The translations under genes and the position numbers were made by a program. From IMG/VR virus record IMGVR_UViG_3300006736_000024, positions 1 through 37,281 of that record: a DNA stretch of 37,281 nucleotides. One strand, 5' to 3'. The notes under the pieces were generated by a model that was not told the DNA's origin, made no database searches, and worked only from the letters and a program-made list of their open reading frames with translations. The DNA is from a virus. Shown in pieces: positions 1-37,281 of the stretch. Position 1 is the stretch's first letter; each line of letters opens with the position of its first letter.

Positions 1-83
1 AAAAGGTACTCTTTTTGCAGACGCCGGCTGGTTACCCAGTTCCCGGTGGTGGCGAGGAATTCATCGATGATCGGTTTGATGAT
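1..83. repeat. Terminal direct repeat, left copy
   Basis: These 83 bases recur at 37199-37281 in the same orientation with one difference (G at 52, T at 37250). The repeat lies inside an open leftward reading frame that continues without interruption when the ends are joined. This is the pattern of an overlap left when a circular or circularly permuted genome is opened. A short physical terminal redundancy cannot be excluded. Confidence 0.95.
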
Positions 84-275
84 AGTATCGAACTGGTCAT
101 TGTTGATCCTGAGATGCCTTTCGATCCATGCCTGATCGGCTGGGATGCGACAGCCCGGCGTCCGCCACATAAGCACCAGCATATCCATGTAGATGCCCTT
201 CTCTTCGAACGTGAGGTGGTTTGTCGCCGCCAGCCATGCATCGGTCCAGAGCGGCATCGATGGGAATTTAGCCAT
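1..275 (-). CDS. DUF1376 (YdaU-like) phage replication protein, N-terminal part
   Basis: This leftward frame starts at ATG 275, whose A is also the last base of the upstream gene's TGA (TGATG, one-base overlap), and runs off the window start. Its first residues (MAKFPSMPLWTDAWLAAT, then HLTFEEKGIYMDMLVLMWR) match the N-terminal signature of the DUF1376 family. Such proteins are common in phage and prophage replication modules and are thought to help recruit host replication proteins. The rest of the gene is at the right end of the window (36445-37281). Joined, the frame would encode about 342 residues. Near the repeat mismatch this copy reads Leu-Ala-Thr-Thr and the right copy reads Leu-Asp-Thr-Thr. 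Family assignment is from pattern; biochemical role is inferred. Confidence 0.85.
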   Translation of the reverse strand, partial: MAKFPSMPLWTDAWLAATNHLTFEEKGIYMDMLVLMWRTPGCRIPADQAWIERHLRINNDQFDTIIKPIIDEFLATTGNWVTSRRLQKEYL

Positions 276-724
276 CAGGCATACTCCCTATCTCTGGACA
301 AAACACCGGCTTTTCTGAACATGCTTTGATCAACCAGAAATGCTTTCTGTTCCGGCGCCTCGACACGCGGTCTATCGGTGCCGCCGATGTTTCTGATGCG
401 ATGTTGTGGGACGGCATCGGCCTTTATATATAAGACCTCGCCATGCTTCATCCTGACAAATATATATGCATCGATCTTTAGCGCATCTTGCAGGGTCAAC
501 AACTTAAAAACCTTATGTTCATCCATAATGACATCGGGATATTTTTTCAGATCGCTGGTGCGCTTTTCTTTGAATTCAATCAGCGCCGTCATGTCGCCGT
601 CGCGCATCCCCAGCCAATCAACAAATGAATACTGAGGGAAGCTGACCAGATCGCAATTGAACCAGCCGGCGATAGCTGCCCTCACTGTATTTTCGTTTTG
701 CCTGTCCCTGTCATTTTCCGCCAT
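275..724 (-). CDS. PD-(D/E)XK-like (VRR-NUC/resolvase-like) protein
   Basis: A 149-residue protein with a start at ATG 724, chosen because GGAG stands seven bases upstream. An upstream in-frame ATG at 775 would run deep into the preceding gene. The segment FVDWLGMRDGDMTALIEFKEKR (read with a break after 'DGDM') has the acidic-then-E-x-K layout on predicted strands that is typical of PD-(D/E)XK nuclease folds, such as phage Holliday-junction or VRR-type nucleases. That suggests a DNA-processing role next to the replication protein it overlaps by one base. The full catalytic set cannot be proven by eye, so the fold is inferred and the substrate unknown. Confidence 0.55.
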   Translation of the reverse strand: MAENDRDRQNENTVRAAIAGWFNCDLVSFPQYSFVDWLGMRDGDMTALIEFKEKRTSDLKKYPDVIMDEHKVFKLLTLQDALKIDAYIFVRMKHGEVLYIKADAVPQHRIRNIGGTDRPRVEAPEQKAFLVDQSMFRKAGVLSRDREYA

Positions 725-941
725 CTTGCCACTCCCTTTCCATTGCGTAGCCTTGCAGCCACATATGATATTCAATCGTCCCTTCTGGATGCGGGCAATC
801 TGTATTGCCTTCCCTTGCGGCGGCGTTCTTCCCGTCCAGAAATGCTTGCCTTGATTTCGGCTCTCGCCACTCTGGTTGGCTTGGTCTTCCAGTATTTGCC
901 GGCGCCTTGGGCGGCGACCTCGTTGGCGGATCGTTCGGCAT
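711..941 (-). CDS. RMF/CrpP-fold small protein
   Basis: A 76-residue protein. Its second half has the pattern of the ribosome modulation factor/CrpP family: a SRQAFLDGKNAAAREG stretch, then Cys-Pro-His-Pro, then MWLQGYAMEREW. Family members are small ribosome-associated or stress proteins and are often found on phages and plasmids; the role here is unknown. It overlaps the next gene by 14 bases. The N-terminal frame is uncertain: a competing frame starts at ATG 957, one base after the previous gene's stop, and looks equally protein-like for about 30 codons. A one-base change between the frames is therefore possible. I chose ATG 941 because it is in frame with the conserved part. Confidence 0.6.
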   Translation of the reverse strand: MPNDPPTRSPPKAPANTGRPSQPEWREPKSRQAFLDGKNAAAREGNTDCPHPEGTIEYHMWLQGYAMEREWQDGGK

Positions 942-958
942 CAGGATCGTACCCCATC

Positions 959-1270
959 TTACACCCCACAAAGACCTTCACACTCGTTCTCAAACATATT
1001 TAACTGCCCCTTGTCTTCAAGATTTTGGAAGTCGATATCTTCTAATGGAACCCTTCTAGCATTAATAAACCTTGCCATGCCGGGTACGCCGCAATTTCTG
1101 ATTTGATTATCAAAATCAACCGCGTCTTTGAATTCTTGCGGGCTGACATACTTCTCGCCGCGCTCCTCTGCCATGACTTCTGCCATGCAGCGGTGACCTT
1201 TGAACGGGATGGTCTTCTTGGTGCCACGGGCGGGACCGCGGCGATAGGCGGGGATGCACTTAGCACTCAT
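959..1270 (-). CDS. Hypothetical protein, early leftward operon
   Basis: A 103-residue protein with a strong ribosome-binding site (GAGGAGG) just upstream of ATG 1270. It is basic at the N-terminus (Arg/Lys-rich through residue 25) and acidic in the second half, with four cysteines and a Cys-Glu-Gly-Leu-Cys pair near the end. I do not recognise a family. It lies between the Mom-like gene (39 bases upstream) and the RMF-like gene. The cysteines could bind metal, but spacing gives no clear zinc-finger motif. The only resemblance to the Mu Com regulator, which also neighbours mom, is position. Confidence 0.65.
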   Translation of the reverse strand: MSAKCIPAYRRGPARGTKKTIPFKGHRCMAEVMAEERGEKYVSPQEFKDAVDFDNQIRNCGVPGMARFINARRVPLEDIDFQNLEDKGQLNMFENECEGLCGV

Positions 1271-1309
1271 TATAGATCCTCCTCATCTTACGATCGATAT
1301 TGCCATGCT

Positions 1310-2041
1310 TTATTTCTGGTTGTCTCTTTTGGGGTAGGGCTTTATCAGGTGTTCGATGGCCGCACGGTTTTTTTTACGAACGGTTTTGTTGCCACAGAAA
1401 TAAAAATATCGCTTTTTCCGGTCTGTTTGTTTCACGCCTTCCGCGCCCATTTCAGAAATCCCCAAGCCCCTTGTGCCATAATCCCGCTGTGCTTGCCGCG
1501 CTGAAACTAGTTTGCCATCCTTGACAAATGAAACCCGCCGCCCGCCTTCGGACATTTGTCCAACGAAAATAAAATTGGCGGCTTGGTATATTGTGCCGAT
1601 TTCCCCCGCTTCGGAGTCAACGGTTGCCGTGACAACCTCGTATTTTTTCGGCAAATATTTGATGGCCTTGCCGATCAATCGTGTCGCGGTGCCGGTTGGC
1701 GTCCAATGGGCGCAAGCCCCCCGCGACAGGCAAATTATTTTACCGGTGTATCCGTAGCGGTCCCACACCCCTAAGTTTTCAGCATACTCTGGTGAAAAAA
1801 CAACGGCTCCACCAAGCCCCCCATCAAAATATATGCCATAACAATGCAATATAATTGCGGGCATCGTCCCCAGCCACTCATATTTATCAATGATGGTTTT
1901 CGCGGTGGCAACAGAAACCTGGCGCACTGTAGTTTTCCCAAGCGTCAAGTCATGGCGCATCCACCATTTACCAAACAGATCAATGTCTGAATCAGCATCG
2001 GCCCGCTGATCACGTATTATCTTTTGATGGGCGGTTGTCAT
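1310..2041 (-). CDS. Mom-like DNA modification protein (GNAT-fold)
   Basis: A 243-residue protein. The middle carries the hallmark of the phage Mu Mom family: an RGACAHWTPTGTATRLIGKA segment (about residues 107-126), then about 20 residues later DSEAGEIGTIYQAANF (142-157). Near the C-terminus is the basic KKRYFYF block (209-215), ending in PYPKR. Mu Mom modifies adenine in phage DNA (methylcarbamoyl-type addition) and shields it from restriction enzymes. By analogy this gene probably modifies this phage's own DNA. The start ATG 2041 overlaps the stop of the truncated PP-loop frame (ATGA), so the two are translationally coupled. It sits in one operon with a C5 cytosine methyltransferase. Family call is fairly sure; the exact modification and target base are unknown. 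Confidence 0.8.
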   Translation of the reverse strand: MTTAHQKIIRDQRADADSDIDLFGKWWMRHDLTLGKTTVRQVSVATAKTIIDKYEWLGTMPAIILHCYGIYFDGGLGGAVVFSPEYAENLGVWDRYGYTGKIICLSRGACAHWTPTGTATRLIGKAIKYLPKKYEVVTATVDSEAGEIGTIYQAANFIFVGQMSEGGRRVSFVKDGKLVSARQAQRDYGTRGLGISEMGAEGVKQTDRKKRYFYFCGNKTVRKKNRAAIEHLIKPYPKRDNQK

Positions 2042-2175
2042 TTGGGCACGGAATCTGGTTCATCCCCAACGTCAGCGAAAATCGCCGCATCTGGCGTAGG
2101 CGTAATCTCACCGTGCGCCGCCATCAGTGCCATTGTGGAACTTTGAACGCCAGCGCCTAAAGATAGGATGTTCAT
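2038..2175 (-). pseudogene. Truncated PP-loop (PAPS-reductase-like) protein, N-terminus only
   Basis: A 45-residue frame. It starts MNILSLGAGVQSSTMALMA and continues to AAIFADVGDEP, then stops. This matches the first strand, PP-loop and second strand of phage PP-loop ATPases annotated as phosphoadenosine-phosphosulfate-reductase-like, which are normally several times longer. The remainder of the domain is absent. The frame is coupled at both ends: its ATG 2175 shares a base with the upstream stop (TGATG), and its stop overlaps the ATG of the Mom-like gene (ATGA). It is most simply a deletion remnant kept because it links translation of its neighbours. A functional mini-protein cannot be ruled out. 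Confidence 0.75.
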
Positions 2176-2585
2176 CAATCGCGCCTTAGATAATCTGGTA
2201 TCTCTAATAGGTCTTCATCGGCGGCTTCGATGTCGCCGGCGGCAACCGCCAGATCATATGTCGATGGCTCCATGTCGAATTCATTCGCCTTGTCCGACCA
2301 GCCCTGCAATATGATCTCCAGCCGGCACAGTGCATTCCATGCAACATGGGCGGCGTGAAGGCAGCCGCTCGACTGATCGCTGGGTTCGATGCCTTCAGCC
2401 AGAAAGTGCCGCTGCATCGCATTGGTATAGCGCACCAGCTTGTAATCAACATCGCGCCAGCCGCCCGGCGAATACTTGATGGCACCGTGCGACCATACTT
2501 CTGATACGGCTGCAAATGCCCGCGCAAAGTCATGCATCATCTCAGCCACTGCCGGCTTGCCGGCATCGTGTTTCTCACCTGACAT
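2175..2585 (-). CDS. dATP/dGTP diphosphohydrolase-like protein (MazG-like)
   Basis: A 136-residue protein beginning MSGEKHDAGKP. It has the helical pattern of the phage family called dATP/dGTP diphosphohydrolase N-terminal (formerly DUF5664): an FARAFAAVSEVWSHGAIKY segment, then a GGWRDVDYKLVRYTNAMQRH segment, then CLHAAHVAWNALCRLEI. Family members act on purine nucleotides, and one relative (MazZ) supports base substitution in cyanophage S-2L. There is no PurZ-like or DatZ-like gene in this window, so a role in general nucleotide-pool control is more likely. Start 2585 is chosen for GAGGG upstream; it overlaps the RusA gene by 11 bases. Confidence 0.7.
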   Translation of the reverse strand: MSGEKHDAGKPAVAEMMHDFARAFAAVSEVWSHGAIKYSPGGWRDVDYKLVRYTNAMQRHFLAEGIEPSDQSSGCLHAAHVAWNALCRLEIILQGWSDKANEFDMEPSTYDLAVAAGDIEAADEDLLEIPDYLRRD

Positions 2586-3006
2586 AATTGCCCTCATATG
2601 TATTGAATGAAATCATCGTCGCCGGTGCCGGCATATATAACTTGGCGGCATCGATGCGAACGATCTGCCGGTCATCTATATAGAGAACGCCATTAAGCGC
2701 ATCGGTCACCAACTTCACAAGGTTATCCAGATCGGGCGTCGATATATGCGGAACCCAGCCGGCGGCGGCATCTTCCCGTTTCGACTTGCGCCATGACTTG
2801 GGTATCTCAAATGCAAATGACAGCATGATCTGCACCGGGCCTTCGATCGGATCGTCCGACCATTCCAGCCCGACCAGATTGCGGATGCGCTCTTCAGCGG
2901 CGACAGTTTTCGGTGGTGTAAAGACATGACCTGATCGGCTCATGCGAGGCCGGCCCTTTGGCACCGGCTTGCCTTCGATGGTGAATGTCGCGATGGGCTG
3001 GGTCAT
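2575..3006 (-). CDS. rusA: RusA-family Holliday junction resolvase
   Basis: A 143-residue protein, close to the usual RusA length. It shows the family's N-terminal GKPVPKGRPR motif (residues 12-21). The acidic metal-binding residues are in PDLDN (91-95) and DD (111-112), with conserved basic residues between them. RusA-type endonucleases cut branched DNA during recombination and before packaging. Its start overlaps the stop of the cytosine methyltransferase gene (ATGA). Its 3' end overlaps the next gene by 11 bases. It probably works with the RecT/exonuclease pair encoded in the opposite operon. Confidence 0.9.
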   Translation of the reverse strand: MTQPIATFTIEGKPVPKGRPRMSRSGHVFTPPKTVAAEERIRNLVGLEWSDDPIEGPVQIMLSFAFEIPKSWRKSKREDAAAGWVPHISTPDLDNLVKLVTDALNGVLYIDDRQIVRIDAAKLYMPAPATMISFNTYEGNYVR

Positions 3007-3881
3007 GCTTCCGCCTCTAGTATGGCGGCGCCGATCTCCGCGATCAGAGCCGGCACCACCGCATTACCTAGTCCTTTAATTCTGTGTACCCGATTGGGTA
3101 CCCCATAAGCCACTCTATCCACGTTGGGTTCAGCGGGCCATCTGTAATGTGTCGAAGCTGGGGCGTCTGCTTCTTGTCGCCGTGATCGTAGCCGGCGCCA
3201 CTCCGGTAGTCGGCAAAGCCCGGCGTCGGCAACAGGTTGCCCATCATGTGTACTTGTTCCGGCAGATTGGTCGCGAACCCTGTCTTGTCGGTTGCCGCCT
3301 TCGCCGATGCCCGGTTCGTCGCACCTTTGTGATCGGCGGCTCGCGGCGTCAGAATTATAGGCGATGACAAAAGTGCGCGCTCTGATGTGAGGGGCATCGA
3401 TACCGATAGCTGGAAGCACGAATGATTGGCTGGTGTAGCCAGCTTCCGCCAAGTCAGATAGACACTGGTCGAGGCCCATTGGTTCCGAAACAAAGCCTCT
3501 GACATTTTCAACAATGGCCCATCTAGGTTTAACAGCGGCAATAACTCTATACATTTCCGGCCAGAGGTTTCGGTCATCCGCCGCGCCTCTTCGCTGGCCG
3601 GCGACACTGAATGGCTGGCAGGGCGGTCCACCGATGATGACATCAGCGCCAGCAAATCCGGCGGCGTCGAAGGTCTTGATATCGTCATGGATTGGTACCC
3701 CAAAAAAATTATGGGCAAGCACCTGGCGCCCGTACCGATCTATTTCAACGAACTGAATTGTGCGAAATCCGCCGGTCATTTCCAGGCCAAGGGACATTCC
3801 CCCGATGCCGCTGAAGAGATCAAGTACCGTGAGCATTTGATGATAGTATCGCAGCTTTGGTGCGGCCCGGTAGATGTTCAT
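3003..3881 (-). CDS. C5 cytosine DNA methyltransferase
   Basis: A 292-residue protein with the ordered motifs of C5 methyltransferases. They are DLFSGIGG for SAM binding (motif I), GGPPCQPFS with the catalytic cysteine near residue 88 (motif IV), VENVRGF (motif VI), HIRARTF (motif VIII), and KGLGNAVVP near the end (motif X). It transfers a methyl group to cytosine carbon 5. The target-recognition region between motifs VIII and X is short, so the site cannot be read from it. I chose ATG 3881 for its AGAGGA site; ATG 3836 is an alternative, just before motif I. It overlaps the 3' end of the RHH gene by 62 bases. It probably protects phage DNA from host restriction; I see no partner endonuclease of a restriction system. 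Confidence 0.93.
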   Translation of the reverse strand: MNIYRAAPKLRYYHQMLTVLDLFSGIGGMSLGLEMTGGFRTIQFVEIDRYGRQVLAHNFFGVPIHDDIKTFDAAGFAGADVIIGGPPCQPFSVAGQRRGAADDRNLWPEMYRVIAAVKPRWAIVENVRGFVSEPMGLDQCLSDLAEAGYTSQSFVLPAIGIDAPHIRARTFVIAYNSDAASRRSQRCDEPGIGEGGNRQDRVRDQSAGTSTHDGQPVADAGLCRLPEWRRLRSRRQEADAPASTHYRWPAEPNVDRVAYGVPNRVHRIKGLGNAVVPALIAEIGAAILEAEA

Positions 3882-4011
3882 GCAGCGCATCCTCTATGAT
3901 GCTGGTCGCGGTGCAGCCCTCTTGTTTAGAGATCAGTCTGAGCGCGTCCAGAAGGGATGGCTCCAGCCTGATGGCGTACATCTGTTTTTTGTCTTGAATA
4001 ATTTTGTTCAC
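3820..4011 (-). CDS. Ribbon-helix-helix transcriptional regulator
   Basis: A 63-residue protein that looks like an Arc/MetJ/CopG-type ribbon-helix-helix DNA-binding protein. It has a short beta strand (MYAIRLEP), then a helix (SLLDALRLISKQEG), then the second helix (TATSIIEDALHEHL). The GTG start at 4011 lies about 25 bases from the divergent promoter region; ATG 3981 is the alternative. It is the first gene of the leftward operon and faces the palindrome at 4039-4048. It is therefore a good candidate for a repressor of both itself and the rightward promoter. It ends inside the methyltransferase gene in another frame. Confidence 0.75.
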   Translation of the reverse strand: MNKIIQDKKQMYAIRLEPSLLDALRLISKQEGCTATSIIEDALHEHLPGRTKAAILSSNAHGT

Positions 4012-4029
4012 TTTTTTTGCTCTGCTCTC

Positions 4030-4066
4030 TTGACAGATTGTATATACACGCCTATTTATAATACAA
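4030..4066 (+). promoter_or_regulatory. Divergent early promoter region
   Basis: Rightward: TTGACA at 4030-4035 matches the sigma-70 -35 consensus. TATTTA at 4053-4058 follows at 17 bases, and a perfect TATAAT at 4057-4062 follows at 21 bases. Leftward: TACAAT at 4042-4037 is preceded by TTGTAT at 4066-4061 with an 18-base spacer, a weaker match. The two overlap face to face, so polymerase binding in one direction should interfere with the other. Confidence 0.7.
4039..4048. promoter_or_regulatory. Candidate operator palindrome TGTATATACA
   Basis: A perfect 10-base inverted repeat inside the spacer of the rightward promoter and overlapping the leftward -10. A dimeric repressor here would block both promoters. 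The adjacent ribbon-helix-helix protein is the obvious candidate, since such proteins bind short palindromic operators. Binding is inferred. Confidence 0.5.
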
Positions 4067-4149
4067 CAACCCGAACAAAGACCCACTGAACCCGCAGCAA
4101 AGAGAGAAAAAAGATGGAATTCACACCTCGAAAATCTGGAGAAATGAAC

Positions 4150-4329
4150 ATGACCGACCAAAAAATCCGCTGGGGCCGCGTTGCCCCTCTCAAGTCCTCT
4201 AAGAAAAAAGCAATTGCTGATCTTGAGTATTGCATCACCGATCCTGATGACCGCGCCAAGCATCGGGTAGTTCGCTCGACCAATTATCCCAGCCGCTGGG
4301 AGATCCAGTACGGCAGGGTCATCGACTGA
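4150..4329 (+). CDS. Hypothetical protein, first gene of rightward early operon
   Basis: A 59-residue basic protein with no family I recognise. It starts MTDQKIRWGRVAPLKSSKKK and ends in an aromatic stretch (RWEIQYGRVID). The start at 4150 is chosen because the leader GGAGAAATGAACATGACC closely matches the leaders of two downstream genes, and places GGAG 8-9 bases before this ATG. In-frame ATGs at 4144 and 4114 are alternatives. It is followed at once by a terminator-like hairpin, so it may be made alone at high level. That would suit an early regulatory or host-takeover protein. Confidence 0.6.
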   Translation: MTDQKIRWGRVAPLKSSKKKAIADLEYCITDPDDRAKHRVVRSTNYPSRWEIQYGRVID

Positions 4330-4349
4330 ACCAACCACCATCCCCCATC

Positions 4350-4381
4350 AGCCGCCGGCGATTAAATTCGCGGCGGCTTTT
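4350..4381 (+). terminator. Rho-independent terminator after first early gene
   Basis: AGCCGCC pairs with GGCGGCT. Inside it, GCGA pairs with TCGC beyond a one-base bulge, around an AT-rich loop. A short T run (TTTT interrupted by Gs) follows. It would end or reduce transcription between the first early gene and the rest of the operon. Confidence 0.7.
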
Positions 4382-4407
4382 GGGGTAGAAAAACAGGAGC
4401 ATATATC

Positions 4408-4734
4408 ATGACAATCCTGAATATCACAAACCAAGAAAACGGCATCAGCTTCAACGTCCGCATGGTTAACAAAGGCGAAGCTTATGGCCGCGACAACTGC
4501 CTGACCCATGACAAGGATGACGCGCTGGTCGAATTCTACGATGCCCGCCACATGCATACCGATCACGGTCAGTTCGTTTCCCGCTACTATGCCTCTACCC
4601 TCACCGGCGATAGCGATTTCAGCTTCAACAAGGGCGAATACCCGCACGGTCTGAACCTTGAAGGTTCTGTCGAAGCATGGAGCGTCACCGGCGAGAATAT
4701 GATCGATGTAATCTCTTGGATTAAGGAGCAATAG
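4408..4734 (+). CDS. Hypothetical early protein
   Basis: A 108-residue protein with an AGGAG site eight bases before ATG 4408. It begins MTILNITNQENGISFNVRMV and contains a KDDALVEFYDARH segment and a C-terminal helix (NMIDVISWIKEQ). No family recognised. It looks like a compact cytoplasmic protein without membrane segments. It is the first gene past the early terminator, two bases upstream of the next gene. Confidence 0.7.
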   Translation: MTILNITNQENGISFNVRMVNKGEAYGRDNCLTHDKDDALVEFYDARHMHTDHGQFVSRYYASTLTGDSDFSFNKGEYPHGLNLEGSVEAWSVTGENMIDVISWIKEQ

Positions 4735-4736
4735 AC

Positions 4737-5093
4737 ATGACCAAGCACACTTTCAAAATCGGAAACAATCGCGGACGCAGCCGCATCTGGCTCGACGGCA
4801 AGCACCTGACCGATGCCGGCTTCGTTCCCGGCACCAAGTTCATCGCAACATCATCCGCCTTCAACGCCCACTGGAATAACACCTTGGTCTTGCATTTCAG
4901 CCCGGTTAATCCGGTCACCGATGATGAGGAACTGCAAATCGGTCAGCAAGTCCGCAAGGTCAGCGGTCGCCCGACCGGCAAGCCGATCATCGACATCGTC
5001 GGCAAGACGGTTTCCGATCTCTTTCCCGGCGCCACTCATATAGATGTCGAATTCGGCGACTGCCGCATCGTCATCAAACGCGCAGCCCAATAG
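4737..5093 (+). CDS. Hypothetical protein with SymE/AbrB-like pattern
   Basis: A 118-residue protein. The first half has the pattern R-x-W-L-D-G-K-x-L-x-x-A-G-F-x-P-G, which resembles swapped-hairpin AbrB/SymE-type domains. The middle has RKVSGRPTGKPIIDIVGK, also seen in phage small proteins that neighbour or are fused to DNA methyltransferases. A DNA- or RNA-binding role is possible but not established. The start is fixed by GGAG eight bases before ATG 4737, three bases after the previous stop. Confidence 0.6.
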   Translation: MTKHTFKIGNNRGRSRIWLDGKHLTDAGFVPGTKFIATSSAFNAHWNNTLVLHFSPVNPVTDDEELQIGQQVRKVSGRPTGKPIIDIVGKTVSDLFPGATHIDVEFGDCRIVIKRAAQ

Positions 5094-5104
5094 GAGCAAT
5101 GAAC

Positions 5105-5299
5105 ATGACCAAAAGAAAAACCACCATCGGCAAGGGTCGCTTCGACACATATGAAGCCGCCAGAAAGTATGTTCCTTTCGGAAAGAATGTCGGCGTCAGG
5201 GAGCGCCATCTAAAAAGCGGCAAGACCATATATATGGCGCTCATTGAAATCACCGTTACCGATGAGATTAATCTGCCTTCTAGCGAGATCGGAATATAG
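5105..5299 (+). CDS. Hypothetical small basic protein
   Basis: A 64-residue protein that begins MTKRKTTIGKGRFDTYEAARKY and is rich in lysine and arginine in its first two thirds. Its leader AGGAGCAATGAACATGACC is nearly the same as those of the genes at 4150 and 4737, which supports ATG 5105 over the in-frame ATG 5099. It ends one base before the recombinase start, so the two are probably translated together. No family recognised. Confidence 0.6.
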   Translation: MTKRKTTIGKGRFDTYEAARKYVPFGKNVGVRERHLKSGKTIYMALIEITVTDEINLPSSEIGI

Positions 5300-5300
5300 C

Positions 5301-5990
5301 ATGACCAACTTCGTATCCTACTTCCGCGTTTCCACCGCCCGCCAAGGCCAATCCGGTCTTGGTCTGGACGCCCAGCGCACCGCCGTTGATCAATTCACCG
5401 CGCATGGTGATTGGGTCAAGGCCGGCGAATTCATCGAAACCGAAAGCGGCAAGCGCAATGACCGCCCGCAATTAGCCGCGGCTCTCGCCCAGTGCAAGAA
5501 AGAGGGCGCGACCTTGATCATCGCCAAGCTGGATCGCCTCGCCCGCAATGTGCATTTCATCACCGGCTTGATGGAAGCCGGCGTCGAATTCATCTGCGCC
5601 GATGCGCCGGAAGCTGATCGCACCTTTTTACAGATGGCGGCGGTCTTCGCCGAATGGGAAGGTCGCAAGATCAGTGAGCGCACCACCGCCGCGCTGGCCG
5701 CATTGAAAGAGCGTGGCGTCACCCGCGCCGGTCGCCAGATCGATCGGCTGGGCGCATCGACTGAACAGCTTACCCGCATCGGCACCGCCGGCAGGGATAA
5801 GCAGATCGGCGCCGCCCAGCAATTCGCTGCGAACACCATGCCGATCATCGATCAGATCACCGGCGCCGGCATCACCACATTGCGCGGCATCGCCGGCGCC
5901 CTCACAGCCCGTGGCGTAGTGACCAGATCAGGCACCGCGACATGGCATCCTCAACAGGTCAAGGCGATCATTGATCGCATGGCTGCATAG
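5301..5990 (+). CDS. Serine recombinase (resolvase/invertase family)
   Basis: A 229-residue protein. The N-terminal catalytic domain (about 1-140) shows YFRVSTARQGQSGLGLDAQR with nucleophile Ser11, KLDRLARNV (76-84) and the helix E region AEWEGRKISERT (117-128). A C-terminal recombinase-type region follows, including TLRGIAGALTARGV (193-206). It cuts and rejoins DNA at specific sites through a serine-DNA bond. It is much shorter than large serine integrases, so it may resolve multimers, invert a segment or integrate a small element. No inverted segment or att core is evident nearby. The start is ATG 5301, one base after the previous stop. Confidence 0.9.
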   Translation: MTNFVSYFRVSTARQGQSGLGLDAQRTAVDQFTAHGDWVKAGEFIETESGKRNDRPQLAAALAQCKKEGATLIIAKLDRLARNVHFITGLMEAGVEFICADAPEADRTFLQMAAVFAEWEGRKISERTTAALAALKERGVTRAGRQIDRLGASTEQLTRIGTAGRDKQIGAAQQFAANTMPIIDQITGAGITTLRGIAGALTARGVVTRSGTATWHPQQVKAIIDRMAA

Positions 5991-6000
5991 GAGCAATCGA

Positions 6001-6438
6001 ATGTTCATCAAATATCATCCAGCCCACTGTTCCCCGCATGAGATCGGCGAGGTCATGGAAGTCATCGAAGATCGCGGAGATCGGTATCTGGTGCAATCGA
6101 TCACCACCACCGACTTTCATATTATGTCGCAAGAGGCGGTCAAAAAAGAACACGCCATCATCGTCACCTTGTCGATGGAAAAGACCGTCCGGTCAGACCT
6201 GATGGACATCGATACCGATGAGCGGGTATCGGGCATCATCTATGGACCGTATGCCGGCAGTCCCTATTTGCAAGAGAACCTTTACATCGAAACCATCGAT
6301 GATCCCGATGGCAAGTACCATCTGATCCTTGGCCGCGATAGCTGGCTATCGGATGACCTCACCGAACTAGAACAACGGTTATTCGGTTGGGCGATGGGCG
6401 AAGGCATGGCTGATGACATCACGGTCATCGCCGCATGA
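6001..6438 (+). CDS. Hypothetical acidic early protein
   Basis: A 145-residue acidic protein with AGGAG seven bases before ATG 6001. It is rich in Asp and Glu, especially from residue 60 on, and has no membrane segment. Its first 40 residues (MFIKYHPAHCSPHEIGEVME, then IEDRGDRYLVQSI) look like small beta strands. No family recognised. Its stop overlaps the start of a tiny membrane gene (ATGA). Confidence 0.65.
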   Translation: MFIKYHPAHCSPHEIGEVMEVIEDRGDRYLVQSITTTDFHIMSQEAVKKEHAIIVTLSMEKTVRSDLMDIDTDERVSGIIYGPYAGSPYLQENLYIETIDDPDGKYHLILGRDSWLSDDLTELEQRLFGWAMGEGMADDITVIAA

Positions 6439-6527
6439 TCAAACTGGTATGGCAGTCCCTGCTAATGGCCGCGTTCATCACCATACTGGTGAGCGCGGCA
6501 TTCTTCTATCTGTCCATCTTTATATAA
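6435..6527 (+). CDS. Small single-pass membrane protein
   Basis: A 30-residue frame, almost entirely one hydrophobic helix (LMAAFITILVSAAFFYL) after a short start MIKLVWQS. The ATGA overlap with the preceding stop supports translation. Twelve bases separate it from the exonuclease gene. Function unknown; similar tiny membrane proteins are common in phage early operons. Confidence 0.55.
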   Translation: MIKLVWQSLLMAAFITILVSAAFFYLSIFI

Positions 6528-6539
6528 GGAGTAACCAAC

Positions 6540-7493
6540 ATGGTTGGAAAAGTAACTGACGATAAGAAAATGTCGGCGTCACGGTTGCCGGCGTTGCTGG
6601 GGCATAGCCCATACTCAAGCCGTAATGAGGAACTGGTATATGGCCAGAAAGCTATTGCCGGCGAACTGGTGCCTTGGGAAGGCAATGAGGCAACCGGCTG
6701 GGGCAACCGGCTGGAAACCATCTGCATCTGCGAGAGCGCAGAGCGGCTCAATGTCGATCGGGTAGTGACCGACATCGACAAGCCATACATCCATCCTGAG
6801 ATCGCACTGGAAGCATCGCTGGATGCGGTCGGCGAATTTAAGGAACCCAAGACCTTCACCAATGATCCAGAGCGCGGCATCTATGTGATCGGTCAGGACA
6901 GCATAACCTTGTCCGGTTGCGGCTGCATGGAAAACAAAGTGACCAGCGTCCGACCGGAAGACGCGCCAGCTTTATCGCGTGGGCCGATCCAAGCGCAGGG
7001 TCAAATGGATTGTGCCGGCTTCGATTGGGCGGCGATCTGTGTCCTGTATCAAGGCATCGAATTGCGGACGTTCCTATTCGAACGCCATCAGCCGACCATC
7101 GATGCCATCCATCTGGCGGTCGCCGACTTCGAACGCCGGCTGCATTCGGACCCGATCGATTGGTATGACATCGATGACGATCATCCCGGCGATACCCTGA
7201 TCATCTATCCAGAGGCGGAAGAGGAAGTCCCGGTCATCCTCGACGCCGACTATGTCGGCATTGTTGAAAGTTATATGTCTGCCAAGCAAACGATCAAGGA
7301 TTGCGAAACGGTCATCAAGAAATGCGATGTCGTTTTGCAAGGTGCGATGGGAAATCATGCCATCGCCCACGCCGGCGGCTATGAGATCAAATGGCCGATG
7401 CGGCATACCAAAGCGCAGCCTGAGAAGACCGTGCCGGCCAAGCCGGCGACATCCAAACGTCAGTCCATAGTCAGCATTAAGGAGATGAAGTGA
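6540..7493 (+). CDS. YqaJ-type (lambda exonuclease-like) 5'-3' exonuclease
   Basis: A 317-residue protein with the layout of the YqaJ/lambda-exonuclease family. It has an N-terminal SASRLPALLGHSPYSSRNE segment, GWGNRLE (53-59), the metal-binding Asp in EASLDAVGE (91-99), and the E-x-K of MENKVTS (130-136). It resects double-stranded DNA to make 3' single-stranded tails for the annealing protein encoded next to it, with which it shares a TGATG stop/start overlap. The C-terminal 60 residues are Lys/Pro-rich and probably flexible. AAGGAG precedes ATG 6540. Confidence 0.88.
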   Translation: MVGKVTDDKKMSASRLPALLGHSPYSSRNEELVYGQKAIAGELVPWEGNEATGWGNRLETICICESAERLNVDRVVTDIDKPYIHPEIALEASLDAVGEFKEPKTFTNDPERGIYVIGQDSITLSGCGCMENKVTSVRPEDAPALSRGPIQAQGQMDCAGFDWAAICVLYQGIELRTFLFERHQPTIDAIHLAVADFERRLHSDPIDWYDIDDDHPGDTLIIYPEAEEEVPVILDADYVGIVESYMSAKQTIKDCETVIKKCDVVLQGAMGNHAIAHAGGYEIKWPMRHTKAQPEKTVPAKPATSKRQSIVSIKEMK

Positions 7494-8515
7494 TGACCAA
7501 CGAGATTAAAAACATTGAAGACCCGAACCCGAATAGCTTGGGACGGCGCGGGCGTGGATTGCTCACGCCAACCACCTTCGAAGGTGCGGTGCAATTCTCA
7601 AAGACACTGGCGGCATCATCGATGGTGCCGGCAGCATTCAAGGGCAAGGCCGGCGATATCCTTGTCGCCGTCCAATGGGGATCGGAGATCGGTCTGCCGC
7701 CGATGCAAGCACTCCAAAACATTGCCGTCATCAATGGCAAGCCGGCGATATATGGAGATGCCATGCTGGCGCTGGTCACCGCGCACAATGAATATGGCGG
7801 GCATCAGGAAACCTTCGAAGGCGAGGTCGCCACTTGCACCGTCACGCGGATCGTCAAGGGCCGCGACATCGTCACCAGCCGCACCTTCAGTGTCGGCGAT
7901 GCCAAACGTGCCAACCTGTGGGGCAAACGCGGCCCGTGGAAGGATTATCCAAAGCGGATGCTCCAGATGCGGGCGCGAGGCTTCGCCGTCCGCGATGCAT
8001 TCCCCGATGCATTGAAAGGCGTGATCATCAGAGAAGAGGCGGAAGATCAGCCGATCAAGGATATGGGTACGATAAACCCGCTGGATGCGGTCGGTCAGCA
8101 AAAAATGGCCGGCGAGGATCGCGCCTCAGAGGCATCTTTGGTGTCCGATGACCCAATAGACCAGAACATGGGCGATCTGCCCCCTGATGAGCCTGTGCCG
8201 CCTGTCGATGAAATCGATGATGACGCCCGCGATTGGGAACTGATTATGCCGGGCGAAGATGCCGACATCGTTCTATGCGGATCGATGGGGGAATGGATCA
8301 GTCAGTTCGCCATCGTGTGCAGCCGCATCGCCGATGACGAACAATCTTCATTCGAAGACCGCCGGCATAACGTGGCGGAATTTAAAAAGCTGAATGATGA
8401 TACGATCGCTCGCATCAAGGATGAGGACGAACCCGCCGCCGGCGATCTCAAAAAATCCTACACCAAGCTTCTCAGGTTCCTGTCAGCCAAGGCAAAGGAA
8501 GCAGCAAATGGATAG
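7493..8515 (+). CDS. recT: RecT-family single-strand annealing protein
   Basis: A 340-residue protein. It has the RecT core pattern: a FSKTLAASSMVPAAFKGK segment, then AVQWGSEIGLPPMQALQNIAVINGK (read with a break after 'IGL'), then IYGDAMLALV, and near residue 165 YPKRMLQMRARGFAVRDAFPD. It anneals complementary single strands and pairs with the upstream exonuclease for phage recombination. The C-terminal 150 residues are very acidic and more variable. Start ATG 7493 is chosen over GTG 7490 for the TGATG coupling and a GGAG site. Confidence 0.9.
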   Translation: MTNEIKNIEDPNPNSLGRRGRGLLTPTTFEGAVQFSKTLAASSMVPAAFKGKAGDILVAVQWGSEIGLPPMQALQNIAVINGKPAIYGDAMLALVTAHNEYGGHQETFEGEVATCTVTRIVKGRDIVTSRTFSVGDAKRANLWGKRGPWKDYPKRMLQMRARGFAVRDAFPDALKGVIIREEAEDQPIKDMGTINPLDAVGQQKMAGEDRASEASLVSDDPIDQNMGDLPPDEPVPPVDEIDDDARDWELIMPGEDADIVLCGSMGEWISQFAIVCSRIADDEQSSFEDRRHNVAEFKKLNDDTIARIKDEDEPAAGDLKKSYTKLLRFLSAKAKEAANG

Positions 8516-8909
8516 GCCCGGCATCGGCCCACGGCAACGTGAGGCATTCGACTTTATCGCGGCCCATATCGATGAGCATGGATCGTCGCCAAGCTTTCGG
8601 CAGATCGGCGAGGGGATCGATTGCAAGTCTACATCTCAGGTCGCATCGATAATCAACGTGCTTGAGGAACGTGGTTATATCATCCGGCTGGCCGGTAAAA
8701 AGCGCAGCCTTTCGATTGTGGGTCCAGCGCCAGGCGCAGACGAAAAGAAAATTGCATCAGCCGCCCGGCGATATTTCGAAGCGCATGAGCAATGGAAGAA
8801 ATTTCAGAAGAGCCATCCGCACCATGCCGACAATTCGGAATACTACGCGCCTTTGGTTGGCGAACGGTTCACTCACCTTCGCAAGCTGGTGATGGGGGAT
8901 AACGCATGA
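8508..8909 (+). CDS. LexA-like winged-helix DNA-binding protein
   Basis: A 133-residue protein. Its N-terminal 65 residues follow the LexA DNA-binding domain: RQREAFDFIAAHIDEHGSSPSFRQIG, then STSQVASIINVLEERGYI (each read with a short break). There is no LexA-type autoprotease domain (no Ala-Gly cleavage site or Ser/Lys pair seen). It probably binds DNA without self-cleavage and could regulate phage or host SOS-type promoters. It overlaps the RecT stop by eight bases, and AAGGA precedes the start. Confidence 0.75.
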   Translation: MDRPGIGPRQREAFDFIAAHIDEHGSSPSFRQIGEGIDCKSTSQVASIINVLEERGYIIRLAGKKRSLSIVGPAPGADEKKIASAARRYFEAHEQWKKFQKSHPHHADNSEYYAPLVGERFTHLRKLVMGDNA

Positions 8910-8968
8910 TCGAATTCATTGTTGTCACCATAATAGTGGTGGTCAAATTGATCATCGAAAATATCTAA
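8906..8968 (+). CDS. Tiny hydrophobic peptide (possible)
   Basis: A 20-residue frame, nearly all Ile/Val (MIEFIVVTIIVVVK). Its ATG overlaps the preceding TGA (ATGA), the coupling seen across this genome. It could be a real membrane micro-protein or chance. It ends six bases before the operon terminator. Confidence 0.35.
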   Translation: MIEFIVVTIIVVVKLIIENI

Positions 8969-9207
8969 GTATCAACGCCCAGCCCCTCAAAGGTTGGGCG
9001 TTTCTCTTTCGGCTTAACAATATGGCAAGCGATCTTATAGCTGATCACGCCGGCAACCATCGGCGGCGGCGATGCTTTCAGCATTCGATGCACCTGATGA
9101 ACTCTATTCATGCAAGCATTCAGATCGATGAACTGTGGTTCGATCGATACCATAGGTTCGCAGCCCAGAATATTACATGCCGATATGATCACCTGATAGA
9201 TCGTCAT
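8965..9207 (-). CDS. Hypothetical protein, last gene of late region
   Basis: An 80-residue protein starting MTIYQVIISACNILGCEPMV, with three cysteines and a basic C-terminus (VKPKEKRP). Start 9207 is preferred to 9231 because GGCGG precedes it at suitable distance. Either overlaps the lysozyme 3' end. No family recognised; its position after lysozyme suggests a lysis-region accessory. Its 3' end forms half of the converging terminator. Confidence 0.5.
   Translation of the reverse strand: MTIYQVIISACNILGCEPMVSIEPQFIDLNACMNRVHQVHRMLKASPPPMVAGVISYKIACHIVKPKEKRPTFEGLGVDT
8974..9009 (+). terminator. Rho-independent terminator ending the early operon
   Basis: An 11-base stem (AACGCCCAGCC with GGTTGGGCGTT, one G-U pair) around CCTCAAA, followed by TTTCTCTTT on the plus strand. 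It lies between converging operons. Its stem also encodes the last codons of the opposing gene, so the two operons meet with almost no spacer. Confidence 0.85.
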
Positions 9208-9640
9208 CGAAGAGCCGCCTTTCCATCTCACGCCTGAGAACCAGCCCCTTCAGTATGCGGCCCCCCGCCCGCCGCCATTGCCACCAGATGCCGGCGGCAC
9301 CGGCGTAATCCTTTCGATTGATCCGCATCCTGATCTGGCTGGATTGGAAATTGCCGGACCCGATATTATAGACCAGCGATACGCTGGCGCTGAACTGGTT
9401 GATGGTCAGAGGGGCGTCAACCAATCTTGAAACTTGATATTCAGTTTTTTGAATATGGCCGGCGAGGAGAAAGTCAGCTTCGACTGCGGTAATTGTTCGA
9501 TGATCCATCCGCACCCGGTCGCCATCAAGACCCCTGATGCTACCCCAACCAATAGTAGGTATGCCGACAGGGTCACGATAAGCATCAAGCCGTAGTCCCT
9601 CAAACCTCTTAATGATTTCAAGACCAGTGTCATTGATCAG
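9173..9640 (-). CDS. Endolysin, GH24 lysozyme (T4-lysozyme fold)
   Basis: A 155-residue muramidase. The family start signature GLEIIKRFEGLRLDAYRD is followed by GIPTIGWGS. Catalytic Glu15, Asp24 and Thr30 have the same 9- and 15-residue spacing as Glu11/Asp20/Thr26 of T4 lysozyme. It cuts the glycan chains of peptidoglycan. No clear signal peptide or signal-arrest helix is seen, so release probably depends on the holin just upstream. I chose ATG 9640 because it gives the usual family N-terminus, although its AGAGGG site is close. ATG 9682 would add 14 residues. Confidence 0.9.
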   Translation of the reverse strand: MINDTGLEIIKRFEGLRLDAYRDPVGIPTIGWGSIRGLDGDRVRMDHRTITAVEADFLLAGHIQKTEYQVSRLVDAPLTINQFSASVSLVYNIGSGNFQSSQIRMRINRKDYAGAAGIWWQWRRAGGRILKGLVLRREMERRLFDDDLSGDHIGM

Positions 9641-9770
9641 CATCCCTCTTTGCCTTTCGCCGATCGCGTTCCTTGATGGCATCGAGCCGGTGACAATAGT
9701 GGATGAGCAAACATAGCCGGCAGTTATCGTCGCAATCTTGATGGATAATTTTTTTGTTTATCTGATCCAC
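9630..9770 (-). CDS. Small Cys/His-rich protein between holin and lysozyme (possible)
   Basis: A 46-residue frame from GTG 9770, inside the end of the holin gene, to a TGA just past the lysozyme start. It contains CDDNCRLCLLIHYC, then a basic helix-like tail with alternating Lys/Arg and Asp. The clustered Cys/His residues could bind metal, and the codons bridge an otherwise empty 117-base gap. There is no good ribosome-binding site, so this is a tentative call. Confidence 0.35.
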   Translation of the reverse strand: MDQINKKIIHQDCDDNCRLCLLIHYCHRLDAIKERDRRKAKRDADQ

Positions 9771-10192
9771 TTGCTGACCAGCTTATTGCCGAACCAGTGG
9801 CTGATGATGACGGCGAAAATACCTTGCACTTCATTCGACCAGACGGCATCGAACTGTTCGATGGTGATCCAGCCATTGAAGACGGCCAGCGTCAGCAATA
9901 CGAACTCAAAGAAAAAACAATAGGTGATGACCGGGCGCACCGTGCCGGCCAGATTGATGACCCATTTTGATGATAGTTGAAGCCCAACTTGAACAGTCTT
10001 TTGTATCTCGACATTGCCCGCGCCGGTGCCGGTGATGATCGCCTCATCGCGTTTGTCCCGCGCCGTCTGAGCGGTCATCGCCATCTCATGCGCCTTGTCG
10101 CGGGCGTCCTGTTTGGCATCCATGATCGACTTGAATATGCCCGGCCCGACACTGGTGAACAGGCCGATGACTGATCCAATTAAGCTAAACAT
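9758..10192 (-). CDS. Holin, GTA-holin-like three-transmembrane family
   Basis: A 144-residue protein. It has a hydrophobic N-terminus (MFSLIGSVIGLFTSV), a charged Ala/Asp/Lys-rich amphipathic linker, then two membrane segments (VITYCFFFEFVLLTLAVF and GIFAVIISHWFG). This order matches the 3TM holins found in gene-transfer-agent and phage lysis cassettes. It would make the inner-membrane lesion that frees the lysozyme. Start ATG 10192 is fixed by a TAATG overlap with the upstream gene. Confidence 0.8.
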   Translation of the reverse strand: MFSLIGSVIGLFTSVGPGIFKSIMDAKQDARDKAHEMAMTAQTARDKRDEAIITGTGAGNVEIQKTVQVGLQLSSKWVINLAGTVRPVITYCFFFEFVLLTLAVFNGWITIEQFDAVWSNEVQGIFAVIISHWFGNKLVSKWIR

Positions 10193-10452
10193 TAGCAGAC
10201 CTTTCGAACAACGGGACCACCGATCCCAAGGTGCTTGGCGATATTGCAAAACTCTACTTGTTCCCGTGGCGAAAGCTTGCCGCGCAAACCCTTCGCCTCA
10301 AGCTTATGAAAGACGCGCAGCATTCGATCGGTGGTATTGGCCGCGACATCTTGCTGCAAGTTATCGAACCCCAGCGCAAAGGTTCCGCCGCCAGAGAAGA
10401 TCGCGGCGATAACCAGAAGGATCGCCCAGTTGTCTTTCAGCTTCTGGATCAT
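10192..10452 (-). CDS. Small membrane-anchored lysis-region protein
   Basis: An 86-residue protein with one N-terminal membrane helix (WAILLVIAAIFSGGGTFALGF, given here with its ends, residues about 9-29). A hydrophilic helical domain follows, with two cysteines near the end. The N-in, single-anchor shape fits an inner-membrane accessory such as a spanin or antiholin subunit, but no diagnostic motif is seen. It sits between the coiled-coil protein and the holin and is coupled to the holin. Confidence 0.6.
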   Translation of the reverse strand: MIQKLKDNWAILLVIAAIFSGGGTFALGFDNLQQDVAANTTDRMLRVFHKLEAKGLRGKLSPREQVEFCNIAKHLGIGGPVVRKVC

Positions 10453-10453
10453 T

Positions 10454-10822
10454 TCAGTTAGCCTTTTCCATCAGAGTAGCCAGATGAACGATCTCCTTCT
10501 CGACGCCTTCCAGCCGCTCGCCGGCCCGCTGGATAAATTTATTTTCAGCCGACTGATGCTCGACAAATTGCCGCTGGGTTTCCTCCATCAGCTTCCTATT
10601 GTTATCGATGGACTGAGTGAGCAGGGCGACGTTCTTATCGAGCCGGGCAAGGCAAGATTTGATATCGGTGATGAAGGTCCATTGCTCGCTATCTATATCT
10701 TTTAGATCAACGATCGCTTCCTTGTTCCGCTTGCCCAGCATCTCAGCGCGGACCCACGCGCCGCCGGCGGCGAACAGGAGGACGGCCACGGTTACGACGT
10801 TGCCTACAGATACATCTGGCAT
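10454..10822 (-). CDS. Membrane-anchored coiled-coil protein (possible inner spanin)
   Basis: A 122-residue protein with an N-terminal membrane helix (VVTVAVLLFAAGGAW) followed by a long charged coiled-coil region reaching the end. This is the general shape of inner-membrane spanin subunits, which pair with a small outer-membrane lipoprotein; no lipoprotein gene is evident here. I prefer ATG 10822. A GTG at 10834 would add four residues but leaves almost no space for its AAGG site. Its neighbours are holin and lysozyme, which supports a lysis role. Confidence 0.5.
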   Translation of the reverse strand: MPDVSVGNVVTVAVLLFAAGGAWVRAEMLGKRNKEAIVDLKDIDSEQWTFITDIKSCLARLDKNVALLTQSIDNNRKLMEETQRQFVEHQSAENKFIQRAGERLEGVEKEIVHLATLMEKAN

Positions 10823-10839
10823 AATCTTTGGCACCCTTT

Positions 10840-11199
10840 TTACACCGGCTTGGGGTGATCTGTTTTTACTTTATCGACTAGCACCTTCATATCCGCCTGC
10901 GCCTGCCCACCCTTCCACAAGGCATCAAGTTGATCACCTATGGAGGGATAAGCCTTCGATCTGGTTAATGCGAAATCACGGGCGGCTAAAGCGGCGGCGG
11001 CATCTGCCAATTTTGCATCATCGATAGTGATGGTTTTTGCACCATAATCAATGATCCAAAATTCATCCCGTTCTGTAGCAGGTAGGGGCGCGGCGAACCC
11101 ACCGTACTCGACGGCATGGGCTTCGGCCTCTGCGAGCGTATCGAAGTCGGCAATTTTGGTGGAGACCTGCCCCTGATGGATTGCGATAAAAGCTTTCAT
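10840..11199 (-). CDS. Tail-fibre-associated protein
   Basis: A 119-residue protein directly downstream of and coupled to the fibre gene (TAATG). Its C-terminal YPSIGDQLDALWKGG motif, followed by a short helix, is the signature of small proteins found after tail fibres or in XkdW-like tail genes. The N-terminal half is a small alpha/beta domain. It probably helps fibre assembly or caps the fibre. Confidence 0.7.
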   Translation of the reverse strand: MKAFIAIHQGQVSTKIADFDTLAEAEAHAVEYGGFAAPLPATERDEFWIIDYGAKTITIDDAKLADAAAALAARDFALTRSKAYPSIGDQLDALWKGGQAQADMKVLVDKVKTDHPKPV

Positions 11200-12869
11200 T
11201 ATCTATACCCCACAATTGCGTCACCGGCATCGAAGGTATCAACGCCATTCAACCTGACCGTTGTTATACCGGCACTACCGGAACCAAGGTCATGTTCACC
11301 GCCCATGATCTGCCCACGGGACGAACCCATATCAGTTCCCGCTGATGCTATCCAACCATGATTAGTGGTGTCATAGAGGTACAGACAGATGGTTAAATTC
11401 TTAAATGTACCGGCGTGGTCATTGTACAGGACATAGCCAGATGTTGAATTAGTGGCGAAGGGTCCAGAGGCACTATCGGTCATTGTCGAGTTGGACACAT
11501 ACCCTGTTGTATCTACACCACCGGCATCGCCAATCTGTATCAGCCAATCGTTGGTGCCATTAGTGGAGCAGCCCTTGGTAAATAAGTAAATCTCAGTTGC
11601 CGTTGTCGGCACGGTAAAATCTTTCGCGGTGCCTGATGCTGTTGCTTGGGAAGCTGTAAGAGTAAGAGTACCACCCCCCGCATCCTCAAACGTGGGGGGA
11701 GCGCCAGCGCCGCCGCTGGTGAGAACTTGACCCGACGTTCCCGGCCCGACAAACACCGGCAAGCCGGAGGCGTCATAGCTGAGGATCACGCCATCGGTGC
11801 CGACTGCGCTGTCGGTCCACAATTCTCCCAGCGCCCTCTTGATGCCAACCAAGGTGTACTTGCCTGTCGCGTGTTCGATGAACCAGAGATGGTCGCCGGC
11901 AGCGGTGGTGATATTCTTGGATGCGGGCAATACGATATTGTCGCCATCGTGGGTGAAGACAACCGCTACATCAGTTTGCAGCAAGACCACATTTCCGACA
12001 GCGGTTGTCGCCATAGATGTCACGGTATCGACGCCTGTGGTGATGTCAAAATAGTTGCCATCGGTCAGAAGAGGTAGCGCGTTGGCGCAGACAACATCGG
12101 CACCTTTGCTCCACTGCATCTGAAACGAGTTGCCCGACAGTGGACCGCCAAGTTGTGGCGTGAGATCGTCAACCAGATCGCTCATGTCGCCGGCGCCGGC
12201 GTCACCTTGGGCGCCTTTCTGCGCGACCAATTCCCATTTCAGCGCGGCTAGGTCGGTGGCAAAAGTTCCAGAGGTATGGGCAACAATGCAGATATAGGAC
12301 GATCCAGAGTTGCTAACAACGTCATTCAAAACGTATGCCGTCGAGGTAACCCACGCGCCCTGCCAGTTGCCGATGGTGGTGGTCAACTCGACATTGCCGC
12401 TGGCATCAAAACCAAAAGTCTTGTTCGCCCGATCGACCGATGACGGTAGTTCGCTGGTCAGGCTGGCATCGGATACCGGGAACACCAGCGCCCGGTCGAG
12501 TACCTCTTGTATTTCGTTGCCGATCATCGCCAGCCTATCCAGCGCCGCCTCATGGGTATCTGCCGCGAAGGCATCGTTGGTGACATAGTCGGTTAGCTGC
12601 GTTTTGGTAGTGGTCCGCCGGATATGCCATTCAAGTGTCGCCGCCGGCGCGGATACCGCGATCACCGTGCCGGTCGATCCATTGCCGCCGGTGACCGTGT
12701 AATGCGTCGAGTAGGTCTTAACCGTTTCCACGCCGGTCGCGATGACCCGCTCGACCACTTCCAGTTCCGCCGTGGCGCCGGTGCCTTTGAAGGCAAAGAC
12801 GGTCGCGAAATCGGTGGTCGATGCATCGCCCGTATATGAGGTTTTGTTTGCAGTTGATGTCAGGGTCAT
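11199..12869 (-). CDS. Tail fibre protein, T7 gp17-like N-terminus
   Basis: A 556-residue fibre. The first 150 residues match the virion-anchoring domain of T7-type fibres, including SYTGDASTTDFATVFAFKG and a segment ending HEAALDRLAMIGNEIQEVLD. A shaft region follows, with a short Gly-containing linker (QKGAQGDAGAG) and the TPQLGGPLSGN motif seen in many phage fibres. The Gly/Ser/Thr-rich C-terminal 200 residues should form the receptor-binding tip. It attaches to the tail and recognises the host. It overlaps the upstream gene by four bases (ATGA). Confidence 0.88.
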   Translation of the reverse strand: MTLTSTANKTSYTGDASTTDFATVFAFKGTGATAELEVVERVIATGVETVKTYSTHYTVTGGNGSTGTVIAVSAPAATLEWHIRRTTTKTQLTDYVTNDAFAADTHEAALDRLAMIGNEIQEVLDRALVFPVSDASLTSELPSSVDRANKTFGFDASGNVELTTTIGNWQGAWVTSTAYVLNDVVSNSGSSYICIVAHTSGTFATDLAALKWELVAQKGAQGDAGAGDMSDLVDDLTPQLGGPLSGNSFQMQWSKGADVVCANALPLLTDGNYFDITTGVDTVTSMATTAVGNVVLLQTDVAVVFTHDGDNIVLPASKNITTAAGDHLWFIEHATGKYTLVGIKRALGELWTDSAVGTDGVILSYDASGLPVFVGPGTSGQVLTSGGAGAPPTFEDAGGGTLTLTASQATASGTAKDFTVPTTATEIYLFTKGCSTNGTNDWLIQIGDAGGVDTTGYVSNSTMTDSASGPFATNSTSGYVLYNDHAGTFKNLTICLYLYDTTNHGWIASAGTDMGSSRGQIMGGEHDLGSGSAGITTVRLNGVDTFDAGDAIVGYR

Positions 12870-15800
12870 TGCGTTAGCCTCTGCTTGCGATCATTCATAA
12901 TCTTATCTTGCAACCTCTCCAGATCAGGTGCGTGTTTGCTCCGCTTGAATAGCCATGCCCGCGCCGCCTTCCTTGAATTATAGAAGACGTTCTTGATGGC
13001 AATCTTCTTTGCCTCATCGCTGGCGCGTTTGTAATTTCTAGCACGTTTCGTTCTTGGGTTATCCACGATTACCGTGGCGAGGTTCTCTGCCGCCGCTTTG
13101 CCGGCAGCAACCGAATAATCATAGAACTGTTCCGGCGATAGCTTTATATCGACAGATGTATCTGCGCCAGCGCCGGTCGATCCCGGCATGATATCGCTGG
13201 GACCACCGATGCCAAGGCGCAGCCGGTGCAATTCATCATCCAGCCTATTCGGTTTATCGACGCCGCCGAACACAGAGTTGTGCATCATATGCCGGCCCCA
13301 CAGATCAACTCTAGGCTGGAGCGTATCCGACCAGCCCGGCGTATCCTGTTTCAGCGCATCCAGTAGCCCTCTGGTGTATCGCAATTCTGGATCGACCATA
13401 TGCTCCACCATTGCGCCCGCTCTAGGCATGATGGTCCGAACAAAGTTATTTATGGTCGCCGGCCCATACCGGTCGGGGTTCTCAAGTAGATCGATCAGAT
13501 TGCTGAAGCCTTCCATATAGGTCTTGCTGGTGACGTTCTTTGTCAGCGCCATTGCCAGCGATGCGACGATCTTATCGTACTGTTCGCGATCGATTGCCTC
13601 ATTGCCGATCTCCGACAGATCAGCCGCGATGCCGATCACGGTAGCGAATGGCTCGATCCTCTTGTACGGCAGATAGTGGAACTTGCCATCGGCAATCGGT
13701 ATCTTGAAGCTGTATGGCTTCCAGCCCTGCCGGGTCAGGTTGGCTCTTAGTTTGGGATCGGTCGGCCCGCCGCCAGTGATGCTGCCGGCTTGAGCAAAGC
13801 CGCCTACCGTCACCATCGTTGCCGTACCCAGCGCGATCCTCGCCTTTGCCAGATCAGCCGCTTCGCCGCCTTCAGCAATTGCCAGCCGAAACTTTTGGCT
13901 AAGACCAGCCATCGGCGTGTATTCCCATGCCGTCGATATGATATTCGCCGGTGTCTTCAAGAACGGAATAAACCACCGTATGAAACCATTGGCCGCGATG
14001 CCCTGCGCCTTCTGACCGAATTCGCCAAGCTGCCCGGTGAACGTCACCATCTGACCAAAGTCGATCGATGCTTGTTGTGTCGCGGCGGTTGGGTTTGCAA
14101 TGCGGTGCGCCAGCGCATCGGTGAAGTTATCGGTGACGCCGACCGCACCTTCGCCGAACTCGACCACAGTTTCACGCCATGCCCGCGCATATGTCTCCAT
14201 GCGCTGGCCTAGCACCTTGAAGAAAACATCGCCCGCCGCCAGCCCGCGTGTCGATACGCGGCCAAGGGTCAGCAATGAGCCGGCGACATCAAATGCGTTT
14301 CCGACCAGCCCGGCCTTCTCCATACCTTCGGCAGAAAACGCCCTTGGCCGAAATTTTTTGCCCGGCTCGACCTTCGCCATGATCTCGCCGGTCGGGTCTT
14401 TGAAGACTGCCCCTGCCATGCGGAAAGCATCCTTCATTGCCATCTTCCAAGCGAACATCATCGCGGTGCCTTCGCCGCCGCGCACTCCATTATTATCCCC
14501 GGTCTTTGCTCGACGCGCCCGCGCCATGATGCCGGCAGTGCCGCGCACTACCGTCTGGCCGGTCATATGTAAAAGGTTCGAAATCAGATTGACCATATGC
14601 GTGATCGGGCTGGATAGCAGACCGTTGATCCATGCTTCATACAAAGCATCGGCAGACCTAGCCGCGAATGATTTCTGCAAAAACACCGCCCGCTTGGCAG
14701 GGTCTTCAAGGGACAGATACATCGACGCCCGCTGCCGCGCCAGATCAACGCCGCCATTGTTGGCAATCAGTGCTTCGATGTTCTGGTTCCGCAAAGCATC
14801 GCCGCCCACGCCGATATTAAATGATGATAGTGTCCTCGCGATCTCTGTCTGCGCTCCTTTGATCTTGGCTTGCAATGCAACGTGCAGGGCTGATTGTCGC
14901 TGCATGGCGACGATCGCTTCATCCATGCTCTGGAAGCCGGCAGCGGTCAGGTTCTCGACCTTCCCATCTTGCACTAGCTTGGCAAGGGTATCGACCTTTT
15001 GTGCGGACCAGACCATCAGATCGCGGGCGGCTAACATATTCGCGGCCAGTTCGCCGGGCGATCCACTTTGGATCAGCTTCCCGCCTAAAATCTTTTTGGT
15101 AAGCTGACCTGGCGATCCTCCAACCAGATCGGCGAGATGCTTTGTAACTGACTGCTTGATAACGCCGCCTGTCTCTGCCGCGATCTCTGCCGCATAGACT
15201 TGGGACCGCGATGCGATGACCGCCAAGGCATCCTGATCAGTTTCGATGCGGCCAGAATTGAAGTCATCCAGCGCCGAAAATGGCGTGTCGGTGGTGAACC
15301 TCTTATAGACCTCGTTTACCTCAGTCTCTTTGGGTCCATCGATCCTGACCTCGACCTCTTTATCTACCCTGCCGACCGCCGCCGCATCGGTGCCGACCTG
15401 TGCCGGGTCCGATGTCGCCGACAGTGGGGCCGGCTGTTCCGGTGCCGGCGGCGGCACTTCTGGTGCTACCCTGCCCTCTGGCACATAGTCGGGATGGCCG
15501 GGTATATCTCTGGTATCGATGCCATCGGCACCGAACGGCACCCGTCCCTGTGCATCGCCCGGCACCTGAGTGCCATCAGGTAGCCGTTGCCCATCCGGCC
15601 CCACAGGCGTATCCGCTGCCGGCGCTGGGTTGTGTCCCGGCGGAACACCGCCCGGCTCGATGCCGCCATTGGTGATGTCTGGCACCGCTTCGCCTTCGGC
15701 TGATCCAGGGCGCGTGAACTTGCCCTGATCGTCCAGCTTTCTCAGCGCACCTCTGAATGCTTTGGTTACGCCAGACTTGAACATCCCGGCGACCTCGACG

Positions 15801-15934
15801 CCGCTGCCCGGCGCATCGCTGGCAGGGATAGCGGCAGGGTCTTCCGGCAATGGGATATCGCCATCAAAAAAGCCCGGCGTTAAATCTTCTGCCGGGCTTT
15901 CTGTTTGTGGTGAAACGGTAGGGTCAAGTGCCAT
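12866..15934 (-). CDS. Large internal virion / DNA-ejection protein
   Basis: A 1022-residue protein. Residues 1-200 are Pro/Gly/Asp-rich and probably disordered. The rest is helical, with an NGLLSSPITHMVNLISN motif (438-454) that recurs in very large phage core or polyvalent proteins. Moderately hydrophobic stretches follow, for example FIRWFIPFLKTP. Its place after the gp15-like protein and before the fibre matches T7 gp16, which spans the envelope during DNA entry. I do not see a transglycosylase motif. Codons 12-23 form a perfect terminator-like hairpin (separate entry). It overlaps the previous gene by 11 bases. Confidence 0.75.
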   Translation of the reverse strand: MALDPTVSPQTESPAEDLTPGFFDGDIPLPEDPAAIPASDAPGSGVEVAGMFKSGVTKAFRGALRKLDDQGKFTRPGSAEGEAVPDITNGGIEPGGVPPGHNPAPAADTPVGPDGQRLPDGTQVPGDAQGRVPFGADGIDTRDIPGHPDYVPEGRVAPEVPPPAPEQPAPLSATSDPAQVGTDAAAVGRVDKEVEVRIDGPKETEVNEVYKRFTTDTPFSALDDFNSGRIETDQDALAVIASRSQVYAAEIAAETGGVIKQSVTKHLADLVGGSPGQLTKKILGGKLIQSGSPGELAANMLAARDLMVWSAQKVDTLAKLVQDGKVENLTAAGFQSMDEAIVAMQRQSALHVALQAKIKGAQTEIARTLSSFNIGVGGDALRNQNIEALIANNGGVDLARQRASMYLSLEDPAKRAVFLQKSFAARSADALYEAWINGLLSSPITHMVNLISNLLHMTGQTVVRGTAGIMARARRAKTGDNNGVRGGEGTAMMFAWKMAMKDAFRMAGAVFKDPTGEIMAKVEPGKKFRPRAFSAEGMEKAGLVGNAFDVAGSLLTLGRVSTRGLAAGDVFFKVLGQRMETYARAWRETVVEFGEGAVGVTDNFTDALAHRIANPTAATQQASIDFGQMVTFTGQLGEFGQKAQGIAANGFIRWFIPFLKTPANIISTAWEYTPMAGLSQKFRLAIAEGGEAADLAKARIALGTATMVTVGGFAQAGSITGGGPTDPKLRANLTRQGWKPYSFKIPIADGKFHYLPYKRIEPFATVIGIAADLSEIGNEAIDREQYDKIVASLAMALTKNVTSKTYMEGFSNLIDLLENPDRYGPATINNFVRTIMPRAGAMVEHMVDPELRYTRGLLDALKQDTPGWSDTLQPRVDLWGRHMMHNSVFGGVDKPNRLDDELHRLRLGIGGPSDIMPGSTGAGADTSVDIKLSPEQFYDYSVAAGKAAAENLATVIVDNPRTKRARNYKRASDEAKKIAIKNVFYNSRKAARAWLFKRSKHAPDLERLQDKIMNDRKQRLTQ
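15866..15900 (-). terminator. Terminator-like hairpin inside the large virion gene
   Basis: On the minus strand, AAAGCCCGGC, a 12-base loop and GCCGGGCTTT form a perfect 10-base stem followed directly by more T (six Ts in a row). This is the form of an intrinsic terminator, placed at codons 12-23 of the 1022-residue gene. Translating ribosomes should melt it, so it would act when translation start is weak. Confidence 0.7.
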
Positions 15935-18338
15935 CTTCTGCCTCTGGGTTGCTCAGTTCTGGGAATGCTGCGCCGGCGAGGCCAAGTAGTACACCGATGA
16001 TCGCAAGCGGCGCCTCTTTGATAACACCAAAGCCGCACTTGGTACCGGGATCGGCAGCGCATCTACCATTGGTGCAACATACCCGGTTCACATAAGTTTC
16101 CCTAGCATGTTTATGAGCGGCGCCCTTGGGCGTCATGTTTTTCCATGTGTCGAGGTACGCCGATAAACCTTCTTCACCACCGAACTGCTTGAGTATCTGA
16201 TCGCGGCCTTCGGGCGGCGTGAATTCAGGATCATTCAGCTTGGCAAGAATGACCTTAGACAGCTTGTCAGTGCGGACGCCCTTGGGCGTAAAGTTGGTCT
16301 TGCCGTGATATAGTGTAATAACATCGATCAGCGGCGATCCATCGGGCATAGTCATCTTGCCGAATTCATCGATCTCAGCTTCATTCAATGCAACAGACCG
16401 GATGCGAAGATTGGGATACCGTTGCTTGGCAGCGATTGCCTTCTCAGCGGTCCAGGCATTCGATACATCAGTCGGCACCTTGTCCATCGACACATTTAAT
16501 CTAAGCGCCGGATGGTCGCCGAATTGTTCGACAAACTCTTCCGACTTTGTGATGGCTTTTATAAACAGACCGCGATCCAGTGCAGCGTCCAGGGTAGCCA
16601 AAACATTCTCACCATCGACGCCATCACGGTAGTCGCCGAATGAGAACATCCGCAACCCGCCATCTTGGTTGAATGCATCGATGACCGACTTGGGCATCTT
16701 GTTGAATGCATCGGGATCGAAGTTGTGTTCCAGCTTGTCGGTCTTCGCCTGTGCGCTGCCAAGGCCGGTATCCTCGACAGTGCCGCCGGCGGCGATTGCC
16801 TTGTCGCGCTCCTTATTAATAACGCGACCTTCATCAACGTAGCAGTAAAGGCATGACCCGGTATTGCATGACCGCTTGCCACAGGTGGTCGAGAAGTCAA
16901 CTGATGCGGCGGTCTTCTGGTTTTTGTGGATGAATTTGCCCTTGGGGTTGTTCCTGACCCACTTCATATATTCGATGCCAGCTTCATCCAGCCGGTCATC
17001 AAACTGCGCGGCAACGCCCGGCGCGATGTTGGGCGTACCCTTGGCATGGCTCTGGTCGGGCAGCTTCGCCAGCGCCCTCGACGCCTTCGCAGTATCGGCG
17101 ACTTGCTCTTCTGTCGAGGCAACGCGGAGAACATCCATCAGGTCGCCGTCTTCGATTGCTTCGATCAGTTCAGCCGACTTGGCCTGTGGTACAATAGGCC
17201 CGCCTGGCGCCGGCGCGGCCTTAACACCGCCCGGCGCGGCGGCATCTTCTAATTGATTATAGAACCGGGCGCCCTTAAGGCGCGGCGGCACCGCTCCAGC
17301 GCCATCAGAGATAACCGTGTCTTCGACAAACTTGAATAAGGCATCAACATCCTTGGGATCGACACTGATCTGCCCGTCCTCGATTTTTAATGACGGCACC
17401 GCTTCCAGTAATTCTTCACGGTTGGCGGCATTAGAAAAGAAATCATCGAAGAACCGTTGTTCTGGTCTAGTCAGCTTTACACCCGGCCCTGCTACGCCAC
17501 CCGCCGCCAACGTGCCGGCACTGCCGACATCGGCGCCGCTTAATGCCTTGGCGCCTTGTGCTATCTTGACAGCGGCGGCGGCTTCGATGTCGCCGGCCAG
17601 ACCAAGACCAAGCAACCGCCCAAATGAGCCGACTGTTTCATCGGTTTCTTCAGTGCGCTGGAATAGCTTCAATCTTCCATCATCATCCTTGAGGATGACA
17701 TGGTTGCCATCTTCGAAGTCCGACACTCTCTTTACATCGCCGCCATCGACCAGAACAAAAAAATCATCGCCCTCGCCGCCCTCTGGAATAAATTCTGTGG
17801 TGCCATTGGGAACGATGTCGCCAATGAAGGGCCGGTTATGCTCCTCTTCCCCCTGACCGATTGCGCGTAAAACCGGCGAGGTCTGTTGCAGCGCCGCGAT
17901 CAATTCTTGGGATTGAATGTTGTTCAGATTTTTGGCGGCGGCGGCGAACCCGGTCAGCTTCCCATCATCTGGCACAGCCTCATCAACCGGCGGCAATACA
18001 TCATCCACCGTTTCCGGCGCACCACTGGGCATCAGCCGGTTGGCGCCGGCCATCTGCCGTTGAATTGGCGTCATGCCGGCGAGGGCTGATTGTTCCGGCG
18101 TGGGCGGCGGCGCGTCCTCTTCACTCAGGATCACCTCATCCGGCGAATTGTCATCGCCGATACCGACCGTCTGGCGAACGCCTTCGACATCCCGCGTTTC
18201 GATGCTGTCGAACTTGGGTATGCTGAACATGACCTCGCCGGCGTCCATGCCGGCGTCCTCAAGTGCCTGCCACTCTTCGGTGCCGACCGCGTTAGCATGG
18301 CGGCGCTCTGTGGTATAGATGTCGGTGATGTCATCCAT
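15924..18338 (-). CDS. Internal virion protein with radical-SAM/Gp88-like cysteine domain
   Basis: An 804-residue protein in the internal-core gene cluster. Residues 1-440 are acidic and low in hydrophobic structure. From about 445 to 770 it resembles an iron-sulphur TIM-barrel enzyme. There is a four-cysteine cluster at 486, 491, 496 and 499 (C-x4-C-x4-C-x2-C, ending CLYCYVDEGR). Strand-like segments follow: GLRMFSFGDY (561-570), FIKAITKSEEFV (592-603), ALRLNVSMD (611-619), LRIRSVALNE (644-653) and DVITLYHGK (672-680). A second cysteine group lies at 754, 755, 760 and 768. This is the layout of radical-SAM-like phage Gp88 proteins, with spacing different from the usual CX3CX2C. A hydrophobic C-terminal segment (778-792) could insert in a membrane. 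Enzyme role is inferred; substrate unknown. Confidence 0.7.
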   Translation of the reverse strand: MDDITDIYTTERRHANAVGTEEWQALEDAGMDAGEVMFSIPKFDSIETRDVEGVRQTVGIGDDNSPDEVILSEEDAPPPTPEQSALAGMTPIQRQMAGANRLMPSGAPETVDDVLPPVDEAVPDDGKLTGFAAAAKNLNNIQSQELIAALQQTSPVLRAIGQGEEEHNRPFIGDIVPNGTTEFIPEGGEGDDFFVLVDGGDVKRVSDFEDGNHVILKDDDGRLKLFQRTEETDETVGSFGRLLGLGLAGDIEAAAAVKIAQGAKALSGADVGSAGTLAAGGVAGPGVKLTRPEQRFFDDFFSNAANREELLEAVPSLKIEDGQISVDPKDVDALFKFVEDTVISDGAGAVPPRLKGARFYNQLEDAAAPGGVKAAPAPGGPIVPQAKSAELIEAIEDGDLMDVLRVASTEEQVADTAKASRALAKLPDQSHAKGTPNIAPGVAAQFDDRLDEAGIEYMKWVRNNPKGKFIHKNQKTAASVDFSTTCGKRSCNTGSCLYCYVDEGRVINKERDKAIAAGGTVEDTGLGSAQAKTDKLEHNFDPDAFNKMPKSVIDAFNQDGGLRMFSFGDYRDGVDGENVLATLDAALDRGLFIKAITKSEEFVEQFGDHPALRLNVSMDKVPTDVSNAWTAEKAIAAKQRYPNLRIRSVALNEAEIDEFGKMTMPDGSPLIDVITLYHGKTNFTPKGVRTDKLSKVILAKLNDPEFTPPEGRDQILKQFGGEEGLSAYLDTWKNMTPKGAAHKHARETYVNRVCCTNGRCAADPGTKCGFGVIKEAPLAIIGVLLGLAGAAFPELSNPEAEDGT

Positions 18339-20071
18339 TATCCAGGTACGCCTCTGCCAGATTTTTTGTTTTCCTCTTCTGCTTTCCGCAACGCCTCTGC
18401 CGCATCGTCATTCTCTTTAACCAGCTTCCGCATTTCCTTTATCTTGGCAAAGATATCCTGTGCAGCGGCTGGCTTGATCTTCTTTCTCTTCAGCGCAGAA
18501 ACCGTGTTATCCAGTGCCTCATCCAGATGTTCGCTGGTGTAATCCGCCGGATCGATGCCCTTCGGCCCAAAGCGCAACTTTGTAAAGCTGGACAGGACGC
18601 GCCCGCCCGGTGCTGATCGATCGATAAGATCGCTTGCTACTTCCCAAGGATTATCGCCATCACGATTGACGCGGATATCATATTCCCGCAAGGCCGATTG
18701 TATCCTGATCGCCTTCTGACCATCCTTATCTTCAAGAAACGAGAACATCGCCGCGCCGGTCGATGTCACGCCCAGCGATCTTTCCAGCGTCCTTCTGGCT
18801 TGGAACTGAGGCGACTTTTTGAACGTATCATCCTTGGCCGTTTCCAGAAGTGAATATAGATGCTTGGCATCGCCGCCGGTCAATCTGGATCGCTCACCCG
18901 GCCCGCCAACCATGAATGCAATGTTGGCGCTCATCGCCTCGATTTCAGCTTGGCGCAAATCTTCCGGCAGATCGGCGATCGCATAAATTCTCTGCGACAT
19001 ATTAATAAACGCCGGCAGATCGGTCTTGGCTCCATCCAGCCCGGTCATTATCTTTTGCAGAGCAATGCCGTCCTTGCCTTCGATGTTCCCTATCTTCACC
19101 TGATCTTCGATCCAATCTGGCGACATCCTTGAAACCTGATCGGCCTGTTCATCGCTGGCTGTATTATCTTCGACAGCCAATGCTGAGACAATGTACGCCG
19201 CGCCGGTTTGCACCCGCGCCGTCTTTGCCGCCTTTTCCCGTGCCGTGTCGGCCTTGTCCAATGCCGATTGGATGCGGCTCATGTCGGTCAGAGCCTTTGA
19301 CTTGAATGTCGCCTTATCGGTCGCGTCGAGGCGATCCCATATAGCCTTGACCGGACCCGGCAATCCCTTACCATCCTCCTTCATCGCGTCAGAAATGCCT
19401 TCAAGGGTTTCGATGGCTTGGTTCCGGCCAAGATATCCGGCGATGCTTTGCTTGGCGAATGTCTCGCCAAATTTCATTATCCGATCGGCGGCGACCTTGG
19501 CATCGATGATGCCGGTGACTGCCAGATGCTTGATGCTGGCGATGCCCTGATCGAACATCTTCTGATGCAGGGTTCCATTGCTGGCGACGATCGGAGTATT
19601 GCCGGCGGCATTATTGATCGCATCGATGTTCAGTTTGTTGGTCGCATCGACCTGACCGATCGCCCGCTGGGTAGCTGCGCTGCGAAAGGCAACGGCAGAG
19701 GTCGCAGAGTTGCCTGCCCAATTTCTGTTGAACACCTGGCGGGCGGCGGGCGACAAAGTTGCGCCTAGTGTTTTGCCGATCTCTTTGGCGCGGGTATCAT
19801 ATTCAGCAACCGCATCCGGTAAACTCATGCCCTTCAATCGCTGATCATTATTCAGTGCGCCAAGCTGCCGGGCGGCTTCGCCGGTTGCCGTGCTTACACT
19901 CTCAGCCGTTTCGGCAGCGATGACCTTTTCGCCGATCTGTCCCAGCGCATTGCCAAAGTTCTGCATGGCATTGGTGATCAGGCTCTCGCCGGTGTCGGGC
20001 GTTTGCGGCGCGAAGGCAAGTGGCTGGCTTGATGCCCGCTGGTTCACTGTGGTGAGGTTGAACTTAGGCAT
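18338..20071 (-). CDS. Internal virion protein, T7 gp15-like position
   Basis: A 577-residue, mostly helical protein rich in Ala, Lys and Asp, with a charged, coiled-coil-like C-terminal 60 residues. It lies between the gp14-like and the radical-SAM-like core genes, in the place of T7 gp15, a core protein ejected into the periplasm. Sequence alone shows no enzyme motif. It couples to the next gene by TAATG. Assignment rests mainly on position, size and composition. Confidence 0.65.
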   Translation of the reverse strand: MPKFNLTTVNQRASSQPLAFAPQTPDTGESLITNAMQNFGNALGQIGEKVIAAETAESVSTATGEAARQLGALNNDQRLKGMSLPDAVAEYDTRAKEIGKTLGATLSPAARQVFNRNWAGNSATSAVAFRSAATQRAIGQVDATNKLNIDAINNAAGNTPIVASNGTLHQKMFDQGIASIKHLAVTGIIDAKVAADRIMKFGETFAKQSIAGYLGRNQAIETLEGISDAMKEDGKGLPGPVKAIWDRLDATDKATFKSKALTDMSRIQSALDKADTAREKAAKTARVQTGAAYIVSALAVEDNTASDEQADQVSRMSPDWIEDQVKIGNIEGKDGIALQKIMTGLDGAKTDLPAFINMSQRIYAIADLPEDLRQAEIEAMSANIAFMVGGPGERSRLTGGDAKHLYSLLETAKDDTFKKSPQFQARRTLERSLGVTSTGAAMFSFLEDKDGQKAIRIQSALREYDIRVNRDGDNPWEVASDLIDRSAPGGRVLSSFTKLRFGPKGIDPADYTSEHLDEALDNTVSALKRKKIKPAAAQDIFAKIKEMRKLVKENDDAAEALRKAEEENKKSGRGVPG

Positions 20072-20078
20072 TAAACAA

Positions 20079-20660
20079 TCACCTTGCTATCAAGTTAGTA
20101 CCGGCAACCGGCAAAATGTTCCCGCCCGCTGGGAATGGTGCCGCGCCTACTGTAGACGCACCCGGTGCCGGCGGCGCGATCGCCTGACTGAAGGCAAACC
20201 CTGACAGCGCCAGCGATGCGCCGGCGTTGATAAAGCCGGCAGTCATCGCATTCTTGCCCTGCGCCAGATATGCCGATGCCTCGTTGCGGAAACTGTCGGC
20301 CTTGAACCGATGCCCGGCGACCTCCTGATCGGTCTTGAATTGCTCACCAAGTTCCAGAACTGCGCCGGCAGTGGCATTGGCTACTTGGACCTCCAGCGGC
20401 GTACCCGATGCGACCTCGACGCCCGACGTCGCGATCGCAACAACATCTTCGGCCTCTTTGATTTGGTTTTGCCGGGCAACCCGCGATCGATTGACGGCAC
20501 CAACATTAGCTGCCGTCAGCGCATTAACATCAGACCGGGCGGCATTCTGCCTAGATATCTTAGCCCGCGCCTTGGCCGCGCTATTGGCATTAATGCCGCC
20601 GATGATCGATCCAGCGGCGGCAAGACCACCACCGATCAGAACAAGAGTAGGACTACACAT
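20079..20660 (-). CDS. Internal virion protein, T7 gp14-like
   Basis: A 193-residue protein starting Met-Cys, then a hydrophobic glycine-rich helix (LVLIGGGLAAAGSIIGG). An Ala/Arg/Gln-rich helical middle and a second hydrophobic stretch (AGASLALSGFAFSQAI) follow. Proteins of this size and shape after tail tubular protein B are the gp14-like core proteins, which form the outer-membrane part of the ejection channel. The start overlaps the tail tubular B stop (TAATG). Confidence 0.7.
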   Translation of the reverse strand: MCSPTLVLIGGGLAAAGSIIGGINANSAAKARAKISRQNAARSDVNALTAANVGAVNRSRVARQNQIKEAEDVVAIATSGVEVASGTPLEVQVANATAGAVLELGEQFKTDQEVAGHRFKADSFRNEASAYLAQGKNAMTAGFINAGASLALSGFAFSQAIAPPAPGASTVGAAPFPAGGNILPVAGTNLIAR

Positions 20661-23566
20661 TATCCATCACTTTCAATAACGCGGGTTATCAATGCCGATA
20701 CGGTCAGCGGCAGCGGCTGGTCTTGCACAATCATCACCTGACCTTCCCGATCCCAGCCGCCTCTGAACTTGACGATCTTGTCGCCATTGAAGAGCGGCGG
20801 CGAACTATCCATCGGGTCTGATCCATCGCGGAACTTTACTTCATCCAGATTGGCGGCATCGGGTCCGACCTTCATGCCCAGCGAATTGATCAGCCGAACG
20901 ATAATTTCGAACACCCTTTTCGGCTTGCCCATCGCAGTACCCTGCCCGGCACCGGCACCGACATTCGATCTCAGGCTCTTGATGGTGGTGGTATATCCCA
21001 GCCCGACCTTGGCCTTGGACACTGCCGGGTCAAGGCTCGATATTGAGCCAGACGATACTGCCTGATCAGACTGCACCGCCCCGTCGCCAAGTATCGAAAC
21101 CGTTTCGCCTTCCAGATGGTCGAGGCCAGATATGGCGGTGATCGCTTCCCGCGCCTCGCCGCCGGATGTATATGCCGTGTATGCCGTGCCATCGATCAGA
21201 AGGTACGCAATGCCGCCCGATGTATAGGTGGTGAAGGCACTGCTATCGACGCCGATCGTGAAATTATCGGCATCGACTTTGGTAATGGTATATGCGTTCC
21301 CGTTCAATTCGGTCATGCCGGCGACTTCAAGAAAACCGATTTCATCGCCGGTCGAAAAACCGTGAGCAACGCACTCAATGCTGCCGGGGTTTGCCCTTGT
21401 CGCGGCACTGACCGGCTTGCCGCTGGTATTCATCAGTTCGAATGTATTGGTCGCACTCTCAATAACGCGGAACCGGATATCATTGATTTCAGTCATGCCG
21501 GCGACATCTTCGATATCGACCAGATCGCCATCGGTCAGACCATGCGCCGCCGATGTAACCACCACCGGGTTCGCCGCTGTCGCGCCGGTGATCGTGAGTG
21601 GCGTATCCAAAGTCAGACCGCTGTCTACAAAGAAGGCGTCATCCTCTTTGGTATCGCCATCGTCGGCGTTGAAATTTGCTTGCAGCAATTCAACATACTG
21701 CCGGGCCACACTATTGACCGTTCGCTTGGTAATGAGCCAGACCTCATGCCGGGCGGTGCCGGGTATAATGGCGACACTGGTAACAACGCCATGTGTTGTG
21801 GTGCCGAACGATCCGCCCATCGGATGGCGGTGCCATGCGACCACTTGCTGATCGCGCAAGTAGGTCATGCCCAGCAACTGCCCATCGTTCCGGTAGCCCC
21901 AAACGATACTGTCGGGTTCCTGACCGTATGCGATCTCTTCGATACCGCCATAGCCGACCTGTTCCGATAGCAAGGTCAGATCGGGCGCTTGGTAGCTGTC
22001 ACTGTCGAACGTGTAGACGAACTCTCGCAGCTTCCGCTTCTGGCGCTGGATGAATAGCACCACATTATCGATACGCAATGCCGTCGATGTCGAGTTCGAT
22101 CCCCGCGTACCCTCTCTGACCACCCGCACATTGGTCGGCGTCAAAGCCTCGTTTCGGTTCGATGCCGACACAATGAATTCGCCGCCGGCGGTTCCAACCA
22201 CCATGACTTTTCCCGGCTGCAAGAACCTGATCACGTTCACCTGGTCCGATGCGATCGTATAAATTAGCGATGCATCAGCCAGAACGCCGGGCGTGTGATT
22301 TTCATAATCTGCCGACTTCGATCCCCATAGCGTCTGAGGCTCTTCGGTCGAGCCGGCCCAAAACAATCTCTGTTCATAGAAAGCAACGGTCGCCGGGTAG
22401 CCGGTGGTATCAGACCATGATCCCAGCCGCCATTTGGTGACCGCGCCGGTGCCGCCAAGATCATTGACGATATTGACCGTGACCACCGTAGTCGATGACC
22501 GGCTGGCTATGGTGCCGTATCCCCATTGGATGCCGCCGTCGAGAATGAATTTCCAAGTGACTGTGGCATCGACAATCTCATCGCCGGTGCCGCTTGGCCC
22601 GCCGGAACCGTCAGACGTTCCCGCGTGGATGCATTTATAGACATTGCCAGAATTGCGGACAACGTCATCGACCGAATAGGCGGTGGTCGCCGCCCATGCC
22701 GTCGCCTGATGACCGATGCGGATCAGCCGGCCCACATCGGTGGTCTGGAACCCATCGCCGCCATTGATGCCAGTAACCGCCGATGCGGTGACCGTGACGC
22801 CGCTGCCGGTGGTCGCACCCGGTGTCATTGTGGTGGTGGTGGTGTTCTCATCCTGATATGGCCCATCGGTGAAATCGATGGTGGTCAGGGTCCATGATGT
22901 ATGACCCGTCCGCTCCAGTTTGCGCGGTGCATAAGACTGATGCGCCAGATAAAGTATGTCGGCAGACTGAGCGTGTTTGATCGATGACAGATCGGCCTTG
23001 GCATAAGTGGTGGTAAGCTGATGAACCTTGGCGGCGGTGCCGGCGGAACTGTAAGCGGTGAAGCCGGTGCCATCGATATTGGTGCCATCGATGTCGGTCA
23101 GTTCGAAGTCATTGGCATTCTTGTTGGCGACCAGATAATACTTGCCGTTCAATTCGGTCATGCCGACAACATCGGCGATGAAAACTTCATCGCCGTCTGA
23201 ATAGCCATGCCCGGTGTCGGTGATTACCACCGGGTTGGCTTGCGTTGCCCCGCTGATGGTGGTGGTGCTTTCCAAAATCGAGCCTTGATCCTTATAGAAC
23301 CGGAAATATAAATCGCCGGCTTCGATCACATAAGCTTGGGTTGTCGAGAATTCAAACGGGAGCAACCGCGTAGCATCAGCGCTAGTCTTGACCTCCTTGA
23401 TGAACTTGGAACCGGATCGCCGATGCGCCGCGCCATGCGGAAACACCAGTGCATTTTCCAGTGTCTCAGCCGCGTTCTTGTATTTCTCAAGATCGGGCCG
23501 GCCATACAGCTTATTGCTGACCTCGCCGGCAGTAAAGTTGGTTTGGATATCGGCGGTGCGAGGCAT
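20660..23566 (-). CDS. Tail tubular protein B-like (tail nozzle)
   Basis: A 968-residue tail protein. It has the tail-tubular-B type start (FTAGEVSNKLYGRPDLEKYKN, split here after 'YGRPD', residues 11-31) and a LENALVFPHGAAHRRSGSKF segment. It probably forms the distal nozzle of the short tail and contacts the fibre. Three repeat units of about 75 residues, each with an H-G-x-x-x-G-D pattern then V-x-G-M-T-E-[LI]-N, are inserted: one near 103-180 and two in tandem near 650-785. They resemble the FCCH-type insert domains found in some phage tail proteins. The start follows the previous TAA directly. Confidence 0.85.
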   Translation of the reverse strand: MPRTADIQTNFTAGEVSNKLYGRPDLEKYKNAAETLENALVFPHGAAHRRSGSKFIKEVKTSADATRLLPFEFSTTQAYVIEAGDLYFRFYKDQGSILESTTTISGATQANPVVITDTGHGYSDGDEVFIADVVGMTELNGKYYLVANKNANDFELTDIDGTNIDGTGFTAYSSAGTAAKVHQLTTTYAKADLSSIKHAQSADILYLAHQSYAPRKLERTGHTSWTLTTIDFTDGPYQDENTTTTTMTPGATTGSGVTVTASAVTGINGGDGFQTTDVGRLIRIGHQATAWAATTAYSVDDVVRNSGNVYKCIHAGTSDGSGGPSGTGDEIVDATVTWKFILDGGIQWGYGTIASRSSTTVVTVNIVNDLGGTGAVTKWRLGSWSDTTGYPATVAFYEQRLFWAGSTEEPQTLWGSKSADYENHTPGVLADASLIYTIASDQVNVIRFLQPGKVMVVGTAGGEFIVSASNRNEALTPTNVRVVREGTRGSNSTSTALRIDNVVLFIQRQKRKLREFVYTFDSDSYQAPDLTLLSEQVGYGGIEEIAYGQEPDSIVWGYRNDGQLLGMTYLRDQQVVAWHRHPMGGSFGTTTHGVVTSVAIIPGTARHEVWLITKRTVNSVARQYVELLQANFNADDGDTKEDDAFFVDSGLTLDTPLTITGATAANPVVVTSAAHGLTDGDLVDIEDVAGMTEINDIRFRVIESATNTFELMNTSGKPVSAATRANPGSIECVAHGFSTGDEIGFLEVAGMTELNGNAYTITKVDADNFTIGVDSSAFTTYTSGGIAYLLIDGTAYTAYTSGGEAREAITAISGLDHLEGETVSILGDGAVQSDQAVSSGSISSLDPAVSKAKVGLGYTTTIKSLRSNVGAGAGQGTAMGKPKRVFEIIVRLINSLGMKVGPDAANLDEVKFRDGSDPMDSSPPLFNGDKIVKFRGGWDREGQVMIVQDQPLPLTVSALITRVIESDG

Positions 23567-24127
23567 TTAAAGTCTGCTATCCAGCCATGATTGCTCATTC
23601 GCCGACAGACTTTCTTGGGCATCGACCAGCCGCGCCTCTGCCAGCCGGCGCAGATATTGCGTTTCGGCGGTGGATGCCAATGCCGCATTTGCCGTCAGGT
23701 CATATGCCAGATCGGATGCGATGCGGGCCGCGTATGCCTCGACAAACTTGGCATCGAATAGCGTGGGATCAGTCACCTTGTCGATATAGACGATCTCCAG
23801 CGGCGCTGCCTGATCGGAAACGATCTTCTGACCCTCGACCGCCCATTCTTCGGTGGTGTTGACTTCGATAATTCTTAGGCATCCGGTCGGCCAAGAATAG
23901 GCATTCGTATATTCCCATATCGGTGCTGTGGTATCGGCGGCGATCGATACCCTCTTCAGCGCAAAGTTCCAAGGATGATCGCGCAGGGTCTGGTCCCGCG
24001 CCTGTTCATAGATGCGGTTACAGGCGCGGCCTTCTTTCGTATCATCGACCAGATCGGTGATTGGCTCTGCGCCCAGCCAAGTCAATGCCCGATTGCAGAT
24101 GGATACGATGGTTGAGGTATCAGTCAT
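23567..24127 (-). CDS. Tail tubular protein A-like (adaptor/gatekeeper)
   Basis: A 186-residue protein with the family's usual start: IVSICNRALTWLGAEPITDL, then GRACNRIYEQARDQTLRDHPWNFA (positions about 27-52, conserved NRIYEQARD and HPWNFA). It forms the ring joining portal and nozzle. Its length is normal for the family. It overlaps the methyltransferase-fusion gene by eight bases upstream and abuts the nozzle gene downstream. Confidence 0.88.
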   Translation of the reverse strand: MTDTSTIVSICNRALTWLGAEPITDLVDDTKEGRACNRIYEQARDQTLRDHPWNFALKRVSIAADTTAPIWEYTNAYSWPTGCLRIIEVNTTEEWAVEGQKIVSDQAAPLEIVYIDKVTDPTLFDAKFVEAYAARIASDLAYDLTANAALASTAETQYLRRLAEARLVDAQESLSANEQSWLDSRL

Positions 24128-25292
24128 CTTGCCTCACAAAAAAAAGTCCATTGTCGCGCATGAAGTCTCGCCCCATTGTCGATGCCTTGCGGATGGCGTG
24201 GGTTGCTTCGGCATCCCAAGACCAACCGGCCATTTCGAATTTATCAATCCAATAGTTTCGGTTCTGGCAATTCACATGGCGATGTCCCGGCGTACCGGGC
24301 GGTGCAAACGTGATCAGCGCCGACTTCGCCATCGCAAATGTCGCCATGTAATTATCGATATATTGCTCTTCAACGTGTTCGACAAATTCCACCGACCATG
24401 CCAGATCGAACTCTTTATTGTCGATCCCCAGCGAACCCTTGGTGTAATCGTGAACGATCGTCGGAGCGCGGCGCTCCATGACTTCGCCGTCGATGCCCAG
24501 CCCATCCATCTGGAAAGTATCGTGGGCATATTCCAACATGCCACCGGTCCCGCATCCGATATCGATCATCGACTGCACCCGCCGGTTATCGATCAGCCAC
24601 TCAAGCGCACCATGATCGATATGGCAGCGCCCGAACGATCCACCAAGATGATCCGGCGTTTCCGTTGCCGCCGGCTTGGTTTGCATATCAACATACGGCT
24701 TTACGATGTAGCCATAAAATTGTTCAAGCACCATCAGGTCAGCATCGAGTAGCGGGCTGGCCGGGCAGATCACAACATTCATGCCGCGCCCTTGGCAGTA
24801 TCCCAGCCAGTAGGACATACAGGCCATGTACCGGGCGACCGTTTCCGATTGCCGGGGATGCATCCGGCCCATGCCGCCATACAGATAATCGCAGCCGAAT
24901 ATGGTCAGTTCCTTGACGCCGATCAGCGCCGCATAAGCTGCGATGTAGCTGACCGATCCATTGAAGTACGGTCGAGCGCCCGGCATGTTCAGAACCTCTT
25001 CCAGAGGATATGCCAGCGCCTTCGGGTTCCTTGGTTGCGATGTAAAGAACGGTTCCTGAGTAGTCTGAAACCATTGTGCGAATGCCGGCGTCCGGTTGAC
25101 GCATGTGAGATAATCGTCCATCGCAAATGACAGATCGACATTGATCACCGCGCCGGCGGCGTTCACGCCCCAGACTTCGTCATGGTCGATGACCACAGCG
25201 TCTGATGACATGATGTCCATGTATTCTGACTTGGATGGGCCAAGGCCGACCAAGATAACCTTCTCAGGCACTTTGCCTGTCGGATGCTCCAT
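24120..25292 (-). CDS. Maf/DUF115-like domain fused to SAM methyltransferase
   Basis: A 390-residue two-domain protein. Residues 10-200 start KVILVGLGPSKSEYMD and include VWGVNAAGA and TIFGCDYLYGG. They resemble the DUF115/Maf-type (6-hydroxymethylpterin pyrophosphokinase-like) fold linked to surface glycan or nucleotide-sugar chemistry. Residues 225-390 form a class I methyltransferase: the SAM loop is IDIGCGTGG (243-251), with an acidic residue after strand 2 (GID near 268) and a SVEFVEHVEEQ helix (300-310). It lies between capsid and tail genes, just after a terminator hairpin, with GGGGGAAAG before its ATG. It might modify a virion protein or a host surface sugar; target is unknown. Confidence 0.75.
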   Translation of the reverse strand: MEHPTGKVPEKVILVGLGPSKSEYMDIMSSDAVVIDHDEVWGVNAAGAVINVDLSFAMDDYLTCVNRTPAFAQWFQTTQEPFFTSQPRNPKALAYPLEEVLNMPGARPYFNGSVSYIAAYAALIGVKELTIFGCDYLYGGMGRMHPRQSETVARYMACMSYWLGYCQGRGMNVVICPASPLLDADLMVLEQFYGYIVKPYVDMQTKPAATETPDHLGGSFGRCHIDHGALEWLIDNRRVQSMIDIGCGTGGMLEYAHDTFQMDGLGIDGEVMERRAPTIVHDYTKGSLGIDNKEFDLAWSVEFVEHVEEQYIDNYMATFAMAKSALITFAPPGTPGHRHVNCQNRNYWIDKFEMAGWSWDAEATHAIRKASTMGRDFMRDNGLFFVRQDD

Positions 25293-25300
25293 TTTCTTTC

Positions 25301-25340
25301 CCCCGAAAGAAACGGGCGGTAACCAGATGGCTACCGCCCG
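25301..25340 (-). terminator. Terminator-like hairpin after the capsid genes
   Basis: CGGGCGGTA pairs perfectly with TACCGCCCG around a 10-base loop. On the minus strand TTTCTTTC follows. It would trim transcription after the capsid and decoration genes, lowering tail-gene expression relative to capsid. The pyrimidine tract also lies near the next gene's ribosome-binding site. Confidence 0.75.
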
Positions 25341-25351
25341 ATGACTTCAGC

Positions 25352-25861
25352 CTATTCGGTGTACAAGATCACCACCGACATCGTGCCGCCGCCAACTACG
25401 TTGGCATCGACAAGCTTCAGCTTGATATCGACATCCGTTTTGGGATCGGTCGTTACAGACGCGATATGATCCCAGAGCGGAATACCGTATGAACTGATCG
25501 ACGCACCCTGCGTGATCAGCGCGCCCGAACCGGCGCTGGTAACGTCATGTCCATTGGACAATGCGTCAGGATCGTCGGTGAAGTCCGACTTGCCCGACAT
25601 ATTGTACACGCCGACATCGACCGTGGGACTACCCGTGGTAGTGAGATCATCCCAATAAACGGTCGATTGCGGAAGGATCAACGCATTCGACGGCAAACGT
25701 GCCATCAAATATGTCGAGGACGCGGTATCAGCCGCCCCCACTTCCACAGTGTCGAACCATACGCGCACATTGCCGCCAGCCTGACCGGGAGAGGCCAGAT
25801 CACGCGGCGTATTGTCCAACCCATCCATGACGAGCGAACCGACTAAAGTAACTACAGCCAT
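25352..25861 (-). CDS. Virion structural protein (possible capsid decoration)
   Basis: A 169-residue beta-rich protein, high in Thr, Ser, Val and Gly, directly after the major capsid gene and before a terminator. It begins MAVVTLVGSLVMDG and contains a RLPSNALILPQSTVYWDDLT segment, typical of phage head-proximal proteins of this size. A decoration or head-stabilising role is likely from position and composition. No catalytic motif seen. Confidence 0.6.
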   Translation of the reverse strand: MAVVTLVGSLVMDGLDNTPRDLASPGQAGGNVRVWFDTVEVGAADTASSTYLMARLPSNALILPQSTVYWDDLTTTGSPTVDVGVYNMSGKSDFTDDPDALSNGHDVTSAGSGALITQGASISSYGIPLWDHIASVTTDPKTDVDIKLKLVDANVVGGGTMSVVILYTE

Positions 25862-25875
25862 TGTTCAGTCCTCCT

Positions 25876-26760
25876 CTAGGTTGGGTCACACTCAATGTAT
25901 CCGACTTTCTCTTCTTCCATGCGGGTTGCCCCGATAGCCATAGAAGCGAATACCTGAGTGGCGTGGTTTTTGTCTGCCCGTTCCGAAATCTTGATCGTCG
26001 GTTGGGCGGCGATGCCAAGCAACAGACCGTCTTGCGCGAAGTACAAGACCTTGTCATCAGAGTTGCCGTCGGTTTCAATCCGCTGGGTCCGAATAAATTC
26101 GAAACCAAGGAAGCTATCGACTTCGCCCTGTACAAGGGCTTTGACCGTGTTGAAATCGGAACTGGTGATTTCGGTTTCGGCCAGCAAGTTCTGAAGTTGC
26201 TTGGCGTTGATGACACAATACCGGCGGATGTCGGGATCGACATCGTTGGCATCAAGGTTCTGCTTGGCAGCCCTCAATTTGCCGATATTCAATCCGGTGT
26301 CAGCCGCCGGATCGATCCCGACTTGAACGTCCACCGTCATGGTTGCGTCATAAGAGGTCGAAGTGCCGCCGGCAACACCCGTGTAGGCAGTGCCATCGGC
26401 TGCGTCGATGATGGCATCATCCATCGATCGGCCCATCGCAAAGGCGGCTGCCTGTGCATAAGGTCCGGTCGGATCGATGAGCATACGGACGCGATCTTCA
26501 TCATCGATGAGGTCGGCCCAATCATAATCGAGCATCGAAACGCGACGACGAGCGTGGGGCGTATCCATCCTTGGCGTATCGGAATGCCGGCTGGTGCGCT
26601 GACGCGCATTCGTCGATCCGATCTGCTCAAAGAAACTGTTCTTGCCGACCACTGTTTCAACGCGAACGGCATTCCGCAAACGGGAGCCTTTCTGTTGAGC
26701 CAGATGCGCGACATTACCCGCGTATTGCTCGACCATCGCTGTGGTAATTTGAACAGACAT
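25876..26760 (-). CDS. Major capsid protein
   Basis: A 294-residue protein in the correct place after scaffold. It resembles major capsid proteins of small podoviruses: an N-terminal arm (QITTAMVEQYAGNVAHLAQQ), then HSDTPRMDTPHARR, DYDWADLIDDEDRVRMLIDP and FAMGRSMDDAIIDAADG. The C-terminus has a SFLGFEFIRTQRI strand. It should form the HK97-fold shell. GGATAGACAT precedes the ATG, and it has its own 121-base leader, which suggests separate control of expression. Confidence 0.88.
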   Translation of the reverse strand: MSVQITTAMVEQYAGNVAHLAQQKGSRLRNAVRVETVVGKNSFFEQIGSTNARQRTSRHSDTPRMDTPHARRRVSMLDYDWADLIDDEDRVRMLIDPTGPYAQAAAFAMGRSMDDAIIDAADGTAYTGVAGGTSTSYDATMTVDVQVGIDPAADTGLNIGKLRAAKQNLDANDVDPDIRRYCVINAKQLQNLLAETEITSSDFNTVKALVQGEVDSFLGFEFIRTQRIETDGNSDDKVLYFAQDGLLLGIAAQPTIKISERADKNHATQVFASMAIGATRMEEEKVGYIECDPT

Positions 26761-26881
26761 ATGTCTATCCTTTCAGCTTTGGTTAAAACAAAGGGTTCAT
26801 CGCCGGGTTACCCGTTGCCGGACCCCACTACCAATCGCTGGCTATGCGGCGGGACTATCCCCACAGTCTGCATCGGGCCTG
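26761..26881 (-). promoter_or_regulatory. Leader of the major capsid gene
   Basis: This is one of the few real gaps between late genes (121 bases). It holds small inverted repeats (CTTTG/CAAAG, CGGGT/ACCCG) on the minus strand just upstream of the capsid ribosome-binding site. I see no convincing -10/-35 pair. It may carry a late promoter of unknown type or an mRNA-stability element. Confidence 0.3.
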
Positions 26882-27775
26882 TTAAGGTTGTCCGATTGTT
26901 ACAACGATATCGCTGCCTTGCCCATCGCTGGGGTAGGCGTGTTCATAAAGCTGCGTTAGCCGATCGTTCAGCTTCTGATATTCAGCATGGCTCTTATCCA
27001 TTAGCGCCGGGTTGGCGCGAAGAGCCGATATTTCATCCTTGGCATCTTGCGGCGTGATACCGAAATTAGCATTGCGGCCTTCCTTGAACTGGCCGGTTTC
27101 GCCGATCTTCATTCCGGCCTCGACGAAAGCATCGACCAGCATGGGATGATTACCCGCGCCGGTTTCGGTCAGCCAGTTAGCCAGTTCTTCGCCACCGAAT
27201 TCGATAACCGCCCGGCGACCGGCTGCGATGCGTTCGTCATAAGCATTTCCATACTTCTCATGCAGTTGCTTATCCCATGCATCGACTTCGGCCTGACCGT
27301 TGGTCATCTGCGTTGTTGCAGTTCCCATTGCCCGCTCGACAAATTTATCGTGCAGCAATTCGGCCTGTTCCGGCGTCAGCTTCGCCTCATGGAAAAGTTC
27401 GCGCATATCGGCGGCGAGGTTCTGATCGTAACCGTTTTCGAACCCCTCCGGTATCCGCATCGAATAGGACGAACTTTCCGCCGGGACGCCAAGCCGGTCC
27501 CAGCCATCCCAAGACAGAATGTCTTCGCCATCGATCGGCGCAGCCATCTTGTCGGAACTGGAATAGACTTTTTCCAAGCTTGCATATGACTTGAGAACAT
27601 CGTCGGCGGAACCCCATCCCTTGCCGGCGATGTAATCGTGATATTCACTGTCGGCCCAATCGGTAGCACCTGGCGCTACCTCGACGGCAGCTTGGTCAGG
27701 GGCAGCGGCGACAGCATCTTGCTCCGGTGTATTGGCAACCGGGTTACCCGTTTCAACGGACCCATCATCAGCCAT
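26882..27775 (-). CDS. Scaffolding (capsid assembly) protein
   Basis: A 297-residue acidic protein between the portal region and the capsid, the usual place for T7 gp9-like scaffold. It has an acidic disordered N-terminus and an SEYHDYIAGKGWGSADDVLKSY motif (about residues 44-65, split after 'GKGW'). The rest is helical, with LTPEQAELLHDKFVERA (131-147) and a C-terminal DARxNPALM-type segment, SALRANPALMDKSHAEYQKL. It guides shell assembly and is then lost. Start ATG 27775 is chosen because GGAG stands nine bases upstream; a start six codons earlier is possible. Confidence 0.85.
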   Translation of the reverse strand: MADDGSVETGNPVANTPEQDAVAAAPDQAAVEVAPGATDWADSEYHDYIAGKGWGSADDVLKSYASLEKVYSSSDKMAAPIDGEDILSWDGWDRLGVPAESSSYSMRIPEGFENGYDQNLAADMRELFHEAKLTPEQAELLHDKFVERAMGTATTQMTNGQAEVDAWDKQLHEKYGNAYDERIAAGRRAVIEFGGEELANWLTETGAGNHPMLVDAFVEAGMKIGETGQFKEGRNANFGITPQDAKDEISALRANPALMDKSHAEYQKLNDRLTQLYEHAYPSDGQGSDIVVTIGQP

Positions 27776-28052
27776 TGTCTTCATCTCCTTCATCAGTTTC
27801 TAAAACCATATTGAGGATGCGCTCCTCATCCAGCGACAGGATGCCGATAATGCGCCGCACCATATCCTGCGCTCCGGTGCGATGTTGCAGTTCAGAATTG
27901 TCAGTATTGCCGATGATCGAAAAGATGCCACTGGTCTTCATCATGTCCTTGAAGACCACCTTGCCATCGGGCGTATGCAGAAACACATTGCGATAGCATT
28001 GCAAAATATGTTGCTGAAGTTTTGCTTGCGCTTCGACGGCTTCATCCGCCAT
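27768..28052 (-). CDS. Bbp19-family phage protein
   Basis: A 94-residue protein with the Bbp19 signature: NVFLHTPDGKVVFKDMMKTSGIF, split here between 'KVVF' and 'KDMM'. A helical C-terminus follows. The family lies between portal and scaffold genes in many podoviruses and is thought to be a minor head or assembly protein. It is coupled to the portal gene (TGATG) and overlaps the scaffold start by eight bases. Confidence 0.75.
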   Translation of the reverse strand: MADEAVEAQAKLQQHILQCYRNVFLHTPDGKVVFKDMMKTSGIFSIIGNTDNSELQHRTGAQDMVRRIIGILSLDEERILNMVLETDEGDEDNG

Positions 28053-29674
28053 CAGTTTTGCGCCATGTCAGATATCTGCGCGACCTTGAGCGCGGCATCG
28101 GCGGTTTGCGGTGCCGCCTGTAGCGCAGCTTGCATATTTTGTTGCTGGGCGCGTTGCTGGCGCACTTGCTGAATTTCTTCTTTGCGCTTCATAATCTTCA
28201 TCGGCGCACCGTTGGTTTCCGATAGCAAGCGGACGATCTCATCATTGTTGAAATTATCCATCACGCTGGGATCGACGGCGGCGATCGGCTGCACCATCTC
28301 CAGTGTCCGCAATATGGCAACGCCCTCTTCGGCCTTCATGGCCCGCGATAGCGGCGAAGTATATTCGATTTCGAATTCGCCTTGGGCCTCGATCAGGATG
28401 TCGGGGAACGGCGGCAGCAAGTCTTGGCGCTGCAAGATCGCCAGTTCACGTTCGACCAGCGGGCCTAGTGTCTCACTTTGCTGACGGCCTACCGTGGGCG
28501 CAAGTAGCGCACCCTTTTCTTGGGCGCGGGTTAACACCTCCGTAGCTGTCATGGAAGGTGTCTCCACCAGTATCTGGAAGAGTGTCACCAAGAATGCATC
28601 ATTGATGACGCGCCGGCGTTGTTCCATCAGGTCGAGGCCGATGTCTACCCTCGCACCGGTCTGGAGCGGCTGCACCGGAGCCTGTGACCGACCGTCCAAC
28701 CGGGCGAAGGTAGACCCGCCCGGCTTTGTATTCACCGGGAACACCACGCCGTCATCGGCGATCAGCAATGGGGGATCGACCACCTTCTGACCGGCGCGGA
28801 TCACGGTTTTCGACATCTCGTTCAACATCTTGATGTCGGGCAATACGGTCATCGCCGGCGACCGGCCATAGACCTCATTTGGCCCGGTGGTGTATCTGCC
28901 GGGAATGTACGGCATCTCTTGGAAGCCGCCTTCTTCGATTTTATGCTGGCCTTCCATTTCGAAGTAGGCTGAAAACCAAGGCATATTCTGGCGATCGCGG
29001 CGCGTGATGTCGCGATCGGTGCGCGGCATGACAACGTGCAAAAGCTTCACCCGCTCATCGGGTTGCTTTTCGATCTTGCGCTTCATGCTGGTCGAAAGGT
29101 CGCCATCTTCGAACATCCGCAAGACTTGCCGGGCGGCAACATCGATGACGCGGAACACCGTATCGATGTTTCCCATCTCATCTTCGGCCAAGAAGGTATT
29201 CATCAGATGCACATTGCGGTAGCGCATTCCGGCGACCGGGTCTTCATCGACAAACAGAACCGAATTGCCGAACGCGCCAAGGGACATATATCCCTCATGC
29301 ATCTGGCTGGCGAAGTTCGCCTTTGGCCGACCGCGCCATCTAAAGAGAATATCCTCGACGGCATCGAACCATAGCCGGGCATCGTCATCCTGATCGACAA
29401 ATGGATTGGATGCTCTCAGCGTATGCCATCGCGATCCACGCGGCGTCAGCAAACTTTCGACTGCCGCCGCGAACCGTTCCAGCGCCAGCGCCGCCGATGC
29501 ATCATATTGCAGGGCAGTCCGCTTGTCGCCGGGCGTCCTCTCGCCGGTGAATTCCGCCGACCTGGTCAGAATGCGTTCAGCGACTTCTTGCCAGTGCCAT
29601 TCGAAATTAGCCCGCACCCGCTTCAGTTCTTCGAAGCGCCGGAAGATTTCGTCGGTATCGGTTGTATGGATCAT
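28052..29674 (-). CDS. Portal protein (T7-type head-to-tail connector)
   Basis: A 540-residue protein of typical connector length. The first 90 residues carry RANFEWHWQEVAERI, then a KRTALQYDASAALALERFAAA segment and ESLLTPRGSRWHTL. Later regions include YRNVHLMNTFLAEDEMGNIDT and GYIPGRYTTG-type stretches seen in this family. It forms the dodecameric ring at one capsid vertex through which DNA is packaged and ejected. The C-terminal 30 residues are Gln-rich (QQVRQQRAQQQ). The start is coupled to the preceding stop (TGATG). Confidence 0.92.
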   Translation of the reverse strand: MIHTTDTDEIFRRFEELKRVRANFEWHWQEVAERILTRSAEFTGERTPGDKRTALQYDASAALALERFAAAVESLLTPRGSRWHTLRASNPFVDQDDDARLWFDAVEDILFRWRGRPKANFASQMHEGYMSLGAFGNSVLFVDEDPVAGMRYRNVHLMNTFLAEDEMGNIDTVFRVIDVAARQVLRMFEDGDLSTSMKRKIEKQPDERVKLLHVVMPRTDRDITRRDRQNMPWFSAYFEMEGQHKIEEGGFQEMPYIPGRYTTGPNEVYGRSPAMTVLPDIKMLNEMSKTVIRAGQKVVDPPLLIADDGVVFPVNTKPGGSTFARLDGRSQAPVQPLQTGARVDIGLDLMEQRRRVINDAFLVTLFQILVETPSMTATEVLTRAQEKGALLAPTVGRQQSETLGPLVERELAILQRQDLLPPFPDILIEAQGEFEIEYTSPLSRAMKAEEGVAILRTLEMVQPIAAVDPSVMDNFNNDEIVRLLSETNGAPMKIMKRKEEIQQVRQQRAQQQNMQAALQAAPQTADAALKVAQISDMAQN

Positions 29675-29880
29675 CAGACCCCCAAGAATGTATTGCGCCG
29701 GATGCCGGCGATGTCGGTGACCGGGTCAGGCGATTGGACCCCATCCAAAGTATTGGGCGGCGGTGTCCCGCCGCCGATCGTGGATTGCGCCAGCCGGGTT
29801 GCCTTGGCAAGGCGCGATCCGAACTCGCCGGCATTCTTGCCGATTTGCTGCCGTGCGCCGATCACTTGCGAGCCGCACAT
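29674..29880 (-). CDS. Small virion-region protein starting Met-Cys
   Basis: A 68-residue protein starting MCGSQVIGARQQIGKNAGEF, then a Pro/Gly-rich end. GGGAGG seven bases upstream, within the end of the previous gene, supports the start. It lies between the Gly-rich protein and the portal. Possibly a minor head protein; no family recognised. Confidence 0.6.
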   Translation of the reverse strand: MCGSQVIGARQQIGKNAGEFGSRLAKATRLAQSTIGGGTPPPNTLDGVQSPDPVTDIAGIRRNTFLGV

Positions 29881-29882
29881 GG

Positions 29883-30476
29883 TTAGCCTCCCAAGGTCGA
29901 AGCGCCGGCGCGTGGCCGGGGTTGCCCTGATGCGCGGGCGTCTGGCCCATCGCTATCGACGGGATCATTTGTATTGAACGATGGCCCGCCCAGCGTCGAT
30001 TGCGTTCCGCCGCCGGTATTGGTCGAGCCGGGACCAGTGATGCCAAGCGCATCGCCGATGTTGCCATCGATGCCCAGCGCCGATGGAAGTGACCCGCTGA
30101 CATTGCCATTGATGTCGATGCCAGCCACATTGCCAGATCGACCCGTGACGATGTCGGCAACCGTGCCGATCGTTGAAATCGCCAGCCCCGGCAGACCGCC
30201 GATCGCCAAGCTGCCCAGCGTACCAAGTACGCCGAATTCGCCCGGCCCGATCGCATCGCGACCAGAGACTATGCCGGAAAAGAAATCACCTATGGTTTCG
30301 CCGATGCCCTGCGCTTGAAAACCTTCGGTGCCGGAAACGCCGCCGGTGTCGGAAGTGAAACCAAACTGTTCATTGAACTCTTCATCTTCAAGGTCTTGGC
30401 CGGTAAAATCAACAACGCCCTCATCGCCGACTGCATCATCACCACCGCCACCACCGCCACCACCACTGCCGCACAT
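29883..30476 (-). CDS. Gly-rich putative minor virion protein
   Basis: A 197-residue protein starting MCGS, followed by a run of glycines, an acidic region, then glycine-spaced hydrophobic stretches (LGTLGSLAIGGLPGLAISTIG). The C-terminus is disordered and rich in Gly, Ser and Asn. Such low-complexity proteins near the portal are often ejected minor head proteins, but nothing specific is recognised. Coupled to the neighbour upstream (one-base overlap). Confidence 0.55.
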   Translation of the reverse strand: MCGSGGGGGGGGDDAVGDEGVVDFTGQDLEDEEFNEQFGFTSDTGGVSGTEGFQAQGIGETIGDFFSGIVSGRDAIGPGEFGVLGTLGSLAIGGLPGLAISTIGTVADIVTGRSGNVAGIDINGNVSGSLPSALGIDGNIGDALGITGPGSTNTGGGTQSTLGGPSFNTNDPVDSDGPDARASGQPRPRAGASTLGG

Positions 30477-30682
30477 CAGCCTAGTGTCCTTCGTCCGATG
30501 TTAGCTTCGGCGGTGTCGCCTTGCGATCCGGTCAGGATGGTCGAGCGCCGGCCTTTCCGACCAGCCGCCCGGCGCCGGCGATCGTCGCCAGACTGAACCG
30601 CTTCGGGATCAGACTGCGATGGCGGCGTTGCCGCCGCGACTTGCTGGGCCGGCTGAACTTGCGGCGCACTAAAAAAACACAT
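30476..30682 (-). CDS. Small basic head-region protein
   Basis: A 68-residue protein with MCFFSAPQVQPAQQVAAATPP at the start (21 residues, split after 'VAAA'), a basic Arg run (DDRRRRAAGRKGRR) and a conserved-looking STILTGSQGD segment near the end. Proteins of this size and pattern are frequent between terminase and portal in podoviruses. GGAG seven bases upstream supports the start. Function unknown, perhaps a minor head protein. Confidence 0.6.
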   Translation of the reverse strand: MCFFSAPQVQPAQQVAAATPPSQSDPEAVQSGDDRRRRAAGRKGRRSTILTGSQGDTAEANIGRRTLG

Positions 30683-31193
30683 TGTCTCTCTCCATTCTCG
30701 ACCGCGTGATCGAATAGCAATGATAAGTCTTGCGGGCCGATGAAAAGTCTTCGACCGTTGCCTCTCTAATGAAGCCGAAAGCTTCTAACCATCTATGGGC
30801 GGTGTCGTGACCTTCCATCGACCAGCAATCCAAGCGCACCGCTTCGGTACGCAATATCTCTTGCGAGAATTCACGCCGGATATATTTGGTCACACTCATG
30901 GCGACATCCCGCCATTCGTCGGTCGCAAACATCCAGCATGACCAGACCTTGGGAAACCTTTCCGATGCGCCAAAGGCAACCACCGGCTTGCCATCCTTCA
31001 AGGCAACATACTTGCGGCCCCGCGATACAGAGTAGGCGGCCAGGTCTTCGGCAGTCGGGTTCCAAAGGTGCGGGTATATCTCTTCCGCGTCCAGCTTCCG
31101 CATCCGCCGGGCAACGTAAACTACCTCAGAATAATTCGCCGGGACTATCTCAACCGAACGCGCCGTCGCCGGCGTCGATAACAGGCCGTCCAT
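30669..31193 (-). CDS. T7 gp13-like (DUF2833) GNAT-fold protein
   Basis: A 174-residue protein. It resembles the DUF2833/T7 gp13 group: VARRMRKLDAEEI near residue 27, then KYVALKDGKPVVAFGASE, then VWSCWMFATDEWRDV, and a C-terminal MEGHDTAHRWLEAFGF segment typical of acetyltransferase-like folds. T7 gp13 is needed for virion assembly, so an assembly role is likely. It overlaps terminase by 44 bases. Confidence 0.75.
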   Translation of the reverse strand: MDGLLSTPATARSVEIVPANYSEVVYVARRMRKLDAEEIYPHLWNPTAEDLAAYSVSRGRKYVALKDGKPVVAFGASERFPKVWSCWMFATDEWRDVAMSVTKYIRREFSQEILRTEAVRLDCWSMEGHDTAHRWLEAFGFIREATVEDFSSARKTYHCYSITRSRMERDNVFF

Positions 31194-32487
31194 CGGTTAG
31201 CTTTCCCGTCCGCGCCATGATCGCGATGTCATCGCTATCGTCGCCATCTCTTACCCCTACGGCTAAATATCTGAGTGCATCACAAAAATGAGATGACCAA
31301 TCGTGATTGGGCCGGCTATTGTATACCCCAGTGCGGTCATTCATCGTTCTATGATAATGCCTGACCGCCTTGAGCGCCGGCAGTGTATTGCCCCGATCCC
31401 AGTACATGCGACCGATCGATCCGCGCACGGCTTCGATGCCGTCCATCACCGTCAGCTTGGCAACCACGGTCGGGCGGATGTTCATGGCTTGCAGCATCTC
31501 ATACCGGCTGGAGCCGGAACCAAGTTCGCGCACCAGAACGTCATGCGGGAAGTAATGCCGCCCGTACATATAGGGCCGTTCTTTCAGTACCTTTGCGTAG
31601 TGATGCAGACCTTCGCCGCTGGCTTCATAGCAGTCGATGATCCTGATTTCATTCCGGTGCAACTGGAAAAACAGGATCGCGGTCGCATCCGCCATGCCCA
31701 AATCCCATGCGGTATGCACTTCGATGTTTGCATCCCACGGCACGTTGCCGATCTGGTTATTGGCTTCGGCCCGGTCGAGGGCTTCGGCCCAGATGGCCCC
31801 TACGAGAGCGGCTGACCAGCTTACCTCATATTCTTGTTGATATTGGCTTTCGTCCATCGTGGCGCGGGCATTCTCAAGTTCCGCTTCCAGCAAGACCCCG
31901 GTTTTTGATGCCGGCATCCGCATGGCAAACCAATCGGGATCGCCTTGCTCCATCATCAGAAGAGCGTGATCGTAAATATCCTTGAACTGGTTATCGCCTC
32001 TTGGAGTTCCGATCCAGAGGCACAGGCCAGTGCCAAAATCAGAAAGCGCCGGGCGAACGATCTCAGGGTACAGCCGGCTATTCATATCGGCGAACTCATC
32101 AAGCACCGCCGCATCGAGCCTCATGCCGCGCAATGCATCGGGGTTCTCAGCGCCCAGCAACCAGATGCGCTTGCCGTCCGGCAGATCGATCCGCAACTCA
32201 GCTTCATTGAAATTCACGCCGGGTATGACGCCCGCGTATTCGCGGAACATCGCCCATGCAATTCTTTTGGCCGCGCCATAGGTCGGCGCGATGTATGCCC
32301 CCTGCGCTCCCTTGTTGGGGTTGGTCAGTATTTCTTGCAACAGCCAATTGGTTGCCATAGCTGTTTTGCCGAACCGGCGGTGACAGACCGCCACAGAAAA
32401 ACGCCGGCAGTTCTCATGGAACTCAGCCTGATAAGGTCGAGGCCGGTACGGAATGATGATCGACTGAACGGTTTGCTTCTTAGCCAT
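31150..32487 (-). CDS. terL: Terminase large subunit
   Basis: A 445-residue packaging motor. The ATPase domain has the Walker A CHRRFGKTA (35-43) and Walker B AAVLDEF (126-132), then a likely coupling motif (GTPRG, 160-164). The nuclease domain starts with TAWDLG (Asp262) and has the late HFCDAL acidic site near the C-terminus. It pumps and cuts phage DNA at the portal. ATG 32487 is chosen because GGTGAGG precedes it; it overlaps the oxygenase gene by eight bases. Confidence 0.93.
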   Translation of the reverse strand: MAKKQTVQSIIIPYRPRPYQAEFHENCRRFSVAVCHRRFGKTAMATNWLLQEILTNPNKGAQGAYIAPTYGAAKRIAWAMFREYAGVIPGVNFNEAELRIDLPDGKRIWLLGAENPDALRGMRLDAAVLDEFADMNSRLYPEIVRPALSDFGTGLCLWIGTPRGDNQFKDIYDHALLMMEQGDPDWFAMRMPASKTGVLLEAELENARATMDESQYQQEYEVSWSAALVGAIWAEALDRAEANNQIGNVPWDANIEVHTAWDLGMADATAILFFQLHRNEIRIIDCYEASGEGLHHYAKVLKERPYMYGRHYFPHDVLVRELGSGSSRYEMLQAMNIRPTVVAKLTVMDGIEAVRGSIGRMYWDRGNTLPALKAVRHYHRTMNDRTGVYNSRPNHDWSSHFCDALRYLAVGVRDGDDSDDIAIMARTGKLTDGRPVIDAGDGAFG

Positions 32488-32908
32488 CGTCCTCACCAAA
32501 GAACATCAGAAGCACCCGCCGGTTGCCCTTGTGCCGGGCAACGCAATGTTCAACGTCCGATCGGAAATGCATCAATTCACCATATCCAAACAACGCATCG
32601 TGCGGCGCATCCGCAAAAAAGAAACCGCCGCCGGTGAAGTCCACTTCCGGCTTGGTCAGCAAGACCCGCGCCGTCACCCGCGCCCACATCATATGATTGC
32701 TGGTGCCGGTATCAACGTGCCAAGGATGCCCCTCAAGCTTATGCTCGACGCGGCAATAAGATGGAAATTCTGTGGACAGCTTGGGATAAGTTTCCCGCAA
32801 GACGGCGACCAGCCGGCGGATTATCGGATCGTCAAATTCTTTGTACTCGACTTCGCTGGCAAGTTCCGCCAGGTCATCGGCACTAAGAAAGTCGGGCTGA
32901 ACTCGCAA
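32480..32908 (-). CDS. 2-oxoglutarate/Fe(II)-dependent oxygenase (prolyl-hydroxylase-like)
   Basis: A 142-residue protein with the facial metal triad of the superfamily: the H-x-D in PWHVDTG (His64, Asp66) and the distal His121 in DVEHCV. The 2OG-binding Arg follows in NRRVLL (130-131). GGGFFFAD and ELMHFRSD match strands seen in prolyl-4-hydroxylase-like enzymes. It should hydroxylate a protein or nucleic-acid target using O2 and 2-oxoglutarate. It lies between terminase subunits, unusual for a catalytic enzyme. The start is a TTG at 32908; no ATG is in place. Substrate unknown. Confidence 0.8.
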   Translation of the reverse strand: MRVQPDFLSADDLAELASEVEYKEFDDPIIRRLVAVLRETYPKLSTEFPSYCRVEHKLEGHPWHVDTGTSNHMMWARVTARVLLTKPEVDFTGGGFFFADAPHDALFGYGELMHFRSDVEHCVARHKGNRRVLLMFFGEDDG

Positions 32909-33059
32909 GCTGCCGTTCCCGGTGCGCGATCTCTTCAGCCGATCGGCCCTTGTCCTTGGCCCGGCCTTTGAATACCGGCTCTTCGACTTTCGGATCTACT
33001 TTCTTCTTCGCCGGTGCCTTCTTCTTCGCAGCCGCTTTCTTCTTACCCAATAATGCCAT
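32883..33059 (-). CDS. Lys-rich small basic protein
   Basis: A 58-residue protein whose first 22 residues have three KKK-type runs separated by Ala/Pro (ALLGKKKAAAKKKAPAKKK), like histone-H1 tails. A charged helical tail follows (SAEEIAHRERQLASSAR). It probably binds DNA or RNA non-specifically, perhaps aiding packaging. It ends inside the oxygenase gene (26-base overlap) and begins three bases after the HNH gene. Confidence 0.6.
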   Translation of the reverse strand: MALLGKKKAAAKKKAPAKKKVDPKVEEPVFKGRAKDKGRSAEEIAHRERQLASSARLS

Positions 33060-33061
33060 GA

Positions 33062-33322
33062 TCAGCTTCCCAAGGTTGACTTCCGCCGGCTACCCAGTGT
33101 CGAGTTGCGGGCGCGGTTGGTTGACTTAGACTGCACTCTTAAATTCGATGGCGAATTATTAGCCGGGTTCCGATCCTTGTGATCGACATCCTTGCCATCA
33201 CCCTTGCGGACCGTACCCTGCTTCTCCAGCTTTCGCCTTGCGGCGTTCCGGCCCGCCCGCCGTTTCTTCTGTTCCGGCTTCGAATGGAACTTCTGATATT
33301 CCCTCTTGAAGTCCCTCGCCAT
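33062..33322 (-). CDS. HNH-type endonuclease-like protein
   Basis: An 86-residue basic protein: KREYQKFHSKPEQKKRRAGRN (21 residues, split after 'PEQKK'), then DGKDVDHKDRNPANNSPSNL, matching the H-x-x-x-x-x-N core of small phage HNH proteins. HNH proteins beside terminase are often needed for packaging-site cutting. The C-terminus has a STLGSRRKSTLGS repeat. The first 125 bases also encode the end of the small terminase in another frame. Confidence 0.75.
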   Translation of the reverse strand: MARDFKREYQKFHSKPEQKKRRAGRNAARRKLEKQGTVRKGDGKDVDHKDRNPANNSPSNLRVQSKSTNRARNSTLGSRRKSTLGS

Positions 33323-33767
33323 GTTCGATCACCTTCACATCGTCATTGACGGCGTCCATGTTCCAACCACATTTGGGACAGCTTTGCGGGCCGGTATCCC
33401 AGCCCAAGATCATCGGGCCGGAATGCTCGACCTCGACTTTCTGCTTCGGCTGGTAGTGGGGCAAAAGCTTTTCGGCTTTCCATTCGTCATGCCGGATATT
33501 CTTATCCGCCGCCATGATCTCGTCGCGGGTTGTCGCGGCGCGGAGCCTCTTCTCGCTCTCTTCCATCTGGATTTCGATGCCCATGATCCATGCCGCCCGG
33601 TAGGCTTCATCAAAATCATCATCTTGCATCCGAAAGCGAAATATCTGTGATCGGTCTAAGCCAATCTTGATGCTGGCCTCAAGCAACGTGCCGCCATTCC
33701 CAAGAATGTCGCAGATGATTTTCTGCTTCTCAGGAAACTGTTTCAAAACAGGCACGTTCTTCGCCAA
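33198..33767 (-). CDS. terS: Terminase small subunit
   Basis: A 189-residue protein with a helix-turn-helix region (GGTLLEASIKIGLDRSQIFRF, split after 'IGLD', about residues 25-45). A helical oligomerisation part and an HDEWKAEKLLPHYQPKQKVEVEH-type stretch typical of Sf6-like small terminases follow. It recognises phage DNA and hands it to TerL. A CPKCGWN motif near 130 may bind zinc with help from other residues. Start TTG 33767 is chosen for GGAG six bases upstream; there is no ATG. Its last 41 codons overlap the HNH gene. Confidence 0.8.
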   Translation of the reverse strand: MAKNVPVLKQFPEKQKIICDILGNGGTLLEASIKIGLDRSQIFRFRMQDDDFDEAYRAAWIMGIEIQMEESEKRLRAATTRDEIMAADKNIRHDEWKAEKLLPHYQPKQKVEVEHSGPMILGWDTGPQSCPKCGWNMDAVNDDVKVIEHGEGLQEGISEVPFEAGTEETAGGPERRKAKAGEAGYGPQG

Positions 33768-33825
33768 GGCAATCTCCAAAAAAGAAGGCCAGCGGGTCAG
33801 CGCCGGCCCCAAGTTTATTCAGCCC
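33768..33825. other. Leader of the packaging operon
   Basis: This is the untranslated stretch before terS, together with the broken gene upstream. A TTGGTT/AATAAA pair at 16 bases on the minus strand is a weak promoter candidate. A GC-rich hairpin (GGGCG with CGCCC) lies a little upstream, near 33866-33880. A late promoter is expected here but I cannot point to one with confidence. Confidence 0.25.
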
Positions 33826-33980
33826 CTAAAAAAGGAACCAACAGGGAGGATGCCGGGCGGGAGCGCCCAACAAATACCCTGCTACTACATGATGGGTCTT
33901 CAAGTCAAGGGGAAACCAGATATGCCCGAAACGGTGCCTTCCGGCAGCGCCATAAACGCATCCCTATTCAATACTTTCAT
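33826..33980 (-). pseudogene. Small gene apparently broken by a one-base deletion
   Basis: ATG 33980, two bases after the previous stop, opens MKVLNRDAFMALPEGTV and then runs to an early stop at 33900. In the neighbouring frame a protein-like stretch continues without stops (starting FGHIWFPLDLK) to a TAG at 33826. The distance, 155 bases, is one short of 52 codons. Adding one T at the GTTTC tract would give a single 51-residue protein. A sequencing error, a real mutation or chance are all possible. Confidence 0.5.
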
Positions 33981-33982
33981 AC

Positions 33983-34480
33983 CTACACCATCTTGTAATG
34001 ATCAGCCAATGCCGACAGCGCCAGCTTCAACGCCGCCATACCATCCCGGTCAGGCCGGGTAACATCCTTCACCCCTTCCCATGTCCCGACCGCCTCACCA
34101 TGACCAAGCACATGGATCAACAATCTCGACAGCGGCTTGCCTACATGATCCAGCGATGCATGAATTCGCGATTTGGCAATATGCACCAGTTCGCTATCGC
34201 CAGAACTTTCATCCACCCGCTCCGCATCCATCCGCATCGATGAATACTTCGGCCCGATCCCGGCCCGCCAGAAATCCTGTTGAAATAAATCACCGGCTCG
34301 ATATTGCCGGTCACTGATCGACTTCCGCCGCCAGTAGGTCATAAAAATATCTGCCGTGACATTCCGAACCCGCGTCTGACCGGCAACATCAGTCTTGTCT
34401 TCAACGAACGTGCCGTGACGCCGCGCCTCTTCAGTCCCGTGATCGAAGGTCTGGTTTTTTTTGGTCTTCTTTTTCGCCAT
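33983..34480 (-). CDS. DUF6456-like DNA-binding protein (possible late regulator)
   Basis: A 165-residue protein with a basic N-terminus (MAKKKTKKNQTF) and a helical core. The core has YWRRKSISDRQYRAGDLFQQDFW and later GTWEGVKDVTR then MAALKLALSALADHY. This resembles the DUF6456-type domain of alphaproteobacterial and phage proteins. Its place just upstream of the terminase genes suits a late-gene activator or antiterminator, which is inference. ATG 34480 is chosen for AAGGA upstream; it overlaps the previous gene by 50 bases. Confidence 0.55.
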   Translation of the reverse strand: MAKKKTKKNQTFDHGTEEARRHGTFVEDKTDVAGQTRVRNVTADIFMTYWRRKSISDRQYRAGDLFQQDFWRAGIGPKYSSMRMDAERVDESSGDSELVHIAKSRIHASLDHVGKPLSRLLIHVLGHGEAVGTWEGVKDVTRPDRDGMAALKLALSALADHYKMV

Positions 34481-34601
34481 CCTGTTTTTCCTTGTTCCCG
34501 AAAATACGATCGTACCCCTCACGATACGCCTTCGATGGCGACGGTTTCCCCCACCAGCGATACGGACGAGGGTCGCCCGGTTTGATTATGATGTCAGTCA
34601 T
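34431..34601 (-). CDS. Hypothetical small protein
   Basis: A 56-residue protein starting MTDIIIKPGDPRPYRWWGK and ending in a highly charged Lys/Glu tail. The start at 34601 forms a TAATG overlap with a stop in another frame and has GGAGAGG upstream. The same frame is open for 32 more codons upstream (to 34697), but those codons overlap the broken gene. No family recognised. Confidence 0.5.
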   Translation of the reverse strand: MTDIIIKPGDPRPYRWWGKPSPSKAYREGYDRIFGNKEKQDGEKEDQKKPDLRSRD

Positions 34602-34719
34602 TAGCCATTCATCCTCTCCCGCTCCCAGCGCCGCCAGCGCCGGGCTATCCACCATATTCGCAAATACGAAACCTTCGATCTGATCCATGTATTTCATCGG
34701 CCATGATGTAGTCAGGCAT
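34601..34719 (-). pseudogene. Small gene with likely one-base deletion
   Basis: ATG 34719 overlaps the upstream TGA (TGATG) and opens MPDYIMADEIHGSDRRFRIC, stopping at 34645. In another frame a basic Trp/Arg-rich tail (ARRWRRWERERMNG) ends in a TAA that overlaps the next ATG (TAATG). Start and stop lie 119 bases apart, one short of 40 codons. A single added base near 34647 would join them into a 39-residue protein coupled at both ends. This fits the genome's gene-packing rule better than two chance fragments. Confidence 0.5.
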
Positions 34720-34940
34720 CAGAAACTCCTAACCTTGTCTGCAATGCGATCCCGAAACTCCGAACAACCATCCAATGGCTCGTTCAAAATCATCTCCGCT
34801 ATAGCCCGACACAAACCCCTGTCATGCGCTTGAACCTCTTCCTCAGTCCAAAGGCTAACACTGCCCTCAGATGCCCCCTTGAAGTCAATACGGGTCCACA
34901 GGGAGCCATCTATCTCCTGAAACTCTAAGATGGTCGGCAT
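34719..34940 (-). CDS. Hypothetical small protein
   Basis: A 73-residue acidic protein starting MPTILEFQEIDGSLWTRIDF, with two cysteines and a helical end. It is coupled on both sides by TGATG overlaps. No family recognised; small soluble protein of the replication-proximal cluster. Confidence 0.55.
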   Translation of the reverse strand: MPTILEFQEIDGSLWTRIDFKGASEGSVSLWTEEEVQAHDRGLCRAIAEMILNEPLDGCSEFRDRIADKVRSF

Positions 34941-35227
34941 CAGAGATACTCCTCGCAGTTGGGGGGGGGATGGTACCGGTACTGACGCAGCGCCGCGATC
35001 GCGGGGTACCCGTCCGGCGAAGCCCCCCGGCCCGAAAATTCGTGACAGTTGCCGTCCAGCCGGCGGCGATCGGCAGCGCCAAGCTGACAGCCGCCGGGAG
35101 CCGCCAAATCACATTGACAGACGTTGGTCTGCCATCTTGACAGGCCGATATCAGGGGCAGACAGCGCCGGCATCGAGCCAGTGGCTGGCGCGGGCGATGG
35201 CTGTGACAAGTTAGGTTGTTGGATCAT
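34940..35227 (-). CDS. Hypothetical Cys-containing protein
   Basis: A 95-residue protein with a Pro/Ser/Ala-rich start (PSPAPATGSMPA) and five cysteines, four of them in the segment VCQCDLAAPGGCQLG and a later NCHEF. The Cys spacing could make a metal site. The start lies one base past the previous stop, and the end is coupled (TGATG). A run of nine Gs on the plus strand near 34962-34970 lies in it, a place where length errors are likely. No family recognised. Confidence 0.45.
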   Translation of the reverse strand: MIQQPNLSQPSPAPATGSMPALSAPDIGLSRWQTNVCQCDLAAPGGCQLGAADRRRLDGNCHEFSGRGASPDGYPAIAALRQYRYHPPPNCEEYL

Positions 35228-35228
35228 C

Positions 35229-35441
35229 TCACCCTTCCCCGATCGGCGGCGAATGTTGAAGGCACGGGTCATCGATGATGACGCATGGTTCCTCGCCTTC
35301 CTCTTCCACCTTTGCGCCTTCGCAACCGCATTTCGATATTATTCTTTTGCCGGCTGCGACCAGATCGCGCATCTCTTCGATGACTGCCTCTTGGTCTTCA
35401 GAGATCGGCGTGAAGCCGTGAACAATTCTAAATACCTTCAT
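35229..35441 (-). CDS. Hypothetical acidic protein
   Basis: A 70-residue protein starting MKVFRIVHGFTPISEDQEAV, with a helix rich in Glu and four cysteines (two in KCGCEG). The start is coupled to the preceding membrane gene (ATGA). The cysteines may bind metal. No family recognised. Confidence 0.55.
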   Translation of the reverse strand: MKVFRIVHGFTPISEDQEAVIEEMRDLVAAGKRIISKCGCEGAKVEEEGEEPCVIIDDPCLQHSPPIGEG

Positions 35442-35536
35442 CTCTTCATCCACCATAATGCCCAGACCACCAGCCCGATGATGACCAGTGTTCCGATTGT
35501 TGATGACCAAGCTGCGGCGTTGATTAGGGTTGTCAC
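35438..35536 (-). CDS. Small single-pass membrane protein
   Basis: A 32-residue frame from GTG 35536, nearly all one hydrophobic helix (TLVIIGLVVWALWW) after a polar start, ending Met-Lys-Arg. It overlaps its neighbours by GTGA and ATGA, which supports translation. Function unknown. Confidence 0.5.
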   Translation of the reverse strand: MTTLINAAAWSSTIGTLVIIGLVVWALWWMKR

Positions 35537-35622
35537 GGCAGAACACCATCGGCGCGTTGTTCTAGCGCATGCAGCCCATTGTCGAGGCGGTCGAAATGCT
35601 GCGTGTCAGCGATCTGATCCAT
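35533..35622 (-). CDS. Tiny overlapping protein (possible)
   Basis: A 29-residue frame (MDQIADTQHFDRLDNGLHAL and a short tail) that overlaps the end of the upstream membrane gene and joins the next by GTGA. It has a helical, charged composition. It lacks a clear ribosome-binding site, so it is only tentative. Confidence 0.3.
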   Translation of the reverse strand: MDQIADTQHFDRLDNGLHALEQRADGVLP

Positions 35623-35672
35623 ACCATCTGAGCGATTGCGGCGATGGTGAGCAATGCGATTGCGGCCCACAT
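35562..35672 (-). CDS. Small membrane protein
   Basis: A 36-residue protein with one N-terminal hydrophobic helix (MWAAIALLTIAAIAQMVW), then a short polar end. Its ATG overlaps the SSB-like gene's TAA (TAATG). Function unknown. Confidence 0.5.
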   Translation of the reverse strand: MWAAIALLTIAAIAQMVWIRSLTRSISTASTMGCMR

Positions 35673-35968
35673 TAGAACGGTATCTCATCGTCGATGTCAT
35701 CGCCGTCATCGCCTTGGTTCTGGTATCCATTGCCTTTGGCCTGATCGTGATCGGATGGCTGGCGGCGGTTTTGATCATCGGTCGCATCGAATACCATTGC
35801 GCGGCATTCCAGATCGCCGCGATCGTTGAGCGATGGGATCGGGAGTGCTTCGAAGATTATGCTGAAGCCGTCTTTGCCCTTGAGCGGGAACATGACGCCG
35901 ATGTTAGTCCAGTATGTCTTGCCGTCTTTGCCGGGCCGCGGGACTGCGAGGCGATATCGATCTGCCAT
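35672..35968 (-). CDS. SSB-like protein with SSB C-terminal tail
   Basis: A 98-residue protein. The first 55 residues form a small beta-rich domain (KTYWTNIGVMFPLKGKDGF, then SIIFEALPIP). Then comes a disordered Gln/Asp/Gly-rich linker, and the end is DDIDDEIPF. That end matches the acidic, Pro-Phe tip by which bacterial SSB proteins bind repair and replication partners. I do not see a full OB-fold, so it may be a diverged single-strand-binding protein or an SSB mimic. AAAGGA precedes the ATG. Confidence 0.65.
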   Translation of the reverse strand: MADRYRLAVPRPGKDGKTYWTNIGVMFPLKGKDGFSIIFEALPIPSLNDRGDLECRAMVFDATDDQNRRQPSDHDQAKGNGYQNQGDDGDDIDDEIPF

Positions 35969-35973
35969 TGCTG

Positions 35974-36240
35974 TTATCCTTTCTGTGATTGTTCGAATAA
36001 AAAACGAGGTTCAAGTGGGTTGCGGGTTCCATCGGTGCAAAGCCTTGTGACCTCAAGTGTGACGCCGTCATCTCTGTGGCGAGACAATGGGCGACCAACT
36101 ATTACTACGCCGACAATATCATTTTCCAGTGCGGCGGCGATGCTGAACTTGTGGCCGCGCACTATTTTATGATGCCGGTGATGTTCGATGACAAAAGCAT
36201 TCGTCTCAGATAATGATATTGGCACCGTTGCAAGCTTCAT
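35974..36240 (-). pseudogene. Truncated XF1762-family (GNAT-like) protein
   Basis: An 88-residue frame. It keeps the first part of the XF1762 family: FVIEHHRHHKIVRGHKFSIA, then VGVVIVGRPLSRHRDDGVTLEVTRL (split after 'GRPLS'), then CTDGT. After that residues are unrelated (NPLEPRFLFEQSQKG). Intact relatives continue with the acetyl-CoA-binding half, which is missing. The start is coupled to the previous gene (TAATG). Probably inactive as a transferase unless the N-terminal half has its own role. Confidence 0.65.
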
Positions 36241-36734
36241 TATTTCTCCAGCGCGTTTGCGATTAATCCGGCGACCAGGCCGGCGGGTTCAGAATTTTTA
36301 ACGAGCGCGTCGAGCATGAACTTTCTTTTGTTTGTCCGCCATTGCAGTTCCAGCGCCAGGTCGGCCCAAGCTGGGAACCACTGGCTGGTTTCGGCGAGGG
36401 ATCGCAGGACGTATGTGACGATGTCGGCAGGGTAGCGTGACAATTCATCCGCATAAACTGACATCATCATCGACTGTTCCGCTTGCTCCATGTTCCGGCT
36501 CTTCGTCATCACCTTCAGGCGGGTCAATTCCTTTATCGCTTCGACGCGAGGCAACGGCATCAATGATGCTTCCAGCATCGTGATTGCGTCTGATCGATCC
36601 TGATCTGGTATCGGGCTGATCATCGTGTATCCAGTCAGCATGTAATCTCTGTCGATCTGTTCCGCCAGCGATTGCGTCACCGACTGAGGTAGACAGGCTT
36701 GCAGTTGCTGGTCGATTACTGCCGGCGAATTCAC
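36240..36734 (-). CDS. Putative replication accessory protein
   Basis: A 164-residue helical protein. GTG 36734 is in a GTGA context and gives a compact protein; the same frame is open to an ATG at 36839, but those codons duplicate the DUF1376 coding region. It contains SLAEQIDRDYMLTGYTMI and a long helical part, including VMTKSRNMEQAEQSM, with a YPADIVTYVLRSLAETSQWF segment near the end (split after 'VLRS'). Such proteins follow DUF1376 genes in phage replication modules and may load a host helicase. That role is inferred. Confidence 0.6.
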   Translation of the reverse strand: MNSPAVIDQQLQACLPQSVTQSLAEQIDRDYMLTGYTMISPIPDQDRSDAITMLEASLMPLPRVEAIKELTRLKVMTKSRNMEQAEQSMMMSVYADELSRYPADIVTYVLRSLAETSQWFPAWADLALELQWRTNKRKFMLDALVKNSEPAGLVAGLIANALEK

Positions 36735-37281
36735 TGTGTCGCCTGATCCAGTTCCGCCAAGTTGCGGCCCAATCTTTTTTGACGCCCTTTGCGCCGGCAA
36801 CTGCGATGAAGTGATCTCTGAACTTTTCGATTTCGACATTTGTTTTCTCCATACCGATATTGTCTACAGCGAATGCGAAGAGGTTATCGTCTGGCTCCCA
36901 ATTGGGATCGATCCTGCTTCCCCTTTTTGCGCTCTTCTTTGGAGATACCGGAGGTATCTTTTTCTTCTCTTCTCTAGGTATAGGTATAGGTGCATACCCA
37001 TCTGATGGCTCGATTTCGTTTGTTATCAATGCGCTATCCAAAACGGTGTCATTTCCTAACACGTTTCTGTTTTCGCTTTCGTCATCAGTGGCATATGCCG
37101 GAAGGGTAGGTGTAGTGGCATTCCCACCTGATACCCTTTTTTCCTTTGACCACCGTGACTTAGAGCGAACGCTCTGTTTTTTCGCCTTATCTTGCACGAA
37201 AAGGTACTCTTTTTGCAGACGCCGGCTGGTTACCCAGTTCCCGGTGGTGTCGAGGAATTCATCGATGATCGGTTTGATGAT
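36445..37281 (-). CDS. DUF1376 replication protein, C-terminal part
   Basis: This continues the gene begun at 275 across the circular join. The frame is open from 37281 and includes a basic, disordered middle. The conserved C-terminal domain has DPNWEPDDNLFAFAV, then KFRDHFIAVAGAKGVKKDW and ATWRNWIRR. After that (from about 36725) the frame looks unlike protein and overlaps the next gene in full. The natural end may lie near 36733: one extra G in the AGGCG tract would end the frame at a TGA forming a GTGA junction with the next gene. Confidence 0.8.
   Translation of the reverse strand: MIKPIIDEFLDTTGNWVTSRRLQKEYLFVQDKAKKQSVRSKSRWSKEKRVSGGNATTPTLPAYATDDESENRNVLGNDTVLDSALITNEIEPSDGYAPIPIPREEKKKIPPVSPKKSAKRGSRIDPNWEPDDNLFAFAVDNIGMEKTNVEIEKFRDHFIAVAGAKGVKKDWAATWRNWIRRHSEFAGSNRPATASLSTSVGDAIAGGTDRQRLHADWIHDDQPDTRSGSIRRNHDAGSIIDAVASRRSDKGIDPPEGDDEEPEHGASGTVDDDVSLCG
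37199..37281. repeat. Terminal direct repeat, right copy
   Basis: This is the right copy of the 83-base repeat at 1-83. The single mismatch (T at 37250) changes a coding Ala to Asp in the DUF1376 frame, so it is not silent. Confidence 0.95.

Follow-up and report, generated by a model that had tools for sequence, protein, structure and literature searches.

Enzymes that are known or proposed to be delivered by phage virions include transglycosylases, ADP-ribosyltransferases and RNA polymerases. The enzyme cargo of the T7 type, in which gp14, gp15 and gp16 (internal virion proteins B, C and D) are the ejection proteins, is a transglycosylase/lysozyme; the enzyme activity of gp16-N is periplasmic, and gp16-C is located in the host cytoplasm (PMC8954989). 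Polyvalent proteins, which join at least two disparate domains in one polypeptide, have an architecture proposed as injected and acting on entry (Iyer et al. 2017, PMC5512222), and the main text of this source mentions neither radicals, iron, Fe-S, SAM nor TIM barrels. The phage described here has the T7 gene order and homologues of gp14 and gp16 in common with T7, and differs in an extra protein with a metal-site barrel (P0001) between the gp15 and gp16 positions. P0001 is encoded in a viral sequence of 37,281 nucleotides (IMG/VR record IMGVR_UViG_3300006736_000024, positions 1 to 37,281), which is referred to as the window; all features given with coordinates below lie on its minus strand.

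The P0001 gene (15924..18338) is an ATG open reading frame of 804 aa, which had been proposed from the sequence alone and was verified in the ORF list. Its start shares 1 base with the stop of the gene in the gp15 position (P0003, 577 aa; 18338..20071), which has a relative with 24% identity in L001, and its end overlaps the start of the gene for a gp16/internal virion protein D homologue (P0002, 1022 aa; 12866..15934; phrog_6651, E 7.8e-41; 78 phage records). The cluster also includes a gp14-like internal virion protein (20079..20660), which matched phrog_418 (E 1.5e-15) and, just below the cut-off, Pfam T7_gp14 (E 2e-5). The gene order, tailB - gp14 - gp15-position - P0001 - gp16-like - fibre, follows with homologues that of T7-type clusters (tailB - gp14 - gp15 - gp16 - fibre) and places P0001 directly upstream of the gp16-like protein, at the podoviral position of the ejection proteins, which enter the bacterium before the DNA. 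The order is the same in L001 and partly so in L005 and L016/L027; in L019/L030, one domain-bearing protein of 2540 aa fills the position of P0001 and P0002, flanked by a gp14/gp15-like pair on one side and by the fibre on the other. From the synteny with T7-type ejection genes, we infer that P0001 is an internal virion protein packaged in the particle. Neither hhalign nor hmmsearch supported homology between P0002 and the LPD38 ends of the giant proteins, and synteny is the only link.

The radical-SAM-like domain of P0001 comprises residues ~466-772 (16023..16943), as indicated by the family alignment A4, AlphaFold and the Foldseek search with a family member. The cysteines of P0001 are at positions 486, 491, 496 and 499, as first read, and at 754, 755, 760 and 768, within the second group first read at 754-768, with no others in the protein; in each of the four podoviral proteins all 8 fall inside the domain, and the ejection-cluster neighbours P0002 and P0003 are both cysteine-free. 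Conservation in homologues was borne out by A4. The N-terminal motif C486-X9-C496-X2-C499 (+ C491; CxYCYV; 16842..16883) had been taken as a group of four, of which C486, C496 and C499 are universal (16 of 16 members) and C491 is found in the four podoviral members alone (4/16). The C-terminal group C754 C755 x4 C760 x7 C768 G (16035..16079) has all four cysteines in every one of the 16 members, and position 764 is Cys in 12 of them and Pro in the four podoviral ones. The alignment has 7 universal Cys columns and a reciprocal C491/C764 exchange, in which C491 occurs only where the C-terminal cysteine at position 764 is Pro; judged from the alignment, this exchange is probably a ligand swap.

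The segments RMFSFGDY (563-570) and LRLNVSMD (612-619), singled out in the sequence-only reading, were both found in P0001. The former is part of GGLRMFSFGDY (residues 560-570; 16629..16661), after strand 2, with G560, G561, R563 and D569 invariant; KAITK (594-598; 16545..16559; K594, I596, T597 and K598 invariant) is at strand 3 and NVSMD (615-619; 16482..16496; S617 and D619 invariant) at strand 4. The invariant non-cysteine positions at barrel loops in A4 are R563, D569, K594, T597, K598, S617, D619, R647 and H678. Immediately past the domain lies a hydrophobic helix, APLAIIGVLLGLAGAAF (residues 776-792; 15963..16013), recognised from AlphaFold, alignment and sequence, which is the most hydrophobic 17-residue stretch in P0001; the three podoviral relatives have a matching stretch in their tails, which the stand-alone forms lack. 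The N-terminal half of P0001 (residues 1-386; 17181..18338) is without detectable relatives among viral contigs and differs from the N-termini of L001/L005/L016. The N-terminal halves of L001 and L005 are related to each other, and that of L005 weakly matches phrog_6651 (E 0.0017), a family of internal virion proteins.

AlphaFold predicted a six-strand beta/alpha barrel for the P0001 domain (pLDDT 80, pTM 0.79) and likewise a barrel for a stand-alone family member (pLDDT 87, pTM 0.87), as anticipated. In the P0001 model, beta1 (477-480) precedes the first Cys group, and the five strands expected past it were recovered at 562-564, 593-597, 612-617, 644-650 and 673-676, alternating with helices. 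The top matches of the stand-alone model in the PDB (Foldseek) were radical SAM enzymes: the best ones include PFL-activase and viperin (3cb8, E 2.9e-4, prob 1.00; 5vsl/5vsm, prob 1.00), followed by EpeE, and 8ai4 was among the radical SAM structures matched. P0001's own model matched the PDB weakly, mainly generic TIM barrels; viperin ranked 16th. The compact stand-alone model thus gave a clear radical SAM answer, and the P0001 model did not.

The (beta/alpha)6 partial TIM barrel of the radical SAM superfamily is present in the predicted models. With PFL-activating enzyme, viperin and EpeE, the P0001 family has in common this barrel and a group of three conserved cysteines past strand 1, the last pair being CxPhiC (CxYC; 16/16). 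It differs in an extra invariant C-terminal Cys set, in its location in virion ejection and polyvalent-type proteins, and in its spacing: the canonical CX3CX2C is replaced by CX9CX2C in P0001 and by CX8CX2C or far longer loops in other members. Exceptions to CX3CX2C exist among radical SAM enzymes, e.g. ThiC and HmdA. The stand-alone member from L020 matched Radical_SAM (PF04055) from the Cys motif to strand 4 with E 3.6e-7 and 24.6 bits, below the curated cut-off of 29.5, and one family member gave E 2.1e-5; no match exceeded this cut-off, and P0001 itself had no Radical_SAM HMM match.

The domain had been called radical-SAM/Gp88-like. Foldseek and the sub-cut-off HMM match of the stand-alone member uphold the first half of this name, and membership in Pfam GP88 (PF17338) by sequence was rejected, with no profile match for P0001 or any A4 member and an hhalign probability of 0.4%. 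The GP88-labelled A0A514K2X2 was among the closest predicted viral structures in BFVD (Foldseek; prob 1.00, but E 3.7e-3), and GP88 proteins share the order of a Cys motif, a strand ending in ..D and then YTK. Unlike P0001, the GP88 genes examined encode hypothetical proteins near the genome ends of pelagiphages and mycobacteriophages and are not virion fusions. L040, L044, L045, L048-L051 and L054, which we take to be DUF5131-like (Gp37/Gp68-type) proteins, have C-x6-C-x2-C-Y, LTK and VSVE in the same order as the P0001 family, but are stand-alone cellular/prophage proteins and lack the C-terminal CC...C...C set; hhalign of the family with DUF5131-like proteins gave E 5e-4 at a probability of only 31%.

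Searches with P0001 itself in Pfam, PHROGs, NCBIfam and PDB sequences gave no match for the domain, and its relatives showed it to be a new family. These comprise stand-alone proteins of ~220-245 aa from unrelated phages and bacteria, three further podoviral ejection-cluster proteins, and modules within phage proteins of 1.6-2.6 kaa with LPD38, ART-PolyVal or methyltransferase domains. The same fusion, which had been suggested as a check, accordingly occurs in three related podoviruses, and again in giant phage proteins of the polyvalent type. Like polyvalent proteins, the giant relatives L018, L019, L021 and L022 (LPD38 and/or ART-PolyVal present) have at least two disparate domains in one polypeptide, whereas P0001 has one recognised enzyme-like domain, separate from the gp16-like part. 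The domain is not a chance resemblance because BLASTP gave E 1e-20 to 1e-24 with relatives beyond the podoviral group and because purifying selection on it is strong (dN/dS about 0.04; dN 0.079 vs 0.23-1.05 in other late proteins). Recent horizontal transfer was considered for the 86-90% domain identity in a diverged neighbourhood and rejected: dS is about 1.8, near saturation, as in tail genes, and strong constraint is therefore the better explanation. The family is rare in the bacterial samples (1/296 and 2/299 genomes, seed genome counted in each), and tblastn with whole P0001 or two family members against 50,697 phage records matched only Moorella phage MTATph1.

Computation gave the fold, motif order, cysteine conservation, purifying selection, cluster position and reuse in giant proteins of P0001. 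The explanation that we prefer, and to which we assign slightly better than an even chance, is a podoviral ejection-cluster protein with a C-terminal radical-SAM-type enzyme domain that is ejected and acts early in the host. C486, C496 and C499 would be positioned to bind the [4Fe-4S] cluster needed for SAM cleavage; C754/C755, C760 and C768, together with C491 (in place of the fourth C-terminal Cys of the family), are likely to form a second metal site. P0001 would be packaged in the head core and ejected into the host with the gp14/gp15/gp16-type proteins, passing through the tail as an unfolded and hence cluster-free chain; it would then refold in the host, be supplied with a cluster by the Fe-S machinery there and, early in infection, modify a target in the host (or on the incoming DNA). 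The more general proposal, that a radical-SAM-type enzyme family is carried inside particles as modules of ejection and polyvalent proteins, threaded as apo-protein, loaded by the host and acting before phage expression, is made tentatively and with somewhat less than even confidence. The virion fusion may be one use among others, because neither the stand-alone members nor the GP88/DUF5131-type proteins are obvious virion proteins.

Alternatively, a radical-SAM-type enzyme might act late in the producing cell, with, for example, a virion protein or not yet packaged DNA as its target, and the fusion might only position the domain at the assembling head. P0001 is a late structural-cluster gene, its stand-alone relatives probably act within the infected cell, and a folded, cluster-bearing enzyme can work before packaging but must unfold to exit a podovirus tail. 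We nevertheless consider late action rather unlikely, as the domain is found again in giant proteins alongside ART-PolyVal and LPD38 modules, and this class has been proposed to work at entry (PMC5512222). The window also encodes the DNA-modification protein Mom along with a C5 methylase, which fits late action, but both genes are located apart from the P0001 cluster, and their co-occurrence with other family members is not shown. A metal-stabilised structural or DNA-binding module, in which barrel and cysteines are kept without radical chemistry, is improbable in view of the invariant non-cysteine residues at barrel loops, the 220-245 aa stand-alone forms in unrelated phages and bacteria, and a domain dN/dS of 0.04 where structural neighbours diverge freely. 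The non-canonical Cys spacing and the weak PDB match of P0001's own model count for such a module; moreover, many virion proteins are structural, and the lambda tail-tip protein gpL has a structural [4Fe-4S] cluster.

The domain could also be an Fe-S or zinc enzyme with SAM-independent chemistry that merely resembles radical SAM proteins, given that generic TIM barrels score nearly equally in Foldseek and that both the CX9CX2C spacing and eight cysteines are unusual. We hold this to be a little more improbable still: radical SAM enzymes top the Foldseek list, a stand-alone member matched the Radical_SAM HMM with E 3.6e-7, and the order CxPhiC - F(S)xGD - ITK - VSxD can be read as the radical SAM Cys motif, a GGE-type loop and the beta4 region. 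It is very improbable that the ejected domain is active in the periplasm or on the inner membrane while the DNA enters, since it needs SAM, reductant and Fe-S assembly machinery, all of which are cytoplasmic, and we know of no precedent for periplasmic radical SAM chemistry. Cytoplasmic delivery is not guaranteed, however, because the lysozyme domain of T7 acts in the periplasm; a periplasmic site would agree with this gp16-N activity (PMC8954989) and with the hydrophobic helix immediately past the domain in P0001 and its podoviral relatives.

Literature searches for radical SAM or iron-sulphur proteins that are carried in virions or injected returned nothing relevant, which suggests that this kind of enzyme cargo is without report in the phage papers searched. 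If the preferred reading of P0001 as a delivered radical-SAM-type enzyme is true, it would add a cofactor-dependent class to the virion-delivered enzymes and raise the directly testable question of how such an iron-sulphur protein withstands its transit through the tail of a phage or is reassembled afterwards. In addition, it would provide a function for a domain of giant phage proteins that is named by no library model, and would link GP88-like early phage genes to virion cargo.

The 804-residue reading frame of P0001 (15924-18338, minus strand) shares stop-start overlaps with both P0003, the protein in the gp15 position, and P0002, the gp16/internal virion protein D homologue, and therefore belongs to the run of late structural genes (portal, scaffold-position protein, capsid, tail A, tail B, gp14-like, P0003, P0001, P0002, fibre); the gp14-like gene is the second one upstream of P0001. 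For P0002, matches were obtained to phrog_6651 and, in 78 phage records, to internal virion protein D. The cysteines and motif strings named in the sequence-only reading are present in P0001; its eight cysteines are confined to residues 486-499 and 754-768. Neither of the flanking proteins, P0002 and P0003, has any. The tail tubular B-like protein (20660-23566, minus strand) has repeats that fit the E1_FCCH model (E 1e-35) as well as an insert resembling CBM_5_12 (E 3e-5), and exceeds its counterpart in the related podoviral contig L001 in length. A 390-aa protein encoded between capsid and tail genes (24120-25292, minus strand) has a weak C-terminal match to SAM methyltransferases and an unrelated N-terminal domain. 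In the same phage, a Mom-family DNA modification protein (1310-2041, minus strand; PF25680, E 5e-21) occurs together with a C5-cytosine methylase (3003-3890, minus strand; E 2e-42), a sign of possible DNA hypermodification.

Searches of Pfam, PHROGs, NCBIfam and PDB sequences gave no match to P0001. The one phage returned by tblastn was Moorella phage MTATph1, in which the relative stands alone and is 231 aa long. By iterative searching, the domain (residues ~466-772 of P0001) was found at further loci (L numbers) in proteins of three types: members of podoviral ejection clusters (L001, 820 aa; L005, 768 aa; L016, 989 aa), stand-alone proteins of ~220-245 aa (L006, L007, L020, L024 and also L060), and long phage proteins of 1.6-2.6 kaa, some of them cut by contig ends (L017, L018, L019, L021, L022, L023, L034), plus L037 (607 aa). 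The fusion noticed in P0001 recurs in the related phages of the first type, and the L001 domain segment is 86-90% identical to that of P0001. In the long proteins, Pfam matched nothing over the domain itself and identified LPD38 (L018, L021, L022), ART-PolyVal (L019, L021) and methyltransferase-like segments (L018, L022). Immediately upstream of the domain, L018, L019, L021, L022 and L023 share a conserved block with an (H/E)EFG(E/Y)FA motif, which may be a degenerate metallopeptidase of the sort proposed for polyvalent proteins. In L034 (6502-14189) the giant frame seems broken just upstream of the domain, a 483-aa frame being followed by an overlapping 2084-aa frame, through either sequencing error or a real split.

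The gene order of L001 is the same as in the window, as is that of L005 and L016/L027 for the parts their contigs cover. In L030, the contig of L019, the order is tail B, gp14-like (phrog_418, E 3e-23), gp15-position protein, a 2540-aa protein with the domain, and a fibre related to that of the window; here the position of the domain is that of gp16. A comparison of P0002 with the LPD38 ends of the giant proteins found no sequence homology. P0002 homologues occur without the domain in HTVC028P, MEP301, ProddE and CRP-403; as a module of the ejection apparatus, the domain is optional. In Methylophilales phage MEP301 (L009, 8836-14119), the gp16-like protein is divided over the overlapping annotated gp24 and gp23, both matching P0002.

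AlphaFold models computed with the family alignment for P0001 440-804 (pLDDT 80, pTM 0.79) and the stand-alone L020 protein (pLDDT 87, pTM 0.87) both have the order beta1 - Cys loop - (alpha-beta)5. In the PDB, the L020 model was matched best by PFL-activating enzyme (3cb8; E 2.9e-4, prob 1.00, TM 0.51/0.48); viperin (5vsl, 5vsm; prob 1.00) and the radical SAM epimerase EpeE (prob 0.98-0.99) were also among its best matches, which were interspersed with generic TIM barrels. The P0001 model, with its helical insertion and tail, gave less specific matches. Its matches among viral models included AslB-type Fe-S oxidoreductases, proteins labelled GP88 and a giant phage protein without a name (E 1e-6). 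The L020 protein also matched Radical_SAM (PF04055) over 132 residues including the Cys motif (E 3.6e-7), at 24.6 bits, below the cut-off of 29.5. On the strength of the models and these matches, the fold is called radical-SAM-like. SAM cleavage by the domain is putative, and since the domain departs from the canonical Cys spacing, we claim no certified membership of the superfamily. The label "Gp88-like" is right at most for the fold, since no family member has a GP88 Pfam match and an attempt to align its profile with that of five GP88 proteins failed. Profile comparison with DUF5131-like proteins placed the Cys motif, xTK and VSxD in register (E 5e-4, probability only 31%). The Pfam GP88 model itself matches DUF5131-like bacterial proteins (L040, L044, L045, L048-L051, L054; E 1e-3 to 1e-6), which suggests that GP88 and DUF5131 are related families.

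Invariant in the 16-member alignment are D481, C486, C496, Y498, C499, R505, N557, G560, G561, R563, D569, K594, I596, T597, K598, S617, D619, R647, H678, C754, C755, C760 and C768. Of these, only the second Cys of the CC pair is absent from the Moorella protein. C491 is present in exactly the four podoviral members, which have Pro at column 764; the remaining 12 lack a Cys at 491 and carry one at 764. The change is reciprocal, amounts to a single clade event, and is the pattern expected of a moved metal ligand. Between the window and L001, with synonymous sites near saturation throughout, the domain has a dN of 0.079 (dN/dS about 0.04), compared with dN values of 0.23 for tail A, 0.26 for tail B, 0.71 for gp14, 0.89 for P0002 and 1.05 for P0003. 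The linker ahead of the domain (387-439) is already only 62% identical, and L001 has nothing corresponding to the first 386 residues. By these values, none of the other late segments compared is as constrained as the domain.

In T7, gp14, gp15 and gp16 exit the head via the tail, with gp16-C getting as far as the cytoplasm (PMC8954989); injection with the DNA is proposed for phage polyvalent proteins (PMC5512222). By analogy, P0001 would enter the cell by this route. A folded barrel does not fit through the tail, so the protein would come in unfolded and cluster-free, refold in the host and obtain its Fe-S from the host ISC/SUF; both SAM and reductant are found in the cytoplasm. The otherwise cysteine-free ejection neighbours P0002 and P0003 are consistent with such entry of P0001. 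The main rival is that the domain acts in the producing cell, ahead of packaging.

The survey of polyvalent proteins (131 domains; PMC5512222) uses none of the terms radical, iron, Fe-S, SAM or TIM barrel in its main text, and searches of the literature turned up no radical SAM protein in virions; large phage proteins with GP88-labelled domains are already in the database as unstudied entries (rank 19 among viral model matches). Ejected enzyme cargo as such is already known; what is rated as new is putative virion-ejected enzyme cargo with a predicted radical-SAM-type domain. The ART and methyltransferase modules of the giant relatives suggest that its role may be host take-over or protection of the incoming DNA.
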